Assembly: GCA_030068145.1 (NCBI GenBank)
Contig: JAPJBO010000321.1
Location: forward strand, 163,801-227,800
Length of the DNA stretch: 64,000 nt
Reading direction: 5' to 3'
DNA from: Diplonema papillatum
Lineage: Eukaryota > Euglenozoa > Diplonemea > Diplonemida > Diplonemidae
A model generated the notes under the pieces. It had not been told where the DNA came from and made no database searches. It worked only from the letters and a program-made list of their open reading frames with translations. Of this stretch, positions 1 through 64,000 are shown in pieces. Position 1 is the first letter of the stretch, and each line of letters opens with the position of its first letter. The position numbers and the translations under genes are program-made.

Positions 1-134
1 GGACTGGTCTTGAGAGGCCTTCTGTGAGTCAACTTTTCCGAAGGGACTGGTCTTGAGGGGCCTTGCTGTGAGTCAACTTTTCCGAAGGGACTGGTCTTGA
101 GAGGCGTTGCTGTGAATCAACTTTTCCGAAGGGA
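1..134 (+). repeat. 44-bp satellite, three copies at window edge
   Basis: Three near-identical units containing GTCAACTTTTCCGAAGGGAC. The same unit forms the large array at 53969-55881 and, in the opposite orientation, three copies at 53172-53303. Confidence 0.9.
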
Positions 135-141
135 AAATTGT

Positions 142-320
142 CATGTTACGCTCGTGTTACGCTGTTTTTTAGCAATAATTTTCATGTTACGCTCGTGTTA
201 CGCTCTTCTTTAGGGAAAATTACCATGTTACGCTCGTGTTACGCTGTTTTACAGTCAAATTGGGCATGTTACGCTCTTGTTACGCTGCTTTACAGCCAAA
301 ATTATCATGTTACCACCTGG
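142..320 (+). repeat. 41-bp minisatellite
   Basis: Units begin with CATGTTACGCTCGTGTTACG at 142, 183, 224, 265 and 306, an exact 41-bp spacing. The last unit decays. The array directly abuts the 44-bp satellite. Confidence 0.85.
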
Positions 321-1816
321 TCCGGGCTCCTGGTAACTTCCCCGAAACTCCCCGACACTTCCCCGAAACTCCCCGATACTCAGCCCGATTTTTGTGGGAA
401 AAAGTGGGGCTGCCGGTGGGTGGGTAGGTGTACAGGTTGGTAGTTGAGTGGACAGATGGGTGGATGGTGGTGGGCAGGTCGGTGGATGGGTGAACAGGTG
501 GGTAGTTGGGTAGACGGGTGCGGGCAAGTGGGTGAGGCGTGCAGGTAGGTGTGCTAGTGTGCTTCGGACGCGGCTCTCTTGAGCCGTCCGTGTTCCTCCT
601 CCTCCGATCCTCTTCCTCTACTAACCGGATGCATCTACCAACTGTAGCTTGGACTCCTGGGCAGTTGTTGAGGCACACCCTTCAGCCTGCGGATTCGGAG
701 GGCCTCAAGGCGAACCAGCAGTTGTTGGAAAACCTGCATGACCTGCCTTTGAGTAGGGAGGCGTCTGAACAGGACGCGTCGTGTGCATGTGCGCAGGTTC
801 AACCATCATCTGACTCTTCTGTTTGCGGTTGCAACCTTCGGTACCACGAGTTTGCCATTCTTATGTCAAACTCTCCAATCCCCTCTTGGGTTTTGGTTTG
901 GGCAAAAAGTATTCGCGCCCGCCATCTCCCGATGACTTTCCCACTTCTGCCCACGCTGCAGCAGTCACGTGTAAACCGGGCAGACCCAGTCGTCCCCCAT
1001 CTGGTCCCGAACGACGAGCACCGGGGTGCATGGATTTGGCAGATCTGTTCTCCAAGCTCGAATTGTTGGGGATGGTGCTTTCTTCTGGGGCTGTATTCGG
1101 TTACAACGGTGACGAGTGGGTATTGTTGGGATCCGGTATTCCCGTCTCCTGCTTCAGCCGCGTCGTATTGCAGGACCCTGTGCACCCTCGTGCAGCTTCA
1201 GTATCTACGATTCCCGTTGTCCCCTTTCCTGCAGACGTTCTCGGTCGGAGTCTCCTCAGTGCATGTCCCCTCAGCACACGACAAGCTGTACGCGCAGCAG
1301 ATTATTTGGCGCAGGAATGCGCAGACGAAGGTATCCCGATAAGAATACAAAGCCTGACGCGGCACACCGCACGAGCTCTCTGCCTGCGAGAGCTGTACCT
1401 GCGAGACGCGCTCTTCTCCCGCCTTGTCGGAACGGCAGTTCTTGGACTGGAAACAGCTGCCACTCCTCTGAGCTGGAGCAAAAGCGGGTACCGCAGTACT
1501 GCCACTTGGACCGATGCCAAGACCGGCAAAAACATGTCGTACCCGCTCTACAGGGCTGGGGTGCGGTACGGAGGTAGACAGGGGCAGCGACAGCGACTTC
1601 GCTTCAAAGCTAAAGCAGCTGTCCGGCTACATCCACGAAAACGCGGCTTTCACGCAGTGGCTGCGTAAAAAGTCCGTTGTTCTGCAAGGTTCCTTGTTCT
1701 GGGAGAAAGTGGGCGGCATTCGGTTCGGTGGACTGACGGCTGCAGCCTACGCTCACGCGTGTTGTCGGGGACAAGCGCTTGTTTGAATGGGCTTTGTCGT
1801 GGATTGCTGTCAGACG
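321..1816. other. No assignable gene; decayed repeat sequence
   Basis: CCCCGAAACTCCCCGA motifs at about 335-385 recur at about 51.8 kb and weakly at 37.9 kb, where they mark the end of decayed LINE-type repeat Z. Positions 420-540 are a GGTGGGTGGGTAG-type simple sequence. Around 860-1060 there is weak similarity to repeat Z near 35.3 kb (shared CTCCAATCCC and CTCTTGGG stretches). Several open frames exist at 540-1790 but none shows a domain I recognise. Confidence 0.4.
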
Positions 1817-3019
1817 AGACGATACCGACAGCGACGGCGGCGAAGATCCTCGGTGTGCGCACGAGTGTCGCGAGCGTTAAGGCGGAACGTACCAACATCG
1901 CGCGTCTGAAGGCCCATAACGCATTGCTGGACAGGCTGAGCACCTCGCGCCTTCCATTCGATGTCCGCTGCGAGGTGGCGAGCTCCAATGTCCTCGGAAG
2001 CGTGCTGGCGGGGTGCTCGTATGAGGGGTACACGCAGACGTGCCTCAGGGGGCTGCGGTCGCGGGTAGTGAAGGGAGCTTTCGGGACGAAGCATCCGTCG
2101 AGGAATGTGACGGCGGTGCTGACCATCCTGGCGAAAGCCCACCGAATGAACCCACTGTTGGCGCGGCCGTACAAGATCCTGTGCTCGCTTTTCGACACGT
2201 GCGAGAGGCTCCCCCGCGTATACGCCCGCATGCTGAACATCGCCCGGCTTTACAGCCGGCACGTCCTTGCTTCGCCGAACTCCTGCGGGCGGACCGGGCG
2301 AGATGGCCGTCTTGCACGCGTGTGCATGGGGTTATTGTCGAAGGAATGCGGGTGGAGGTCGCGGCCCTTCACCGCCTCATGGCGGCGGTGTACGCTGCAC
2401 GCGTGGAGGCGGAGCGACGACGCCTCTCCGCTGTGCAACCGATGCACCCCTGGCACGCATCTGCGCCGCTGCCGGTGGTGCAACACCTGTTCGACTTCGA
2501 CCGCCTTCCGGATGAGCCGCCGAGATGGCCGTACGGCGGCCGTGCGATGCGGGCGCTCAACAGGCAGGAAACGACCCGCGCCATGCACCCCCCACGACGC
2601 GCCGATCTCGGCGACGACGGCACTGGCCTCGCCGGCCCGAACACACCGCGCCCACCCGGCCCCGCCCGGCCCTCTTCGATGGCAGGCCCTGACTCGGGCC
2701 CTTTTTCTGATCCTGATTCCGACCCTCCACGGGTCGCGCAACGATCGAGCCCTCCCGCCGGCTCTTCCCGGCTACTCGCGTCCTCCGCATCGCAGCGTGC
2801 CTATCGGCGCAAACGAGAAAGCGAAGATTCTGATTCCTTTTCGGATTATGAAATCGTCAGTATTTTCCAAGAACAGTTGCAACCGACTAGAGTTGCGCCG
2901 CGCCGAAAGCGCGGAAAAAGTGACCCTTCTGGAGTCACGTAGCGAAAAGCTGGCATAGTGTGGTACTCATTTGCTTGCAAATGACTCCCCACTAACGCAA
3001 CAGGACGACGAAAAGTTGT
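1817..3019 (+). pseudogene. LINE copy A, internally deleted 3' half
   Basis: This matches LINE B from about position 6910 to its 3' end, with the same terminal block ending at GACGACGAAAAGTTGT. Relative to B it lacks about 0.6 kb (B about 7353-7946, joined at 2262) and about 1.0 kb (B about 8240-9252, joined at 2560), plus a short piece near 2600. The first deletion shifts the frame, so the protein after the RT-connected region is scrambled although a 399-codon frame stays open by chance. The RT catalytic core is absent. Its 3' terminus is immediately followed by the first base of LINE B, so the two copies lie head-to-tail. It is a dead copy or a substrate for trans-mobilisation. Confidence 0.85.
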
Positions 3020-3057
3020 CGACGTGGGCATGCGTGGAGAAGGACCCGCTCACGGCG

Positions 3058-4071
3058 ATGACGCGTCTCTGCCGCCGGGCGGTGAAGGCGACTTCGGCGC
3101 AGACGCGCCTCGAAGCGGCCTCCATGTGGGGCGTGACGTCGCAACAGGGCCGCCGTGAACTCCTGGTTCGCGTACCTGCGGGACACGTGGACGCCATCCT
3201 GCAGGGGTCGGGTAGGGATGGCTGCTTCTGGCGACCAGTCGGGAAGGAAGCGCGCGACGCCACGCCGGTCGTCGCATTAAATGCGGACGTGACGCGGGAG
3301 ACCGCGTTGGCGTTGTTGAAGAAGTGCGGCGAGGCCGGGGGCGGTGTCGTTCTTGGTGGAAGACGTCTTCTGCTGCGGGCGCGCGGCTCCGGGATGCTGG
3401 CGCGCGTGCGGGCGGCTGCTGGTGAGCACGCGGCGCCCCCGCTCGAAACGGAACTGCGGTACCTCGTGTCCGGTGCCAGGGCGCGAGAGCACGAGGCCGA
3501 CGTCGAGATGCTGCTCAGGCTCGCTGGCTGGGCTGCGACGGTCACGACATCCTTCGTGAGAAGCGGCATGCGGACGTGCGTGGTGACGGGGGGTGGCGGC
3601 CCGCCGTTCCGTGTGATCGAAAGGGAAGGGTCGCCCTTCATTGTCGTCAACGACTACGACAAGGGCGAGATGCCGCGGCCGCGTTCCAAGCGCCTCGCCT
3701 CCTCCCTCCCGACGACGCCCGGCCAGAGGCGGCGCATGAAGCTGCCCGCCGCCGAAGTGCACACGGATCCGGAGCCGGCTCCGACCAACAAGCGGAAGCA
3801 CGAGGAGGTGGCGCAGCCGGCGGAAGCGGGACAGTCGCTAATCCGGCGAGCTGTGGCCGGTGTGGTCGAGATGCTGTCCCCGCCGCGCCAGCGTCTGAAG
3901 GAGCCGGTCGAGGGTGAGAAGGCCGATCACCGGCACGAGCTGACCGATGGAGTGCGGGCTCCAGTGGAGTTTGAATGCGGCGATTGTCAGAAGACAATCC
4001 AAAAGGGCCGCATGCAGAGGAGGTGCGAAGAGTGCGGCGCCAGCGTGTGTGTCACGTGCTCGCGCGCCTGA
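3058..4071 (+). CDS. LINE B ORF1: nucleic-acid-binding protein with C-terminal zinc finger
   Basis: This is the putative RNP (ORF1p-like) protein of LINE B, expected to bind element RNA. The first in-frame ATG is at 3058; the frame is open upstream to 2971 but without ATG. The middle of the protein carries a module also present in LINE C ORF1: an AGW motif, then an R-x-G strand, C-V-V and G-P-P, ending in a YD pair. A basic, Ser/Pro-rich linker with KRK-type motifs follows. The C-terminus is a Cys cluster with three CxxC pairs (CGDC, CEEC, CVTC), a RING/PHD-like zinc-binding pattern. The stop is TGA at 4069-4071, and ORF2 continues in the same frame. I infer RNA binding from position and composition; no catalytic motif is visible. 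Confidence 0.75.
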   Translation: MTRLCRRAVKATSAQTRLEAASMWGVTSQQGRRELLVRVPAGHVDAILQGSGRDGCFWRPVGKEARDATPVVALNADVTRETALALLKKCGEAGGGVVLGGRRLLLRARGSGMLARVRAAAGEHAAPPLETELRYLVSGARAREHEADVEMLLRLAGWAATVTTSFVRSGMRTCVVTGGGGPPFRVIEREGSPFIVVNDYDKGEMPRPRSKRLASSLPTTPGQRRRMKLPAAEVHTDPEPAPTNKRKHEEVAQPAEAGQSLIRRAVAGVVEMLSPPRQRLKEPVEGEKADHRHELTDGVRAPVEFECGDCQKTIQKGRMQRRCEECGASVCVTCSRA

Positions 4072-4074
4072 CTG
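4069..4074 (+). promoter_or_regulatory. Candidate leaky UGA-CUG stop between ORF1 and ORF2
   Basis: ORF1 ends with TGA followed by CTG, and the frame stays open straight into ORF2. UGA followed by CU is a known permissive context for readthrough in eukaryotes (UGA-CUA is the strongest form). The codons right after the stop form the first copy of a conserved 30-codon 2A module, which suggests they are translated. If so, some ribosomes pass the stop and 2A skipping then releases ORF2 from ORF1. Reinitiation at the ATG at 4126 is the alternative. Confidence 0.5.
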
Positions 4075-4161
4075 CCGTCAAGCCACGACGCCCGCGCGGA
4101 CGGCGATGCTGCGGGAGTCCGCTTGATGCGATGTGGGGATGTGCATCCCAACCCTGGCCCC
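4072..4161 (+). other. 2A-like module, copy 1
   Basis: Thirty codons from LPSSHDAR to GDVHPNPGP. The C-terminal GDVxxNPGP matches the 2A ribosome-skipping signature, with His in place of the usual Glu. It begins at the first codon after the ORF1 stop. If ORF2 began at ATG 4126, only about 10 residues would precede the skip site, fewer than 2A peptides usually need. Confidence 0.75.
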
Positions 4162-7100
4162 GGGCGCCGAACGCTCGCCTCGACCGCCGCGGCGGCTTTC
4201 CGCCGCGGACGTCGCCGACGGCCGGCCGGCGCAGCCCGGTACGTTGCCGCGCGTGTGCTGCATCGCGCGCGGGGCGTGGGTTCCCGGGTTGCCTCGCGGC
4301 GTGGGCTTGTTGAATGTGCGTGGCTACCGTCGAAGCACGACGCCCGTAAGTATGCGTACGCCGCGGGGGAACGGCTCTTGAGGTGCGGGGACGTCCACCC
4401 GAACCCTGGTCCCCCGCGCGATCTCACTCTTGCTGCAGTCAATGTTGGCTCGCTGGCCCTGCACATTGACGAGGTGCGTGCGATGGCCCCCGCAGACGCG
4501 ATTGCGGTGCTGGAGACGTCGATGGGCGAGTTGCAGCAGACGCAGGCGACGGACTATCTCGCGAGACCGTGCGCCGTCGACGGGTCGAGGTGGAAGACGC
4601 TGTGGGGGCCGCCGCAACCGCCGAAGCGCAGCAAGCACTGTCCGCACGGAAACCCGCATTCCGGGCAGAAGGGGGGCGGAGTCGTTGTGCTTGCCAGGCA
4701 GCCGGGGGTGGCCCACCTGCTGCCCAACGAATCGCTGCAGGAAGTGCGCAACCGGGTCATCCACACGATGATCGCGACGGGGGTCGGACGGATGTTCGTG
4801 CACTTCTTTGCCGTCTACGCCCCATCGGGGAACACGGCAGCGGCGTCCCGGGAGCGGCTCCTGCAGACGGTCCTCTTCGAGGCGCAGGCCATGGTGGGGC
4901 AGGCCCCGGCGGTCGTGATGGGCGACTTCAACACGGACGTTGAGCGGTCGCCGGCGCTTCGGCATGCCCTCAGCAACGGGTGGACGGACGCAGCGCAGCT
5001 GCAGGCGGCGTGCGAGGGAGGACGACCGCCCAACACCTACACGGGCACGAACACGTCCGGCACGCGCATCGACTACGCCCTGATGAACCGCGCGGCCGCG
5101 TCCGCCTTTGTTGCATGCGAGACGATCGGGGTAGGGAGCGTGAGGGGCCACCGCTGCGTCCGGATTCGACTCGCGGTGCAGGCGTTCGAACAGCAGACAT
5201 GGAGGTTCAACGTGCCGCGAGCGATACCCGTGAAGCCGGCAGGTAGGGTCGTCGAGGTCCCGAGGCTGGATGCCGTGTGCGCCGCCGCCCGCGAGGGGGA
5301 CGTCGAAGGGGCGTGGATGGCGCTCTCCGCAATGTGCGAGCAGTACCTGCTAGACCGCAGCGGGATGCCTGCCTGTGAGAGACGTGCGCACACCGGCCGC
5401 GGTAACTCGGAGCTGAAGATGACTCGCGTTGCGGCGAGGAGTACGCCGGACCGGGGCGTGGCGTGCGAGACGGAGCTGAGGCACGGGAATGCGATCCGGC
5501 GTCTGGAGCACTACGTCTACCAGCGAGCTCGCCTAGAAGCGTCCGGACCATTCCAGGTGCCCCAAGAACTCCGCTTGTGCTGGCTGCGCTGTCTCGCCGT
5601 GATCCGTGGCGGCGGGGTCGGCGGGCCGCCCCCCTCCGACCCGCCGAGCGCAGAGGTCGCCCGCGTTTACTTGCACGACGTACGACTGCGCAGTGCGAGA
5701 TACAACGCGGCTGCGGCGAGGGTACGGAAGAGGCAGCAACACGAGAGGCAGCTGACGATGTTTGGGACGGATCGCCGGGCTCTTGTGACGATGCTACGGG
5801 GGGGTCCGGGGCAGGCGGCCGATGCGGTGCGAACAGCGGACGGGCGGCTCACCGCCAACGTCGAGGAGATGGACGAGGTGCTGCAGGAGGCGTGGGACCC
5901 GATCCTGCGCATGTACGGGGAAGGACGCCCAGAGCCCGAGTACGAGGTGTTCCGCAGGGCCTTCGAGGGTTTTATTCCCCGCCGCCAGATGGACCTGCGG
6001 GATGTGACCGGGAGGGAGCTACGGGATGTGCTCAACAAGCGGAAGAAGAGGACTACGGCGTGTGGGGTGGACGGCTGGCGCTTGGACGAGCTGAAGGCCC
6101 TGCCCGACGAGCTGCTGGACGGGTTCGCGACGCTCTTCAATCTGGTAGAGGAGCGAGGGGAGTGGCCGAAGGGTATGCTGACGTCGTTGGTGTCGCTCAT
6201 CCCAAAGACCGACGACACCTCGCCAACGAACTTGCGGCCAATCACCGTGACGAGCTGCGTCTATCGGTTGTGGGCCTGCAGGCGTTTGCAAGACGTCATG
6301 GAGTGGCAAGAGGGCTGGGTGCTACCGACACAGCATGGCTTCCGCTCGGGGCACAGAACGGACGATGTCCTCATGGAGCTGACGACGTTGATCGAGGAGA
6401 CGCTGCTGGACGAGACGAAATCGCTTTACATGGTGGCGCTGGACTTCGCGAAATGTTTTGACCGGGTTCCGCAGGGTATCGTTCTCAGTCTTGCAGAGGA
6501 GATGGGTCTCGACGCGCGCATCTTGCGCCCCTTGCGCGCCATGTACCGCGGCATGAAGCGACGGTTCAAGCTGCCGCTCGGCGTGGGCTCCGAGTTCGAG
6601 GTGACAAATGGCATTCTGCAGGGCTGCCCGCTGTCGGTCATACTGATCAACGCGCTATTGTCGGTAGTGCTCCGCGCGGTTTCGGTGCGGGTGCCGGAGG
6701 TGTCTTCGGAGTCGTTGGCGGATGACGCCACGCTCCTTGCGCCGGCGGAAGCCGAGCTGCAGCAGGCGGTCGACATCGTCGCGCGGTTCTGTGCCCTGAC
6801 CGGGATGCGCCTCAACATGTCGAAAACCGTGGCAATGGGTATCCGTGCGGGCTCGACGCAGCAGCGCAGGCGGCGACCGTACGCCAGCGCGGTGAAGGTG
6901 GGCGGCGAGGCCATAGTGACGGCGACGTCTGCGAAGATCCTCGGGGTGCGAACGAGTGTGGAGAGCGTCCGAGCGAGTCGGGCCAACGATGCGCGTCTGA
7001 GCGCACATGACGGTCTGATTGACAGGCTGAGTACCTCGAAGCTTCCGTTCGATGTCCGCTGCGAGGTGGCGAGTTCGAACGTTCTCAGCAGTGTCCTTGC

Positions 7101-9585
7101 GGGGTGCTCCTACGAGACGTACACGCAGACGCGCCTGAAGGGGTTCCGGACGCGGGTCGTAAGGGGCGCTTTTGGGAGCAGGCAGCCGTCGAGAAGCGTG
7201 ACGGCGGTGCTGTCGATCCTGGCGAAGGGTCACCGGCTTGATCCGGTTATTGCTCGGCCGTACAGGATTCTGTGCTCGTTCTTCGACGCGTGCGAGAGGC
7301 TCCCCCGCGTGTATGCCCGCATGCTGAACATCGCCCGGCTTTACAGCCGGCACGGTGTGTTGTTGCCGGAGGCGCGCCTAGGACCTGTCGGGATCGCCAT
7401 CTCTGACGGTTTCACGGTCGCGGGCATCGGTTTCGAAGGTCGCGATTTTGCGACCGCGGCGCTCGAGGGCCGCCGGCTTCTCGACATGGAGAGGGGCGAG
7501 AGGCACCACGCCATCCGGGCGCGGCTACGGCAGACTACCTGGACGCAGCTTGCGAGGCAACGACCGTCTTACGACGGTGTGCAGGCAGGGGTGGACTGCA
7601 GGCGTACGAACGAGCTGCGCCTGGCGACGGCTGACGCTGGCGAGAAACGTGCACTGGCGGTGATCCTGTCCGGGGGAGTGTTTCTCGCAGCGCGGTGGGG
7701 ACGGAATGCGCGTGCGAACGGAGGGGCGGCCGGGTCGGACGGGTCGCCGAGCTCCTCGGCGTCCGTGTCGTCGACCGCCTCTGATACGACAGGCAGCTTT
7801 GACGAGCACGCCTCCGAGTCCTCCTCTTCGGAACCTCAGCGTCCGCCGCTGGACCGCGGCTGCAGGGACTGCGACCGGGGCGTCCAGGACACAGCGGATC
7901 ACCTGTGGTGGGAGTGCCCCGCCTACGACGAGATCCGCGGCCGTCCTTGCTTCGCCGAACTCCTGCGGGCGGACCGGGCGAGGTGGCCGTCTTGCACGCG
8001 TGTGCATGGGGTTATTGTCGAAGGAATGCGGGTGGAGGTCGCGGCCCTTCACCGCCTCATGGCGGCGGTGTACACTGCACGCGTGGAGGCGGAGCGACGC
8101 CGCCTCTCCGCGGTGCAACCGATGCACCCCTGGCACGCAGCTGCGCCGCTGCCGGCGGTGCAACACGTGTTCAACTTCGACCGCCTTCCGGATGAGCCGC
8201 CGAGATGGCCGTACGGCGGCCGTGCGATGCGGGCGCTCAAGGGCTGGCTGTCGGCACTGAGGTGGACGAACGCAGGCGAGGTGTCGTGCGTTGAGCTGGC
8301 AGTGGACTTCGAGGTCCACACCGGGGTCGACGTCCCTGCCCCCCCGGGAATACGAAGGCTCGCCGCCAACCAGAGGGGGAAGACCCTCTGGACGATGCTG
8401 TCGACATTGTGCCGCCTGTGCCGAGACCTGCAGCTGCCGTCGCCGTTGCCTGCCGAGCGGAAGGTCCGGGTGGGCTCGATGAGGACCCTGGGGGCGCCGA
8501 TGCTGTGGGGGGGATTGACACCTCGCCCACGCTTCGCCGGGGGCGAGGAGACGCACGGGGTGCTGGAGGCGAGCTTTCCGCGGGCAGCTGCCGGGGACGG
8601 GAAGAACTGGGGCGGGGACGTGTTCCCGCAGTACGACGCGGCGCGGCGGGCACAGCGTTCGCTGCGCTGGGACGTGCCCACCCCTCTGCCGCAACGCCCG
8701 CGCCTTCCCGTGCTTGTACCGGCTGCGCAGGCGGACCCTCTGCTCCGCACGCAGTCGGTCTGCGATGCCTGCGCAAAGCAGAAGTGCGCGGTGTGCACTG
8801 GCATGCGAAGAAACTACAGCCTTGTAGTTGACCAGTGCTGCCAGGTGCACCACCGCCCGGACGACGGCCTGCGCATTCAATGCTGCCGGGCGCATCGGCT
8901 GACGCGATGCGGGACCTGCCCGAACGCCGACGCGTGCTGCGGACGGGGGCATCACAGGGGTGGTGCTGGCCGCGACAGCAGCAGTGGCGACGGGGGTGGC
9001 GGTGGTCATGGCGGCCGCGGCCGTGGCCGCGGCCGCGGCGGCCGGGGCGGCGGAGACGACAGTGGCGGAGACGGTGGCGGCGGCCGCGGCACTGGTCGCG
9101 GCCGCGCACGCGGCGGCGGAGGCGGTCGCGCGGCGAGAGCGACGGCCTCACAGGCCGGAAGCGGCGCGCGCCGTCCCCACCGGGGACACCTACCAGCCGT
9201 GGCCGGAGAAGGCGGACGACGAAATCGCCCCCGAAGCGCGCCCCCCCGCCAGCAGGCAGGAAGCGACCCGCGCCTTGCACCCCCACGACCTCTCCCGCAG
9301 CCGCGCTGCGCGCACGACGACGACGCGCCGATCTCGGCGACGACGGCACTGGCCTCGCCGGCCCGAACACACCGCGCCCACCCGGCCCCGCCCGGCCCTC
9401 TTCGATGGCAGGCCCTGACTCGGGCTCTTTTTCTGATTCTGGTTCCGACCCTCCACGGGTCACACAACGATCGCGCCCTCCCGCCGGCTCTTCCCGGCTA
9501 CTCACGTCCTCCGCATCGCGGCGTGCCTATCGGCGCAAACGAGAAAGCGAAGACTCCGCTTCCTTTTCGGATTATGAGATCGTGA
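4126..9585 (+). CDS. LINE B ORF2: AP endonuclease and reverse transcriptase
   Basis: The replication protein of LINE B: it nicks target DNA and reverse-transcribes element RNA. The ATG is at 4126 (1819 codons), but the frame is open back to the ORF1 stop. Order: 2A motif (about 3-12), Arg-rich spacer, second 2A (about 87-96), APE-type endonuclease (about 100-350) with VYAPSGN, GDFN at about 266, RIDYAL and a GHR in place of the usual SDH. The RT lies at about 640-950, with LIPK, RPITV, ALDFAKCFDRVPQ, QGCPLS and the ADD catalytic pair at about 866. After the RT come a CxxC-x8-H-x4-C knuckle near 1246, a conserved ELAVDFEV block, a second Cys/His-rich cluster near 1545-1605 and a Gly/Arg-rich (RGG-like) tail. 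No RNase H was seen. The last 300 codons are extremely GC-rich. Confidence 0.93.
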   Translation: MRCGDVHPNPGPGRRTLASTAAAAFRRGRRRRPAGAARYVAARVLHRARGVGSRVASRRGLVECAWLPSKHDARKYAYAAGERLLRCGDVHPNPGPPRDLTLAAVNVGSLALHIDEVRAMAPADAIAVLETSMGELQQTQATDYLARPCAVDGSRWKTLWGPPQPPKRSKHCPHGNPHSGQKGGGVVVLARQPGVAHLLPNESLQEVRNRVIHTMIATGVGRMFVHFFAVYAPSGNTAAASRERLLQTVLFEAQAMVGQAPAVVMGDFNTDVERSPALRHALSNGWTDAAQLQAACEGGRPPNTYTGTNTSGTRIDYALMNRAAASAFVACETIGVGSVRGHRCVRIRLAVQAFEQQTWRFNVPRAIPVKPAGRVVEVPRLDAVCAAAREGDVEGAWMALSAMCEQYLLDRSGMPACERRAHTGRGNSELKMTRVAARSTPDRGVACETELRHGNAIRRLEHYVYQRARLEASGPFQVPQELRLCWLRCLAVIRGGGVGGPPPSDPPSAEVARVYLHDVRLRSARYNAAAARVRKRQQHERQLTMFGTDRRALVTMLRGGPGQAADAVRTADGRLTANVEEMDEVLQEAWDPILRMYGEGRPEPEYEVFRRAFEGFIPRRQMDLRDVTGRELRDVLNKRKKRTTACGVDGWRLDELKALPDELLDGFATLFNLVEERGEWPKGMLTSLVSLIPKTDDTSPTNLRPITVTSCVYRLWACRRLQDVMEWQEGWVLPTQHGFRSGHRTDDVLMELTTLIEETLLDETKSLYMVALDFAKCFDRVPQGIVLSLAEEMGLDARILRPLRAMYRGMKRRFKLPLGVGSEFEVTNGILQGCPLSVILINALLSVVLRAVSVRVPEVSSESLADDATLLAPAEAELQQAVDIVARFCALTGMRLNMSKTVAMGIRAGSTQQRRRRPYASAVKVGGEAIVTATSAKILGVRTSVESVRASRANDARLSAHDGLIDRLSTSKLPFDVRCEVASSNVLSSVLAGCSYETYTQTRLKGFRTRVVRGAFGSRQPSRSVTAVLSILAKGHRLDPVIARPYRILCSFFDACERLPRVYARMLNIARLYSRHGVLLPEARLGPVGIAISDGFTVAGIGFEGRDFATAALEGRRLLDMERGERHHAIRARLRQTTWTQLARQRPSYDGVQAGVDCRRTNELRLATADAGEKRALAVILSGGVFLAARWGRNARANGGAAGSDGSPSSSASVSSTASDTTGSFDEHASESSSSEPQRPPLDRGCRDCDRGVQDTADHLWWECPAYDEIRGRPCFAELLRADRARWPSCTRVHGVIVEGMRVEVAALHRLMAAVYTARVEAERRRLSAVQPMHPWHAAAPLPAVQHVFNFDRLPDEPPRWPYGGRAMRALKGWLSALRWTNAGEVSCVELAVDFEVHTGVDVPAPPGIRRLAANQRGKTLWTMLSTLCRLCRDLQLPSPLPAERKVRVGSMRTLGAPMLWGGLTPRPRFAGGEETHGVLEASFPRAAAGDGKNWGGDVFPQYDAARRAQRSLRWDVPTPLPQRPRLPVLVPAAQADPLLRTQSVCDACAKQKCAVCTGMRRNYSLVVDQCCQVHHRPDDGLRIQCCRAHRLTRCGTCPNADACCGRGHHRGGAGRDSSSGDGGGGGHGGRGRGRGRGGRGGGDDSGGDGGGGRGTGRGRARGGGGGRAARATASQAGSGARRPHRGHLPAVAGEGGRRNRPRSAPPRQQAGSDPRLAPPRPLPQPRCAHDDDAPISATTALASPARTHRAHPAPPGPLRWQALTRALFLILVPTLHGSHNDRALPPALPGYSRPPHRGVPIGANEKAKTPLPFRIMRS
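4324..4413 (+). other. 2A-like module, copy 2
   Basis: Thirty codons from LPSKHDAR to GDVHPNPGP, the same length as copy 1 and 252 bp downstream of it. The two copies agree at most amino acids (LPSxHDAR, AAGxRLxRCGDVHPNPGP) while many third codon positions differ, a pattern of protein-level constraint rather than a fresh DNA duplication. Skipping here would leave Pro as the first residue, just before the endonuclease domain. Confidence 0.8.
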
Positions 9586-9745
9586 GCAACTGCCAACAAC
9601 AGTTGCAACCGACTAGAGTTGCGCCGCGCCGAAAGCGCGGAAAAAGTGACCCTTCTGGAGTCACGTAGCGAAAAGCTGGCATAGTGTGGTACTCATTTGC
9701 TTGCAAATGACTCCCCACTAACGCAACAAGACGACGAAAAGTTGT

Positions 9746-10458
9746 GAATTGATTTGGAATTCTGTGATTTTTTCTGCTAGAAAATAGGTGGATCGCCCCA
9801 ACTCTGCATTCCGCGAAGAAGACTTGATGCTAGCATCAAACACATGAGAGGCAAGTAGCGCCTGAACACGAAACTAAGATTTTCCCCCCGGTAAGAACCC
9901 GGCAGGAACCCGGCAGAACTTGGTTTGGATCACACCACTAGCCATTAAGCTGTCTTCGACAGCACTCCTTCAGCCCCTGGTCCATCTGCCAAATCTAGGC
10001 CGATATTAGGGCGCACTTTTTAGTAAACTCTTGGTGTGAACAGACAGTATACGGATGACCCGCAGCACCTCACCGACAACATTGCACGACCGGATGAGAG
10101 GGGCCATCAGACGAAGACGTCCCGGTGACATCTGGCAACAACCACCGAAATCGAGGTGGACGAAACCACTGACACCCCTCTCACGCCGTAAGCATTAAAA
10201 GGATGCAAAAAGACGACAACGAAGAAACGGGGATGGCGTATACGAAATAAGGCGGACTACTGGGAGCGCGCGCTTCCCCCACTGAACCGCGAACGCGGAA
10301 GAGAAGGCGAACGTTCTCGTGAGACACCTCGCGACCGTCTGCAGGAAGTCGGAATGCAGCGTGGCAGGCCCGGAGTTGACTCAGGGAGCGAATCAGCCAC
10401 GGAAGCCGTCGACGGCACATAGCTAAACGCGCAGTCCAAAGCCGATACGCCCATCACC
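9746..10458. other. No feature recognised
   Basis: Flank of LINE B, starting GAATTGATTT. No ORF or repeat with a recognisable function was found. Confidence 0.4.
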
Positions 10459-10930
10459 TTGCAGCAGGTAGACAGAGCGGTCGAGACGCTGAAGAAAAAG
10501 ACGAGCTTGGACCCGGAAGGGCTTTGCCATCTGGCCTACAAATGCCTAGGCGAAGGGATGCGACCCCGCATACTTGACCTCTGCAACGCATCTTGGAGCA
10601 ACGCGAGTGTTCCCTACCAGCGGCTACACAGGCACATGTGACGCCGCTCCCGAAGCCGGGCAAAGACCACTCGGTGCCATCGGGCTACCGGCCGATTTCG
10701 CTCACGAGCGTTGCCTCTAAGATAGTGGAGACCATTAACAACGACCGCCCCACGTTCCTCCATCGATGGACTCCTCAGTCCGCGCAGGGAGGCTTGCGGC
10801 TTGCGGGTAGGGAGAGGCACAGAGGAGCAGCTCTACACCGTGACGGCGGCAATCAACCGGAAAAAAGGCCGATTCCCTCCGCGTCTTGCTGCTCGTCTTC
10901 GACACAGTAGACCACGCACGCCTAAAGAAA
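10459..10930 (+). pseudogene. LINE reverse transcriptase relic (Jockey/RTE-like N-terminal RT motifs)
   Basis: Broken across frames. The first piece (10459-10630) reads like the RT N-terminus (VETLKKKTSLDPEGL, then LDLCNASWSNASVP). A second frame from about 10620 reads PLPKPGKDHS and YRPISLTSVASKIVE, the classic LINE motif 1-2 block. A third fragment near 10870-10925 reads FDTVDHARLKK, equivalent to the AFDTVDH motif. No QG or YADD block follows, so it is truncated and frameshifted. It is of a different RT type from LINEs B and C. Confidence 0.75.
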
Positions 10931-11884
10931 CAGTGAGTGCGAGAACCATGGTGGACCGGAGATAGCAAAATAACGAAGTAAGACTACGCCAACTGCAGCT
11001 TTGCAGCTGGCATTGTACGAGGTCGCCCGACAATGCCATCTATTTTTATGCTTTTGCAAGCTCGTGACATGGAATTCAATGAGCAGAAAATCAAATGCAG
11101 CGTTTTGCGATTCAAGAATCCGGATGCAGTTGCAGAGAATTTTTCAGGTGGCTTTTGACAGCCGTCACGGTTCTCCTTCTCTCTTGTTGTCTCCTTAGAG
11201 AGGATTGAGGGTTTGTAGCTACAGAAATACCAGGTGACTTAGACTATTGAAAGTACAAAAGTTACACACCCATGCCTGTTGACCTTTCGACTGTTCAGCC
11301 ACCGCCGATACTGAGTTTTAGTCGCGCTACGAAGTACCGATACGACACAACCCGCGATTCTCAAAAGTATGTTATACATTTCTTCCTTTCCCTTGCGAGG
11401 CTCCCGGCCACGAAACCCGCAAGATGTACGAATAACTCTTAGTTGTTTCAGAACCAGCTGCAATGTGCCACGAAATCTTTGTGAACAGTGCCGCCGGCAC
11501 TGCTGAGTGCCGACACAGGAGGAATCCGCAGCCGCTTAAGATGGTAGCGATCGAAATGCTACTGGTCTCTCGAGCTTTGGCTTTGGCCGGTGGCGGTCAT
11601 GGTCTGCGTTTGCGAGAAAATGAACGGATGCGGATCGAAGAAAATCAATAAGCCTTCCAGGGGGGCGGGATTCCAAAACAGATGAGCAAACACTATGATG
11701 TCCTCAGGACGCAGAGGAAGAAAGAAATGAGCGCGAGTCCGAACCATTTCAACATCTCTTGGATGTCCGGTACCTGGAACGTGTATTTCTACTAAGGGTA
11801 GGCCAAAAGGGGGGGGGGGGGGGGGGGAAGGTGCTGATACTATTCCTGAGACCCAAAACTACCCTGGTGGGGCCCCCCCCCCCC
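10931..11884. other. No gene recognised; G/C homopolymers near the right edge
   Basis: No recognisable domain on either strand. At about 11797 GGTAGGCCAAAAGG runs into a G-tract, resembling the terminus GGTACGATGCCAAAAGG of the composite element at 40229. A C-tract at about 11871-11887 forms the edge of repeat X. Confidence 0.4.
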
Positions 11885-13131
11885 CCCTAGGGCTAAGTTG
11901 GATGGAAACGCCGTTTCTTTTAGTTTTTTCGAAATAAGGAAACGGAAACGGAAACGGAAACGGAAACGTTTCCGTTTCTTTTAAAAGAAACGCCGGAAGG
12001 CTCTTCATGCTGAGGGGTCCTATAGGATACCACTTCACGGGTCCTTCTGTGTGTCCGTCGGGTGTCCGTTTCCAGCCAAATTTTGGCTTTCCTTTCAGAC
12101 CTTCTTCTTTTGATCTACCAGCGGGCACTTCTCTTCCTCCGTCTTCTGGCGGGCTCTCTGACTCTTCAGGGCCCTTCCTGGGCTGTTCTTCGACTTGGCT
12201 CGGCCCCTTCTTGTGTGTCGTCGCGGCCTCGTTTGTGCAGAGCAGTCGCCGGTGCTCACCGCTTTCTTTCGTCGGCGATCTGACACGAGCAAATAGGTAA
12301 CCACAAGCTAATGATGCAGAATGTCGTCACATGTGGATGTTTTCTGACACCAGATTCCACTCTTCTGTGCCTACCACTTCGTCTTCTGCTGCTTCCAACC
12401 CACGTTCTCATGTGAGTGGGGCTTGTTGAATCTGCCGTCCTCTTCTGCATTGTTGGTGGTTTCTTCCTGCCGTCGTTGTCTATGCTCCGACAACACCGCC
12501 CCTTCCGGTGACGGTTGCCACCCGACGTCGTATGCAAGGTGCACTGTGGCAAGCGATGTTTAACGCACACGTTACTGCGTGGCCATCGCTTTTCTGGCGG
12601 GTTCAACATTGCCCCGGCATACGTGTGCCCTTCTCACCTCCTGATGCTGATTACACTCCCTCTTTGTCTTACACCGCCGAAAGACCCCGGTCTTGTAGCC
12701 TGTGGCGCTGAACGATCGTATCTGTAGAGTCTATTTGTGCTTTCCCGATCGTCTTCAGCGCGTTGGCCAACAGCCTCGCATAACAGAGCATCGTCGCCAC
12801 AACAGCCATTGATGTAAAGAGCTGCAGACCTCAAAGTCAGCACAACCGGATGCGTGTGGTTGCGTCTGCTCCACGCGGTCGCAACTCTTATGCTTCTTTC
12901 CTCCCTCTTTTCGGAGCCTCCTTGTCCATGGTTTCCCACTGGATTGCGGGGTCCGCCGTTCGGAACACATTTCCGGTCGGACCTTCAGCCAGTATACTAG
13001 TGGCATACCAGCCGTTTCTTTTGAAAAGAAACGGCGTTTCCATCCACCGCCAAAAAGAAGGAAACGGAAACGGAAACGGAAACGGAAACGTTTCCAACGT
13101 TTCCATCCTACATAGCCCTAGGGGGGGTCAA
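11885..13131. mobile_element. X1: non-autonomous TIR element with GGAAAC arrays at both ends
   Basis: The left end reads CCCTAGGGCTAAGTTGGATG and the right end is its near-inverse (CATCCTACATAGCCCTAGGG). Inside each end is an inverted block of GGAAAC hexamers (about 11938-11975 and 13063-13110) next to self-complementary TTTCTTTTAAAAGAAA-type sequence. No transposase frame was recognised, so it is probably a MITE-like derivative. The copy at 41.47-42.39 kb lacks about 310 bp found here at about 12535-12845. Confidence 0.6.
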
Positions 13132-14332
13132 AAGGTCTTTTTTTGCGTCAAAATGGTGACATTTTCAGCCTGTAGACTTAACGGCAGTTTAAGCCTAAAA
13201 AAACATGCAACCCGCCTCAGAAATGCCCGGAAACGTGTTTTTGGGGGAAGTTTCATGGAAAATGGCCCAGGGGGGGGTGTATTAGTTGATGGTTTTAGGG
13301 TGGACACCGTTTGGTACCGGCTAGCAGCCTGTGTGTGTGCTTCACTGTTCATACCATGCAAAGATGAGACTACAATCACGTACAGGCAGCCACAAATGGA
13401 AGCAACAAAAGGGCGAACGGCACCCAGGAGGAAGGTAGCTATGAACGTTGCTCGTCTGGATGGTTAACAACGTCCCAAAAGGCTCTCTGGGTCTTGCGCA
13501 AGCTGGGGTGTTGTGACAACGCAGGCAGCAGCTCTTCCCCGAACTTCTGCTAGAGCGATATTCACAAAGTTCGATGTCTTTCCGAGAAAAACATTGAGAT
13601 GCTCCCATCCGTAGTGGGATTTTCCAGATCCCAACGTTTTTGTTGAAGGGATGCACGCGACAGTGTCTTTTATTCAAGTTCGCCTTTCGTACACCACCCC
13701 GAAAGGGTCGCATTGCACACGCAAGACAATACTGGTCACCGGGGTGTATCTCTGGTACCTAACCCCAACGCACGTTGAGCTTGAACAAAAATAGAAAACT
13801 GGACTTGAACGAAAAGGTTCGGCGGTGGATTTATAGGACTGCCACGACATAGCAGCTCAGGGCAGGGTATCTGCAGCTTGCGGTAGCACGCTACACGACA
13901 CAGGCCACTACGAAAGCTGGCGCTGACGTCAAGGACTCGAGGGGGCGGCACGTTACGAAGCCGTACCTCATTGAGTCGTTTGTCGATGCCTCCTACGAAG
14001 CCCCACCATCCCCAACTCGCAGGAAAGTCTTTTGAGTAAAAATACATAGGTTTGGGCAGTGTTGTTTTCCTTCTTCGGTTCATGCTGTCAATATTTTTGG
14101 GGTTGTCACCTAAAAAGAAGAACACCGGTACCAAACGGTGTCCACCCTGAGTCCAAAAATTGGGCACTCGTAAAAAGGCCTTTTCGGGGCACTTCAGCAG
14201 CCAAAAAGTATGTTTTAGGCATTTCTATACGGTTCTGGGGTGGTTTACCAATTTTTATTGCCTTTTAGGAGCCCCTATGTGGTTCCCAAAAAAATGACCT
14301 ATTTTGACAGCTTTTGACCCCCCCTACCCCCC
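11888..14332 (+). repeat. Composite repeat X, copy 1 (X1 plus X2)
   Basis: Nearly the whole stretch recurs as the reverse complement at 40251-42386. Both copies end in the same CTAGGG/G-tract on one side and GACCCCCCCTACCCC on the other, so X1 and X2 moved or were duplicated as one unit. Copy 1 is about 310 bp longer. Confidence 0.9.
13119..14322. mobile_element. X2: small element bounded by GGGGGGTCAAAAG inverted ends
   Basis: The left end is GGGGGGTCAAAAGG at about 13121 and the right end CTTTTGACCCCCC at about 14311. Weaker inverted similarity continues inwards (TCAAAATGGTGACATTTT against a TTTTGACAG side). Open frames at 13342-14167 on the minus strand show no recognisable domain and are conserved with copy 2 only because the DNA is. 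Confidence 0.5.
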
Positions 14333-14398
14333 TCTTTCCCCTACTTCATCCCACAAAACCAGCACCAACAACAACGACCCCCCCCCCCCCCTACAACC

Positions 14399-14550
14399 AG
14401 ACTCACACCGCAGTCCTGTCTGCAGACACTCAGGTTCCACGCTGATGATGGTCCGCCTTATGTGTCCGTGGCTTAAAGGACCGAAACACGGCGCAGACGG
14501 GACCAGTGCGGTGTTGAGCACATACCCATTCCAAGCACGTTCTTGCAATC
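14399..14550 (+). repeat. Repeat R, 3' half only
   Basis: About 150 bp identical or nearly so to 14899-15050 and 29737-29880, from CTCACACCGCAGTCCTGTC to TTCTTGCAA. All three copies run into a C-tract. Confidence 0.85.
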
Positions 14551-14742
14551 CCCCCATTCCAGTAGGGTACTTCGCGTAACGCGACTTGCTGCCCTCAGCA
14601 CGCAGGATTACTTCCTCGCACTCTTTTCCTTTTGGTACTTCAACCATTGGTGCTGCACACGGCAACCCCATGTCCACTGTGCTCTGCGGAGTTTACTTCG
14701 CAGATTGCCACCGTAAAAAGAAGACAAGTCAGTGCTGCCTAG

Positions 14743-15050
14743 CGAGTCGCAGTCACAATCAGGGCGAGTGCCCTGAGTTTTTTAACTGATTGCTCAGACA
14801 CGGTTGTAGGGGCCTCCTCCCCGTGACGGATTCGCCTGTGCTCTAGTAGCACGGGTGGTCCTGGCTGTGACGAGCTACGAACAGCCGCCTGACAAACCAG
14901 ACTCACACCGCAGTCCTGTCTGCAGACACTCAGGTTCCACGCTGATGATGGTCCGCCTTATGTGTCCGTGGCTTAAAGGACCGAAACACGGCGCAGACGG
15001 GACCAGTGCGGTGTTGAGCACATACCCATTCCAAGCACGTTCTTGCAATC
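14743..15050 (+). repeat. Repeat R, full copy (about 310 bp)
   Basis: Starts CGAGTCGCAGTCACAATCAG and ends at TTCTTGCAA before a C-tract. It matches 29571-29880 over its full length. The size is SINE-like, but I see no clear Pol III A/B boxes. The 3' half is duplicated 0.5 kb upstream. Confidence 0.8.
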
Positions 15051-15163
15051 CCCCTACCCCCTCCTGCATGGTGCAACCCACTGTGGACCTACTGTGGGAC
15101 CCACCTTAGCTAAATTCTCTAAGGTGAAATGGTGGAAAAAGTGGGTCGAAAAAATAACTATTT

Positions 15164-15329
15164 ATTACTAGGCCTAGTAGTACTAGTAGGACAAAAAAAA
15201 GCCTTTTAGTCCCGAGGAAGTTTTTTTTGCCCGAGGGGCCCCCGAATGGGGACCCGAGGGCAAAAAAAAACTTCCGAGGGACAATAAACCCTTCCGAGGG
15301 ACTGTAAAAGGCTTTTTTACCTAGTAATA
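15164..15329. mobile_element. Fold-back (MITE-like) sequence
   Basis: Nested inverted repeats: ATTACTAGG against CCTAGTAAT at the edges, AAAGCCTTTTAGTCCCGAGG against TCCGAGGGACTGTAAAAGGC inside, and CCCGAGG/CCGAGGG around a short centre. No ORF. It is similar in style to 16731-16947. Confidence 0.55.
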
Positions 15330-15539
15330 CGTAATTTTATTTCTGGACGGCGCCGAGCCCCGAGGCGCAGCCGAGGGACGAGGCAAAAACACACCGTGAG
15401 CCGAAGTGAGAGGGAAATTAGACCTTTTGCACTTCTGAGCACAAACTTCCAAGGTACTATCTAGGAAAGGGGTCAGATTCACAAGCTAACGTGCAGAATG
15501 GGTATTTTTTCTACTCCATCTTGATGTTGACGTAGCGTG

Positions 15540-15815
15540 GTGCGTGACTGGTGTGTAGCAGCTGCCTGAGCTGCATGGTAGGCGACTGGTGCAGCAAACG
15601 TCTGTGTTGCACAAGGTAAAACCTACACGGTAACTCCTGAGTTGCAGAGGATGCGACCAGTGCAGCAACTGTGTGTTGCACAAGGTGCAACCGGCAAAGC
15701 AACTGTCTGAGTGCAGAGAATGTGACCGGTGCAGCCAATGGTTGGGTTGCATAGGGTGCTGCCGGCACAATTACTGTCTGAGTTGCAGTGGATGCGACCA
15801 GAGCAGCAACTGTCG
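15540..15815. repeat. Minisatellite, about 36-40 bp units
   Basis: Imperfect units built on GTCTGAGTTGCAGAGGATGC and GACCAGTGCAGCAACTG repeat about seven times with length variation. Frames through it reflect the repeat and are not credited as genes. Confidence 0.7.
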
Positions 15816-16730
15816 GTGTGGGCGGCGGTGGTAACTTTGCAATGAGGCCGGTTTGATTGATGATAGTCTCTGCAACCTGGTAATGTGTTTGATTTTTGTC
15901 GACGTTTTTGAGAAGTTTTACAGCAAATGCGAGCCATTGAGGTGTTTCCGGCGAATTCTGAGCAGCGCAACGGCCTCAAAACATGTAGTTGTAGGGGTCC
16001 AGTACCATCATGGGTGCACTGCGTGTATCACCTTTGCCAGTTTAGTGCATTAGAATGTCCAGGAAATAAATTTTTTTTTTACCGGGTGTGTACTTTTTTT
16101 CCCTCCTCCCCATGTATCGGTCCATAGCTCCCGGGATGGTAAAAAAGGGTTTGCGGGAAAGTTACTTTACGTCCCGCCAAAAAGTAAAATTTCCCGCCAA
16201 AAAGTAAAATTTCCCGCTAACTGCTGGTGCGCTCCTATGGCAAAATACTGCACCATAGGTCACAAAATCAAGTGGATGCCCACAAAGCGTCGTGCCAAGA
16301 GCTCCTTGCCCAGCTCCAGCTCCACAAGTCTGAGCGATATGCATGAATCTTGTGAAATACTCCTGCACTGCAACAGAGGGTTGTACTTTTTTTCCCGGCA
16401 ACAAAGCGCCATTTTCCGGTCATTCCCAAAGGCAACCTGCAGGCAATGGATGTCGAAAACAGATAGAACCCACGAAAACCTGCCGACAGAGCGCCGCACC
16501 GAGAGCTTCCCGTCCAGCTCTGCATCATCAAGCATGATCTTGGTGCAAATAATTTGCGCCTGTCCTGAAGTAGCAGAGACGGGTACACAGCACTTGTAGT
16601 CATCGTGTGTGTGTGTGCATGGGCGTGCATGGGCGTGACATGCCTACATTAGTCATTATTTGCCTGCACACATGCATAGATTGGTGACATTTCTCGGGCG
16701 AAAACAGCCCTCGGGGGAAAATAGCTATTT
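15816..16730. other. No gene recognised
   Basis: Contains a direct pair of CCCGCCAAAAAGTAAAATTT at about 16173-16215 and unassigned frames at 16237-16630. No domain was recognised on either strand. Confidence 0.4.
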
Positions 16731-16947
16731 TTTACTAGTAAATAAGAGTGCTTTTTTCCCGCGAAGTTGATTTTGCTCCCGAGCCGTCAGGCGAGGGAGC
16801 AAACTCAACTGAGGGGGAAAACGTGTCCCGAAAACAAGTTTTTCTCCCGAGGTTCGTTTTTCTCCCGAGCCGAAGGCGAGGGAGAAAAACCCAACCGAGG
16901 GAGAAAAACTTGTTTGAGGGACACGCACCTTATTTACTAGTAAAACG
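16731..16947. mobile_element. MITE-like fold-back element
   Basis: The ends are TTTTTACTAGTAAATAAG and its inverse CTTATTTACTAGTAAAA. Inside are nested hairpins of CTCCCGAG / GAGGGAG runs, for example CAAGTTTTTCTCCCGAGG against CCGAGGGAGAAAAACTTG. About 217 bp, no coding capacity. Confidence 0.65.
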
Positions 16948-16950
16948 CTA

Positions 16951-17586
16951 TTTTTTTACCTGCTGCAAGGTACTTTTGTTCCCGACTTGCTGTGCTGTTC
17001 CTGGGCTTCACGGTACGGTTGAACGGGGGGGGGGGAAAGAAGGTTCAGATCTGCTTCTGTGAACGTCTTGGCCTTCTTCCGAACATACGACTTGTCCCAC
17101 TTTTTCAACAGCTTTGAAAGGCGGGGGAACTCTGTTTTCAGCACCATGTTCCATTCTGTCTGGGCGCATGCCCCGATCATGGAATAGTAACTCCACAGGG
17201 TCGAATTCTTGAAGCCTTCCTTTTGCTTTGATGCAAGGAAGCCGATGAAGTCCTTCTCTTGTGCTCGGCGGCTCAGGCGGCCGTTCTTGCGTCGCTTTAT
17301 GTTCGCATGCTCCAAGAACGCTGCGAAAACCTGAACATAGCGCTCTTTAGATGCCTCCGGAAGTAGCTCGGGTTCGTCTGAGGCACTCGCTGAGCTGCTT
17401 TCGCTCGGGGAACGCTTTCTCTTCGGCATTTTCTGATCCTCCCGCCCTTGTTTCGCCCTTTGGTGAAATTGAAGTATCCGGGAAAAAAACCCGGGAGAAA
17501 AAGTGAAACCCGGGAGAAAAAGTGATTCTTTTTGCCCGGCTTTTCTCGTGTAGGAGGGAGAAAAAGTACCGCAGCAGGTAAAAAAT
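16951..17586 (-). mobile_element. Mini-element with inverted ends enclosing one half-recombinase ORF
   Basis: The left end is TTTTTTTACCTGCTGCAAGG followed by TACTTTT; the right end, AAAAAGTACCGCAGCAGGTA followed by AAAAA, is its inverse with a 2-bp gap. Almost all of the interior is one minus-strand ORF plus its leader. Cryptons normally lack terminal inverted repeats, so this is not an ordinary Crypton. Confidence 0.6.
16956..17429 (-). CDS. Crypton-like tyrosine recombinase N-terminal domain, no catalytic domain
   Basis: 157 codons with ATG at 17429; a longer open frame extends upstream, but this Met starts the basic, Ser-rich N-terminus MPKRKRSPSESSSA. Next comes a helical segment (FLEHANIKRRKNGRL, FIGFLASK, STLWSYYSMIGACAQTEW), then PRLSKLLKKWDKSYVRKKAK and TFTEADL. 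This is the core-binding (SAM-like) half seen in Crypton/DUF3504-type recombinases, where RKKAKTFT precedes the catalytic half. The R, HxxR, H and Y catalytic motifs are absent: the frame ends about 30 codons later, inside the left terminal repeat. It could bind DNA without recombining it, or be a truncated relic that stayed open. Confidence 0.6.
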   Translation of the reverse strand: MPKRKRSPSESSSASASDEPELLPEASKERYVQVFAAFLEHANIKRRKNGRLSRRAQEKDFIGFLASKQKEGFKNSTLWSYYSMIGACAQTEWNMVLKTEFPRLSKLLKKWDKSYVRKKAKTFTEADLNLLSPPPVQPYREAQEQHSKSGTKVPCSR

Positions 17587-17924
17587 GCACTTTTTCTTCC
17601 CGGTAAAAAATAGTTATTATTATTTATAGTCCTGGCAGGAAATAAAGGCTTTTTTATAGAACGGATTTTTGCTTGCGAGGCCATGCCGTCCAGAAATAAA
17701 AAAAATTTCGAGTGCTTTTTTGGGAGGATTTAGGCCAAAAAAATTTTTTTTTCGAGAGGAAAAACACGAAGACTTTTTCCGGAAGGTTTTATTACAAACA
17801 GGTAACCACCCATACACACCTCTTTTTCCCTTTCCTGTGGTTGCGACGTCTTTTTTCTTGACCCGCAGGTCAGAAACATTTTTTGAAGTAAAAGATTAAA
17901 GTCCGCTTGAAAAAATCAAAAATC

Positions 17925-18812
17925 ATGCCGCCGAAAACGAGACCGGCCGACGAAGAGAATCTGCAGGAAAGGGAGAGAAAAGCTGCCGAGAAAGAGAAGG
18001 AGCTTATGGACCGTGAGGCGAAGGTGCAGACGGCGGAGAAACGCCTCTTAGAGGGCGAGCTGGAGAATTCTGCTGCGAAAAGGCGACGTAGGGATGTTAT
18101 GGTGAGGCCGGAGCAGGTATTTCCAAGCCTGCCCTCGGACAGGGCGGACGTCCTCGTATCCGCTTATGAAGAGGCGCAACCGGGCTTTTGGAGTCGGGTC
18201 GACTCAGATGCACTCCGGGAACTGGCGCTGATCTCAGACGAGAAGGAAGCAGTGGAGATCCTGGACCAGTTGCTTCCGCCGTTGGACAACGCCGTGTCTG
18301 ACGAGGAAAAGGAGGACGATTTTGCTCTTTTGGACGCCGGGTACTGGAGGGAAGGGCCCATCGGAGCGGGAAAACTCCTACTCCTTGAGTCGGCTATCGC
18401 CCGGTGCTATCGATTCAAAGAGAACCAGCGCCTGCAGGAGCAGCGCCACGACACGGTGCTGAGGATCAGAGAGCATCTCAGAATGCGTGGAACCGGAACA
18501 GGGACGAGCCTCTGGGTCTTGAAACTTGTCCACATGTTCGATGAGCTGGAACAACAACAGGCCATATACGACACGAGAGACCCGAAGGCCGGAAGGGTTA
18601 TGCGGACCGTCCAGGAGACGAACCGGCTTCCCGAGCGCCAGCGCGAGGCGAGGCGGCGCTTTGCAACGACATACAAGCAGCAAACCCGTCAGACGACCGA
18701 CCGACCCCGGCCTGTGTGTCAGAATTTTCGAAGTGGACGATGCTTCCGAAGGGACTGCCGATTCAGGCATGTCCACCAGCAGGTTCCGCAGAAAACGCCA
18801 AAAAACCATTGA
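17925..18812 (+). CDS. Gag-like protein with C-terminal CCCH zinc finger
   Basis: 295 codons from ATG 17925 (MPPKTRPADE). Residues about 10-65 are a charged coiled coil (REREKAAEKEKEL-type heptads) ending in a basic KRRRRD stretch. The middle is acidic and helical. The C-terminus, VCQNFRSGRCFRRDCRFRHV, is a C-x7-C-x4-C-x3-H zinc finger, a common RNA-binding motif that here would package element RNA. The frame ends in TGA at 18810-18812 followed by CTC, and the recombinase continues in the same frame with no further stop. Confidence 0.8.
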   Translation: MPPKTRPADEENLQERERKAAEKEKELMDREAKVQTAEKRLLEGELENSAAKRRRRDVMVRPEQVFPSLPSDRADVLVSAYEEAQPGFWSRVDSDALRELALISDEKEAVEILDQLLPPLDNAVSDEEKEDDFALLDAGYWREGPIGAGKLLLLESAIARCYRFKENQRLQEQRHDTVLRIREHLRMRGTGTGTSLWVLKLVHMFDELEQQQAIYDTRDPKAGRVMRTVQETNRLPERQREARRRFATTYKQQTRQTTDRPRPVCQNFRSGRCFRRDCRFRHVHQQVPQKTPKNH

Positions 18813-18815
18813 CTC
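18810..18815 (+). promoter_or_regulatory. Candidate leaky UGA-CUC stop between gag and recombinase
   Basis: A single in-frame TGA separates the Gag and recombinase frames. The next bases, CTC, give a UGA-CU context like the ORF1/ORF2 stop of LINE B. No ATG occurs near the start of the recombinase frame, so readthrough is the simplest route to its expression. Confidence 0.5.
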
Positions 18816-19745
18816 TCCTCCCGGTACAGCTGGGAGGAAAAAGTGGAGACGTTCGAAGCGGCAGCAACGACCGAAGGGACGGCGGCGCAGCGGGCGTCGA
18901 TGGCAGCGACCGTTGCGAAGTTTGCGGAAGCGACAGACCTGCAGCAGGCACCAGCAGTTTTCAAGTTGAAGGCTTTTGCGGCTGCCATGGTGGACGGTGG
19001 GATGAGCGAAGCGCAGTTGGCGAAGTTCGTCGCACGGGAAAGCGGAAAGCGAGGCCGCCCCAGGAAGGGCAACATGCGGACGACCAGCGTCGAGTCTTAC
19101 CTCAGCGCTTTGGGCCCGAAGATGGGCGTTTCGGCCGCAGAGATGAAGGAGACGAAGCGGGCGCTGCTGAAGCGGCGCCTCGAAAGGCGGGAAATGCCAG
19201 ATCACGCACACCCTCTGACGCTCGAGGAAGCGCGAAGCGTGATGCACGCGGCTGCAGACAAGAGCATGGAAGTAGTAGCTGCGGCGGCTCTTATGTGGGG
19301 CTGCGCCCTGCGGATGGCCGATCTTCTGGAGATCAAGCCAGAGGATGTCACGCTGACAGCGCGAGGGGTGCTACGGATAGCTTGGTGGACCACCAAAGAG
19401 GCGAAATTGAGGCTACGCGAGGTAGAAGTGCTCTACCAGCTGCCGCCCTTGCAACGCGAGAAAGTGAAGAGGTGGATAGGCCTGAAGCAGCCGTTCCAGA
19501 GGGCCACGATCAGGCACCTCCTAGCCCTGGCAAGAAAGTTGGTTCCAGGTTGCGCGGAACACAGCTGGAAACGGGGCGCGTTGCAGCATCTGGCGAAGAG
19601 CGGGGCGCAATGGGACGAGCTCCTGTTGATTGCACGGCACACGTCCATCGCCACTCTGAGGAGATACCTGTGGGGTTGCGTCACACCAGACCACACGAGA
19701 ACGGCAAGGGTATCTGCAAGGCTGCATGTGTCGTTACGCGAGTAA
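18813..19745 (+). CDS. Tyrosine recombinase of the YR retroelement
   Basis: The frame opens directly after the gag UGA, and the protein proper begins around 18843 (VETFEAAATTEG). It would integrate the circular or linear DNA copy. Residues about 15-110 form the core-binding half. The catalytic half shows WGCALRMADLL (first Arg), TTKEAKLRL (Lys in the beta hairpin), HSWKRGAL, then ARHTSIATLRRYL with His and the Tyr nucleophile. In the HxxR box the fourth residue is Lys (HSWK) with Arg at the next position, whereas active enzymes have Arg in that place. This copy may be impaired or may use the adjacent Arg. It ends in TAA at 19743-19745, just before a repeat tract. Confidence 0.85.
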   Translation, partial: LSSRYSWEEKVETFEAAATTEGTAAQRASMAATVAKFAEATDLQQAPAVFKLKAFAAAMVDGGMSEAQLAKFVARESGKRGRPRKGNMRTTSVESYLSALGPKMGVSAAEMKETKRALLKRRLERREMPDHAHPLTLEEARSVMHAAADKSMEVVAAAALMWGCALRMADLLEIKPEDVTLTARGVLRIAWWTTKEAKLRLREVEVLYQLPPLQREKVKRWIGLKQPFQRATIRHLLALARKLVPGCAEHSWKRGALQHLAKSGAQWDELLLIARHTSIATLRRYLWGCVTPDHTRTARVSARLHVSLRE

Positions 19746-19747
19746 GT

Positions 19748-20791
19748 GGCACCTGGTCCGCAGAGCAACAGCAAGTCCGCTGTGCAGGGCGACAAGGACG
19801 CCGCCTCGCAGGGCAACGAGAAAGTCACACAACGCAGGCCGCCGCCTCGCAAGGCAACGAGAAGGCAGCTCCGCAGAGCAACAGGGCCACTGCCCCGCAG
19901 GGCAACGAGAAAGCAGCTCCGCAGAGCAACAAGACCGCCGCCCCGCAGGGCAACGACAAGGCGGCTCCGCAGAGCAACAGGGCCACTGCCCCGCAGGGCA
20001 ACGAGAAAGCAGCTCCGCAGAGCAACAAGACCGCCTATGACAAGGCAGCTCCGCAGAGCAACAGGGCCACTGCCCCGCAGGGCAACGAGAAAGCAGCTCC
20101 GCAGAGCAACAAGACCGCCTCCCCGCAGGGCAACGACAAGACAGCTCCGCAGAGCAACAAGGCCGCTGCCCCGCAGGGCAACGAGAAAGCAGCTCCGCAG
20201 AGCAACAAGACCGCCTCCCCGCAGGGCAACGACAAGACAGCTCCGCAGAGCAACAAGGCCGCCGCCCCGCAGGGCAACAAGGATGCAGCTCCGCAGAGCG
20301 ACAAAACCGCCGTCTCCCCAGGTAACGGGAGTTCTGCTCCGCAGAGCAACAGGAGCGCTGCCTCGCCAGGCAAACAGAGTGCTGTTCCGCAGAGCAAGGG
20401 CCGTTGCCTCGCAGGGCAACAGGATGACCGCCACGCCAAGCTGAGCGATGCCCATACCTCGCAGCAGCGAGAAGGCAGAGTGCCAGAACAAAGAAGGCTG
20501 CAAGACCAAGGGGCACTGAAGGTTAAAGGAACATCGAAAGTCAGTTCTTATTGCCCGGCGTATGCCCAGAACCTGCAGAAGGAGCATCCCCTCAAAGATT
20601 GGAAAAGGCAGAACCACCCTGACATTTCAAACATCGTGGACGACGAGCTCAACTGGGCGAGCAGCCTCCTGTGTGGTGACTTAGGCGAGCAAAGCGAAGC
20701 TGCTTTTGAGGGAGAATTCAATATTGCCGAGACTGTCGAAAAAGAACGAAGCGAGTGCACAAGCGAAATAAGGAAGCAAGAACTACTCTGA
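19748..20791 (+). CDS. Open frame with 16-residue tandem repeats between recombinase and RT
   Basis: This frame is open across the repeat tract and stays open to TGA at 20789-20791, 12 bp before the RT ATG and in the RT frame. After the repeats comes non-repetitive, protein-like sequence (NHPDISNIVDDELNWASSLL and an acidic stretch). It may be the N-terminal part of a pol protein entered by frameshift or an internal start, or simply untranslated. No ATG start is evident. I could not identify a domain. Confidence 0.3.
   Translation, partial: GTWSAEQQQVRCAGRQGRRLAGQRESHTTQAAASQGNEKAAPQSNRATAPQGNEKAAPQSNKTAAPQGNDKAAPQSNRATAPQGNEKAAPQSNKTAYDKAAPQSNRATAPQGNEKAAPQSNKTASPQGNDKTAPQSNKAAAPQGNEKAAPQSNKTASPQGNDKTAPQSNKAAAPQGNKDAAPQSDKTAVSPGNGSSAPQSNRSAASPGKQSAVPQSKGRCLAGQQDDRHAKLSDAHTSQQREGRVPEQRRLQDQGALKVKGTSKVSSYCPAYAQNLQKEHPLKDWKRQNHPDISNIVDDELNWASSLLCGDLGEQSEAAFEGEFNIAETVEKERSECTSEIRKQELL
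19855..20330 (+). repeat. 48-bp coding-phase tandem repeat, about 10 copies
   Basis: The unit encodes AAPQSNRATAPQGNEK or close variants (16 codons), itself two half-units built on CCGCAGAGCAAC and CCGCAGGGCAAC. One unit near 20030-20040 lacks 12 bp. All length changes are multiples of three, so the frame is preserved. Confidence 0.85.
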
Positions 20792-20803
20792 ACAAAGACG
20801 TAC

Positions 20804-22288
20804 ATGCGTTCCCTGCCTAAGACACCGTTTCGAGGAGCCGTGGGGCCGTTGGATAAGCTGCCCTCCTCCAGGGCGAATTACGAAGTCGTTGAGCAGGGGT
20901 TGACACCACAGGAGATTTTTGTCCTCAGGCAGTGCACGCAGGAGCCACTTCTCACGTCTACAGAAAGACATCAAGCTCTACCAAGTCGGGATATATCCGA
21001 CGCTGATTTGCAGGCGATGCTCGAAAGTGGTGTGGTGAAGCGCGCCGCTCGAAGGCCACGAATCACCCTCTGTGTGTTCAAGATCCCGAAGAAAAATAAA
21101 CAAGAGACGCGGCTTCTCATAGATGGCCGGCCGTTTGACCTCCGAACAGCCCCAGTTCTTTCCCCGAAGACGCCGTCACTCGCTGACATCGAGGCGTTTA
21201 CACTCGAGTTTGAGGTGTTCATGACACTCGACCTCCTCGGGTATTTTTATCAGCTGCCTGTGTCAGCGGCTCTGATGGAGAACCTGGGTTTTAGGGCACG
21301 CGACGGAAAATATTACTTATTTACCATCGCAGTGCCGGGCATATCGCGGTCGCCCACCATTGCGCAGCTGACGACACTGGGTGTGCGGCGCGGTGCAGGC
21401 GTGGACTCCTCGAGCTTGGCAATTTACGACGACATTGCTCTTGGAGGCGAAGGAGTTGACGATGTTAGGGCTCAGGAACAGCGATTGAGGCAGACCCTCC
21501 GGGAGGCCCGCATTGTCGTTAGGGAAGACAAAGTGACAGAACCCTCGGCATCGGGAACTTTCGATGGGATAGAACTCAATCTCACGGAAAAGACGCTTTC
21601 GATCCCACGGCAATGGGCGGAGTCGGTGAACGCTCTATTCGGACAAAAGATTACGTCGTACAGGGCTCTGGCTCAGTTCATTGGATGTCTCAGATGGGGT
21701 TTATTCGTCATGCGGAGTCCTGCAGCGGTGTATCCGGAATTGCTGCGGGCAAATCGACAGCTAAGCAGCGTATGCACGACAGTCAAGGACTGGGACACTG
21801 TGATCAGACTCCCCCGAGCCATCGTAGAGGAGGTTAACAGAGGAAGGGCATGGCTGTTGCATTGTAAGCCCAGAAGGATTCAGCACCCAACGCGCAACGT
21901 CCACGTCTGGACGGACGCCTCAGATGAGGGGGGTGCCATTGCCATTCTGGACCCGGTGGAGAGATGCGTTCTGGTACGAAGCAGCTGGAAATGGACGATG
22001 AAGCTAGCTCAGCTTTCGCCTCCAGTCCCGATCAGGCGCCGAGAGCTCGCATGTGCCGTGATTGGGCTGCGGGTTGCCAGGAGAATCACGAACGGCTGGG
22101 TGCTGTTTAGCGTTTTCCACGATAACAGCACCGCAGAGAGCCGGTTCCGTAAGTTGGCGTCACCGCATCCCGTAGAAAATCGGCTACTGGTTGACATGCA
22201 CAGGGCCATTGGGGAGGCACAGGTCGAGACTCACCTGGTGGCAAGCGCAAAAATGGTGGCGGATGTGGACACCAGAGAAAGAACCTGA
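20804..22288 (+). CDS. Reverse transcriptase - RNase H
   Basis: 494 codons from ATG 20804. RT motifs in order: LCVFKIPKKNKQETRLLIDG (fingers), FMTLDLLGYFYQLPV (catalytic Asp), a GISRSPTIAQ block, and LAIYDDIALGG (YDD-type active site). A connection region with a FIGCLRWGLF block follows. RNase H: VHVWTDASDEGG (first Asp), RRRELACAVIGLRVA (Glu), FHDNSTAESRF (Asp/Asn) and VADVDTRER at the C-terminus (last Asp). All catalytic carboxylates appear present. This is the YR-retroelement (DIRS-like) RT-RH type, without a protease or methyltransferase. It would copy the element RNA packaged by Gag. Confidence 0.88.
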   Translation: MRSLPKTPFRGAVGPLDKLPSSRANYEVVEQGLTPQEIFVLRQCTQEPLLTSTERHQALPSRDISDADLQAMLESGVVKRAARRPRITLCVFKIPKKNKQETRLLIDGRPFDLRTAPVLSPKTPSLADIEAFTLEFEVFMTLDLLGYFYQLPVSAALMENLGFRARDGKYYLFTIAVPGISRSPTIAQLTTLGVRRGAGVDSSSLAIYDDIALGGEGVDDVRAQEQRLRQTLREARIVVREDKVTEPSASGTFDGIELNLTEKTLSIPRQWAESVNALFGQKITSYRALAQFIGCLRWGLFVMRSPAAVYPELLRANRQLSSVCTTVKDWDTVIRLPRAIVEEVNRGRAWLLHCKPRRIQHPTRNVHVWTDASDEGGAIAILDPVERCVLVRSSWKWTMKLAQLSPPVPIRRRELACAVIGLRVARRITNGWVLFSVFHDNSTAESRFRKLASPHPVENRLLVDMHRAIGEAQVETHLVASAKMVADVDTRERT

Positions 22289-22871
22289 GCGCGTTCTTTT
22301 CCCCCACCGCTTCTTCTAGCTTCTGTCGTGATCTGCGCGTGGGGATGCGCATTATGAAACGCTAACGTACTGTTGCTGAGTGGTCAGATGAACTGAGAGG
22401 AGAGGATGCGTGGTCAAGGAAAAAAGGGGGGGGGGGGAGCTGCTTATCGTTTTTTCTTAATATGTCTGATGTTTCCTTCCGCGTGATTGCACACGGAAGA
22501 GGGCGCCACGCAAAATGAGTACCCCTCGTCGCTGCGTGTTGTATGGCGCGTCCTCTCCAAAGCGGATCTGAAACTGGACAGTTCGTGAAAATTTAGGCAG
22601 CCCGTGCCCCTCCCTGGAGCAAGGTGGCCTGTGTGAATCCACGGGTCCCGGCGCTCGCCTTGCGCCCTACACAAAATCCCAAGAACTTACCTCTTGCTAT
22701 TTTTCTCTGACCATTCGAACGCTTCGACCGCTGCGTCGCAAACACAGTGAAGGGAAATAAAATTTCTTGGTCGCTTAGAGCGGTCACCACCCTGCTGCAC
22801 ACAGGCCCTGCAGGCATGCAGGGCCTGCAGGAGGGGGGTGGGTACCCACCCACCCCTCGTTGCCGTCCGGC
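22289..22871. other. No gene recognised
   Basis: 3' flank of the YR retroelement: a G-tract at about 22425, then unique-looking sequence with a short palindrome at 22800-22830 (CCCTGCAGGCATGCAGGG). Confidence 0.4.
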
Positions 22872-23567
22872 TAGTAAGATACTGGGCAAGTGGGGTGTAT
22901 TGGACCTACTCCCCCCCAAAAACCATGTTTGCGAGCCGATTTCGAGCTCGTATGCTCTCGGCGAGCCTTTTTTTGAGCACAAAACGCTGTTTTTCTGGAT
23001 ATCGAGGCCCCCGGTAGGGTAACACCTGTGCAATGACTTTGACACAGCATCCACCAGCCAAAGGAACTGAACAAATTCTTATAATGCGCGACTCGGGAAT
23101 GCGTGTTGTCGAAACATCGGTTGAAGAATTCGCGAGGCAAGACGTATACGGAGTACGATAGGTCATCGGGCACCATGAAGAGATGCTTCAAAGCGACGAG
23201 AGCCTTTCTGGAGCTTGCAGGAGCTGACCCGATCGGATTTGTTGTATCTCTTTGTACAGAGGAAGAGGTGGCAAGAGGTGGGCGACCAACAAAGGTGACC
23301 CAGGAAATGAGGATCGCGAGCAGACATCGACACCAACGTCACGAGTCATCAAAAGCTTTGCACGCAGACGAGACGGTTGTCGCACAGAACGTTCTCGTAC
23401 CCTTCCAGCTGGTGTACGAAGAAAGCGACCTGAATCACTCAAAAGGTGTCGTACACCACGTACCGCCGGCTACGTGGTGCCCAGTTCCAGCACCTTTCTC
23501 GACGGACCGATGTGTGTGACACCTGTGCAGAAGGGAACATGATTAACAATTTCCTTCGTACACTAGC
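22872..23567 (+). pseudogene. Transposon T, broken 5' part (plus orientation)
   Basis: Begins in the T terminal repeat (TAGTAAGATACTGGGCAAG) and reads into the transposase N-terminus (MRDSGMRVVETSVEEF). It is frameshifted at about 23140 and lacks roughly 60 codons, between VVSLCTE and EEVARGG. It continues in broken frames to the CDTCAEGN Cys motif. At about 23567 it meets a second T fragment in opposite orientation. Confidence 0.8.
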
Positions 23568-23878
23568 TGGAAGGGTACGAGAACGTTCTGTGCGACAACC
23601 GTCTTGTCTGCGGTGCAAAACTTTTTGATGACCCGTGACGTTGGTGTCAATGCCTCATTTCAGGGGTCACTTCGTTGGTCGCCCACCTCTTGCAACCTCT
23701 TCCCCGTTCTGTCTATTGGCCCATAGCTTATCCCCAACTTTCATGCCCACTACCGCGTCACCCATTCCAAACCTTGCACGATCTTGCGCCGTGTCAGCTC
23801 GTGCGTGATGCTGTTGAACATTTCAGGACATGAACCGGAGAACTCACGCCAGATTCGGGCCTTCTCAGTACCTATCTC
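23568..23878 (-). pseudogene. Transposon T fragment (minus orientation), interrupted by LINE C
   Basis: Matches 43900-44240 of the intact T copy on the same strand. It stops at CCTATCTC (23871-23878) and resumes after LINE C at 29213. With the preceding plus-oriented half it forms a fold-back derivative of T with two N-terminal ends. Confidence 0.8.
23871..23878. repeat. Target-site duplication of LINE C, left copy
   Basis: CCTATCTC, repeated at 29213-29220 on the other side of LINE C. Confidence 0.75.
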
Positions 23879-23933
23879 CCGCAAAGCCGGAACATTCTGG
23901 AAGGCCTTGTCCTTCGTCAACGGGACGGACACC

Positions 23934-24764
23934 ATGCCGGCGGTGTGGGTGAGTGACTGCACCCTTGAAGAGGCGCGACGGCTGGCGGCACTGACTCCGA
24001 ATACGTTCGGGGTAATCGCGGGCACAAAGACGGGTGTCTTCGGCATTCGGACGACCCCGGAACACGTTGCCGCCACCGAATCCGCGGTCGGAAAAAAGCT
24101 GTCGAAGCGCCAACTGCGTGGCGACAAATACGTGGTCACCACCGCGTGCGCTTCGGAACACGCGACCGACCTCCTTGCCGCCTGCGCTGCTGCCGGCTGG
24201 AAGGTCGAACAAGCCGGGGCCTTCAAGCGACAAGGTAAGACCGTGTGCATCGTCATCGCCGACACGGGCCCACCTGCACCCGTGTTCTTCCGGCTCGATC
24301 GCGCGTCTATTTCGATAAGGAAATACGACCGCTCCACTGACGCGAGGCAACGGAAGGGATTCTCCACGCAGTGTCAGCGGGAGAAGGTCAAACTCCCACC
24401 CGAGTTCTTCGCTAGCCTCAACGAACGGCCCGAGCCGTCTCCGGGCCAAAAGAGGGGACGCACAGAGGATGAGACAACTGAGTCCCAGGAAAAGCTAGCA
24501 CGGGTGGACGGCAAGGACAACATGGTCACCGACTGCCGGCACACCAGCTGGCAGGAAGCACACTCGAACGCCGAAGCTTTCCTCTGCGTGGTCTGCGCCA
24601 AAGGCATGCAGGTCGGACAAGCCAAGCGGCTTTGCGCGCACGGCCCCTGCCAGGCTGCAATCTGTCACGCATGCTGGACTAAGTCGCGGGCCACGCCGCC
24701 AACTTCATCTCCCTCGCCCGCGCAGGCGACCGCCGACGTCCCCCCCCCGGAGTCACAATGGTGA
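23934..24764 (+). CDS. LINE C ORF1: nucleic-acid-binding protein with C-terminal zinc finger
   Basis: 276 codons. The ATG at 23934 is the first in frame inside the element; the frame upstream belongs to transposon T. The N-terminal half contains the module shared with LINE B ORF1 (AGWKVEQ, RQGKTVCIVIAD, GPPAPV and a YD near its end). A Ser/Glu/Arg-rich linker with KRGR follows. The C-terminus is a Cys/His cluster (CRHTSW, LCVVCAKG, RLCAHGPCQA, CHAC) consistent with a RING/PHD-like zinc fold. It probably binds element RNA. Its last 7 nt overlap the ORF2 start (ATGGTGA). Confidence 0.8.
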   Translation: MPAVWVSDCTLEEARRLAALTPNTFGVIAGTKTGVFGIRTTPEHVAATESAVGKKLSKRQLRGDKYVVTTACASEHATDLLAACAAAGWKVEQAGAFKRQGKTVCIVIADTGPPAPVFFRLDRASISIRKYDRSTDARQRKGFSTQCQREKVKLPPEFFASLNERPEPSPGQKRGRTEDETTESQEKLARVDGKDNMVTDCRHTSWQEAHSNAEAFLCVVCAKGMQVGQAKRLCAHGPCQAAICHACWTKSRATPPTSSPSPAQATADVPPPESQW

Positions 24765-27700
24765 TCCACGCCAACGATTTGTCCCCCCAGCCGACGAGAG
24801 AGTTCTATCTGGCCCTCGTAGCGTACGCGCTTCTCGTGACTCAAGGTATCGAACCCAACCCTGGCCCTCCACCAATTCGAATTGTGACTATAAATGTCAC
24901 GTCCTTGATGAAGAACCTGTACCTCCTCATCTGCATAGCGGCGGACATCATCTGTGTTCAAGAAACGAAGTTGACGAGTGCCGGGCAGAGAAGTATCCGG
25001 ATGGCCCTGAAACAAGCCGGCGCCCTTGATGTATGGCAACCCTTCTTCGGCAGCTGCTGTGTTGGGCGGAAGTGCGGCAACAGCGTCCCATCCCAGGTTA
25101 CAGGAGGTAGTGCAGGAGTCGCGATTTTCGTCAAGAAAGGCTTGCCTGCATGTATCGTCGAGCCTTTTGACGCAGCCGAGCAACGTGCCTACGAATCGGC
25201 CCGCTTCTTGCATGTACGTGTCGCGACAGGTGTAGGTAAAGGAGCCGTACACGTGGTGTCATTGTACGGTCACTGTGGCATTTCCGAAAAACCCGAGCGG
25301 GAAAGGTTGATCGAGGGATCCCTGTGGGGATTGCGCCAGCGCTTGGGTGCTGTGCCCCTTGTCGCCGCCGGCGATTTCAACACGACCCCCCTCGGTTCCC
25401 CGGCGCTCCGATTCGCCTTGCGCAACGGCTGGTCGGACTCTGCCGAGCTGCAAGCTGAAGCCCTGGGAAGTCCTGCAGAGTTTACATGTTACCACGGTCA
25501 GCCGTCACGCATCGACCTTCTTCTCACCAACGAAGTCGCTTCTGCCGCTCTCGGTCGCGTGGAGACTTTCGAAGCCGGCCTCCCTACGCACAAGGCGGTC
25601 CGAGCCACCTTTAATCTTGCAGTATTCCAACAACTGAACCCGGTACTCCGGTACCCCCGGGCAATTCCAAGCACCGGGCTGAGCGGCCTGGACGACCCGA
25701 ATGCCCTCCGGAACGTCTCTGAGAAGTACCGCCTCGGGGACCCTTGCCCCCCCGGGCTCGAAGGTAGCCCCCGGGTGAACTTCCTCTGGCAACGGACTTC
25801 GCGAGCTGCGGAAGAGTACCTCATCCTCAAATCCGGAATCGAAGGCAACCTAACCGGGTACTGTGGCCGTGGCGTACGTCGGGAATTGAACTCTCAGCGA
25901 GTATCGGCGAGGCCGTCCCCTGAAGGTGCGGGAGCCGATACAGCTTCTTTGAAGAGAGCCAGGTGTCTCCTTGGGCGCATACGGGAGTACGCAGCCGCCA
26001 GAGCCAAATGGGAAAGCACAATCGTCTCCCCTGGCCCTTTGCCCTTCCAGCTTGAGGGACAGTGGACGAAAATACGCTCCTTTCGAAGTTTCGTGTTGCA
26101 GCGCACGGATGGGAAGTGTGCTCTGCCACCCGAGCCGCCGTCAGCGAAAATCGGAAGAGGCCTCGCGTTTACCGTCTCAGGACTGTGTCGTGACCTGGCG
26201 CATAGCACGCTAACTTCGAGATACCTGAAGAGCGCGAGGAGTCAGCGGGAGCTTCGCGACCCCCTGGGGAAGGAATCGTTCGCTTGGGTGAAGAAAGACG
26301 CGCCATCGGGGTTATCGTTTGTAACTGGGGCCGATGGGCGGCTCACTGCGAACTTGGCAGAAGTTGACGCGTTGGTGAGGAGGAGTTGGGATCCAGTGCT
26401 CCGCATGTACGCCGAGAAGAGGGAACCCGAGTTTGCCCCTTTCTTCCAGGAGTACAAAGACTTTATCACGCAACACCCATGCAATCTAAATCCGATCACG
26501 GCCGAGCGGCTTCGTCAGGTGGCGAAAAAGAAGAGCGTACAGACGTCTTGCGGTGTAGACGGCTGGCGCATGCGTGAAATCGCCGTTCTGCCGAATGCAA
26601 TCCTGGAAAGCTTTGTCGTGGTGCTCAACGAGGTAGAGGAAACCGGCTTCTGGCCCGACGGAGTCCTGGACGCAATGGTCACCTTAATTCCTAAAGGAGA
26701 AGGGAGTGATCCACTGAAGCTGCGTCCGATTACTGTCTCGAGCGTGGTATACCGACTCTGGGCTAGCGTGCGCCTACAGGATGTCATGCTCTGGCAAGAG
26801 CTATGGATTCACGGGTCGCAACATGGTTTCCGGCACGGCCACTCCTGCGACGACGTGGTCATGGATATCGCCCTATCGATAGAGGAATCACTGACAAACG
26901 GTACACCCCTGTGCGGGGTCGCACTCGACTTTGCCAAGTGCTTTGACCGCGTCCCTCAGGCCCTGGTGCTCGACTTGATGGAGGCGCTTGGGCTTCACGA
27001 GCGTGTGCTGGCACCCTTACGCCACATATACAAGCACCTGAGGCGTCGCTTCCGGTACCCCTTGGGAGTCGGCGAGATGTTCACTGTCACCAACGGAATT
27101 CTCCAGGGCTGCCCGATATCAGTGGTCCTGATCAACGCGCTCCTCTCTGTTCTCTCGAAGGCCTTGGTCAGCCGAGCTCGGGTGAGTCCGAAGTCGTTCG
27201 CCGACGATCTGTACCTGCTGTCGCAACTTGCGAGGCTACTCCAAGAGGGAATTCGAACCACAGAGGTGTTCGACAGCCTGACAGGCTTTGCCCTCAACGA
27301 GGACAAGTCGGTCTCCTTCTCGACGTCCCCAGAGCCTCCTCGCCTCGTGATCGGTCGCAAAATAATTCGATCGAGCAAAATAGTGAAGGTTTTGGGTGTC
27401 CCCCTGGGCACAGAGGGACCCGTTGACAACCGCAGGGCCAACGCCACGGTCGAGGCCGCGGCCAGACTTGAGGCGGCGCCGCTCATGCATCGCACGAAGT
27501 TCCGCATAATGCAGACGATCGCAGCCTCCGCGTATTACGGGGCGGCCTACTGCACGAATACAACAGGTGGCTTCGTCAACAGCTCAACGCTCCGAACGGC
27601 ACTCTCCGCTTGCGTGATCCCTCGATCTAACCGGGCGAAGAGCCCTCTTGCGGTTCTCTCCCTGGTTGCAAAAGCACACCTGTGTGATCCGGCATGCGCC

Positions 27701-29137
27701 TCAGGTTTCAGCTTATTCCGCACGTTCGTGAAACAATACGGGAAAGAGAGGTTTCGGGTGAGGATGGACGCTCTCCTTCGCGTGGGAGCCGACTCGTCTA
27801 TCAAGGGTCCCGTAGGTCTTATGGCTAATCTTCTGCGGGAGATAAGATTCCTACGGGCCACGCAGCACAGCTTCCAGTCCCTGTCTTTCGACGGGACTCC
27901 CGTGTCGCTACTCGGTAAAGAAGCCCCACACCTCTTTCGTGAGGGCCTGCGTCTGCGCGCGTGGCGTTACTTGACCACACAGAGACAAGGATTTGACGGA
28001 ATCGAAGGAGGGGTGGACGTACGTGCCATGAATCGGCTTTGGCTGAACCGCGCGACGGACCACAAATTGAGTTCCGCGATCAGTCGATGTATTGGGGGAG
28101 CGGTGTACTCACGGGAATGGTGCCGCAGGAAGTGGGGTTCGGGGAGCGGCGACTGCGAGTTCTGCGACAGCGGTGCGACGGGGACCCTGTGGCATTACTA
28201 CTGGCAATGTCCGGGCCCAGGTTGTAGATGGAACGAGCTGCGATCCCGGTTTTGCATTGCTGAGGCGATGGTCCGGGACATGCCCCAGTGCTTGTGCATT
28301 AGAGGGATACCCCCCTACGGGACCCCTCCTGACCTCCTGGAGAAGATCCAGAGGCTGATCGGTACGATCTCAATCGAGATGGCGCAGGCGCAGCGGAGCC
28401 TTGCGGCAACACGCCCTTGGGAACTCGCCTCAGGTGCGTCGACGAAATACGACGTACACTTAGCAACGGACAGTCGTAAGTTGCTAACGACCAACATCGG
28501 AACCCGCTTCGCAGCGACGTTGGTCTTCTGGCTGCGGAGTCTATCATGGGTCAGCTCCAACCCTCTCCCGACGACAGGCGTGGAACTCGCGCTTGATTTT
28601 GAGGCATTTACGCGTTCGAAGCTCCCAGGGAGAACCTTCGCCGAGAAGGGGCTGCAAATTGGGTACCTTATGCGAGCTATCAACGACCTGTGCTGCGCCG
28701 ACTCAGGAGTCGCCTCCTTCCCTGGGAAGTGGCGGCAGGGGGTCTGTTCCCTCCGCTGTTTTGGTGCGCCGGCTATGCCGGGTTGTACCCACCGCCCACG
28801 CTTTGCGGCTGGACGGAAGACCGAGTGGATGTTGGGCAAGCTGGAAACAATTTGCGCCCGTAACAGCTGGAACGATGCCGTGCCTGAATATCCGCACGAC
28901 GTACCCTATGTTCAGTGGGAGTTGAGATTCTCTGTCAAGATGCTAGCCGCCGCCATAGGGCGGGCTATTGCCAAAAGGAGGAGAGCCCGCGAAACAACGT
29001 GCCAACACACGCCTGCCAGGCGGTCTCGTCCGCCAGTCAGAACGCCCCCGGCTGCGCCACCATCGGTGCAACAATCATCTTTGACAGGGCCACGGCTCGC
29101 TCCGCGCCCACGGCGCAACGACTTGCGCCCGCCGTAG
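24758..29137 (+). CDS. LINE C ORF2: AP endonuclease and reverse transcriptase with N-terminal 2A
   Basis: 1459 codons from ATG 24758; the start overlaps the ORF1 stop in the motif ATGGTGA, which fits termination-reinitiation. Residues 16-28 are hydrophobic (FYLALVAYALLV), directly followed by TQGIEPNPGP, a canonical 2A signature with the skip between G36 and P37. The APE endonuclease follows (VQETKL, VAAGDFN, RIDLLL, and PTHK in place of SDH). The RT shows LIPKGEG, RPITVSSVVYRLW, ALDFAKCFDRVPQ, QGCPISVVLINALL and FADDLYL (catalytic Asp pair at about 816). The C-terminal part has a CEFC...H...C knuckle and the ELALDFE block. There is no RNase H and none of LINE B's RGG tail. The frame is intact. 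Confidence 0.93.
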   Translation: MVIHANDLSPQPTREFYLALVAYALLVTQGIEPNPGPPPIRIVTINVTSLMKNLYLLICIAADIICVQETKLTSAGQRSIRMALKQAGALDVWQPFFGSCCVGRKCGNSVPSQVTGGSAGVAIFVKKGLPACIVEPFDAAEQRAYESARFLHVRVATGVGKGAVHVVSLYGHCGISEKPERERLIEGSLWGLRQRLGAVPLVAAGDFNTTPLGSPALRFALRNGWSDSAELQAEALGSPAEFTCYHGQPSRIDLLLTNEVASAALGRVETFEAGLPTHKAVRATFNLAVFQQLNPVLRYPRAIPSTGLSGLDDPNALRNVSEKYRLGDPCPPGLEGSPRVNFLWQRTSRAAEEYLILKSGIEGNLTGYCGRGVRRELNSQRVSARPSPEGAGADTASLKRARCLLGRIREYAAARAKWESTIVSPGPLPFQLEGQWTKIRSFRSFVLQRTDGKCALPPEPPSAKIGRGLAFTVSGLCRDLAHSTLTSRYLKSARSQRELRDPLGKESFAWVKKDAPSGLSFVTGADGRLTANLAEVDALVRRSWDPVLRMYAEKREPEFAPFFQEYKDFITQHPCNLNPITAERLRQVAKKKSVQTSCGVDGWRMREIAVLPNAILESFVVVLNEVEETGFWPDGVLDAMVTLIPKGEGSDPLKLRPITVSSVVYRLWASVRLQDVMLWQELWIHGSQHGFRHGHSCDDVVMDIALSIEESLTNGTPLCGVALDFAKCFDRVPQALVLDLMEALGLHERVLAPLRHIYKHLRRRFRYPLGVGEMFTVTNGILQGCPISVVLINALLSVLSKALVSRARVSPKSFADDLYLLSQLARLLQEGIRTTEVFDSLTGFALNEDKSVSFSTSPEPPRLVIGRKIIRSSKIVKVLGVPLGTEGPVDNRRANATVEAAARLEAAPLMHRTKFRIMQTIAASAYYGAAYCTNTTGGFVNSSTLRTALSACVIPRSNRAKSPLAVLSLVAKAHLCDPACASGFSLFRTFVKQYGKERFRVRMDALLRVGADSSIKGPVGLMANLLREIRFLRATQHSFQSLSFDGTPVSLLGKEAPHLFREGLRLRAWRYLTTQRQGFDGIEGGVDVRAMNRLWLNRATDHKLSSAISRCIGGAVYSREWCRRKWGSGSGDCEFCDSGATGTLWHYYWQCPGPGCRWNELRSRFCIAEAMVRDMPQCLCIRGIPPYGTPPDLLEKIQRLIGTISIEMAQAQRSLAATRPWELASGASTKYDVHLATDSRKLLTTNIGTRFAATLVFWLRSLSWVSSNPLPTTGVELALDFEAFTRSKLPGRTFAEKGLQIGYLMRAINDLCCADSGVASFPGKWRQGVCSLRCFGAPAMPGCTHRPRFAAGRKTEWMLGKLETICARNSWNDAVPEYPHDVPYVQWELRFSVKMLAAAIGRAIAKRRRARETTCQHTPARRSRPPVRTPPAAPPSVQQSSLTGPRLAPRPRRNDLRPP
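24845..24868 (+). other. 2A-like ribosome-skipping motif at the ORF2 N-terminus
   Basis: Encodes GIEPNPGP, matching D/G-(V/I)-E-x-N-P-G-P, after a Leu/Ala-rich hydrophobic stretch. N-terminal 2A sequences in APE-type retrotransposons are established (for example in sea urchin and trypanosome elements). Skipping would shed a 36-residue leader. Confidence 0.85.
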
Positions 29138-29212
29138 TAGTACGGGATAGTAGTGGGGCGACCGGATACTCCTCGGAGAGATGGTCCCTGCACTCTAACT
29201 CGTCTCTCTCTC

Positions 29213-29220
29213 CCTATCTC
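29213..29220. repeat. Target-site duplication of LINE C, right copy
   Basis: CCTATCTC, identical to 23871-23878. Confidence 0.75.
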
Positions 29221-29557
29221 TGTACACAGAGATACAACAAACCCGATCGGGTCAGCTCCTGCGACCTTCTCCAGAAAGGTTCTCGTCGCTTTGAAGCGTC
29301 TCTTCATGGTGCCCGATGACCTATCGTACTTCGTATACGCGTCTTGCCTCGCGAATTCTTCAACCATCAGGTCCTTTGGTGGGTGGGTGCTGCGTCAAAG
29401 TCATTGTACAGGCATTACCCTACCTGGGGTTTTGTGCTCAAAAAAAGGCTCGCCGAGAGCATACGAGCTCGAAGTCGGCTCGCAAACATGGTTCTTGGGG
29501 GGGGTGTAGGTCCAATACCCCACTTGCTCAGTATCTTACTATGCCAGAAAACATCTG
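29221..29557 (-). pseudogene. Transposon T right end (minus orientation)
   Basis: Continuation of the T fragment interrupted by LINE C: transposase N-terminal codons, then the terminal repeat ending GCCAGAAAACATCTG, as at 44649 of the intact copy. About 65 bp near 29365 is missing relative to that copy. Confidence 0.85.
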
Positions 29558-29570
29558 CCCAAACCCCCCC

Positions 29571-29880
29571 CGAGTCGCAGTCACAATCAGGGCGAGTGCC
29601 CTGAGTTTTTTATCTGATTGCTCAGACACGGTTGTAGGGGCCTTCTCCCTGTGACGGATTCGCCTGTGCTCTAGTAGCACGGGTGACCGACACGGGGGTC
29701 CTGGCTGTGACGAGCTACGAACAGCCGCCTGACAAACCAGGCTCACACCGCAGTCCTGTCTGCAACACTCAGGTTCCACGCTGATGATGGTCCGCCTTAT
29801 GTGTCCGTGGCTTAAAGGACCGAAACACGGCGCAGACGGGAGACCAGTGCGGTGTTGAGCACATACCACGTTCTTGCAAA
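29571..29880 (+). repeat. Repeat R, full copy
   Basis: Matches 14743-15050 with a few indels. It lies right next to the C-tract end of transposon T and itself runs into a C-tract. Confidence 0.85.
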
Positions 29881-30239
29881 CCCCCCCCCCCCCGGGGCCC
29901 CCCCCTTTTGGCATCGTCTCATATATAAGCCACTGCCCATGTCCGCGCGCGCGTAAAATTTCTAAAACTCCCGGAAAAAACGCACATATCCCTAACCATC
30001 GTTGCATCGTTGCAGGAAATCATGGGGGGTTTTTTTTTTCCGAGACATTGCAATGTGTTCCAAAAATGTAGGCCTGAGCAATGAGCGAACCAACACCAAA
30101 CTGAAGATCATGTCACTGTCAGTTTACATGTCCGTGCTTCACATGGAGATCCCTAACTCAAGACATACCAGGTGAAAAAGAAGAAGAACAACCTGAAGAG
30201 AGGCCTGGAACTCGGCCTGCTCAAAGAAAAAAATGTACA
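29881..30239. other. C-tract followed by TTTTGGCATCGT terminus
   Basis: A long C-run, then TTTTGGCATCGTCTCATATA, nearly the same as the right end of the composite element at 44663-44677. The rest, to 30239, is unassigned. Confidence 0.45.
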
Positions 30240-30660
30240 CAAGAAAGGAAAGAGAACAAGGCACACCAGAGTGTGGTTTTAGGGAGAACCCCCGAAGGGC
30301 TCGCGTCACCCGTATGAATTCATGGGGGGAGACCGGTCTCAGTGCTATGGGAGGTCACAAAGTCCGACCCCTACGGGCTAGGCAGGGTGACAGGAGTCCA
30401 TTTGGACCCGGAGACCAAATCGAGGCTAAACGCCGTGTTAACGCGGAGAGAACGGCAGGGACAAGAAAATTTGTTCCCGGCACACATCTCCTGTCGGAAA
30501 CTGGTCCTCCATAAAGCTGAGACACCCGGGCCTCACCCCTCACTCCTTCAGAATGGGGGCAGTTTACGAGTTGACGGAACAAGGTCGGATCCTGGGAGAA
30601 ATTGCTCTGCTGACGCGGCACGCGTCGGCAGAAGCGGTGCTTCGATACGCGCCGATGACT
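30240..30660 (+). pseudogene. Tyrosine recombinase relic (YR retroelement or Crypton type)
   Basis: Broken across two frames. The first (about 30342-30530) reads a region before the HxxR box. The second, from about 30544, reads HSFRMGAVYELTEQG, then EIALLTRHASAEAVLRY, which are the HxxR box, the second His and the Tyr nucleophile. The first catalytic Arg was not found. It has HxxR, unlike the intact-looking recombinase at 18.8-19.7 kb. A frame break and missing N-terminal half mark it as dead. Confidence 0.7.
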
Positions 30661-30853
30661 GACAAAAGTCAAGGTCGGCTAAACTCGTATCATTCTCGTC
30701 AAAACTCGTCAAAGCTCGTATTGACGAGTTTAGACTAGTACAGGCAATTTTCACTGTGGAACACGGTATTTGGCCTTCTGTGCTACTTTCCTTCACCACA
30801 AGACCGGTATCCTGCCACCCGCTGTTCCTCAAATCTTTCAGCTTCTGTATCAG

Positions 30854-30892
30854 ATTCTCGTCTAAACTCGTCATACGAGTTTAGACGAGAAT
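30854..30892. repeat. Perfect 18-bp palindrome with 3-nt loop
   Basis: ATTCTCGTCTAAACTCGT, CAT, then the exact reverse complement. Related CTCGTCAAAACTCGT pieces lie at 30680-30735, between this and the recombinase relic. Confidence 0.9.
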
Positions 30893-31149
30893 TTTTTGAA
30901 GGTGGTTTTACTGGGGGTATTTTGGCCACAAGGTCATTTTTTGGGACATATTCTTTGCGCCGTGTCCGGAGGAAAACCTTTCCTGGGCTGGTGCTGGTCC
31001 ATAAATGACGCAACGCGACCAAAGAGGAAGTGCTGGCAGCTGCAGAAGCGTTTCACCGTGATAAAATTGATGTCGATGCTGCCGACATCAATAATGCCGC
31101 CCTCACCCAAGCAACTTCAACATTCTGACCGTCACGCTTGTTGGTGCAG

Positions 31150-31270
31150 TTCGCTAGTCAGGACTTGGACCGGTACGGGCTAATGGCAACTCCTGCTCAA
31201 CATGTAGAACGTGGGGAGCCCTTGGTCAGGGTATGGTCGTGGTGTCGGTCGCAATAGTCGCTCTGCTAGC
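31150..31270 (+). repeat. Repeat end shared with 48470-48640
   Basis: Shares GACCGGTACGGGCTA, CCTGCTCAACA, TTGTAGAACGTGGGG-like and TGGTGTCGGTC blocks in the same order with 48470-48640, downstream of the USP relic. It is probably the 3' end of the same element family. Confidence 0.55.
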
Positions 31271-31436
31271 CATAGAGAGACATAGAGAGAAAAAGAGCGC
31301 CAGAGAGAAAAGAAAAGATAACGTTATCTTCCGGAAAAGAAGGGTTACGCAAACCCCCGAAAAAAAAATAATAAACCTCCAAAGTACGTGCGCTCGGCTA
31401 AGGCCGGCGCGTGGCGAGACTGGAGGCAGCAGTTAA

Positions 31437-31655
31437 AGTTCGGGGAACAGCAAAGTTCGGGCGAAGCTAAGTTCGGGTGAAGCAAAGTTCTGGTGAAGCT
31501 AAGTTCGGGCGAAACAAAGTTCGGGCGAAACAAAGTTCGGGCGAAGCTAAGTTCGGGTGAGCAAAGTTAGGTGAAGCAAAGTTCGGGCGAAGCAAAGCTC
31601 GGGTGAAGCTAAGTTCGGGCGAAACAAAGTCCGGGCGAAGCTAAGTTCGGGTGTA
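31437..31655. repeat. Short-unit minisatellite (about 15-17 bp)
   Basis: About 14 units built on AAAGTTCGGGCGAAGC or AAGTTCGGGTGAAGC. It is followed by a G/C-rich run and a G-tract at 31686. Confidence 0.85.
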
Positions 31656-31843
31656 AAGTTTGGCCTCGTACCCGGGGCCCAGCACGGGGGGGGGCCGCCC
31701 TGGGGCAGCCTTTTCCCGCCGCCCCCCCCTCCGGTATTTCTCCGGGGGGCTGAGAAACTCCGCAAAAAACGCAAATTTCGGGCACATCAGGCCCCGAAAC
31801 GACAGCAAACCTCGAAATGATCTTCGACCGGAAAAGTGTCATG

Positions 31844-31912
31844 GGCGGGGTTTGAACCCGGACACACCGGCCTGAAGGCCGACACCCGCTCACTCTGCCA
31901 CCCATATACATT
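31844..31912 (-). other. tRNA-like sequence (A-box and B-box spacing), probably degenerate
   Basis: On the minus strand TGGCAGAGTGAGCGGG resembles an A box and GGGTTCAAACCCC a B box, at nearly tRNA spacing. The flanking 7-mers ATATGGG and CCCATGA pair at six positions if one wobble is allowed. The anticodon arm does not fold as a 5-bp stem with a 7-nt loop in any register I tried, so a functional tRNA is not supported. A tRNA-derived repeat head or pseudogene fits better. Confidence 0.35.
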
Positions 31913-34869
31913 TTCCCAGGGGGAGAAAAAGCCAGCTCCGCGCTATTATCCAGTTCAAAACAATACACTTTTTTAGTGTAGAGAAAAGTGGGGTTGGCTC
32001 GAATAGAGGCTATTCACAATGCATGTTCATAGGACCTCCAGTCTCGAAAAATGGTGTGTTTGATTTTAGCTTATGTCCCATGGCAGTCTACCTGGCGGTT
32101 ACTGGCTGTTACTGGCAGTTACTGGCAGCGCAGAGCAGGGGTGTATGTGATTTAAACGCTGGGTGTACTTAGCAAAATTTGACCTCCACCCAGATTTTTT
32201 TTCATTTTTGTTCGGCAATGTTTTCTCCAGGTTTCGGGTTTTCTGAGTATGGAAGGGAGGAGGGGCAACAAATACTCTCGTTTCTTTTCCCTCGTGGTAG
32301 CATCTGCCCGCGCAAAAGGCTCTGAAAAAAGCGCTCCTCGAAAAAAAGGCGTACATATCGCTGAACGTACCATCTGTCTTGCACTCATCCTCATCCACCA
32401 GTCTTCGTCACCATCTTAACGAAGTTCTCGACAACCCCTTTCAGAGTTGCAATGGCTTGGGAAGTTCATGCCTCCTCGGGGCAACCTTCCAGACCGTCAT
32501 GTACCCGCTTTTCGTGTATCTTTGTGAAGTTGGGCGTTGGATCATCCGACAAGCTGGATGTCAGCCAAGTTCGCTAGCGCGATCAGCCGGCTTGCTTCAG
32601 CCCATGGACTCCGAGTTGCCAGAAAAGATGACCGTGGCGAGTGTGTTGTATTCCGCAATTCTTGCTGCATAATGGAACAAAGGAAGGTTTAAAAAGGTAC
32701 CCGACGAAGCAGCAAGCGGTGGCACTCCCAGTCTTCCCAGCAGCTTCCGGAAAAGCTCCCACAGCGTCTAAACGACGCTGGGATTCGCGGCGGTTCGCGG
32801 AGGCGTGTCCTTGAGCAAGGTGTGGTGGAAAGGAGCTCGCAAGCTGGTTGAAGGAGGACGTTGTTTCACCAGCTGCGCTTCCGCGCGTGCGGCCAGTGTA
32901 AATGGGAGGAGGGACGTTCCAGTCCGCACCTCACCCCACAGCCTTCTTCTCTGCTGGCAAAGAACCATTGGGATAGGAGTCATTGGGACAATCCCATGGT
33001 ACCGCGTGAATGGCGCGATCGGGCCCACGGCAGCGCAGGCCAGCTGCAACGTGGTCGCACGCAGCCTGTCTGCTCGCCGTCGCGCCGGCGCGGCCCGCAA
33101 CCGCAGCCGCAATGTGGCGGCCACATTCGCCTGTGCCCACACGCCGGCCAGCTCATCCCATCGAGCAAGCAATCCAGCTAAGGAGCACAACCGAGGATAA
33201 GGAACGTAGCCGAAGTGCGTTTCGTAAAACAGCGCATTCAACATGAGTTTAATTCGCACACCGGAGCGTACGGCTCCGAAGGCAACCGCACCGAAGGAGA
33301 ATTAAATGGACGTTTAGTAGCGATGTGCTCAGAATGTACTGCATTGAGTGAGCTCTGGATGTCCGGCGGTGCGAAAAGGTCATGGAACGAGTCTCCATGG
33401 TCTGCTGCCTCAACGGTCTACTTGTTTGCGCCGTCTTCGTCAACAAACAAGTCGTGCAGAAGAAAGCAAGCGACGGGGGAACAAGGGCAAATACAACCAA
33501 AACGCTGGACATCTGCGGTACTGCGAAGAATGGCTAGGAGTTACCAGTGTCAGCATAACAAGAAATGCATGACTGAACACAAACTGACGTGAAATGTGAA
33601 ACAGAGTGGGGCGATGTCAGTCTATTAATGAAATACAACTCGGGTTTGTCAAGGAGCTGAGTCACTTGATCGGCAGCTACTTCTTCGTCTTCCCCTTTCT
33701 TCGCAGCTTCGGGGCAATAAAATACCACCGCACTTTGGCAAAACCAGAATCCACTGTTTGTGCCCATTGAAAAATGACCCAGGCTGGGTATCAATTCCGC
33801 CGAGGCACACTTTTGCCCACGTGGGAACCTAAATTTCCTTGGGGCTACAGGGCGCCAAACGCGCCGCGCCGCGCCACGCCAAACGCGCCACCACACTGTG
33901 CGGGGGAAGGGAGGCGATTCGTAGTCCACTTGTTACGGGAAACCTTTGACATTCGAGTCAAACATAAACGCAAAAATGTCCAGAAAATGGGTTCGGCACC
34001 TCAAATAAAACTTCAAAGTATCATGTGGTGGTGTTTGAGTGTGGGTGTGCTATCACTCGATTGACCTGTTTCATCCACCGCTGCTATTGCTAGCATTGGT
34101 TCTTATCTCGGTCAATTGTATCCACCTCGACCCCGCGGTTTTAAGGCCAAAATTTTCGGGTTCTGGGCCAAAAAGTTGCTAAGTACACAAAATGTTTTTT
34201 TTTTTTCAGAAATCCCACTGTACCATGGCAGTCTACCCGACGGTTACTGGCTGTTACTGGCAACACAGACCTGTCAAACGCACCAAAAAGGGTTTTGAAA
34301 AAAATAAGGGGGATGGCCTCCTTCTCAGCAGCAGTCTTTAAGGGCCCCCGGTTGTTTTAGTGGGTAGCGTTCGGCCACCATAGCTCCACGAACGTAGTCC
34401 CACACTCTCCGCCTAGTCCACGGGGGTCGTGCGTCAAGCATTTTTTCAGCCTACTAGCTTGGGGGGGTCAGCTGGTCGCCAGACCAGAGTTGGTCTGGAA
34501 ACTGGTCTGGGTCAAAAAAAAAAAAAAAACTCAGCCTGGTGTGGTCGGTGTAGCCAGGGGGAACTACGGGGGAACTACGGGGAACTGACCTTGGGGTGTC
34601 TTTTTTTTTTTGTAGTGGACTTTTTCAAACGCCACGCACCGGCGCCAAACCGGGAGCTTTGGAGTGAGCAAAACGGTTCCTCTTGCTTGGGCTTTCCACA
34701 GAAGGGCCAAGCCTCTTGAAAAATGGAGCCGGGGGTGGTGCTTTCGTGGCGCCGTGACATGAAGGATTCGTTGGAAAGTAGACTCGAACGCTATCGTAGG
34801 ACTCGCAGAAGTCGGTTGGCTCACGCTTGCAGGAACCTACGTAAAGCTCGCTACCGGGCCCCTTTCAAC
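31913..34869. other. No confidently assignable gene; decayed repeats
   Basis: About 3 kb with many short frames on both strands, none with a domain I recognise. The longest (32768-33259 minus and 32805-33200 plus) overlap each other. A shared block around GGTTACTGGCTGTTACTGGC occurs at about 32095 and 34240. GAACTACGGGGGAACTACGG at about 34560 recurs at 38150. Confidence 0.4.
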
Positions 34870-35686
34870 GTCTGAAGGAAAAGCTCAGTTGCTAGGGCAT
34901 GCAGTTTATCAAGAAGTAACTTCTTATCAGCTTCCCTTCCATGCAGACACAAGTTGGACTCAAGCACATCCTTTCGTCTATCACCGGACTCTTGATTGCG
35001 TGGTGCCATTACTATCTGTGGGCTGTCCAAGATATCCTGCAGATCTCGATCAGGCCTCTGCCACCCGTCACGACTAACGCGATTGTTTTCAAGGACCAGT
35101 ACAAGCACGCAATGGTCACCCGAAGCATGCCATTCAAGGTTAATGTTGTTGTGGGCAAACTGCTCTACGATCTCTGGAACAGAAGGATGCAGAGCCCGAA
35201 GAACCCAAGGCTTTGTCGTGTCCGAAGTCTCCCTCTCGCCAGCGAAAGAAGCAAACAAGCCAGCGCCTCTCCTTGCGCGCCATTCCGACACTCCAATCCC
35301 TCTTGGGTTTGGGCAAGAAGGTGATCCGCAATCACGTTCAGAAGCCCAGGTGGCGTTTGCATCAGCTCCTACTCTGGGAGAAACCGGAAGCTCTCCGGTG
35401 CATTCCAAGTCGTCGGAAAGGCCAGTCGACGGCTGTATGCAAGCGGGCGGAGGTCCTGGGACTGCGAAGGCGCGACTACCCCACAAGAAGGACTCACTGT
35501 CTCTCTGTTCTGCCCCTGCGGCCATAGCCGTCTTATCCTCGGCCAAGCACCACTTTCTCCTCCTGCAACGCAACCTTGCCTTCAGCCAGCCATTATGACT
35601 GTCACTCTGGTTATCAACCTTACTCCTCGCTCGGGTTGCCGTCTTCGACCGCGACGGCCTCTGATAGTTTGGGTTAGAATGCAAAT
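34870..35686 (-). pseudogene. Repeat Z, copy 1, first part (decayed LINE-type)
   Basis: Shares long blocks with 50960-51240 (for example CTGGGACTGCGAAGGCG, CCTTATCCTCGGCC-like and TTGGTTATCAACCTTACT). A 277-codon minus-strand frame is open here but has no recognised domain. The repeat continues at 36951 after an inserted TIR element. Confidence 0.6.
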
Positions 35687-36950
35687 ATCACGGTTGTGAA
35701 ACGAATGGATTATTGTACATTATTGTATTTCCCCCGCCGACCAAGAATTATTGTATTTTTATTGTACATTATTGTACATTATTGCATATTATTGTACATT
35801 ATTGTACATTATTGTACAGTTATTGTATATTATTGTACGATTATTGTACATTATTGTACACGCAGTGGTGCAGGGGGTAAGGCGTGTGGAAGGTTCACGA
35901 CAGGTTTTACACGGAATGACCCGATGAACTCGACAGACTTCCGAACATGGTGTCTTTGTCATGGGTGTTCGAGCGCAAAAAGACAGCGTTGCAGTTCAAG
36001 AGGGTGCAGATGCAGCAGGTGCCATATCATGGGCTACCAGAAAAAGCGACAAGCATTCGGAAAGGCAGTTGCCACGACAGGTGTCTTGGCGAGGAGGACG
36101 TCTTGGTGGATCTTCACTTCGACAATCTTCACTTCGGACTCAGTTCAGTCCGGAAATTGAAGTGAAGGTTTCCCGAGGTGAAGACCCTTGAAACAGACGT
36201 TTGCTTCAAAACGACGTTTTCAGGGTCGAACGCAGCAGGGAAGTGAAATACATCGCATTTTGTTCTTTCTCGTTTCCCCGACCGAGCATGCTCTCCAGGG
36301 AGTGAACGGAAATACTGCCCCTTTCATTCAGATATCTGCGGCAATTGAGCGCAGCGAGATAGCTGTCAGAAGCTTCCCGCAACGGAATATACATCTCTGC
36401 AAACTAACTTTTTGAATTGGGTGGTAAATCCAGGTGCGCCTGATGCGCCTAAAAGAGGTTATGGAGTACGCGCATTTTTGGTAAATGCTCGGACTGTGTA
36501 TTCCAGTCTTCAACATCTGGGAAAGCCTTTTCGAGTTTGCTGTTCTGCTCAATCCTTTCTCGATCTCGCAGTTGTTTAACTGCACTGGGCAGTTTCTTGT
36601 TGCGGCCCAGTTTGCTCGTTGACCTTTTCGTGGAGTTTCTTCCCTTCTGCAGGAGTTTGGCCTCAGAACCGTGGGCCATGTGTTCTATTTGCAGAAAAGG
36701 GAGGCAGTTCCCGTCATTTCTAGGATATCAGAAGAGTGCCTGATTGCTGCTGGAGCATCAGCATCGCTGGGACTGCAGTCGTACAATAATGTATTGTATA
36801 TTATTGTAAATTATTGTACATTCTCGTACATTATTGTAAATTATTGTAAATTATTGTATTATTGTACAGTATTGTATACAATAATATACAAAAATCTGTA
36901 CAATAAAAATACAATAAAGTACAATAAACGATTCGTATCACAACCGTGAT
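35687..36950. mobile_element. TIR element inserted in repeat Z
   Basis: The left end is ATCACGGTTGTGAAACGAAT and the right end the inverse (ATTCGTATCACAACCGTGAT). Both ends continue into TTATTGTAC simple repeats in opposite orientation. AAT flanks both sides (possible 3-bp duplication). The uninterrupted relative at about 51236-51260 supports insertion. Internal frames, including 36449-36679 minus (basic, Lys-rich), show no recognised transposase motif, so it is probably non-autonomous. An isolated right end of the same family lies at 50610-50645. Confidence 0.7.
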
Positions 36951-37990
36951 AATCTGTGGCAATTTGCGGTGTCGCGGGTATCTCTTCGTACGTGATGTGT
37001 CATGCTTTTTTTGCCTCTTTAGCTCGACTTGATCGTCGCGCTCAGGCGCGCGTTTGGTGCCTCGCTTCTTCTTCGATTGCTCGTCCGGTTCATCGGTTGC
37101 TGCACCGGCGCTTTCATACGCCGCACTTCACTTTCTGGTGCTCGTGGCACTCCCGCTCACTCCACTTTTCGTGTTCCGTAGCGTTGAACACCGCCCATCT
37201 CGCCGCACGCTCCGCCCTTCCACCTCCGTACGTAGGGAAAAGATCCATCCCCCACGCCTCGCCGCTGAGCTCGTGCCGTCGTCAGCTGTGTCTCGAGCAC
37301 TTCCATCGTCTCCGTACCACCACGGAAGATCGGCCTCATCTCGTACCCCGTGAGGCACGGCGGGGCTCCCACCGTTCTCAGCGACCCTATCTTCTCCAGT
37401 TTCCTGTCTGGCAGAAGCGGTCCGTCGCCCGTTTCGCTCCAGCGCATCCCCGACGGGTTTTAAAAGTTTTGCGAGTACCCTCGCACACATGCTCAACGGT
37501 GTCCCGTCCGTCGTCGCTACGACACTGCCCGGAAGATCCAGTTCGGTGCACACTTCAAAGTCGACGGCGAGCTCCACCATCGAGACGTCACCCGCCACCG
37601 ACCAGCACATCCCATCCAGCCAATACTGCAGCGCCCGGAACCACCTCTCTCCTCCGACCGCCGCGAAGGTCTCCGGTCTCGCTTTGAAACCCGGCCGGCG
37701 CGGGGCCTCTGATAGAACATTTCCCGCTCTCCTTACCGCAGCTGATCCTGTCACTACCTGTCAAACCGTGACTCCCAGTCTGTCCTTCCTTCTCATCCTA
37801 TTCCTTCCTCTTCGGGGCACGCATAGCACATGGCGCTCTGCGCAAGTTGGGGCCGTAATACTGCACCTTTGTAGCTCTTCCGCCCCCCCTTCGCCAGGGC
37901 CGACTGCAGAAAGTGGTCGCCACAAAGGAATTACTCCCCGAAATTCACCGATTTTGGCCTGGACCAGGTGGCTTGTCTCCTGGGGTCTTT
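36951..37990 (-). pseudogene. Repeat Z, copy 1, second part: LINE ORF2 C-terminal relic
   Basis: Minus-strand frames between 37754 and 37157 read AGDVSMVELAVDFEVCTELD and then, after a frameshift, IGSLRTVGAPP and FRGGTETMEVLETQL. These match the C-terminal block of LINE B ORF2 (VELAVDFEV, MRTLGAP, FAGGEETHGVLEASF). The RT is absent. The right edge, with CTGGACCAGGTGG, recurs at 51870. Confidence 0.75.
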
Positions 37991-38284
37991 GATTTTGATC
38001 CGCTCGAATAACCCGAAACTGTCCTTATTTTGTGACGAAAAAGTGCAAAGTAGCTTAGAAACGCTCTCCAGGACCCAAAGCTGCATCCCTGAAGCACTCG
38101 GCAAAAAAACAAGAAACGAAAAAAAAAAAGACACCCCCCCCCCATGTTGAACTACGGGGGAACTACGGGGAACTGGCCCACCGACCACACCATCAGCTAT
38201 TATTATTTTCCTGGAGGAACCGGCTACCCACCGTGCACCACGGGGTACCACAGTTTGCTACCACGGGGTACCACAGTGTGCTAC

Positions 38285-38470
38285 CATCGTGTTCAACCAC
38301 CGGGTGCATTGGAAGACGTCATGCTCGGGCTGCTGAAGTCATCGAACCTTTCGACGGCATTTCCAGAGGCAAACAAGCTGTTTGCCATTGCTGTTGTCCC
38401 CAATGGGGACAGCACCGGTCGAGCGTGTCTTTTCAAACATGAAAAGGGTGTTGACAAAAGCCAGGTAAGA
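38285..38470 (+). pseudogene. hAT transposase C-terminal dimerisation relic
   Basis: One frame reads FPEANKLFAIAVVP; after a one-base shift the next reads APVERVFSNMKRVLTKAR. Together they give the hAT C-terminal pattern (SxxxERVFS followed by a K-R-L segment). No catalytic DDE part was found nearby. The frame break and isolated position indicate a fragment. Confidence 0.65.
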
Positions 38471-39297
38471 GGCTTCACGAGCAGACGCTGACCGGCGTGC
38501 TAAGGCATGCTCGGGCTCAATGGCCCGTATGAACGTGGCAGCGGCATCCATATGGCGTACCTCAATGCGTGGATTGCGAGCCCAAGAACACTGAACTTCG
38601 CCACGTGGCCGGAGTATGAAGCGTGCGTCGACAAAGTGGGGGTCATGCGCAGAAATATGATGACTAACCCAAGGCTGCTGCAATCGGCCCTTCACTGACG
38701 CTGTTGTTGGCCCACTCGTCCCTTTGCTTCCCGTAGCAGGCGTATGGCTTACTTCGTCCTTTGTCCACCATCCCATACGACTTCGCTCTGCAGGCATTCG
38801 TTGCCGAACGGGGGTGTCTGCCCTCCTGCAACACCCCCTGTGCACTAAATTTGGATTCAGACCAGTTTACCAGTTCTGGGCTCGGGGGTCGAGGTCAGAG
38901 CTAGTATGCTGATTTTTTCCGGGTTACAAAAAAAAAAAAAACACAAACCGACGCAGGCCCCACAACCTTTTCCAACCTTTCCAATTCCCTCCAAGCTAGA
39001 CCATTATACAGCGACCCCCCCCTGGCACCCACTAAATCCGCGGTTAAATAACCTGGCCTCAGTGGTGCAAGCACCACGCGCTCTTCAAACCCAAGAAACA
39101 TTTTCCCCCCGGAAATTTACCCCTTTTTTGGGATTTTCGATGTACACTGGGGAAAACAGTGTCTTTTACCCCCTTACAGAACTGCCTGTGAAATGGGGTC
39201 TGCAGTTCACAAGGGGTCCGGAGCTCTTTCACAGGAGTTCCACAGCCGCTGTGGAATTCGCGCGGCACCGCGCGAAGTTTGACTCGGAAAGATCGTT
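38471..39297. other. No gene recognised upstream of the alpha-kinase frame
   Basis: Contains an A-tract at about 38930 and weak frames only. Upstream alpha-kinase exons could lie here, but I could not identify them. Confidence 0.35.
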
Positions 39298-40194
39298 GTG
39301 AAGCCAGTGCTCTGCAAACCAAAAGTTAAGGACATGTGTGGATTCAGCTGCTGTAAGTTAATTTCAAACACACACAGCGAATGGGACAGCGAAGATACAC
39401 TGGTGTACTGGACCAATATACCTGTGGGTAAAGGTGGAATGCGTGACTGCTTCTTAGTCTGGGAGGCTGACTCGAGCTGTGCACGACCCACGCAGATGAT
39501 TGGCAAAGTCTTTCAACCAGACGTAAAAGCCACAATGGAAGACTACATGAGCGAGGCTATTACACAATGCGTGGCTGACACTTTTGCTCAGAAGTACAAC
39601 AAACTCGGCCCAGAACACAAAATTTCTTTCCTTGCTTGTTATGTCGTAAAGATGCGCGATTGTCCTGGTGTTGCTCCTGGGCACACAGTGGCCTTCACAA
39701 TGGAGCCGATGCTGCGTGGGACTTACGAAAAACACAACAATAATGTTGGACAAGTCTTCACCCAAGACCAAACAGCGGAAGCGTTCACCCATTTTACATA
39801 CCACATGTCAGGAAAGAAGCTCTTGGTTTGTGACTTACAGGGAGTTGGCGGCATGTACACCGATCCCCAAATTCATTCTCTGGATGGAGCAGCCTTCGGA
39901 CTGGGGAACCTGGGCCGGGAGGGCATCCACAAGTGGCTTGCTGGACACAAATGTTGCCCGCTGTGCACAGCTATGGGCTTTCCGTCTATCGGTGCATCAC
40001 CGACAAGAGAAGCTCGGCAACGGGGTAGTGTTGCACCTCCACCTCGTGAATTCAATGCATTTGGACTAGCGCAGGAGATGAAAAACACATTTTTGCGCAC
40101 AAATGCAAATGTGGGAGCCGTCCATCAGCCCTTGGTATGCTTTGCTTTTTCCGACCCACAGCACCAGTGGAGTCGAATACATGAGGTACCTTGA
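39298..40194 (+). CDS. Alpha-kinase (atypical MHCK/eEF2K-type protein kinase), 5' partial
   Basis: About 298 codons open from GTG 39298 (the frame opens at 39283); no ATG, so the true start or upstream exons are missing. It phosphorylates Ser/Thr, by family. Visible motifs, numbered from 39298: Gly-rich loop GKGGMRD 44-50, ATP lysine K70 in IGKVF, E136 in TMEPML, YEKHNNN, the catalytic VCDLQGVGG (D179), TDPQIHS, and the GLGNLG loop 201-206. Zinc ligands H217, C219 and C223 fit the family pattern, with a further His in FTHFTY. The kinase core therefore looks intact. The C-terminal 70 residues are unrecognised. The composite DNA element starts 35 bp after the stop. It is the best host-gene candidate here, though a transposon-captured copy is possible. 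Confidence 0.85.
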   Translation: MKPVLCKPKVKDMCGFSCCKLISNTHSEWDSEDTLVYWTNIPVGKGGMRDCFLVWEADSSCARPTQMIGKVFQPDVKATMEDYMSEAITQCVADTFAQKYNKLGPEHKISFLACYVVKMRDCPGVAPGHTVAFTMEPMLRGTYEKHNNNVGQVFTQDQTAEAFTHFTYHMSGKKLLVCDLQGVGGMYTDPQIHSLDGAAFGLGNLGREGIHKWLAGHKCCPLCTAMGFPSIGASPTREARQRGSVAPPPREFNAFGLAQEMKNTFLRTNANVGAVHQPLVCFAFSDPQHQWSRIHEVP

Positions 40195-40250
40195 ATACAA
40201 GACATACGTGTACGCTATATATATATATGGTACGATGCCAAAAGGGGGGG

Positions 40251-42386
40251 GGGGGGTAGGGGGGGTCAAAAGCTGTCAAAATAGGTCATTTTTTTGGGAA
40301 CCACATAGGGGCTCCTAAAAGGCAATAAAATTTGGTAAACCGCCCCAGAACCGTATAGAAATGCCTAAAACATGCTTTTTGGCTGCTGAAGTGCCCCGAA
40401 AAGGCCTTTTTACGAGTGCCCAATTTTTGGACTCAGGGTGGACACCGTTTGGTACCGGTGTTCTTCTTTTTAGGTGACAACCCCAAAAATAGTGACAGCA
40501 TGAACCGAAGAAGGAAAACAACACTGCCCAAACCTATGTATTTTTACTCAAACGACTTTCCTGAGAGTTGGGGATGGTGGGGCTTCGTAGGAGGCATTGA
40601 CAAGTGACTCAATGAGGTACGGCTTCGTAACGTGCCGCCCCCTCGAGTCCTTGACGTCAGCGCCAGCTTTCGTAGTGGCCTGTGTCGTGTAGCGTGCTAC
40701 CGCAAGCTGCAGATACCCTGCCCTGAGCTGCTATGTCGTGGCAGTCCTATAAATCCACCGCCGAACCTTTTCGTTCAAGTCCAGTTTTCTATTTTTGTTC
40801 AAGCTCAACGTGCGTTGGGGTTAGGTACCAGAGATACACCCCGGTGACCAGTATTGTCTTCCGTGCGTGTGCAATGCGACCCTTTCGGGGTGGTGTACGA
40901 AAGGCGAACTTGAATAAAAGACACTGTCGCGTGCATCCCTTCAACAAAAACGTTGGGATCTGGAAAATCCCACTACGGATGAGAGCATCTCATTGTTTTT
41001 CTCGGAAAGACATCGAACTTTGTGAATATCGCTCCAGCAGAAGTTCGGGGAAGAGCTGCTGCCTGCGGTGTCAACAACACCTCAGCTTGCGCAAGACTCA
41101 GAGAGCCTTTTGGGACGTTGTTAACCATCCAGACGAGCAACGTTCATAGCTGCCTTCCTCCTGGGTGTCGTTTGCCCTTTTGTTGCTTCCATTTGTGGCT
41201 GCCTGCACGTGATTGTAGCCTCATCTTTGCATGGTATGAACAGTGAAGCACACACACAGGCTGCTAGCCGGTACCAAACGGTGTCCACCCTAAAACCATC
41301 AACTAATACACCCCCCCCTGGGCCATTTTCCATGAAACTTCCCCCAAAAACACGTTTCCGGGCATTTCTGAGGCGGGTTGCATGTTTTTTTAGCCTTAAA
41401 CTGCCGTTAAGTCTACAGGCTGAAAATGTCACCATTTTGACGCAAAAAAAGACCTTTTGACCCCCCCTAGGGCTATGTAGGATGGAAACGTTGGAAACGT
41501 TTCCGTTTCCGTTTCCGTTTCCTTCTTTTGGCGGTGGATGGAAACGCCGTTTCTTTTCAAAGAAACGGCTGGTATGCCACTAGTATACTGGCTGAAGGTC
41601 CGACCGGAAATGTGTTCCGAACGGCGGACCCCGCAATCCAGTGGGAAACCATGGACAAGGAGGCTCCGAAAAAGAGGGCGGAATGAAGCATAAGAGTTGC
41701 GACCGCGTGGAGCAGACGCAACCACACGCATCCGGTTGTGATGCATACGACGACGGGTGGCAACCGTCACGAAGGGGCACCATCGGGCGGTGTTGTCGGA
41801 GCACAGACAGCGACGGCAGGAAGAACCCCACCGACAATGCAGAAGAGGACGGCAGATTCAAAAAGCCCCACTCGGCACGGCCACCGATACAAGTAAACAT
41901 GAGAACGCGGGTTGGAAGCAGCAGAGGACGAAGTGGTAGGCACTGAAGAGTGGAATCTGGTGTCAGAAAACCTCAGCATCCGCATGTGACGACATTCTGC
42001 ATCATTAGCTTGTGGTTACCTATTTGCTCGTGTCAGATCGCCGACGAAAGAAAGCGGTGAGCATCAGCGACTGCTCTGCACAAACGAGACCGCGACGACA
42101 CACAAGAAGGGGCCGAGGGGGACGGAGGAAGAAAAGTGCCTGCTGGTAGACCAAAAGAAGAAGGTGATCCCGCCTCTGAAAGGAAAGCCAAAATTTGGCT
42201 GGAAACGGACACCCGACGGACACACAGAAGGACCCGCGAAGTGGTATCCTATAGGACCCCTCAGCATGAGGAGCCTTCCGGCGTTTCTTTTAAAAGAAAC
42301 GGAAACGTTTCCGTTTCCGTTTCCGTTTCCGTTTCCATATTTCGAAAAAACTAAAAGAAACGGCGTTTCCATCCAACTTAGCCCTA
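40251..42386 (-). repeat. Composite repeat X, copy 2 (inverted relative to copy 1)
   Basis: Reverse complement of 11888-14332, lacking about 310 bp near 41745. It includes both GGAAAC/GTTTCC arrays (41487-41525 and 42297-42337) and the same edges. Plus-strand frames here are mirror images of minus-strand frames in copy 1 and are not credited as genes. Confidence 0.9.
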
Positions 42387-42387
42387 G

Positions 42388-42416
<29 letters not shown>

Positions 42417-42419
<3 letters not shown>

Positions 42420-42564
42420 ATGTTTTCTGGCATAGTAAGATACTGGGCAAGTGGGGTATAGGACCCACACCCCCCCAAAAACCATGTTTGCGAGCCGATT
42501 TCGAGCTCAAATGCTCTCGGCGAGCCTTCTTTTGAGCACAAAACGCTGTTTTTCTGGATTTCGA
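42417..42564 (+). repeat. Left TIR of transposon T
   Basis: Inverse of 44502-44649. Contains CACCCCCCCAAAAACCATG and GAGCCGATTTCGAGCTC. Confidence 0.9.
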
Positions 42565-42623
42565 TGTCCCTTGATTGATTCTGATGAAGGAAGGAAAAGA
42601 GCAGCGGAATACCATCGAGTTGG

Positions 42624-44474
42624 CTACCGCTTCGTGCCGCGACTTGCTGACTTTGCTACAGGTTTCCTGCCAGTGGTTCTTGCTCTCTTAGCCTCTTTTT
42701 GGTCTTTCGCAGCCAGCTCGTCGAAAACCTGTTTCTTCTTGAGCCGCTTTTTATGGAGCCTTCCTTTCAGACCTTCGCTTGAGCTAGATGACGAGCACTC
42801 ACTCCTGCTACTCAGTACGTCACACTCACTATCTGAGTTGCACAGCGGCAGCTTGTCCGAGACCTTTGGCGTGAACGTGAAGGCCACAGGGCGGGTTTTC
42901 GCTCGAAGTTTGCACCCCGGTTCACCACTGAAGTCATGAACTGTCACATTGCCAAGGCTGTCTTTCTCATATGACCCGATGACCATGACGTTCCCTATCT
43001 TTCTGACGTTGAAAGTGGCGGTTTGTGAACGGATACGAACTTGAACTGCCGCTGTGCAAGCAATCCTTTCTATCACTCCTTTGACATCGTTCAACGTTTG
43101 CACGGCGTTCTTGCGGGATGCCATGTCGAGTGCCCGGCTAACAGAGCCGAAGTGCTGGTCACGGTCGTTCTTGCCGTGCCCGCCCTCAAAGAAGTTTATC
43201 GAAGCCGTCGATTTTTCTTCGAGAAGGCGACTGATGAAGAGGAGGCTTCGGAAATGCCTACCAGAATCACACCAGTAAACACACTTTTTGTCTTCCGGAA
43301 AGAATTCCTTTGCCCGCTCCAGAGCACGCACTGCGGCAAACGAGCACTGATTGTGCGTGCGCATCAGTATGTCAATGTGCTGGCGTTTGGTCGAATCACC
43401 AGTTGTCCAATGCAAGCCAAACCCAAGGAGAGAGAAGGCCCCCTGGTTGTAAAAAAGCTGACCAGGCTCTTCTGGCAGCATCGGCAACTTTCCCTTCTGC
43501 TTAAAGTCGAATGTCACCACGACACAGCCGGGTGGTGGGTTCTTGAGGTGAGCATTGTAAGCTGCCCTCTGTCGTGCCGCAGATTCCTGATGAAGCTGGA
43601 CTTCCATGAGCTGGTGCAACATAACTGCTAAACTGCTCTTGACTTGGGGGGGAATAGTAGGTTCGTCCAAAGCGCCGAACAGAAAAAAGGGGCTCGCGTC
43701 TGATCGCCAGTACTGCGAAGTGAGCCACTTCTTGTTACTGGCAATGTACTCACGAAGGCGATTGTTAATCATGTTCCCTTCTGCACAGGTGTCACACACA
43801 TCGGTCCGTCGAGAAAGGTGCTGGAACTGGGCTCCACGTAGCCGGCGGTACGTGGTGTACGACACCTTTTGATTCAGGTCGCTTTCTTCGTACACCAGCT
43901 GGAAGGGTACGAGAACGTTCTGTGCGACAACCGTCTCGTCTGCGGTGCAAAGCTTTTTGATGACACGTGACGTTGGTGTCGATGCCTGCTCGTGATCGTC
44001 GAATGCCTGCTGCCTCATTTCCGGGGTCACCTTTGTTGGTCGCCCGCCTCTTGCCACCTCTTCCCCGTTCTGTCTGTTGGCCCACAGCTTGTCCCCAACT
44101 TTCATGCCCACTACCGCGTACCGCTGCCTCACCCATCCCAAACCCTGCACGATCTTGCGCCGTGTCAGCTCGTGCGTGATGCTGTTGAACGTTTCAGGAA
44201 ATGAACCGGATAACTCACGCCAGATTCGGGCCTTCTCAGTCTCTGTACACAGAGATACAACGAACCCGATCGGGTCAGCTCCTGCGACCTTCTCCAGAAA
44301 GGCTCTCGTCACTTTGAAGCGTCTCTTCATGGTGCCCGATGACTTATCGTACTTCGTATACGCGTCTTGCCTCGCGAATTCTTCAACCGATGTTTCGACA
44401 AAACGCATTCCCGAGTCGCGCATTTTAAGATTTTGTTCAGTTCCTTTGGTGGGTGGGTGCTGTATCAAAGTCAT
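42624..44474 (-). CDS. DDE-type transposase of element T
   Basis: 616 codons from ATG 44474. That start and the following codons are also conserved in the broken copy at 23.0 kb, which supports it. The N-terminal 250 residues carry a basic GRPTKVT segment and a CDTC pair (227-230) that may bind DNA and zinc. Catalytic candidates: D323 in VVVTFDFKQKG, D403 in YWCDSGRHF, and E430 in NFFEGGHGKNDRDQHFG. The GHGK-x2-D pattern after the Glu resembles several eukaryotic transposase superfamilies, but I could not place it in one. The C-terminus is Ser-rich, then Lys/Arg-rich (nuclear localisation likely). The frame is intact, so it may be functional; it would cut the 148-bp TIRs. Confidence 0.75.
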   Translation of the reverse strand: MTLIQHPPTKGTEQNLKMRDSGMRFVETSVEEFARQDAYTKYDKSSGTMKRRFKVTRAFLEKVAGADPIGFVVSLCTETEKARIWRELSGSFPETFNSITHELTRRKIVQGLGWVRQRYAVVGMKVGDKLWANRQNGEEVARGGRPTKVTPEMRQQAFDDHEQASTPTSRVIKKLCTADETVVAQNVLVPFQLVYEESDLNQKVSYTTYRRLRGAQFQHLSRRTDVCDTCAEGNMINNRLREYIASNKKWLTSQYWRSDASPFFLFGALDEPTIPPQVKSSLAVMLHQLMEVQLHQESAARQRAAYNAHLKNPPPGCVVVTFDFKQKGKLPMLPEEPGQLFYNQGAFSLLGFGLHWTTGDSTKRQHIDILMRTHNQCSFAAVRALERAKEFFPEDKKCVYWCDSGRHFRSLLFISRLLEEKSTASINFFEGGHGKNDRDQHFGSVSRALDMASRKNAVQTLNDVKGVIERIACTAAVQVRIRSQTATFNVRKIGNVMVIGSYEKDSLGNVTVHDFSGEPGCKLRAKTRPVAFTFTPKVSDKLPLCNSDSECDVLSSRSECSSSSSSEGLKGRLHKKRLKKKQVFDELAAKDQKEAKRARTTGRKPVAKSASRGTKR

Positions 44475-44501
44475 TGTACAGGCGTTACCCTACCTGGGGC
44501 C

Positions 44502-44649
44502 TCGAAATCCAGAAAAACAGCGTTTTGTGCTCAAAAGAAGGCTCGCCGAGAGCATTTGAGCTCGAAATCGGCTCGCAAACATGGTTTTTGGGGGGGTGTG
44601 GGTCCTATACCCCAGTTGCCCAGTATCTTACTATGCCAGAAAACATCTG
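44502..44649 (-). repeat. Right TIR of transposon T
   Basis: Inverse of 42417-42564. The same sequence survives at 22872-23020 and 29435-29557. Confidence 0.9.
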
Positions 44650-44677
44650 CCCAAACCCCCCCTTTTGGCATCGTACC

Positions 44678-45640
44678 ATATAGGCATATCAGTGAAAATC
44701 TAAGACGCGACCATTTTGAGGTCACCTCTAGGACGGCTCTGGTAGGTGACCCTCAGAGGAAAAAATAATTCTGAGGTAGGAAATGGGCTAGTTGGCGCTC
44801 GATCTTTCCAGTGCCGCCGTTCTTTGGACCTAGGATGCACCTTGCCTTCAGTCGCCAGATCTGAGAATTTCCCGATTTTACATTCTGGGGAAAACGAAAG
44901 AGGGGGGTAAGAAAAAAGTTCTAAAATGGCTTAAACAGAAGGATTGGACACATCGCTTTCCAAAGAAGCAAGCGACAGTCAAAAAGACTGACACAATGAT
45001 CCCCGTATGCCCAGGACAAGCAAACTACTCACCGTTGTCAGGAAGATGGGTACTGATTTCACGGCGCGCTATGCCCAAGTACTTGTAAGTGTACTCCTTC
45101 TTCTGAAGTTGTGAGCAAAGTCTTGTAGCGAAAGAGGTTTTGCGGCAGGCCGCAGCAGCTTAACTTTTCCCACGATGGCATACTCAAATTGGAAGAATGC
45201 GACTTCAATGTCGCTTCTTTTGACTGGTCACGTTCAGCAGGTTTTGGGGAGAGTGTTGAGGTCTTTGCACTGTTTGCAATTCGATTTCCAGCAGTGCAAG
45301 CGTGCGACTCCGCCTCGACGGTTGTAACCGAGTAGAGCTCGTGCAGCGTTTGCACATGGGGGAAGTGCCGTCCGTACATCGCCGCTTCATCTGGCAAACG
45401 AGGCGCCGGCACTGGCACCGAGGAGTCGGCGGAATCCTTTATATTCACGGGTCTGAGACGCATGAACGCAGATGAAGAAACCTCGACGTTCGTCTCATAA
45501 AATTGTGGTCATTCCCCTTAATATCTATACCACATTATTTAGGTTGTGCCTTGGACTTTTACTGGGTTCGTTGGGTTTTCGGGGAGCGTCTGAGACCACC
45601 CCCTCATAGTTGTTGTGCCCCAAATGGCCTAAGCAGAAAT
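44678..45640. other. No gene recognised
   Basis: Flank of the composite element. A 134-codon minus-strand frame at 45059-45463 has no recognised domain. Confidence 0.4.
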
Positions 45641-45915
45641 ATTCACACCCTCTTTCAATTGCCTCCGGAGTTGATCAAGAAGGTGGCGGACCAGCCCGCG
45701 TCGAGCGTGCTTCTTGCAACGACGCGTCGAAAGAAGAAACGCGGACGACCTCCGCTTTCCTATCTCGACGTGCTCCAACGCGACCTCGGCATGTCGAACA
45801 CGGAGGAGATCCGGGAGCTGATGGCAGACAGGGTAGCGTGGGACGCGAAGGGTCGGTGGAGGCCACCAGGCAGAGAACCGTGCGGCCGCTGCGGAAGACG
45901 CGGAAAGGCATGAAG
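45641..45915 (+). pseudogene. LINE ORF2 C-terminal relic
   Basis: Reads RRKKKRGRPPLSYLDVLQRD, then LGMSNTEEIRELMADRVAWD. This is the GRPxxxYxDxLxxDLG...LMxDRxxW pattern found after the RT in many Jockey/CR1/RTE-like LINEs. The RT itself is not present upstream in frame. Confidence 0.65.
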
Positions 45916-46135
45916 GCACGCGGGACCGGATCCGGACGACCCCGGAAGCGCGTGATCTCGCAGGCTGCGCGACCTACGCAGTATGTGGTATCTACATACC
46001 ACTACGTATGTGTGTATACTACCACGATACCGTGCTGCTGAGGACCTCGGGATGCCCTGTCGTGACCCCCTCCCTGTATGGAATAAGTAACTTTGTCCTA
46101 AAAGAGGAAAAGCGAACAGGTTCATTTGAAATTAT

Positions 46136-47548
46136 TTGGACTTTTCCCGACCCAACAGTTTTCCGAACGGCACCATTTCATACAACCAAATACAGGTCCG
46201 TGGACAAGCCTTACCATTGGAAAGGCGGCTTCCAGCAGTGTCCACTGGCGCTTACCACCCTCAGCATGCTGCTATGCCCTATGCAAATGGAGGTGCCGTT
46301 CACCGCAGCTCAAACTTTGTTGATGATGCTCAGGTTGATAGAATACGAAGGCCCGTTGAACGAGAAAAGTGTGGCCAAGGGCAACAATTGTCTCGACAAC
46401 CTCAGCATCGCGTGCAAGCAGCACGAGCTGCCCATTCACCCAACAGCAATCGTATGCTTCACCAGCAGCGACAGCAGTTGCAACAGGATTACAACCGACT
46501 CAAAAGTGAGCATCAACGGGGACCTGATCCACGCGGAGATGATGTGCAGCTGAATCAAGCTTTCGAAGAAAGCCTGCGTCTGCACCAGCAAGAGCAACAT
46601 CTACAGGTATCCGATTTCTCTCATACCACTCATTCCACAAGAAAGTGTCACAAATGGCAATGCAAGTTCGGACCTGGCGAACTTGTACTGCTATCCGAGT
46701 ACATAGACGGACTGCTAGCAGAAGGCAAAGTCGACGAAGCCAAAGCCCACGTCGACACATGGCGATTCATAGATGACTTCCTCCAATGGGATTGCAAACC
46801 ACCACCTCAATCACTCTATCGTATGGAGTACAAAGAGACGACAGCTGCACACGACGACATCGTCTTCCTTGGAATACGTATACGTATTGAACGACCCGCA
46901 ACACCACACCCACCACACATAAGACTAAGCGTGCACCCCAAAACCTTCGGCACCCGGTTTACACACTACCAGACCACCGCCCCCAAATCACAGGCCAGCG
47001 GCATATTCAAAGGCTCACTGATAAGGGCAAGCCGACAAACCAACCACTGGCAGGACCTTCGCGTCGAGATCCAGCGCAACGTATACGCGATGCTCGAACG
47101 GGGGCACCACCCCAGAGTTCTCTACCCCCCGTGGCAAGCTTGGCTGACGGAGGAGTTCCGAACCCTACCACGACTACACAGCCAGTTAAAACCGTTCTTA
47201 GGGTACAGCATTGCGCGTTTCAAGAACGGCAAACCGCGCATGGAAGAGCCAGAATACGCCGGAAGACACCAACCCCTTAACTTCAAACCAGCCGAACTGC
47301 CTGTAACACCGGACGATCGCGACTCAATGACAGACAGCCACTCCTCAACTACCCACGAACACGAGGAAAGACCAACAACCCTCCTTTCACAACCACAACC
47401 ACAGTTCACCTTGAAACACCGAGTAGCCAACCTAGCAGCAACCATCACTTTAGCGGCAGCAATCGCAGCCGCCGGAGCGAGGACCATGTCGAAACTCACG
47501 AGATACACCACCACAAACTCCTGTTTCTGCAAGCGGCCCTCAACTTGA
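46136..47548 (+). pseudogene. Penelope-like reverse transcriptase relic fused to the start of a USP domain
   Basis: 470 open codons without a clear start (TTG at 46136). The first 150 are Gln/His-rich and unrecognised. From about 46680 the sequence reads WRFIDDFLQW (an RT motif C of the R-x-IDD type), DDIVFLGIRI, LSVHPKTFGTRFTHYQT, SGIFKGSLIRASR and a segment ending in HHPRVLYPPW. This matches the C-terminal half of Penelope-like RTs (IDD, FLxxxI, YRKxxxTxxYxxxxS, K-x-x-x-x-x-L-x-R-A). RT motifs A and B are missing and no GIY-YIG domain was found. The frame then runs through an Ala-rich stretch into TTNSCF, the catalytic Cys box of a USP domain, where a one-base deletion ends it. Confidence 0.6.
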
Positions 47549-47875
47549 TCGCCTCCACACACAACAAGTAGTCACATACCACGACTGCCCAACACACACG
47601 AAAGGCGAATGCACGGCAGCTGTCCACGCTTGGGTGACAGGAAAACGGACGCAAGCAACACTGCTGCACGTTTTCGCCAACATCGACGGACCGTTTGGCA
47701 ACGGGAAGCATGCGACCTGGGGAAGTGCTAAGAGCCATCACCACAGCACTTCTTGACGAAAACTTCGCACACCAAGCTTGCCAGCAACATCGCCCTGACG
47801 CTTTCAACGGTCTACGACATACAACGACGACGACAACTACTTGTAAAAACTGCAACCACTACCGACACACCCCCA
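47505..47875 (+). pseudogene. Broken USP (ubiquitin-specific protease) domain
   Basis: Homologous to the USP domain at 61.1-61.5 kb, in three successive frames: TTNSCF and then, after a 1-nt deletion, FLQAALNLIAST; next CPTHTKGECTAAVHAWVTG and NIDGPFGNGKH; then GEVLRAITTALLDENFAHQA and FNGLRH. The intact copy reads TTNSCYLQAALNLFAV, CGTHEKGELTAEVHKWVTG, RGPFGDGRQHDVGEVLR. The zinc-ribbon and His-box parts are missing. Divergence between the copies is high, so this is not a recent copy of the LINE at 56-64 kb. Confidence 0.8.
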
Positions 47876-47984
47876 CAACGACACGACAGCGCACCCCCCA
47901 CACAAACACCCACAACACCAGGCATGTCACAGACCTCCAGTACCACCGCGGAAACAGAGACCAGCAGTGAAGACGACTTACGAT

Positions 47985-48345
47985 GTCCCCACTGCCATAC
48001 ACGCACAAGAACAACCGGCCTCAAACTGAAGGAAGGGAAAACAAGGATTACGGACGCACCTACGTTACTGCAAGAAGAAACCAACCAGAACTAAGTCACA
48101 AGCAGAAACAACGCTGCGAAGCACCACCCAGAAACGAGAGAGATGTCCCTACTGCCACAGCGACAGACGAACCGTGGGGAAACCACTCTTCAAAAGTCTA
48201 CGACACCATAAGCCCTGGTGCAAAAAGAAGCACTGTAAACAACGCACAGCAACGACGACTACATCAGACGAATAATCTCACTAACCACGGGTACCCAGTG
48301 TGCCCAGAGTGCCTTAACTGTGGCGAGCAACGAACAGTTTTACCC
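47985..48345 (+). other. Tandem degenerate CPxC zinc-finger-like modules
   Basis: In shifting frames the sequence reads RCPHCHTRTRTTGLKL, RCPYCHSDRRTVGKPL then LRHHKPWC, and VCPECLNCGEQRTVLPC. The RCPxCHxxxRTxG element recurs at about 180 and 140 bp, a decayed tandem zinc-finger array downstream of the USP relic. Which protein carried it is unknown. Confidence 0.45.
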
Positions 48346-48469
48346 TGCAAATCTACCCAAAAAAAACCTTATTTTAGGACGGAAACAACCCGCACCAGGT
48401 GAAGCACCGCAAGTGCCGCGAAATCCAAGCACCACACTGCGAGAAAATACATATAAATGCGGACAACAG

Positions 48470-48640
48470 ACCGGTACGGGCTACAAGGCAACCCCTGCTC
48501 AACAGTGCTCGCCTGCCTTGATGGCACTTGCACCTTAAAGAACTCAATGCTCAACTTGTAGAACGTGGGGCCCAAGACTACACTCCATGAAGGAATGTAC
48601 TTGGTGTCGGTCACAAACAATCCCGGACATGGCTAGCCAT
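48470..48640 (+). repeat. Element 3' end shared with 31150-31270
   Basis: Blocks in common: GACCGGTACGGGCTA, CCTGCTCAACA, GTAGAACGTGGGG, TGGTGTCGGTC and GGCTAGCCAT. It may be the 3' terminus of the Penelope/USP element. Confidence 0.55.
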
Positions 48641-49026
48641 AACCCATAACGAAAGCGTGCACTAAATATACAACCCATAACCACATAGCCCTTTCTTGCT
48701 CTAAGAGAACCCATTCATGAACGGTCACACGGAGACCCTAAAACCCCGGAATTTCAAGCGAACTTTAACTCTAAAAATAAACGTATATCTTTTTCGCGAT
48801 ACAAAATACATTCCGTTTATTTTTTCACCTTAAAATGGCTGGCGGCACAAAATAATGCTGCCCCGTAATGTAATGCTGGCACACAAAATAAATTCCAAAA
48901 ATAGTCTCGTTTATTTTTCCGGCCTGTGTAAACACAACGGAATCCTGCCAAAAATAAACGAAATTTATCGTCACGCTCCGCAAGCCATTTCCACCAGAGG
49001 GAATTTACTTTTCCCAATAAATGATT
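48641..49026. other. AT-rich tract without genes
   Basis: Repeated AAAATAAACG and CGTTTATTTTT motifs in both orientations. No coding signal. Confidence 0.5.
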
Positions 49027-49210
49027 TTATTCTGCAAAATAAACGCCCGAGACTCAAAAGAAACATCCCCATCATCCAGCAACCGCCCGAGACTCAAAAG
49101 AAACACCTCCAATAAGCGCCCGAGACTCAAAAGAACACCCCCATCATCCAGTAACCACCCGATACTCAAAAGAAATTGTCGATTGTATAAAAATACCCCC
49201 ATCATCCATC
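49027..49210 (+). repeat. Minisatellite (about 35-42 bp units)
   Basis: About four units of CGCCCGAGACTCAAAAGAAA with CCCCATCATCCAG spacers. Confidence 0.8.
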
Positions 49211-50520
49211 CTGCACCTTAACGTCGCTGCTACACTCCATTCCGGCAAGCATCTTTGGCTTTGGCTTTCTCTTTCACTGCGGCATTACGTGGAAAAATAG
49301 CGGTTTGCAGAAACGTGCCGAGAATTTATAACGGAAATGATGAAAACTCCCGGTGCTCAGGCAGTCTATTGCGGAAGTGCGGAAAGATCGATGTTGTAGT
49401 TCACGGTTTACGTAGATTTTTGGGTGGCCATAGATGCTGCTGGCATCGGGAGGTTCGGCCCAGGCAGGGCTGGTTCGGGCACTGTTGTGGCTTTGGTGCT
49501 GGTGGATGAAGGCTGCAGTTGTGTTCTTCATCCTTTGACTGGCGGATATCTCCGCCGCTTCGTCTCTTACGCTTGGGGTTGTAGCACTGTGCTGCCTTCG
49601 ACTCAAGCTTTGCAGGCTGTGGTTGACCGTCACGTTTCTGGACTCGGAGCGGCTTTTTTCTTTCCCGTTTTCACATTGCTTCCATAAGGGTTTGCTTCGG
49701 TGTGTCGAGTGACAAGTGAAGTTTTGTGGATCACATTACTGCCACGACGGTGCTATGGCACTACGATCGAACAGACAGCCGAGGGTAGGCAGTCGAAACA
49801 GTTTATCGGAGCTCGCCGGAGTCGAAGCATCAGGTGAAGGAGTCAAACTCAAGTTTATCATGACTAAGTTCATCAAAATTGACGAAGAAGAAGGTGCGAG
49901 ACGAGGGGGAGGTGGAAGGCGTCAGTACAAGCAATCACTAAAAACCTGGGCTGACGAGTTGGTAAAGAAGCTGGGAATGACAGAAATTCGTTGGTTTAGC
50001 GCGACGAGGGCATCCTGCAGGAGAAGCCGTAGCTGGGGAAGCGCAAGCCTGCAGCGTGTTCGAGTATGGGAGGCAAGCATATACAGTTCGGAAGACAGCA
50101 ACAAGCAAGTAGTAAGAGCACTTTAATGAGCAGCAAAGCTTCAGTCTATGCTGCCAGCCTCAGAGTTGAGTCGGGAAGGATACAATACTCCTTGAGTGGG
50201 CATACAAAGCGCATGATTGCGGAAAATGACACAGAAAAAGTCTAGAAAAAGAGCATGCGACCCAAAACTTGACAGCACCTTGCCGTGCCGTTGCTGGGGA
50301 TGAGAATCCGCAGGCGATGTCAACGGCATCGTGCAAAAGAGGGAGAAGGCATCAGCCGCAGCTGCGGTGGTCAATGCATCAGAGATTGCTGACAATACTT
50401 AGCGGGCTGTTCGACATGAAAGACCATGCACCAGCTGAATCTGGCCGCCGATGTCAATTTCTACAAGAAATGGCATGTCGAACATTGACTAGTTCATGAT
50501 TCCAACAAGAAAAACGGGAA
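49211..50520. other. No gene recognised
   Basis: Short frames at 49255-49687 and 49716-50126 (the latter 136 codons, basic) show no recognised domain or repeat relationship in this window. Confidence 0.4.
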
Positions 50521-50650
50521 GAAAAAAACGATCGTTTTTTGAAAACGATAAGAACGATGATATTTCACTTTCGAAAACGATCGTTTTTTTTTAACTATCG
50601 TTTTCATTCCGTGATAAAATACAATAAACGATTTGTATCACAACCGCGGA
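50521..50650. repeat. Palindromic AACGATCGTT cluster and right end of a TIR element
   Basis: AAAACGATCGTTTT-type palindromes occur at about 50525 and 50575. At 50615-50645 the sequence ACAATAAACGATTTGTATCA then CAACCGCGG matches the right end of the TIR element at 36950. Confidence 0.6.
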
Positions 50651-50814
50651 ACATGCTCAAAAATCGCTGAGTACAATGCCTGCACAATTTACTGGGCAAA
50701 ATTTGTCAACAATTTGAAAAATGCACTTTGGGGCCTTTGGGGGCCTTTAGGTCCTCAAAATGATTTAAATTTGTTGCCCCGAACGACAGGCACCGCTCCT
50801 GCACCCGAGTTTAG

Positions 50815-51890
50815 CCTTCGATGATTGGAAGCCGCATCGGAAACAGTGGGTCAACCCTCCCGGAATTCTGAATTCGTGCACCCGGTTGAAAGGAGTGTCC
50901 ACTTCGGAGTCCACGTTCACTTATGTGGGGTGTTGTAGAGTTAAGGAGGAACCGAAAGATGGTACCCACATTCCAACTCGTCTCGGGAAAGGTCAGTCGA
51001 CGACCGTATATGCAGGTGGGTGGAGGCCCTGGGACTGCGAAGGCGTGACCACCAGATAAGGAGGACTCTCTATCTTGCGTTATCTCTGTCCCAGTCGCCA
51101 TAGCAACCTTATCCTCGGCCGAGCATCATCCTGCAACCCTGCTTTCAGGATGGCCAATGTGCCTCTCATTTTGGTTATCAACCTTACTGGATTGCCGTCT
51201 TCGACCTTTACTGCCCCTGGTCCTGGTGGTTAGGGTTAGCATGCAAAGAGCTTGTGGCGATAATCTGCATCTGCTCTCTTTCGTGACCTCTTCGTGCTAC
51301 CTCTCTTCGTCACTGGTACCTTATCTTGCACCTCTGCCCACCACGTCTCTGTCTTCGATGATGGCGAGTCCTTACACCGCTGCTTTCGTTGCAGCGGCCG
51401 TCCCAGTGTCGTTGTTCTCGATGGCGGTGTTGGTGCCGGCTTCCCTTGTGGCGCTTTGGGCCGATGGTCGCAGCTTGCGTCTCGACTTCGGTGTCGCTTC
51501 GTCCCCTGGGGCGCACGTCCAATCCCCCAGACCTCATCATTGAAGGCGTGCTTGTTCGTCCCCAGCTGCGACTCGAGCACGAGCATCGTCTCTGTACCCG
51601 CACGACTGCTGGTGGAACGGTTCCTCCTCTCCTTGCCGCAGCGGTTCCTGTTGCTACCTGTGTCAAACCGTGTCAACCTGTACCTCTTCCTTCTCAGCCT
51701 CTATCTTCGTCTTCGGGGCATAGCCAAACACAAAGCAAGGTAGGGCCGTAGTAGCGTAGCCCCCCCGCCTTCGCCAAGGCCGGCTGCAGGGAAAGTGGTC
51801 GCCACAAAGGAAATACCCCGAAACTTCCCGAGTTTCCCCGAAACTCCCCGATACTCCCCGATATTTTCGTCTGGACCAGGTGGGGGCCCA
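50815..51890 (-). pseudogene. Repeat Z, copy 2 (decayed LINE-type, uninterrupted)
   Basis: Same block order as the two parts of copy 1, without the inserted TIR element. On the minus strand RAGTETMLVLESQLG matches the LINE ORF2 C-terminal block. The right edge (CCCCGAAACTCCCCGA and CTGGACCAGGTGG) matches that of copy 1. No intact frame. Confidence 0.7.
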
Positions 51891-53171
51891 TTGGGAATTG
51901 TGCCGAATTTGTACCGAGACCAGAGTTCAAAAACCGGGGCCTGCAAATCGACTCTCAGCATGCAAGAACGAGTCGCAGGGGTTCCTAGAGGGGGTCTGCT
52001 GTGTGCACAAATGCAAAACCTTTAAAAACACAGACAACAGAGGATGAAAATCTGCGCCGAGCTCTTGAGTTGTCAAGGATGCAACGGTGAAGGCAACCCA
52101 GTCAGTACACAGCAACCAATTTCTTAGTCTGTCAGACAAGATACCTTCTCTCTGATACAGCACATGCAGGAAGATTCGAGCTGGCACCGTGTCTGCAATT
52201 CAATTGAAGGCAACCGAGACAGACATTTACAATTCGCATCCATTCTCGCCAAAGAATAAACTGAATGTTAGGTTGATATTCATTCGACGAAAGTCCCGAC
52301 TACTGTGTTCGACTGCTTGAGCGACGCAATGTATCCAGCACAAAATCGGCTGCACAGTCAGTAAAACTACAAGTTTGTCGTGGTAGTTTTATGAAACGAA
52401 CGTCTTTGATCGCAATGCAAAAAGAAAAAAGAGTGTCCTGTGGAACACACCTGAAGCCAAAAATCTTATTCTAACACTCTAAAAGCCGAATATCCAATTC
52501 TAGCACTTCTACAGCCGAAAATCCAATTACGTTGGACCGGAAATATGTTGGACTGGACAAAAGTTGGACCGCGCGACGACCAAAACAGCTGGACCATTTT
52601 GTCCGGTCCAACATATTTCAGCCCAGGCACATATCCAGGTTGGGCCGATGGGCATGAGGTAAAAAAAAATGTCCCTTGACAAATCTGACTTGCCACCTCC
52701 TCGCGGTGTCCCCTGGAAACGTGTTTTTCGAAACGCGGCCAAGGCAAACAGTACCTTTGCTGTATGTGAAAGCCCCTTGCTTCGTATCTGGCGTCCGGAC
52801 TGCGCACCTACCCTTCCCAGGCGTAAAAGATCCTGCCCCAAGCTGCCCAGCAGGAACGGGGGGGGGCGGTGCAAAGAGGCACCTTCCAGGTGAGCCTTGC
52901 CAAGTTTGACTCCCTTGTGGCCCTCTCATCGTGAAGGCGGGGTAAATTCGGGATGGTTACCACTCCTCCGGATTTTTGAATTAGTTGGCCCCAGTCTGAG
53001 TGACAGGTGGCGGCTCGTGGCTGAGCCGCGGCCTTTCCAGGCCCTTAGCCGACTCTCCTTTCGTTTTTCTGACCCTGGTGTTGTGGGGCAGGTGCAAAGA
53101 TGGTATAATACAAGGGTCAAATAATTAAATACAAATTCAATAATAAACATACGCCTATATTAAGCCTATAC
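51891..53171. other. No gene recognised; one hairpin
   Basis: An inverted repeat at about 52545-52620 (AATATGTTGGACTGGACAAAA against TTTGTCCGGTCCAACATATT) could fold into a 20-bp stem. Frames at 52466-52929 show no domain. Confidence 0.45.
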
Positions 53172-53303
53172 CTTCGGAAAAGTTGACTCACAGCAAGGCC
53201 CCTCAAGACCAGTCCCTTCGGAAAAGTTGACTCACAGCAAGGCCTTTCAAGACCAGTCCCTTCGGAAAAGTTGACTCACAGCACGGCCTCTCAAGACCAG
53301 TCC
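53172..53303 (-). repeat. 44-bp satellite, three inverted copies
   Basis: Reverse complement of the main array unit (CCTTCGGAAAAGTTGACTCA). The following 0.67 kb separates it from the direct array. Confidence 0.9.
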
Positions 53304-53968
53304 CGGTCAAAAACTGCGCCTGTCAGTGGTGTGGTTGTGCCTTTTGCTGTTTGTGATGATGAACCGAAAAAAACACGGAGAACCGACCAGGCACCTGGTA
53401 GACGTCTGGAAACAGTACGGCGGTGCAATGTTTTTCCCAGGAGACTTGCTCCCAAGAGACTTTCCTTCACTCCAAGCGCCGATTCGCAAAACGACATGGC
53501 CGCTTGGTGAAGGAACTTCTCTTTGGGTGTAAGATCTTCCCCGCAGGTGGATGCGGAGGAAGAGGGTTCTTCTCGTATCCCACGAGAAAATTGAAAAGGA
53601 ACTAGCCCAATACACCCCTAGCCCCATTTGTTTCCCGTACGATGCTCCCAGTTAAAAAAAAAAAAGTCCCTGAACGCGCTCGGGGTGCAGGGGTTTATAT
53701 AGCTTTTCCTCCTCTGTAGAAAAGTCCTTTTCGCCCTCGGGGATTAGAATTGGTAGTCAAGTGGCAAGCACTACCAGCCCAACACAACCCAACCTCAGTG
53801 TTGGTAATAAGAATCAGACACAATGGTTAGCTGATTTGTAAGAGAGGGGGGGTCTGGGGGGCAGCGCCCCCCAGCACACGGTACGGCGAAGAAATCCCGC
53901 GCAAGTCAACTATATGGAATCCAATTTTAATTAGAATCGGTAGTCAACGTCTGATGCCAAATCCCAAA
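53304..53968. other. Spacer between oppositely oriented satellite arrays
   Basis: Non-satellite sequence with frames of 60-106 codons on both strands and no recognised domain. An A-tract lies at 53653. Confidence 0.4.
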
Positions 53969-55881
53969 GCTGTGAGTCAACTTTTCCGAAGGGACTGGTC
54001 TTGAGAGGTGTTGCTGTGAGTCAACTTTTCCGAAGGAACTGGTCTTGAGAGGCCTTGCTGTGAGTCAACTTTTCCGAAGGGACTGGTCTTGAGAGGCCTT
54101 GCTGTGAGTCAACTTTTCCGAAGGGACTGGTCTTGAGAGGCCTTGCTGTGAGTCAACTTTTCCGAAGGGACTGGTCTTGAGAGGCCTTGCTGTGAGTCAA
54201 CTTTTCCGAAGGGACTGGTCTTGAGAGGCGTTGCTGTGAGTCAACTTTTCCGAAGGGACTGGTCTTGAGAGGCCTTGCTGTGAGTCAACTTTTCCGAAGG
54301 GACTGGTCTTGAGAGGCCTTGCTGTGAGTCAACTTTTCCGAAGGGACTGGTCTTGAGAGGCCTTGCTGTGAGTCAACTTTTCCGAAGGGACTGGTCTTGA
54401 GAGGCCTTGCTGTGAGTCAACTTTTCCGAAGGGACTGGTCTTGAGAGGCCTTGCTGTGAGTCAACTTTTCCGAAGGGACTGGTCTTGAGAGGCCTTGCTG
54501 TGAGTCAACTTTTCCGAAGGGACTGGTCTTGAGAGGCCTTGCTGTGAGTCAACTTTTCCGAAGGGACTGGTCTTGAGAGGCCTTGCTGTGAGTCAACTTT
54601 TCCGAAGGGACTGGTCTTGAGAGGCGTTGCTGTGAGTCAACTTTTCCGAAGGGACTGGTCTTGAGAGGCGTTGCTGTGCGAAGGGACTGGTCTTGAGAGG
54701 CCTTGCTGTGAGTCAACTTTTCCGAAGGGACTGGTCTTGAGAGGCGTTGCTGTGCGAAGGGACTGGTCTTGAGAGGCCTTGCTGTGAGTCAACTTTTCCG
54801 AAGGGACTGGTCTTGAGAGGCCTTGCTGTGAGTCAACTTTTGCGAAGGGACTGGTCTTGAGAGGCGTTGCTGTGAGTCAACTTTTCCGAAGGGACTGGTC
54901 TTGAGAGGCCTTGCTGTGAGTCAACTTTTCCGAAGGGACTGGTCTTGAGAGGCCTTGCTGTGAGTGAACTTTTCCGAAGGGACTGGTCTTGAGAGGCGTT
55001 GCTGTGCGAAGGGACTGGTCTTGAGAGGCCTTGCTGTGAGTCAACTTTTCGAAGGGACTGGTCTTGAGAGGCCGTGCTGTGAGTCAACTTTTCCGAAGGG
55101 ACTGGTCTTGAGAGGCCTTGCTGTGAGTCAACTTTTCCGAAGGGACTGGTCTTGAGAGGCCTTGCTGTGAGTCAACTTTTCCGAAGGGACTGGTCTTGAG
55201 AGGCCTTGCTGTGAGTCAACTTTTCCGAAGGGACTGGTCTTGAGAGGCCTTGCTGTGAGTCAACTTTTCCGAAGGGACTGGTCTTGAGAGGCGTTGCTGT
55301 GCGAAGGGACTGGTCTTGAGAGGCCTTGCTGTGAGTCAACTTTTCCGAAGGGACTGGTCTTGAGAGGCGTTGCTGTGCGAAGGGACTGGTCTTGAGAGGC
55401 CTTGCTGTGAGTCAACTTTTCCGAAGGGACTGGTCTTGAGAGGCCTTGCTGTGAGTCAACTTTTCCGAAGGGACTGGTCTTGAGAGGCCTTGCTGTGAGT
55501 CAACTTTTCCGAAGGGACTGGTCTTGAGAGGCCTTGCTGTGAGTCAACTTTTCCGAAGGGACTGGTCTTGAGAGGCCTTGCTGTGAGTCAACTTTTCCGA
55601 AGGGACTGGTCTTGAGAGGCGTTGCTGTGCGAAGGGACTGGTCTTGAGAGGCGTTGCTGTGAGTCAACTTTTCCGAAGGGACTGGTCTTGAGAGGCCGTG
55701 CTGTGAGTCAACTTTTCCGAAGGGACTGGTCTTGAGAGGCGTTGCTGTGAGTCAACTTTTCCGAAGGGACTGGTCTTGAGAGGCCTTGCTGTGAGTGAAC
55801 TTTTCCGAAGGGACTGGTCTTGAGAGGCGTTGCTGTGCGAAGGGACTGGTCTTGAGAGGCCTTGCTGTGAGTCAACTTTTC
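53969..55881 (+). repeat. 44-bp satellite array, about 43-45 units
   Basis: Highly homogeneous 44-bp units containing GTCAACTTTTCCGAAGGGAC. About eight units lack the same 12 bp (AGTCAACTTTTC), giving 32-bp variants dispersed among full units, evidence of unequal exchange or conversion. Confidence 0.95.
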
Positions 55882-56215
55882 CCCGCAAACCCGCCCGCCC
55901 GCAAACCCGCAAACCCGCACTCGGTGGCCCTGCGGGCCCCCTCGTGCAGTTGATGGATTCTTAGTGCTTCGATGTGGGCCTTCTTGTCCAGGCTCGGCCT
56001 CTTGTGTGAAGAGGCCGACTCGAAAGAAAACAGGATTCAGCACACACAACGCAAACAGGAACTAGAAGAAGAAAAGAAATTCACAAGATTGTTCGGGTCG
56101 GAGTTGTGCTTGAAAAATCTGGTGTTCGAGAGTTCGTGTGGAAGCAGTCAAGGTATGTGAAGTTACGAGTCAGCGATAAGGTTCTGACAGAGCTATGGGT
56201 ACATATTTTTGTTGA

Positions 56216-59200
56216 TATTTTGACCGATGCATCCAACGAAACCGTCACAGGAATTCGAAGCTCCTACGAACGACGTGCCCGTCGGCCTTCAAGGCCCAGT
56301 ACATACGGGACGCGGTGGAAGCTCCCGACGTCGAGGGAGCCATAGCAGCCACGACGGAGTTCGTTAACCTGCTCCTGTCGGGGAGGGGCCCTGAGCTGGC
56401 GAGAGGCGACATGGCGGGGGCTACCCTCATCGCGCTAAGGAAGAAGGAAAAAGACGTCAGACCGATCGCGGTAGGGGAAGTGTGGAGGAGGCTCGCATCA
56501 AAAAGCGCGTGCGCCGCCGTTAAGTCCGAGGCCGAGGAATACCTGGTCAAAGACAACCAAGTGGGCGTAGCGGTGCCCGGAGGCCTGGAGGCAGCCGTCC
56601 AGGTTGTCAGAAGCTACGCGTTCCGCAACGAAGGCAAGTCAAACAAAGTCATGATCAAAGTGGACCTCAAAAACGCGTTTAATTCCGTCCACAGATCGGC
56701 CATCCTGAGGGAGACGAAGTCAGCGTTCCCCGAACTCCTGCCGTGGGTGAAGTGGTGCTACGCAGGGAAGTCCAACTTGTACATGAGGGGAAAAATCATG
56801 TCATCGGAAGAGGGGGCTCAACAAGGCGACCCCATGGGTCCTCTACTCTTCTCCCTAGCGATTGCCCCCATTGTCAGAAAGGTCCGAGCGGAAACAGGGT
56901 TAGACATGAGTCTGTTTTACCTGGACGACGGGTTCCTGGCGGGGAACAAGGACGAAGTGATGCGAGCACTCGAGTTGTTCGAGAGGGAGTGCGCCAAGAT
57001 TGGCCTCGAGGTAAACCGCGGAAAGTGCGAGCTTATCCTCCTGGATGCATCCCTAGACCGCAGGCCCGAGGCATGGGGGTTCCCGAAGGACACAGTAGTC
57101 TTGGTGGGCCCGAACTTTAGCTTCCTGGGAGCACCAATAGGAAACGACGCATTCTGCGCAGAGTTCTTGAAGGCAAAGGTCGACAAGCTCCGGGAGACCT
57201 TCAGGATGCTCAAGCTGATGGATGACAAGCAAGCGGCATACCTGCTGCTGCGATACTGCACCTCATACGGAAAGATGGTGTACTATATGCGGGCCGTCCC
57301 GGGAAGGAAGGTCAGACAAGAACTCCGCCGGTTCGACGACATGGTCCACGACGCAATGCAAGCGATAAGCAGCAGCAGATTGTCAGCTCAGGCTTGGTCG
57401 CAGGCCAAGCTGGCAATTCGGTATGGCGGGTTGGGGCTCAGGAGCACCGCAGAACACCATGCGGCAGCGACGCTGGCGTCGATCTCAGCTTGGGAGGAGC
57501 TGGCGAAGAAGTTGGACCACCGATATCGGGTCGAGGCGAGGGCTTGGAGGAAAGCGGCCAAGTCATTTAACGAGGCAGTCGGCAGCGACGATGTTAGCCC
57601 GGAGGGCCCGAGAGGAGTCCTCGTCCAGCGCCTTCTGTCAGCCGCTATTGAGGAGAGGCAGCTGAGGGAACTCAGGAAGGACGTGGATGACAACCCAAGG
57701 GAGAAAGCACGCCTCCTGACGATTACCCTCCCGCATGCCGGCTCGTGGCTGACGGCCGTCCCCTACACAGGAAAGGACATGGAGCCTCAAGAGTTCGAAG
57801 TAGCAGTCAAGATGTGGCTGGGCTCGGCGGTATTTGAGGCGGGCCAGACATGCGAGGTGTGCAAAAAAGACGGCCTTGACAGGCTCGGCCACCATGCGTT
57901 GAGCTGCCGCCACGGTGGGGACTGGACAGCAAAGCATCATGCGGTGAGGGACGAGCTGTACATGGCGTGCTTGGACGCGGCCCTGGAGCCGAAGAAGGAG
58001 GAGAAGGGCACAGTGGGCACAAAGCCAGGGATAATCCCGGGGGACGTTTCCCTCCCGCGAGGAGTGAACGAGCGGCGCCCCAGATCCATCGACGTCACAA
58101 TCGTCAATCCCCAAAGCGCATCCATCTGCCAGGAAGCGGCAATCTCACAAGGGTACGCGGCCAGGAAGGGGGAGGCGACCAAGTACACAAAGTACGCGGA
58201 GGAGCTGCAGAAGAACAACCGGCGCTTCACGGCGTTTGCCCTCGAGTCCATGGGCGGCTTCGGAGCAGAGGCCCGGAGCTTCCTCTGGAGAGTGGCTGCC
58301 GAAGCAGCTGACCGGGCCAGGAGAAACAAAGCAGAGGTTTTCCGCGACTACGCAGAAAGGATCTCCATACAGGTGGTCAAAGGGGCAGCCAGGGCAGCGA
58401 TCCGCAGAGGGACAATAACAGACAGGAACTCCATCGGAGTGGAACCCGGAAACATCAGGGAAAAGCCAGTGGAGTACGTTTCGCTGGATGTGGAGATTTG
58501 GCAAGAGGAGTGTGAGGCCCTGGGCAAGGCGGTTCAGCAGAAAGCCAGGGAAGACGCGGAGAGAAAGACGAGTAGGTCTGGTCAGGGGACAGGACGGACA
58601 CTGCCCCCGATTTGGCCGCCGCCAGATCCAGCATCACCGACACCAACACCGCGATCGACAGGCATGGATGAAGAAGGGTCGAAGGCCACACATGGTACAA
58701 AGGTCCATGACGCCCCGGCAGACGCCTCAGCAGTACGCGACGCACCGGAATGGGTGCACCCCAACCGCACAGAGAGAGAGATGCCGCCCGATCCTCCCCT
58801 CATGTCCGAACTCTCGCTGTCGGGGGACACACACATGAGGGGGCAGAGTCAGGACGCCTCGCCAAGATCGACAGCAGCCCCCGCATCACCGGGAGAAGGA
58901 CTCGCCGACAGCACTGCTCAGGCTGAGCTCGCCCCCTCCCTCGGTACAGGGGCCCCAACAACGGATGACTCTCACATGAGGGGGCAGGGCCAAGGCGCCC
59001 CGGCCGAGGCATTAACAGCCCCTGCAGAAACGGAGGGGGGCCACGCAGGTGCCACAGAGAGACCGAAGGCTCCGCTGGCTTCACCACCCAGGGCCGAGCC
59101 TCCTGTGGGAGACACGCACCAGGGGACACAAGGTCAGGAAGCCACCACGGTCGGGAAGGAAGGCCCCACAGCGCCGAGAGGCCACACCCTCCAAGGGAGG

Positions 59201-62200
59201 CCAAGCAGCCAGGGGCATGCCGACCCCCCACCCGTTCCGATGGCAACAGATGAGACCGAGGGCGAGTCTTCCGGGGAAGGACAGGCAGTCCAGCGAAGGG
59301 GTGACCCCGGAAGATACCTCAAGAAGCTTCAGCAGATCAAAAGCATGCCGATGCGGAGAAGAAGAGCGGAGAGGTGGGCAAAAAGCCGGGAAAGCACAGC
59401 ACAGCGGGGGAGCGACGCCCTCCCAACTCCATCAGATCCGCCCCGGAGCTTCATTCAGGAGGAAAAGCGCACAATGTCGGTGACGCAGTACTTGCAAGCG
59501 GTGTCGCCGGCGAGAGCGGCCGGGGGCCCCGTCGCCCCCCCCGCCTCCCCGACAGCTCCAGCTAAGGCCGCTCCTCCGACAGCCGCCCAGGCAACAGCGA
59601 TACCACCAAAGGATGCGGCGGGAGAGCAAATGCCACCGGCTGCCCGTCAGGGGCCCGGGAGTGACACAGCAGCGGGAGAGCAGCCGTCGATGCAGAAATC
59701 GACAGCAGACAACGTCCCAGGCACGCCTGGAGGCGATCGAAGCCCCCGGCCGCTCGGGCAGACAGGGCGGACTCCCAGCCCAGAGGCACGGTCCGAAAAC
59801 GAGGGGCGGGGCAAAGTGGGCCGGCCAAGGCTAGAGGACGCACATCTGCAAACCCGGGTAGGGGTCGGGAAAGCAGTCGAGGGATGGTCGGCAGAAGAGG
59901 TACTGAAAGCTATGCAAGCAGAGGTCTTCGAGACACCGGACGACATCCCGCCCCCCCGGCCTTCTCTGTCACACACTCCAGACACTGAGCGACACACTCC
60001 AGTCTCTGACGGACTCACCGGCGCCAACAACACACCACACATGGCAGCAGGGGACACCCGATCAGCGACCCTCCCACCAACAGGCGCCCGAACAGCGGAA
60101 GGCTCGGGTCCGCATGTCTCTCTTAAAGCCGGGGAGCCAGACGGTGCAGCAACACTCCACCAATTCAATCGGCCATCGGATACGGCTGCCGACAGAGTTG
60201 CGCGACACCTGGAAGCCAGAGGCACAGGCTATTCCTCCAGCTCCCAGGACACAGTGACACTGATGCAAGCCCCGTTCGAAGGGGAAGGGCGTGACTGCTC
60301 CTCCAGCTTGAAGCCCGTGCCCAAGGTCTCCCCAACACCCCATCCTCCAAGCGCCGCTAAACAACCACACATGGCAGCTGGAAGGGGAATGTTGATGGGA
60401 GCGACACCCGAGGCGGAAAAGACAGGGACAGAAGCGCAAGTGGGAGGCGAAGCACCACAGCAAAAGACGGGAGCAGTCGCAGGAGGAGGGAGAACGGGCC
60501 GATCGAAAACAGAGGGCACAACAGAAGAGAGGCAGATTCGTTCATACACGCGCGATTCGACAGGACTGCCACACGACCCCCAAGGCCAGTCATGGTCGCC
60601 AGAACCGGACGAAGGCATACGGCACCCAGGGACCGGAGGGTCGGAAAAAGGAGGCACCCCCAGCAGCTCCCAGGAAACTGTGGACATCATGCGAACCCTG
60701 TTGGAGGTGGAACGGCCAGAATGCGTCCCCGTCCAAGAACATGAAACCGTGACCCCCCCAGCACACTCCCTCCCCAGCGCCGCAAATCAACCACACATGG
60801 CAGCTGAGAAGGGGATGGCAAAGGGGGAAGCGGCTGCAACCGAGGAGGCAGAAGCAGACAATCCACGGACGAGCAGGAAGTCCCCGCAAAGCACGACAGG
60901 CGAGACAGCAAGCGAAAATCCCAGAACCCCGGGTGCCGGCTTGGCTTCACACAAAGCGAGCAACATTGCCGACCTCCCAGGAACGGGGCGGAACCGCGTG
61001 AGGAAAGAATCCCTGGCCGCTCTCGACTCTGAGCTGCCAAGCTCGGAGGAAGTTGGAGACCCTCACCGGCTCGGAGATAAGACGATCGCAAAACCGGGTG
61101 CAAAGGGCCGATCAGGCATCAAGACCACGAACTCGTGCTACCTGCAGGCGGCGTTGAACCTTTTTGCGGTCACCAACATGGCGCAGCAGATAGCCATCTT
61201 CCAGCAGTGCGGCACACACGAGAAGGGAGAACTAACTGCAGAGGTCCACAAGTGGGTGACAGGCGGCCGTTCAGAGGCGGTGCTGCGGTCTGTACTGGCG
61301 AAAGTCAGAGGCCCATTCGGTGACGGTCGACAACACGACGTGGGAGAGGTCCTGCGGACAGTGGCCTCAGCGATCCTAGAAGAGAACACGGCTCACCGAG
61401 CCTGCAGCTCCAATTGGGCGGACCGAATTGCAGGCCTGCGTCACAGGTACTCGGTCGAAGTTAAGTGTGGGAAGTGCCAGTATGGCCACATGGCTCAAGA
61501 GGACCTGGACATAACCATCCTCCCCGTAGGAGCTGGCTCGGTGCAGAGGTGTCTCGACGAAGCTTTCGCGTGGTCCTCGGCAGGGGCGGACTACAGATGC
61601 GAGAACTGCGGGGTCAGGGGGCAGACCCAGACTAAGCCCTCCTTTAGCCAGGCCGGCACAGCGGTGATCATTCAGCTACAAAGGGCGCGCCCTTTCGACT
61701 GCACAGACAGGAGAGCAGTGCCCACAGATACCACAATAACTTTGCCAGGCCTGGGCAGACAGCTGGAACTCACAGCGGTGGTATCGCACACAGGGGGGAA
61801 CAACGCGGGCCATTACAGGGTGCACGCGTACAACGAACACGCCGAGAGGGAGCAGAGGTGGACGATTCTTGATGGTGAGCATGCCAGTTTTTCGTCCGTG
61901 CCGAGGTTCGAGGGGACGGACACCTTTCTTTTAGTATACCAGCCGGCCCCTGAGCAGCCCGAGACCTCGAAGGACACAGAGAGGAGAGATGGCACGCCGT
62001 CGACGGTGGATGGGCCCGAGCCGGCTGGCAACAGGCCCGGAGTCAAGGGGCCAAGCCCGGAGGAACTCCTCGCGAGGTTCGTGGAGGCAACGAGGAGAAG
62101 GGTGGCAGACAGAGCCTCACAAGGCAGGAGGCACGAAGCCGAGGCAGCCGGGGACATCGAAAGGGATTCACTGAGCTCGGAGTCGGGCGAGCCCAACTCC

Positions 62201-63232
62201 CTGTCGACAGGTCCACGGATAGCCACAAAGTCGAGGGGAACTGGATCGGAGGAGAAGGCGGACGGGCAGGCCTTTCATGAGTCCCCCCCTGATACCCCCC
62301 GGGCCCCTGTTCCGGACACCGAGCCTGAAGAAGCTGCGGCAGGGCTGGACACCTCAGAGCCTCAGAGTACGGCAGCAAGGGGGTTGACCCCAGCTGAGGG
62401 AGTGCCCGACATAGACGCAGAAGGAGGAGCAGTTTTCAACAGGCGGAGGAAAAGGAGCTCGGACCGGGGAGACACTGCTGAAGGAGAAGGCACACTCCCA
62501 AGTCGAATCCGGGGGGTACCGAAGAGAGCAAGAGGACCGGAGGGCACGTGGGAAGTCATCGACCTTACAGAGGATGAAGAAGTAGCTCCCCCCAGCACGA
62601 CCGAGGAGATGGACATAGACAGAGAAGAAGGCTTGGCCTTCCGCCGTGCAAAGGCTCTGGAAGAAGAGGAAGCCCTCACCGCCCACGCAGTCGCAAAACT
62701 CGCCAAAGACCCCCATAGACACCCGGATGAGTGGCGCAGAGTCAAAGTCCCAGAGTCAGTTGGTACCCGGTTCCCAAGGAGTCTCCACACGCAGCCAGCA
62801 GAGGGCAACAGAGGAGGGGAGAGCGGATGGGCAGCCCTGAACTGGCTGGCGGATGAGTGGCAGAGAGACAGGGCGAACTTTATCGACTTGTTCCGAATCC
62901 AGACGTGGCTCTACACAACAGCCCGGGAGCACGACATCCAAGCCCTGGCAGAAAAACCGCAGGAGGAGGGGTGGTTCACGGTCAACACCCTCCGAAAAGC
63001 AGCGCGAGATTTGCTAGGTCTCGAGCTCACGGATGGAGCGGAGCTCGAGTACCAGGAAGGCACCGCCGCCATAGTAGGGCCGAAGAACCCGAGGGCCCAG
63101 TGGGTGTTGGCCAGGTTTGTCGGGGGCTCGGCCCACATCGTCAGCACGGATCGTCCACAGAGAGTGCGCAAGGTCAATTGGCCAGTGCTGACGAGGTCAG
63201 CTCATGTCCTGTGCGTGAGGGACCAAAAATGA
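56216..63232 (+). CDS. USP-LINE polyprotein: RT, restriction-like endonuclease, USP domain, SIM (5' truncated)
   Basis: 2338 open codons. The frame opens at 56216, but LINE homology starts at about 56276 (CPSAFKAQYIRDA), so the N-terminus is lost. Numbered from 56216: RT about 35-330 with KKEKDVRPIAVGEVWRRL, KVDLKNAFNSVHR, QQGDPMGPLLFSLAI and YLDDG (235-239, YLDD in place of YADD). A CCHC knuckle starts at about 546. The restriction-like (PD-D/ExK type) endonuclease has PGDVSLP, RSIDVTIVNP (D626) and KYTKY (about 656). Residues about 760-1620 are disordered, with repeated HMRGQ and HMAA motifs. The USP domain is about 1627-1910. A SUMO-interacting motif VIDLTEDEE is at 2114, and a folded C-terminal domain at about 2180-2335. 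Only the 5' end looks damaged. It would nick DNA and prime reverse transcription. Confidence 0.9.
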   Translation, partial: YFDRCIQRNRHRNSKLLRTTCPSAFKAQYIRDAVEAPDVEGAIAATTEFVNLLLSGRGPELARGDMAGATLIALRKKEKDVRPIAVGEVWRRLASKSACAAVKSEAEEYLVKDNQVGVAVPGGLEAAVQVVRSYAFRNEGKSNKVMIKVDLKNAFNSVHRSAILRETKSAFPELLPWVKWCYAGKSNLYMRGKIMSSEEGAQQGDPMGPLLFSLAIAPIVRKVRAETGLDMSLFYLDDGFLAGNKDEVMRALELFERECAKIGLEVNRGKCELILLDASLDRRPEAWGFPKDTVVLVGPNFSFLGAPIGNDAFCAEFLKAKVDKLRETFRMLKLMDDKQAAYLLLRYCTSYGKMVYYMRAVPGRKVRQELRRFDDMVHDAMQAISSSRLSAQAWSQAKLAIRYGGLGLRSTAEHHAAATLASISAWEELAKKLDHRYRVEARAWRKAAKSFNEAVGSDDVSPEGPRGVLVQRLLSAAIEERQLRELRKDVDDNPREKARLLTITLPHAGSWLTAVPYTGKDMEPQEFEVAVKMWLGSAVFEAGQTCEVCKKDGLDRLGHHALSCRHGGDWTAKHHAVRDELYMACLDAALEPKKEEKGTVGTKPGIIPGDVSLPRGVNERRPRSIDVTIVNPQSASICQEAAISQGYAARKGEATKYTKYAEELQKNNRRFTAFALESMGGFGAEARSFLWRVAAEAADRARRNKAEVFRDYAERISIQVVKGAARAAIRRGTITDRNSIGVEPGNIREKPVEYVSLDVEIWQEECEALGKAVQQKAREDAERKTSRSGQGTGRTLPPIWPPPDPASPTPTPRSTGMDEEGSKATHGTKVHDAPADASAVRDAPEWVHPNRTEREMPPDPPLMSELSLSGDTHMRGQSQDASPRSTAAPASPGEGLADSTAQAELAPSLGTGAPTTDDSHMRGQGQGAPAEALTAPAETEGGHAGATERPKAPLASPPRAEPPVGDTHQGTQGQEATTVGKEGPTAPRGHTLQGRPSSQGHADPPPVPMATDETEGESSGEGQAVQRRGDPGRYLKKLQQIKSMPMRRRRAERWAKSRESTAQRGSDALPTPSDPPRSFIQEEKRTMSVTQYLQAVSPARAAGGPVAPPASPTAPAKAAPPTAAQATAIPPKDAAGEQMPPAARQGPGSDTAAGEQPSMQKSTADNVPGTPGGDRSPRPLGQTGRTPSPEARSENEGRGKVGRPRLEDAHLQTRVGVGKAVEGWSAEEVLKAMQAEVFETPDDIPPPRPSLSHTPDTERHTPVSDGLTGANNTPHMAAGDTRSATLPPTGARTAEGSGPHVSLKAGEPDGAATLHQFNRPSDTAADRVARHLEARGTGYSSSSQDTVTLMQAPFEGEGRDCSSSLKPVPKVSPTPHPPSAAKQPHMAAGRGMLMGATPEAEKTGTEAQVGGEAPQQKTGAVAGGGRTGRSKTEGTTEERQIRSYTRDSTGLPHDPQGQSWSPEPDEGIRHPGTGGSEKGGTPSSSQETVDIMRTLLEVERPECVPVQEHETVTPPAHSLPSAANQPHMAAEKGMAKGEAAATEEAEADNPRTSRKSPQSTTGETASENPRTPGAGLASHKASNIADLPGTGRNRVRKESLAALDSELPSSEEVGDPHRLGDKTIAKPGAKGRSGIKTTNSCYLQAALNLFAVTNMAQQIAIFQQCGTHEKGELTAEVHKWVTGGRSEAVLRSVLAKVRGPFGDGRQHDVGEVLRTVASAILEENTAHRACSSNWADRIAGLRHRYSVEVKCGKCQYGHMAQEDLDITILPVGAGSVQRCLDEAFAWSSAGADYRCENCGVRGQTQTKPSFSQAGTAVIIQLQRARPFDCTDRRAVPTDTTITLPGLGRQLELTAVVSHTGGNNAGHYRVHAYNEHAEREQRWTILDGEHASFSSVPRFEGTDTFLLVYQPAPEQPETSKDTERRDGTPSTVDGPEPAGNRPGVKGPSPEELLARFVEATRRRVADRASQGRRHEAEAAGDIERDSLSSESGEPNSLSTGPRIATKSRGTGSEEKADGQAFHESPPDTPRAPVPDTEPEEAAAGLDTSEPQSTAARGLTPAEGVPDIDAEGGAVFNRRRKRSSDRGDTAEGEGTLPSRIRGVPKRARGPEGTWEVIDLTEDEEVAPPSTTEEMDIDREEGLAFRRAKALEEEEALTAHAVAKLAKDPHRHPDEWRRVKVPESVGTRFPRSLHTQPAEGNRGGESGWAALNWLADEWQRDRANFIDLFRIQTWLYTTAREHDIQALAEKPQEEGWFTVNTLRKAARDLLGLELTDGAELEYQEGTAAIVGPKNPRAQWVLARFVGGSAHIVSTDRPQRVRKVNWPVLTRSAHVLCVRDQK
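61097..61945 (+). other. USP (peptidase C19) domain with intact catalytic triad
   Basis: Cys box GIKTTNSCYLQAALNLF with catalytic Cys codon at 61136. Zinc ribbon CGKC-type pairs at 61466/61475 (KCGKC) and 61598/61607 (CENC). His box VVSHTGGNNAGHYRVHAY with His at 61811, then TILDGEHAS with the third-triad Asp at 61871, and a TFLLVYQP ending. Spacing and order match USP deubiquitinases, though it is compact at about 280 residues. It predicts cleavage of ubiquitin or a ubiquitin-like protein. Confidence 0.9.
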
Positions 63233-63951
63233 GCCCACCAACCCCCACTGCTGGCATGCTCCCCCCCAGGCCCCCAACTACAACCCAAGAGTCATTTTCC
63301 CCCCCACCCATCACTTTCCTTTTCGGTATGTTTTGTTTTTCCTCCTCCCCTTGGCACCCCGTTACTCCCTCCCATGGTCCGTTCTACTCCCACTCTCTCT
63401 CCCTCACTCTCTCACTCTCTCTCTTGCACCCACTCTCGCCATCTCACTCACACACTATTTTGTTTGTGTCCCTTCTGGAAAGGGGAGAAAAAAAGAGGGC
63501 TTCAATTCCCTCTCTTTATTTTTTGGTTGTCCCTCCTCTTCCTCCTCCTCCTCGCTCCCCTATTTTTCCGTTTCTTTTTATGCACGGAATGCCCTTCCTC
63601 TTATTTATATATCTCTCTTTTCCAGCCAAGGTATGCCGTGTTTTTCAGAATGTTTACCATTTCCCCCCCCACCACCTTCAAAACGCGAATACACAAACAG
63701 GCCAATACGCAAGGGAAAAAAAAAAAAGAGAACACAAAAATGCAAGGTCATGTGGGCGGCTCGCCACCACAGGACGAAAAGGGCAGGTGGTACGCCACCA
63801 AAACCAAAACAGCCCCCAGTAAAATAGAGTAAGGCGGACATGCTTGTGTATTCGTGGTGGAATTTTCCTCTTTTCCCGTTTGGTTTCCGCGCCCATGAAA
63901 ATGGAACCCCCATGAGCGCGTTACGGGGTCCCAAGTGCCGGGTGGAGCGGC

Positions 63952-63953
<2 letters not shown>
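63233..63953 (+). other. 3' UTR of the USP-LINE
   Basis: C/T-rich (CTCTCTCCCTCACTCTCTC-type) with no credible ORF: frames here overlap each other and are low complexity. Confidence 0.6.

Positions 63954-64000
<47 letters not shown>
63954..64000 (+). other. Poly(A) tail of the USP-LINE, cut by window end
   Basis: At least 47 consecutive A, directly after the 3' UTR. It is the only long poly(A) among the LINE ends in this window. Confidence 0.85.

Follow-up and report, generated by a model that had tools for sequence, protein, structure and literature searches.

Does a retrotransposon of the marine flagellate Diplonema papillatum encode a deubiquitinase, and if it does, what would the element gain from it? 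The question arises from a stop-free frame at positions 56216–63232 of the window, by which we mean the whole 64,000-nt stretch of contig JAPJBO010000321.1 that was analyzed; the LINE with its parts, and a decayed second element, lie on its + strand. The frame encodes 2338 residues plus a stop, and the original prediction took it for the polyprotein of a LINE with a restriction-like endonuclease (RLE), followed in the same frame by a complete USP domain.

The LINE copy itself occupies 56277–64000. Its left boundary is defined by contig C2721, which matches the window DNA at 99.7% identity across 1180 bp, beginning at 56277, and we therefore regard the copy as 5′ truncated; such truncation is common among LINE copies. 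The original prediction began the element at 56216. The uninterrupted frame stands but this start does not, because 56216 falls in open flanking sequence, which accounts for the first ∼20 residues. At the other end, the stop codon is followed by a 3′ untranslated region (63233–63953) and a poly(A) run (63954–64000) that reaches the contig edge, where the copy is cut short.

Near the start of the frame is a reverse transcriptase (RT) domain, RVT_1, at 56438–57118 (residues 75–301; Pfam E 2.5e-21, above cut-off), with the catalytic FYLDD at 56915–56929; its DD is kept in 127 of 127 rows of the RT-RLE alignment. When profile A1 was compared with the PDB, it matched an R2 retrotransposon protein (E 4.4e-9), a match for which the RT part alone accounts; only R2 proteins were hit, and no USP at E 0.01. 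A CCHC zinc finger, visible in the sequence and in conserved columns of the 129-row alignment, lies ahead of the endonuclease (57851–57907), and the PD-(D/E)xK endonuclease core, recognized by its motif columns, spans 58013–58285. Across the 129 aligned RT-RLE regions, D626 is an aspartate in all 125 rows with a residue at that position and K656 a lysine in 123 of 123, while the acidic residue that opens the PD motif is kept less strictly (D in 87 of 126 rows; the window has its D one column later). No profile and no structure match names the RLE, and its assignment is motif-based. Taken with the truncation and the poly(A), these matches and motif columns bear out the identification of an RLE-type LINE.

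The remainder of the frame consists of a first linker (58433–61090), the predicted USP deubiquitinase domain (61103–61948), a second linker (61958–62755) and a C-terminal domain (62765–63229). Close proteins carry the name of Diplonema papillatum itself, and one of these, P0001, serves as the reference for conservation: it is 58.9% identical to the window in RT-RLE and 69.5% in the USP, compared with 29.4% in the poorly conserved first linker (28.2% when shuffled). The second linker is partly conserved (51.7% over 211 aligned residues; 27.9% shuffled). The C-terminal domain was seen in the window and P0001 only and is weakly Josephin-like; aligned to the Josephin motif, both proteins have other residues at the places of the catalytic Cys and His. 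An active Josephin is not supported, since these two residues are apparently absent.

The USP assignment is based on a Pfam UCH match to residues 1637–1908 (E 9.7e-8, above cut-off), in the same frame as RVT_1, and on a predicted structure with a USP fold, whose nearest folds include USP1 on FANCD2, although USPs score alike. The triad C1641, H1866 and D1886 was placed by alignment. The Cys1641 codon is at 61136–61138, within the Cys box TTNSCYLQAALN, the first nine letters of which are common to P0001–P0003, and the stretch from His1866 (61811–61813) to Asp1886 (61871–61873) contains a GHY box and an LDG that are both also found in P0001. Two CxxC zinc pairs, at residues 1751–1754 and 1795–1798 (61466–61609), were likewise aligned. 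The domain is divergent, with a Cys box that reads TTNSCY where the usual form is GNTCY, and a best PDB sequence match of E 0.02. A Pfam search and a structure prediction were among the checks originally proposed, and both uphold a USP in the LINE frame; by alignment the domain is complete, with Cys, His and Asp and both zinc pairs; a chance resemblance is rejected by the Pfam match together with the fold comparison.

The same arrangement recurs in the Diplonema genome (271 Mb in 2910 contigs). P0001, a gene model of 2324 aa with 38 member sequences, known as protein only, has RT, RLE, linker, USP and C-terminal region ordered as in the window; the Diplonema relatives bear the NCBI label “SLACS 132 kDa protein”. 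At the DNA level, the copy behind P0003 (L108, contig C197) has an open frame of 1778 aa in which RT, RLE and linker are followed by the N-terminal half of the USP, after which low-complexity DNA interrupts it. The window element is therefore not a one-off, and P0001 and L108 together reject an assembly artefact for Diplonema. Copies that stop behind the RLE would have refuted the original prediction. Elsewhere, many RLE LINEs are of this form (of the 129 RT-tree rows, 82 lack both USP and OTU and stop at most 80 residues past the RLE match), but in Diplonema the order is repeated.

The Ka/Ks comparison across copies that had been suggested gives, for the N-terminal half of the USP between the window and the P0003 copy, pS 0.485, pN 0.151 and omega 0.22 (N versus S, Fisher p 8e-11). 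The LINE USP is under purifying selection, as judged from half the domain in one pair of copies. For RT-RLE of the same pair, pS is 0.751 and saturated, and the USP half looks younger than the RT-RLE split (Fisher p 1e-6 for the pS difference). P0001 and P0003 are likewise 92% identical in the USP half and 58.6% in RT-RLE. From these two differences, the USP module seems to move between LINE families.

Other Diplonema sequences show further arrangements. The gene models P0006 and P0101 have a 2OG-Fe(II) oxygenase (AlkB-type) domain upstream of the LINE, which may be a mere neighbour because the upstream sequence differs in contig C2721. L052, on contig C2716, represents another Diplonema RLE-LINE family (about 26–37% identical, with two match sites on the contig), and the window USP type was unmatched within the 10 kb examined there.

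More widely, two RT-RLE searches yielded 109 and 29 proteins from about 8,000 scored candidates each. A USP, whole or in part, was found with a local profile in 23 of 136 proteins including the window, always behind the RLE, and precomputed Pfam UCH matches are present in 7 of the 109 and 15 of the 29 (two in common); these frequencies are biased because only about 8,000 candidates were scored, because candidate lengths were bounded by query length and because the second search favoured long proteins. All but two of the 23 carriers are also Pfam matches, the exceptions, P0002 and P0003, being partial. The Cys-box cysteine is kept in 23 of 23, and GHY or GHF is present in all 16 that reach the His box (GHF in P0128 and P0130, read from the sequence tails); the other seven end or skip ahead of it. 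Since no USP match was obtained in 113 of the 136 RLE LINE proteins, the function must be dispensable or met otherwise.

USPs occur in separate RT clades, requiring 11 changes, 10 of them forced by starred branches, in a quick 129-row tree with long branches. The richest clade (USPs in 16 of 30 rows) includes P0122 of the barnacle Amphibalanus amphitrite. In the NCBI gene models P0126 and P0127, a LINE looks to have been fused to a host gene; single NCBI models therefore need caution, and P0122 could be a fusion too, though its order is repeated on other contigs by P0110, P0111 and P0121. Among additional features, a 2A-like motif was seen in six retrieved proteins, four with a USP (P0058, P0061, P0116 and P0128). 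P0008, an RLE LINE of 2040 aa with 35 members, has its USP followed by two domains of the RNase H1 N-terminal type (Cauli_VI, E 1.5e-27). The USP-less relatives P0038, P0048, P0050, P0059, P0065, P0118 and P0120 have in common a short C-terminal motif like DPELARYL.

The USPs of these LINEs are not of one kind. Eight of the 23 were compared singly with the PDB, and the types of the others, five of them partial domains, were assigned by similarity to these eight. P0122 is closest to USP2 (3e-109; next USP15, 1e-79), P0128 to USP30 (4.5e-48; next 2.5e-15) and P0130 to USP35 (9e-48; next 5e-25), and P0061 is USP8/15-like (3e-56, with USP2 at 5e-50). For the other four (P0040, P0116, P0117 and the window), the PDB comparison gave no clear paralogue; we take the Cys boxes of P0040 and P0117 to be USP10-like in look, and that of P0116 to be USP37-like.

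In a USP tree built from 16 domains that are complete or almost so, the types are well supported and cut across the RT tree. Conversely, in an RT tree of 21 proteins, a single clade is rejected for each of five USP types (p-AU 2e-5 to 4e-66), the types having been set from USP sequences, but after the larger RT tree was known. The pair P0122 and P0123 illustrates the conflict, with RT-RLE regions that are 66–67% identical, yet USP2- and USP35-type domains. Because the USP types conflict with the RT tree, repeated capture, exchange between LINEs, or both are required. The link to SLACS comes from source names only. We consider it fairly probable that the region behind the RLE-LINE endonuclease is an exchangeable deubiquitinase slot, filled by at least six kinds of USP, several of them nearest to different host paralogues (USP2, USP30, USP35 and USP8/15 types), which were captured repeatedly and reshuffled between lineages, and that Diplonema Penelope-like elements acquired theirs likewise. 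If this is true, such a slot would betoken an enduring conflict of retroelements with ubiquitin-based restriction by the host.

The Penelope-like elements were found by a UCH search of the Diplonema genome, which gave at least 149 matches, host USPs included. Of these, 95 form three equal-score runs of 11, 43 and 41. Four of the 95 (L009–L012, on contigs C1606, C1849, C205 and C785) have uninterrupted frames, 1562 or 1585 residues long, that contain the RT motifs RFIDDLL and FLGIRIR. GIY-YIG precedes the RT motifs, and the USP lies after the RT, followed by an end that is C2H2-like by eye. For two of the frames examined with Pfam, GIY-YIG has E values of 1.1e-4 (which passes the cut-off) and 1.5e-4 (which narrowly misses it), and UCH of 5.7e-23 and 1.5e-20; RT was unreported in these two. 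We take L009–L012 to be Penelope-like on the basis of motifs. Penelope-like elements with an N-terminal GIY-YIG exist, and L009–L012 resemble them in having GIY-YIG before the RT and differ in the USP and C2H2-like end after it. Comparison of the two Penelope-like families gives omega values of 0.127 for the USP (dS 2.4, rough), 0.058 for the RT and 0.64 for the linker, and this USP is under purifying selection as well.

A 43-row USP tree that includes Diplonema USPs joins the window and P0001 (100/100), and places these with P0008 and the Penelope-like USPs weakly (85/85, long branches). The tree thus does not show that the window domain was donated by a USP of the Diplonema host. One row entered as a host USP, host_L017, falls among the Penelope-like copies and is probably itself such a copy.

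Some relatives contain a second type of deconjugase. Across 390 RT residues, P0004 and the window are 99.7% identical. Ahead of this RT, P0004 shows zinc-finger-like motifs and an OTU-like domain (E 3e-4, slightly short of the Pfam cut-off), and from this sequence we infer that a full member of the window's family bears both OTU and USP; the P0004 copy stops inside the RT, and no single copy was seen with both. OTU is clear in P0132 (Pfam 1.8e-12) and weak in P0131 (3e-3), and OTU-like motifs seen by eye in P0007 and P0010 are unsupported by Pfam. Further domains in relatives are a PHD in P0061 (just under cut-off) and P0114, and weak C2H2 fingers in some.

Among known elements, Dualen and RandI LINEs carry an OTU-type protease and are not known to carry a USP. 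They share an encoded RLE with the window element but encode an APE too (PMC4640811). Some Utopia and NeSL elements are similar in being RLE LINEs with a single protein that combines zinc fingers, RT and RLE with a deconjugase-type cysteine protease; theirs is Ulp1-like and N-terminal to the RT, whereas that of the window is a USP (C19) and C-terminal to the RLE (PMC4640811). SLACS/CRE elements of trypanosomatids are also euglenozoan RLE LINEs with poly(A) and zinc fingers, and the words ubiquitin and protease occur zero times in the main text of the paper that describes them (PMC12278014). According to the Ginger paper, Ginger1 bears OTU or Ulp1, some Helitrons bear OTU, and a Trichomonas transposase is accompanied by Peptidase C19, which is the USP family; these too are transposon proteins with a deubiquitinase-type domain, but of DNA transposons rather than LINEs (PMC2836005). 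The suggestion that a USP in a LINE was undescribed holds to the extent that we found none among the open-access papers covered by our searches; the Trichomonas case shows that a USP-type peptidase in a transposon had already been noted. The Diplonema genome paper names SLACS and LINE-1 type models, and the USP is unmentioned in the passages covered (PMC10161547). Deconjugating proteases of transposons (Ulp1, OTU) have thus been noted before, and USP LINEs bear on what they are used for. They also call for care in annotation, the barnacle LINE protein P0122 being labelled “Ubiquitin carboxyl-terminal hydrolase 2”.

As to what the USP is for, we lean slightly toward self-deubiquitination. The window holds a 5′-truncated RLE LINE with a USP behind its endonuclease; USPs of different origin are found in other RLE LINEs and, separately, in Penelope-like elements, show purifying selection where the DNA allowed a comparison, and in LINEs were exchanged between lineages or captured repeatedly. 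The domain would travel in cis with the RT and endonuclease and strip host-added ubiquitin off the element's own protein or RNP, which would thereby survive until target-primed reverse transcription. Enzymatic activity, ubiquitin as substrate and self-protection as purpose are what we infer here. The presence of different USP catalytic domains in one LINE slot, with catalytic residues kept, is natural evidence that ubiquitin removal as such may benefit a retrotransposon. Precedents for the restriction are that human L1 ORF2p is ubiquitinated by TRIM41 and then degraded (PMC10716122), and that polyubiquitylation and degradation of mouse L1 ORF1p are stimulated by TEX19.1 with UBR2 (PMC5570191). 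In the open literature searched, ubiquitin-based host restriction of LINEs appears in mammals only, and with USP-bearing LINEs it can be tested directly whether hosts other than mammals use such restriction.

Both functions originally put forward, protection of the complex and editing of ubiquitin on chromatin, fit the data. The latter, in which the USP would have chromatin or repair factors of the target site as its substrates (H2A/H2B, PCNA or FANCD2 type), opening chromatin or steering repair during integration, is possible but in our view unlikely. The source paralogues have unlike host substrates, a fact more suggestive of a generic activity than of a single target on chromatin; because the paralogues differ, it seems to be the general activity that is selected, and self-protection therefore fits better. 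What speaks for a chromatin role is the fusion to an endonuclease that works at the target, the PHD or weak C2H2 fingers of some relatives, the presence of USP1 on FANCD2 among the nearest, similarly scoring folds, and the DNA-repair role proposed for transposon Ulp1/OTU in the Ginger paper (PMC2836005). Action on another ubiquitin-like modifier (SUMO, ISG15-like or Nedd8) is improbable, given that USP2, USP30 and USP35, the proteins nearest to the relatives' domains, are deubiquitinases; it draws some plausibility from the divergence of the window USP and from the Ulp1-like proteases of some nematode RLE LINEs (PMC4640811).

We give very little credence to a polyprotein-processing protease, in favor of which stand the long LINE ORFs (about 2300 residues) with their linkers, as USPs cut after the C-terminus of ubiquitin and a ubiquitin domain is missing from the Pfam matches in the ORF. 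It is just as doubtful that the domains are functionless passengers, that is, host exons picked up by chance or fusions in gene models or assemblies. The USP2, USP30 and USP35 domains are host-like, P0122 is simply named USP2, and P0126 and P0127 have a fused appearance, but coding lengths close to those of the contigs allow introns little space (P0130 has 1475 aa on a 4664-bp contig), the catalytic residues are retained, both selection comparisons indicate purifying selection, and the Diplonema genome holds many UCH copies. For Diplonema, this explanation is largely refuted.

The window contains a second, decayed element at 46130–47859. Its ORF (46130–47545) has, by eye, the RT-like motifs RFIDDFL and VFLGIRI and runs into a frame-broken USP (47524–47859) of the LINE type, to which P0001 aligns in tblastn with 60% identity over 55 aa (E 6e-21). 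Pfam found no family near cut-off in the window ORF at 46136. From its motifs, this is perhaps an element of the Penelope-like kind that carries the LINE-type USP. LINE ORFs of the other type, both long and with Exo_endo_phos and RVT_1, are located at 4123–9585 and 24758–29137, and yet another element, at 18108–19508, matches at 40% residues 82–508 of P0006, which look by eye like a tyrosine recombinase. Upstream of the LINE copy, at a distance of a few hundred bases, a 44-bp tandem array of 45 copies occupies 53969–55882.
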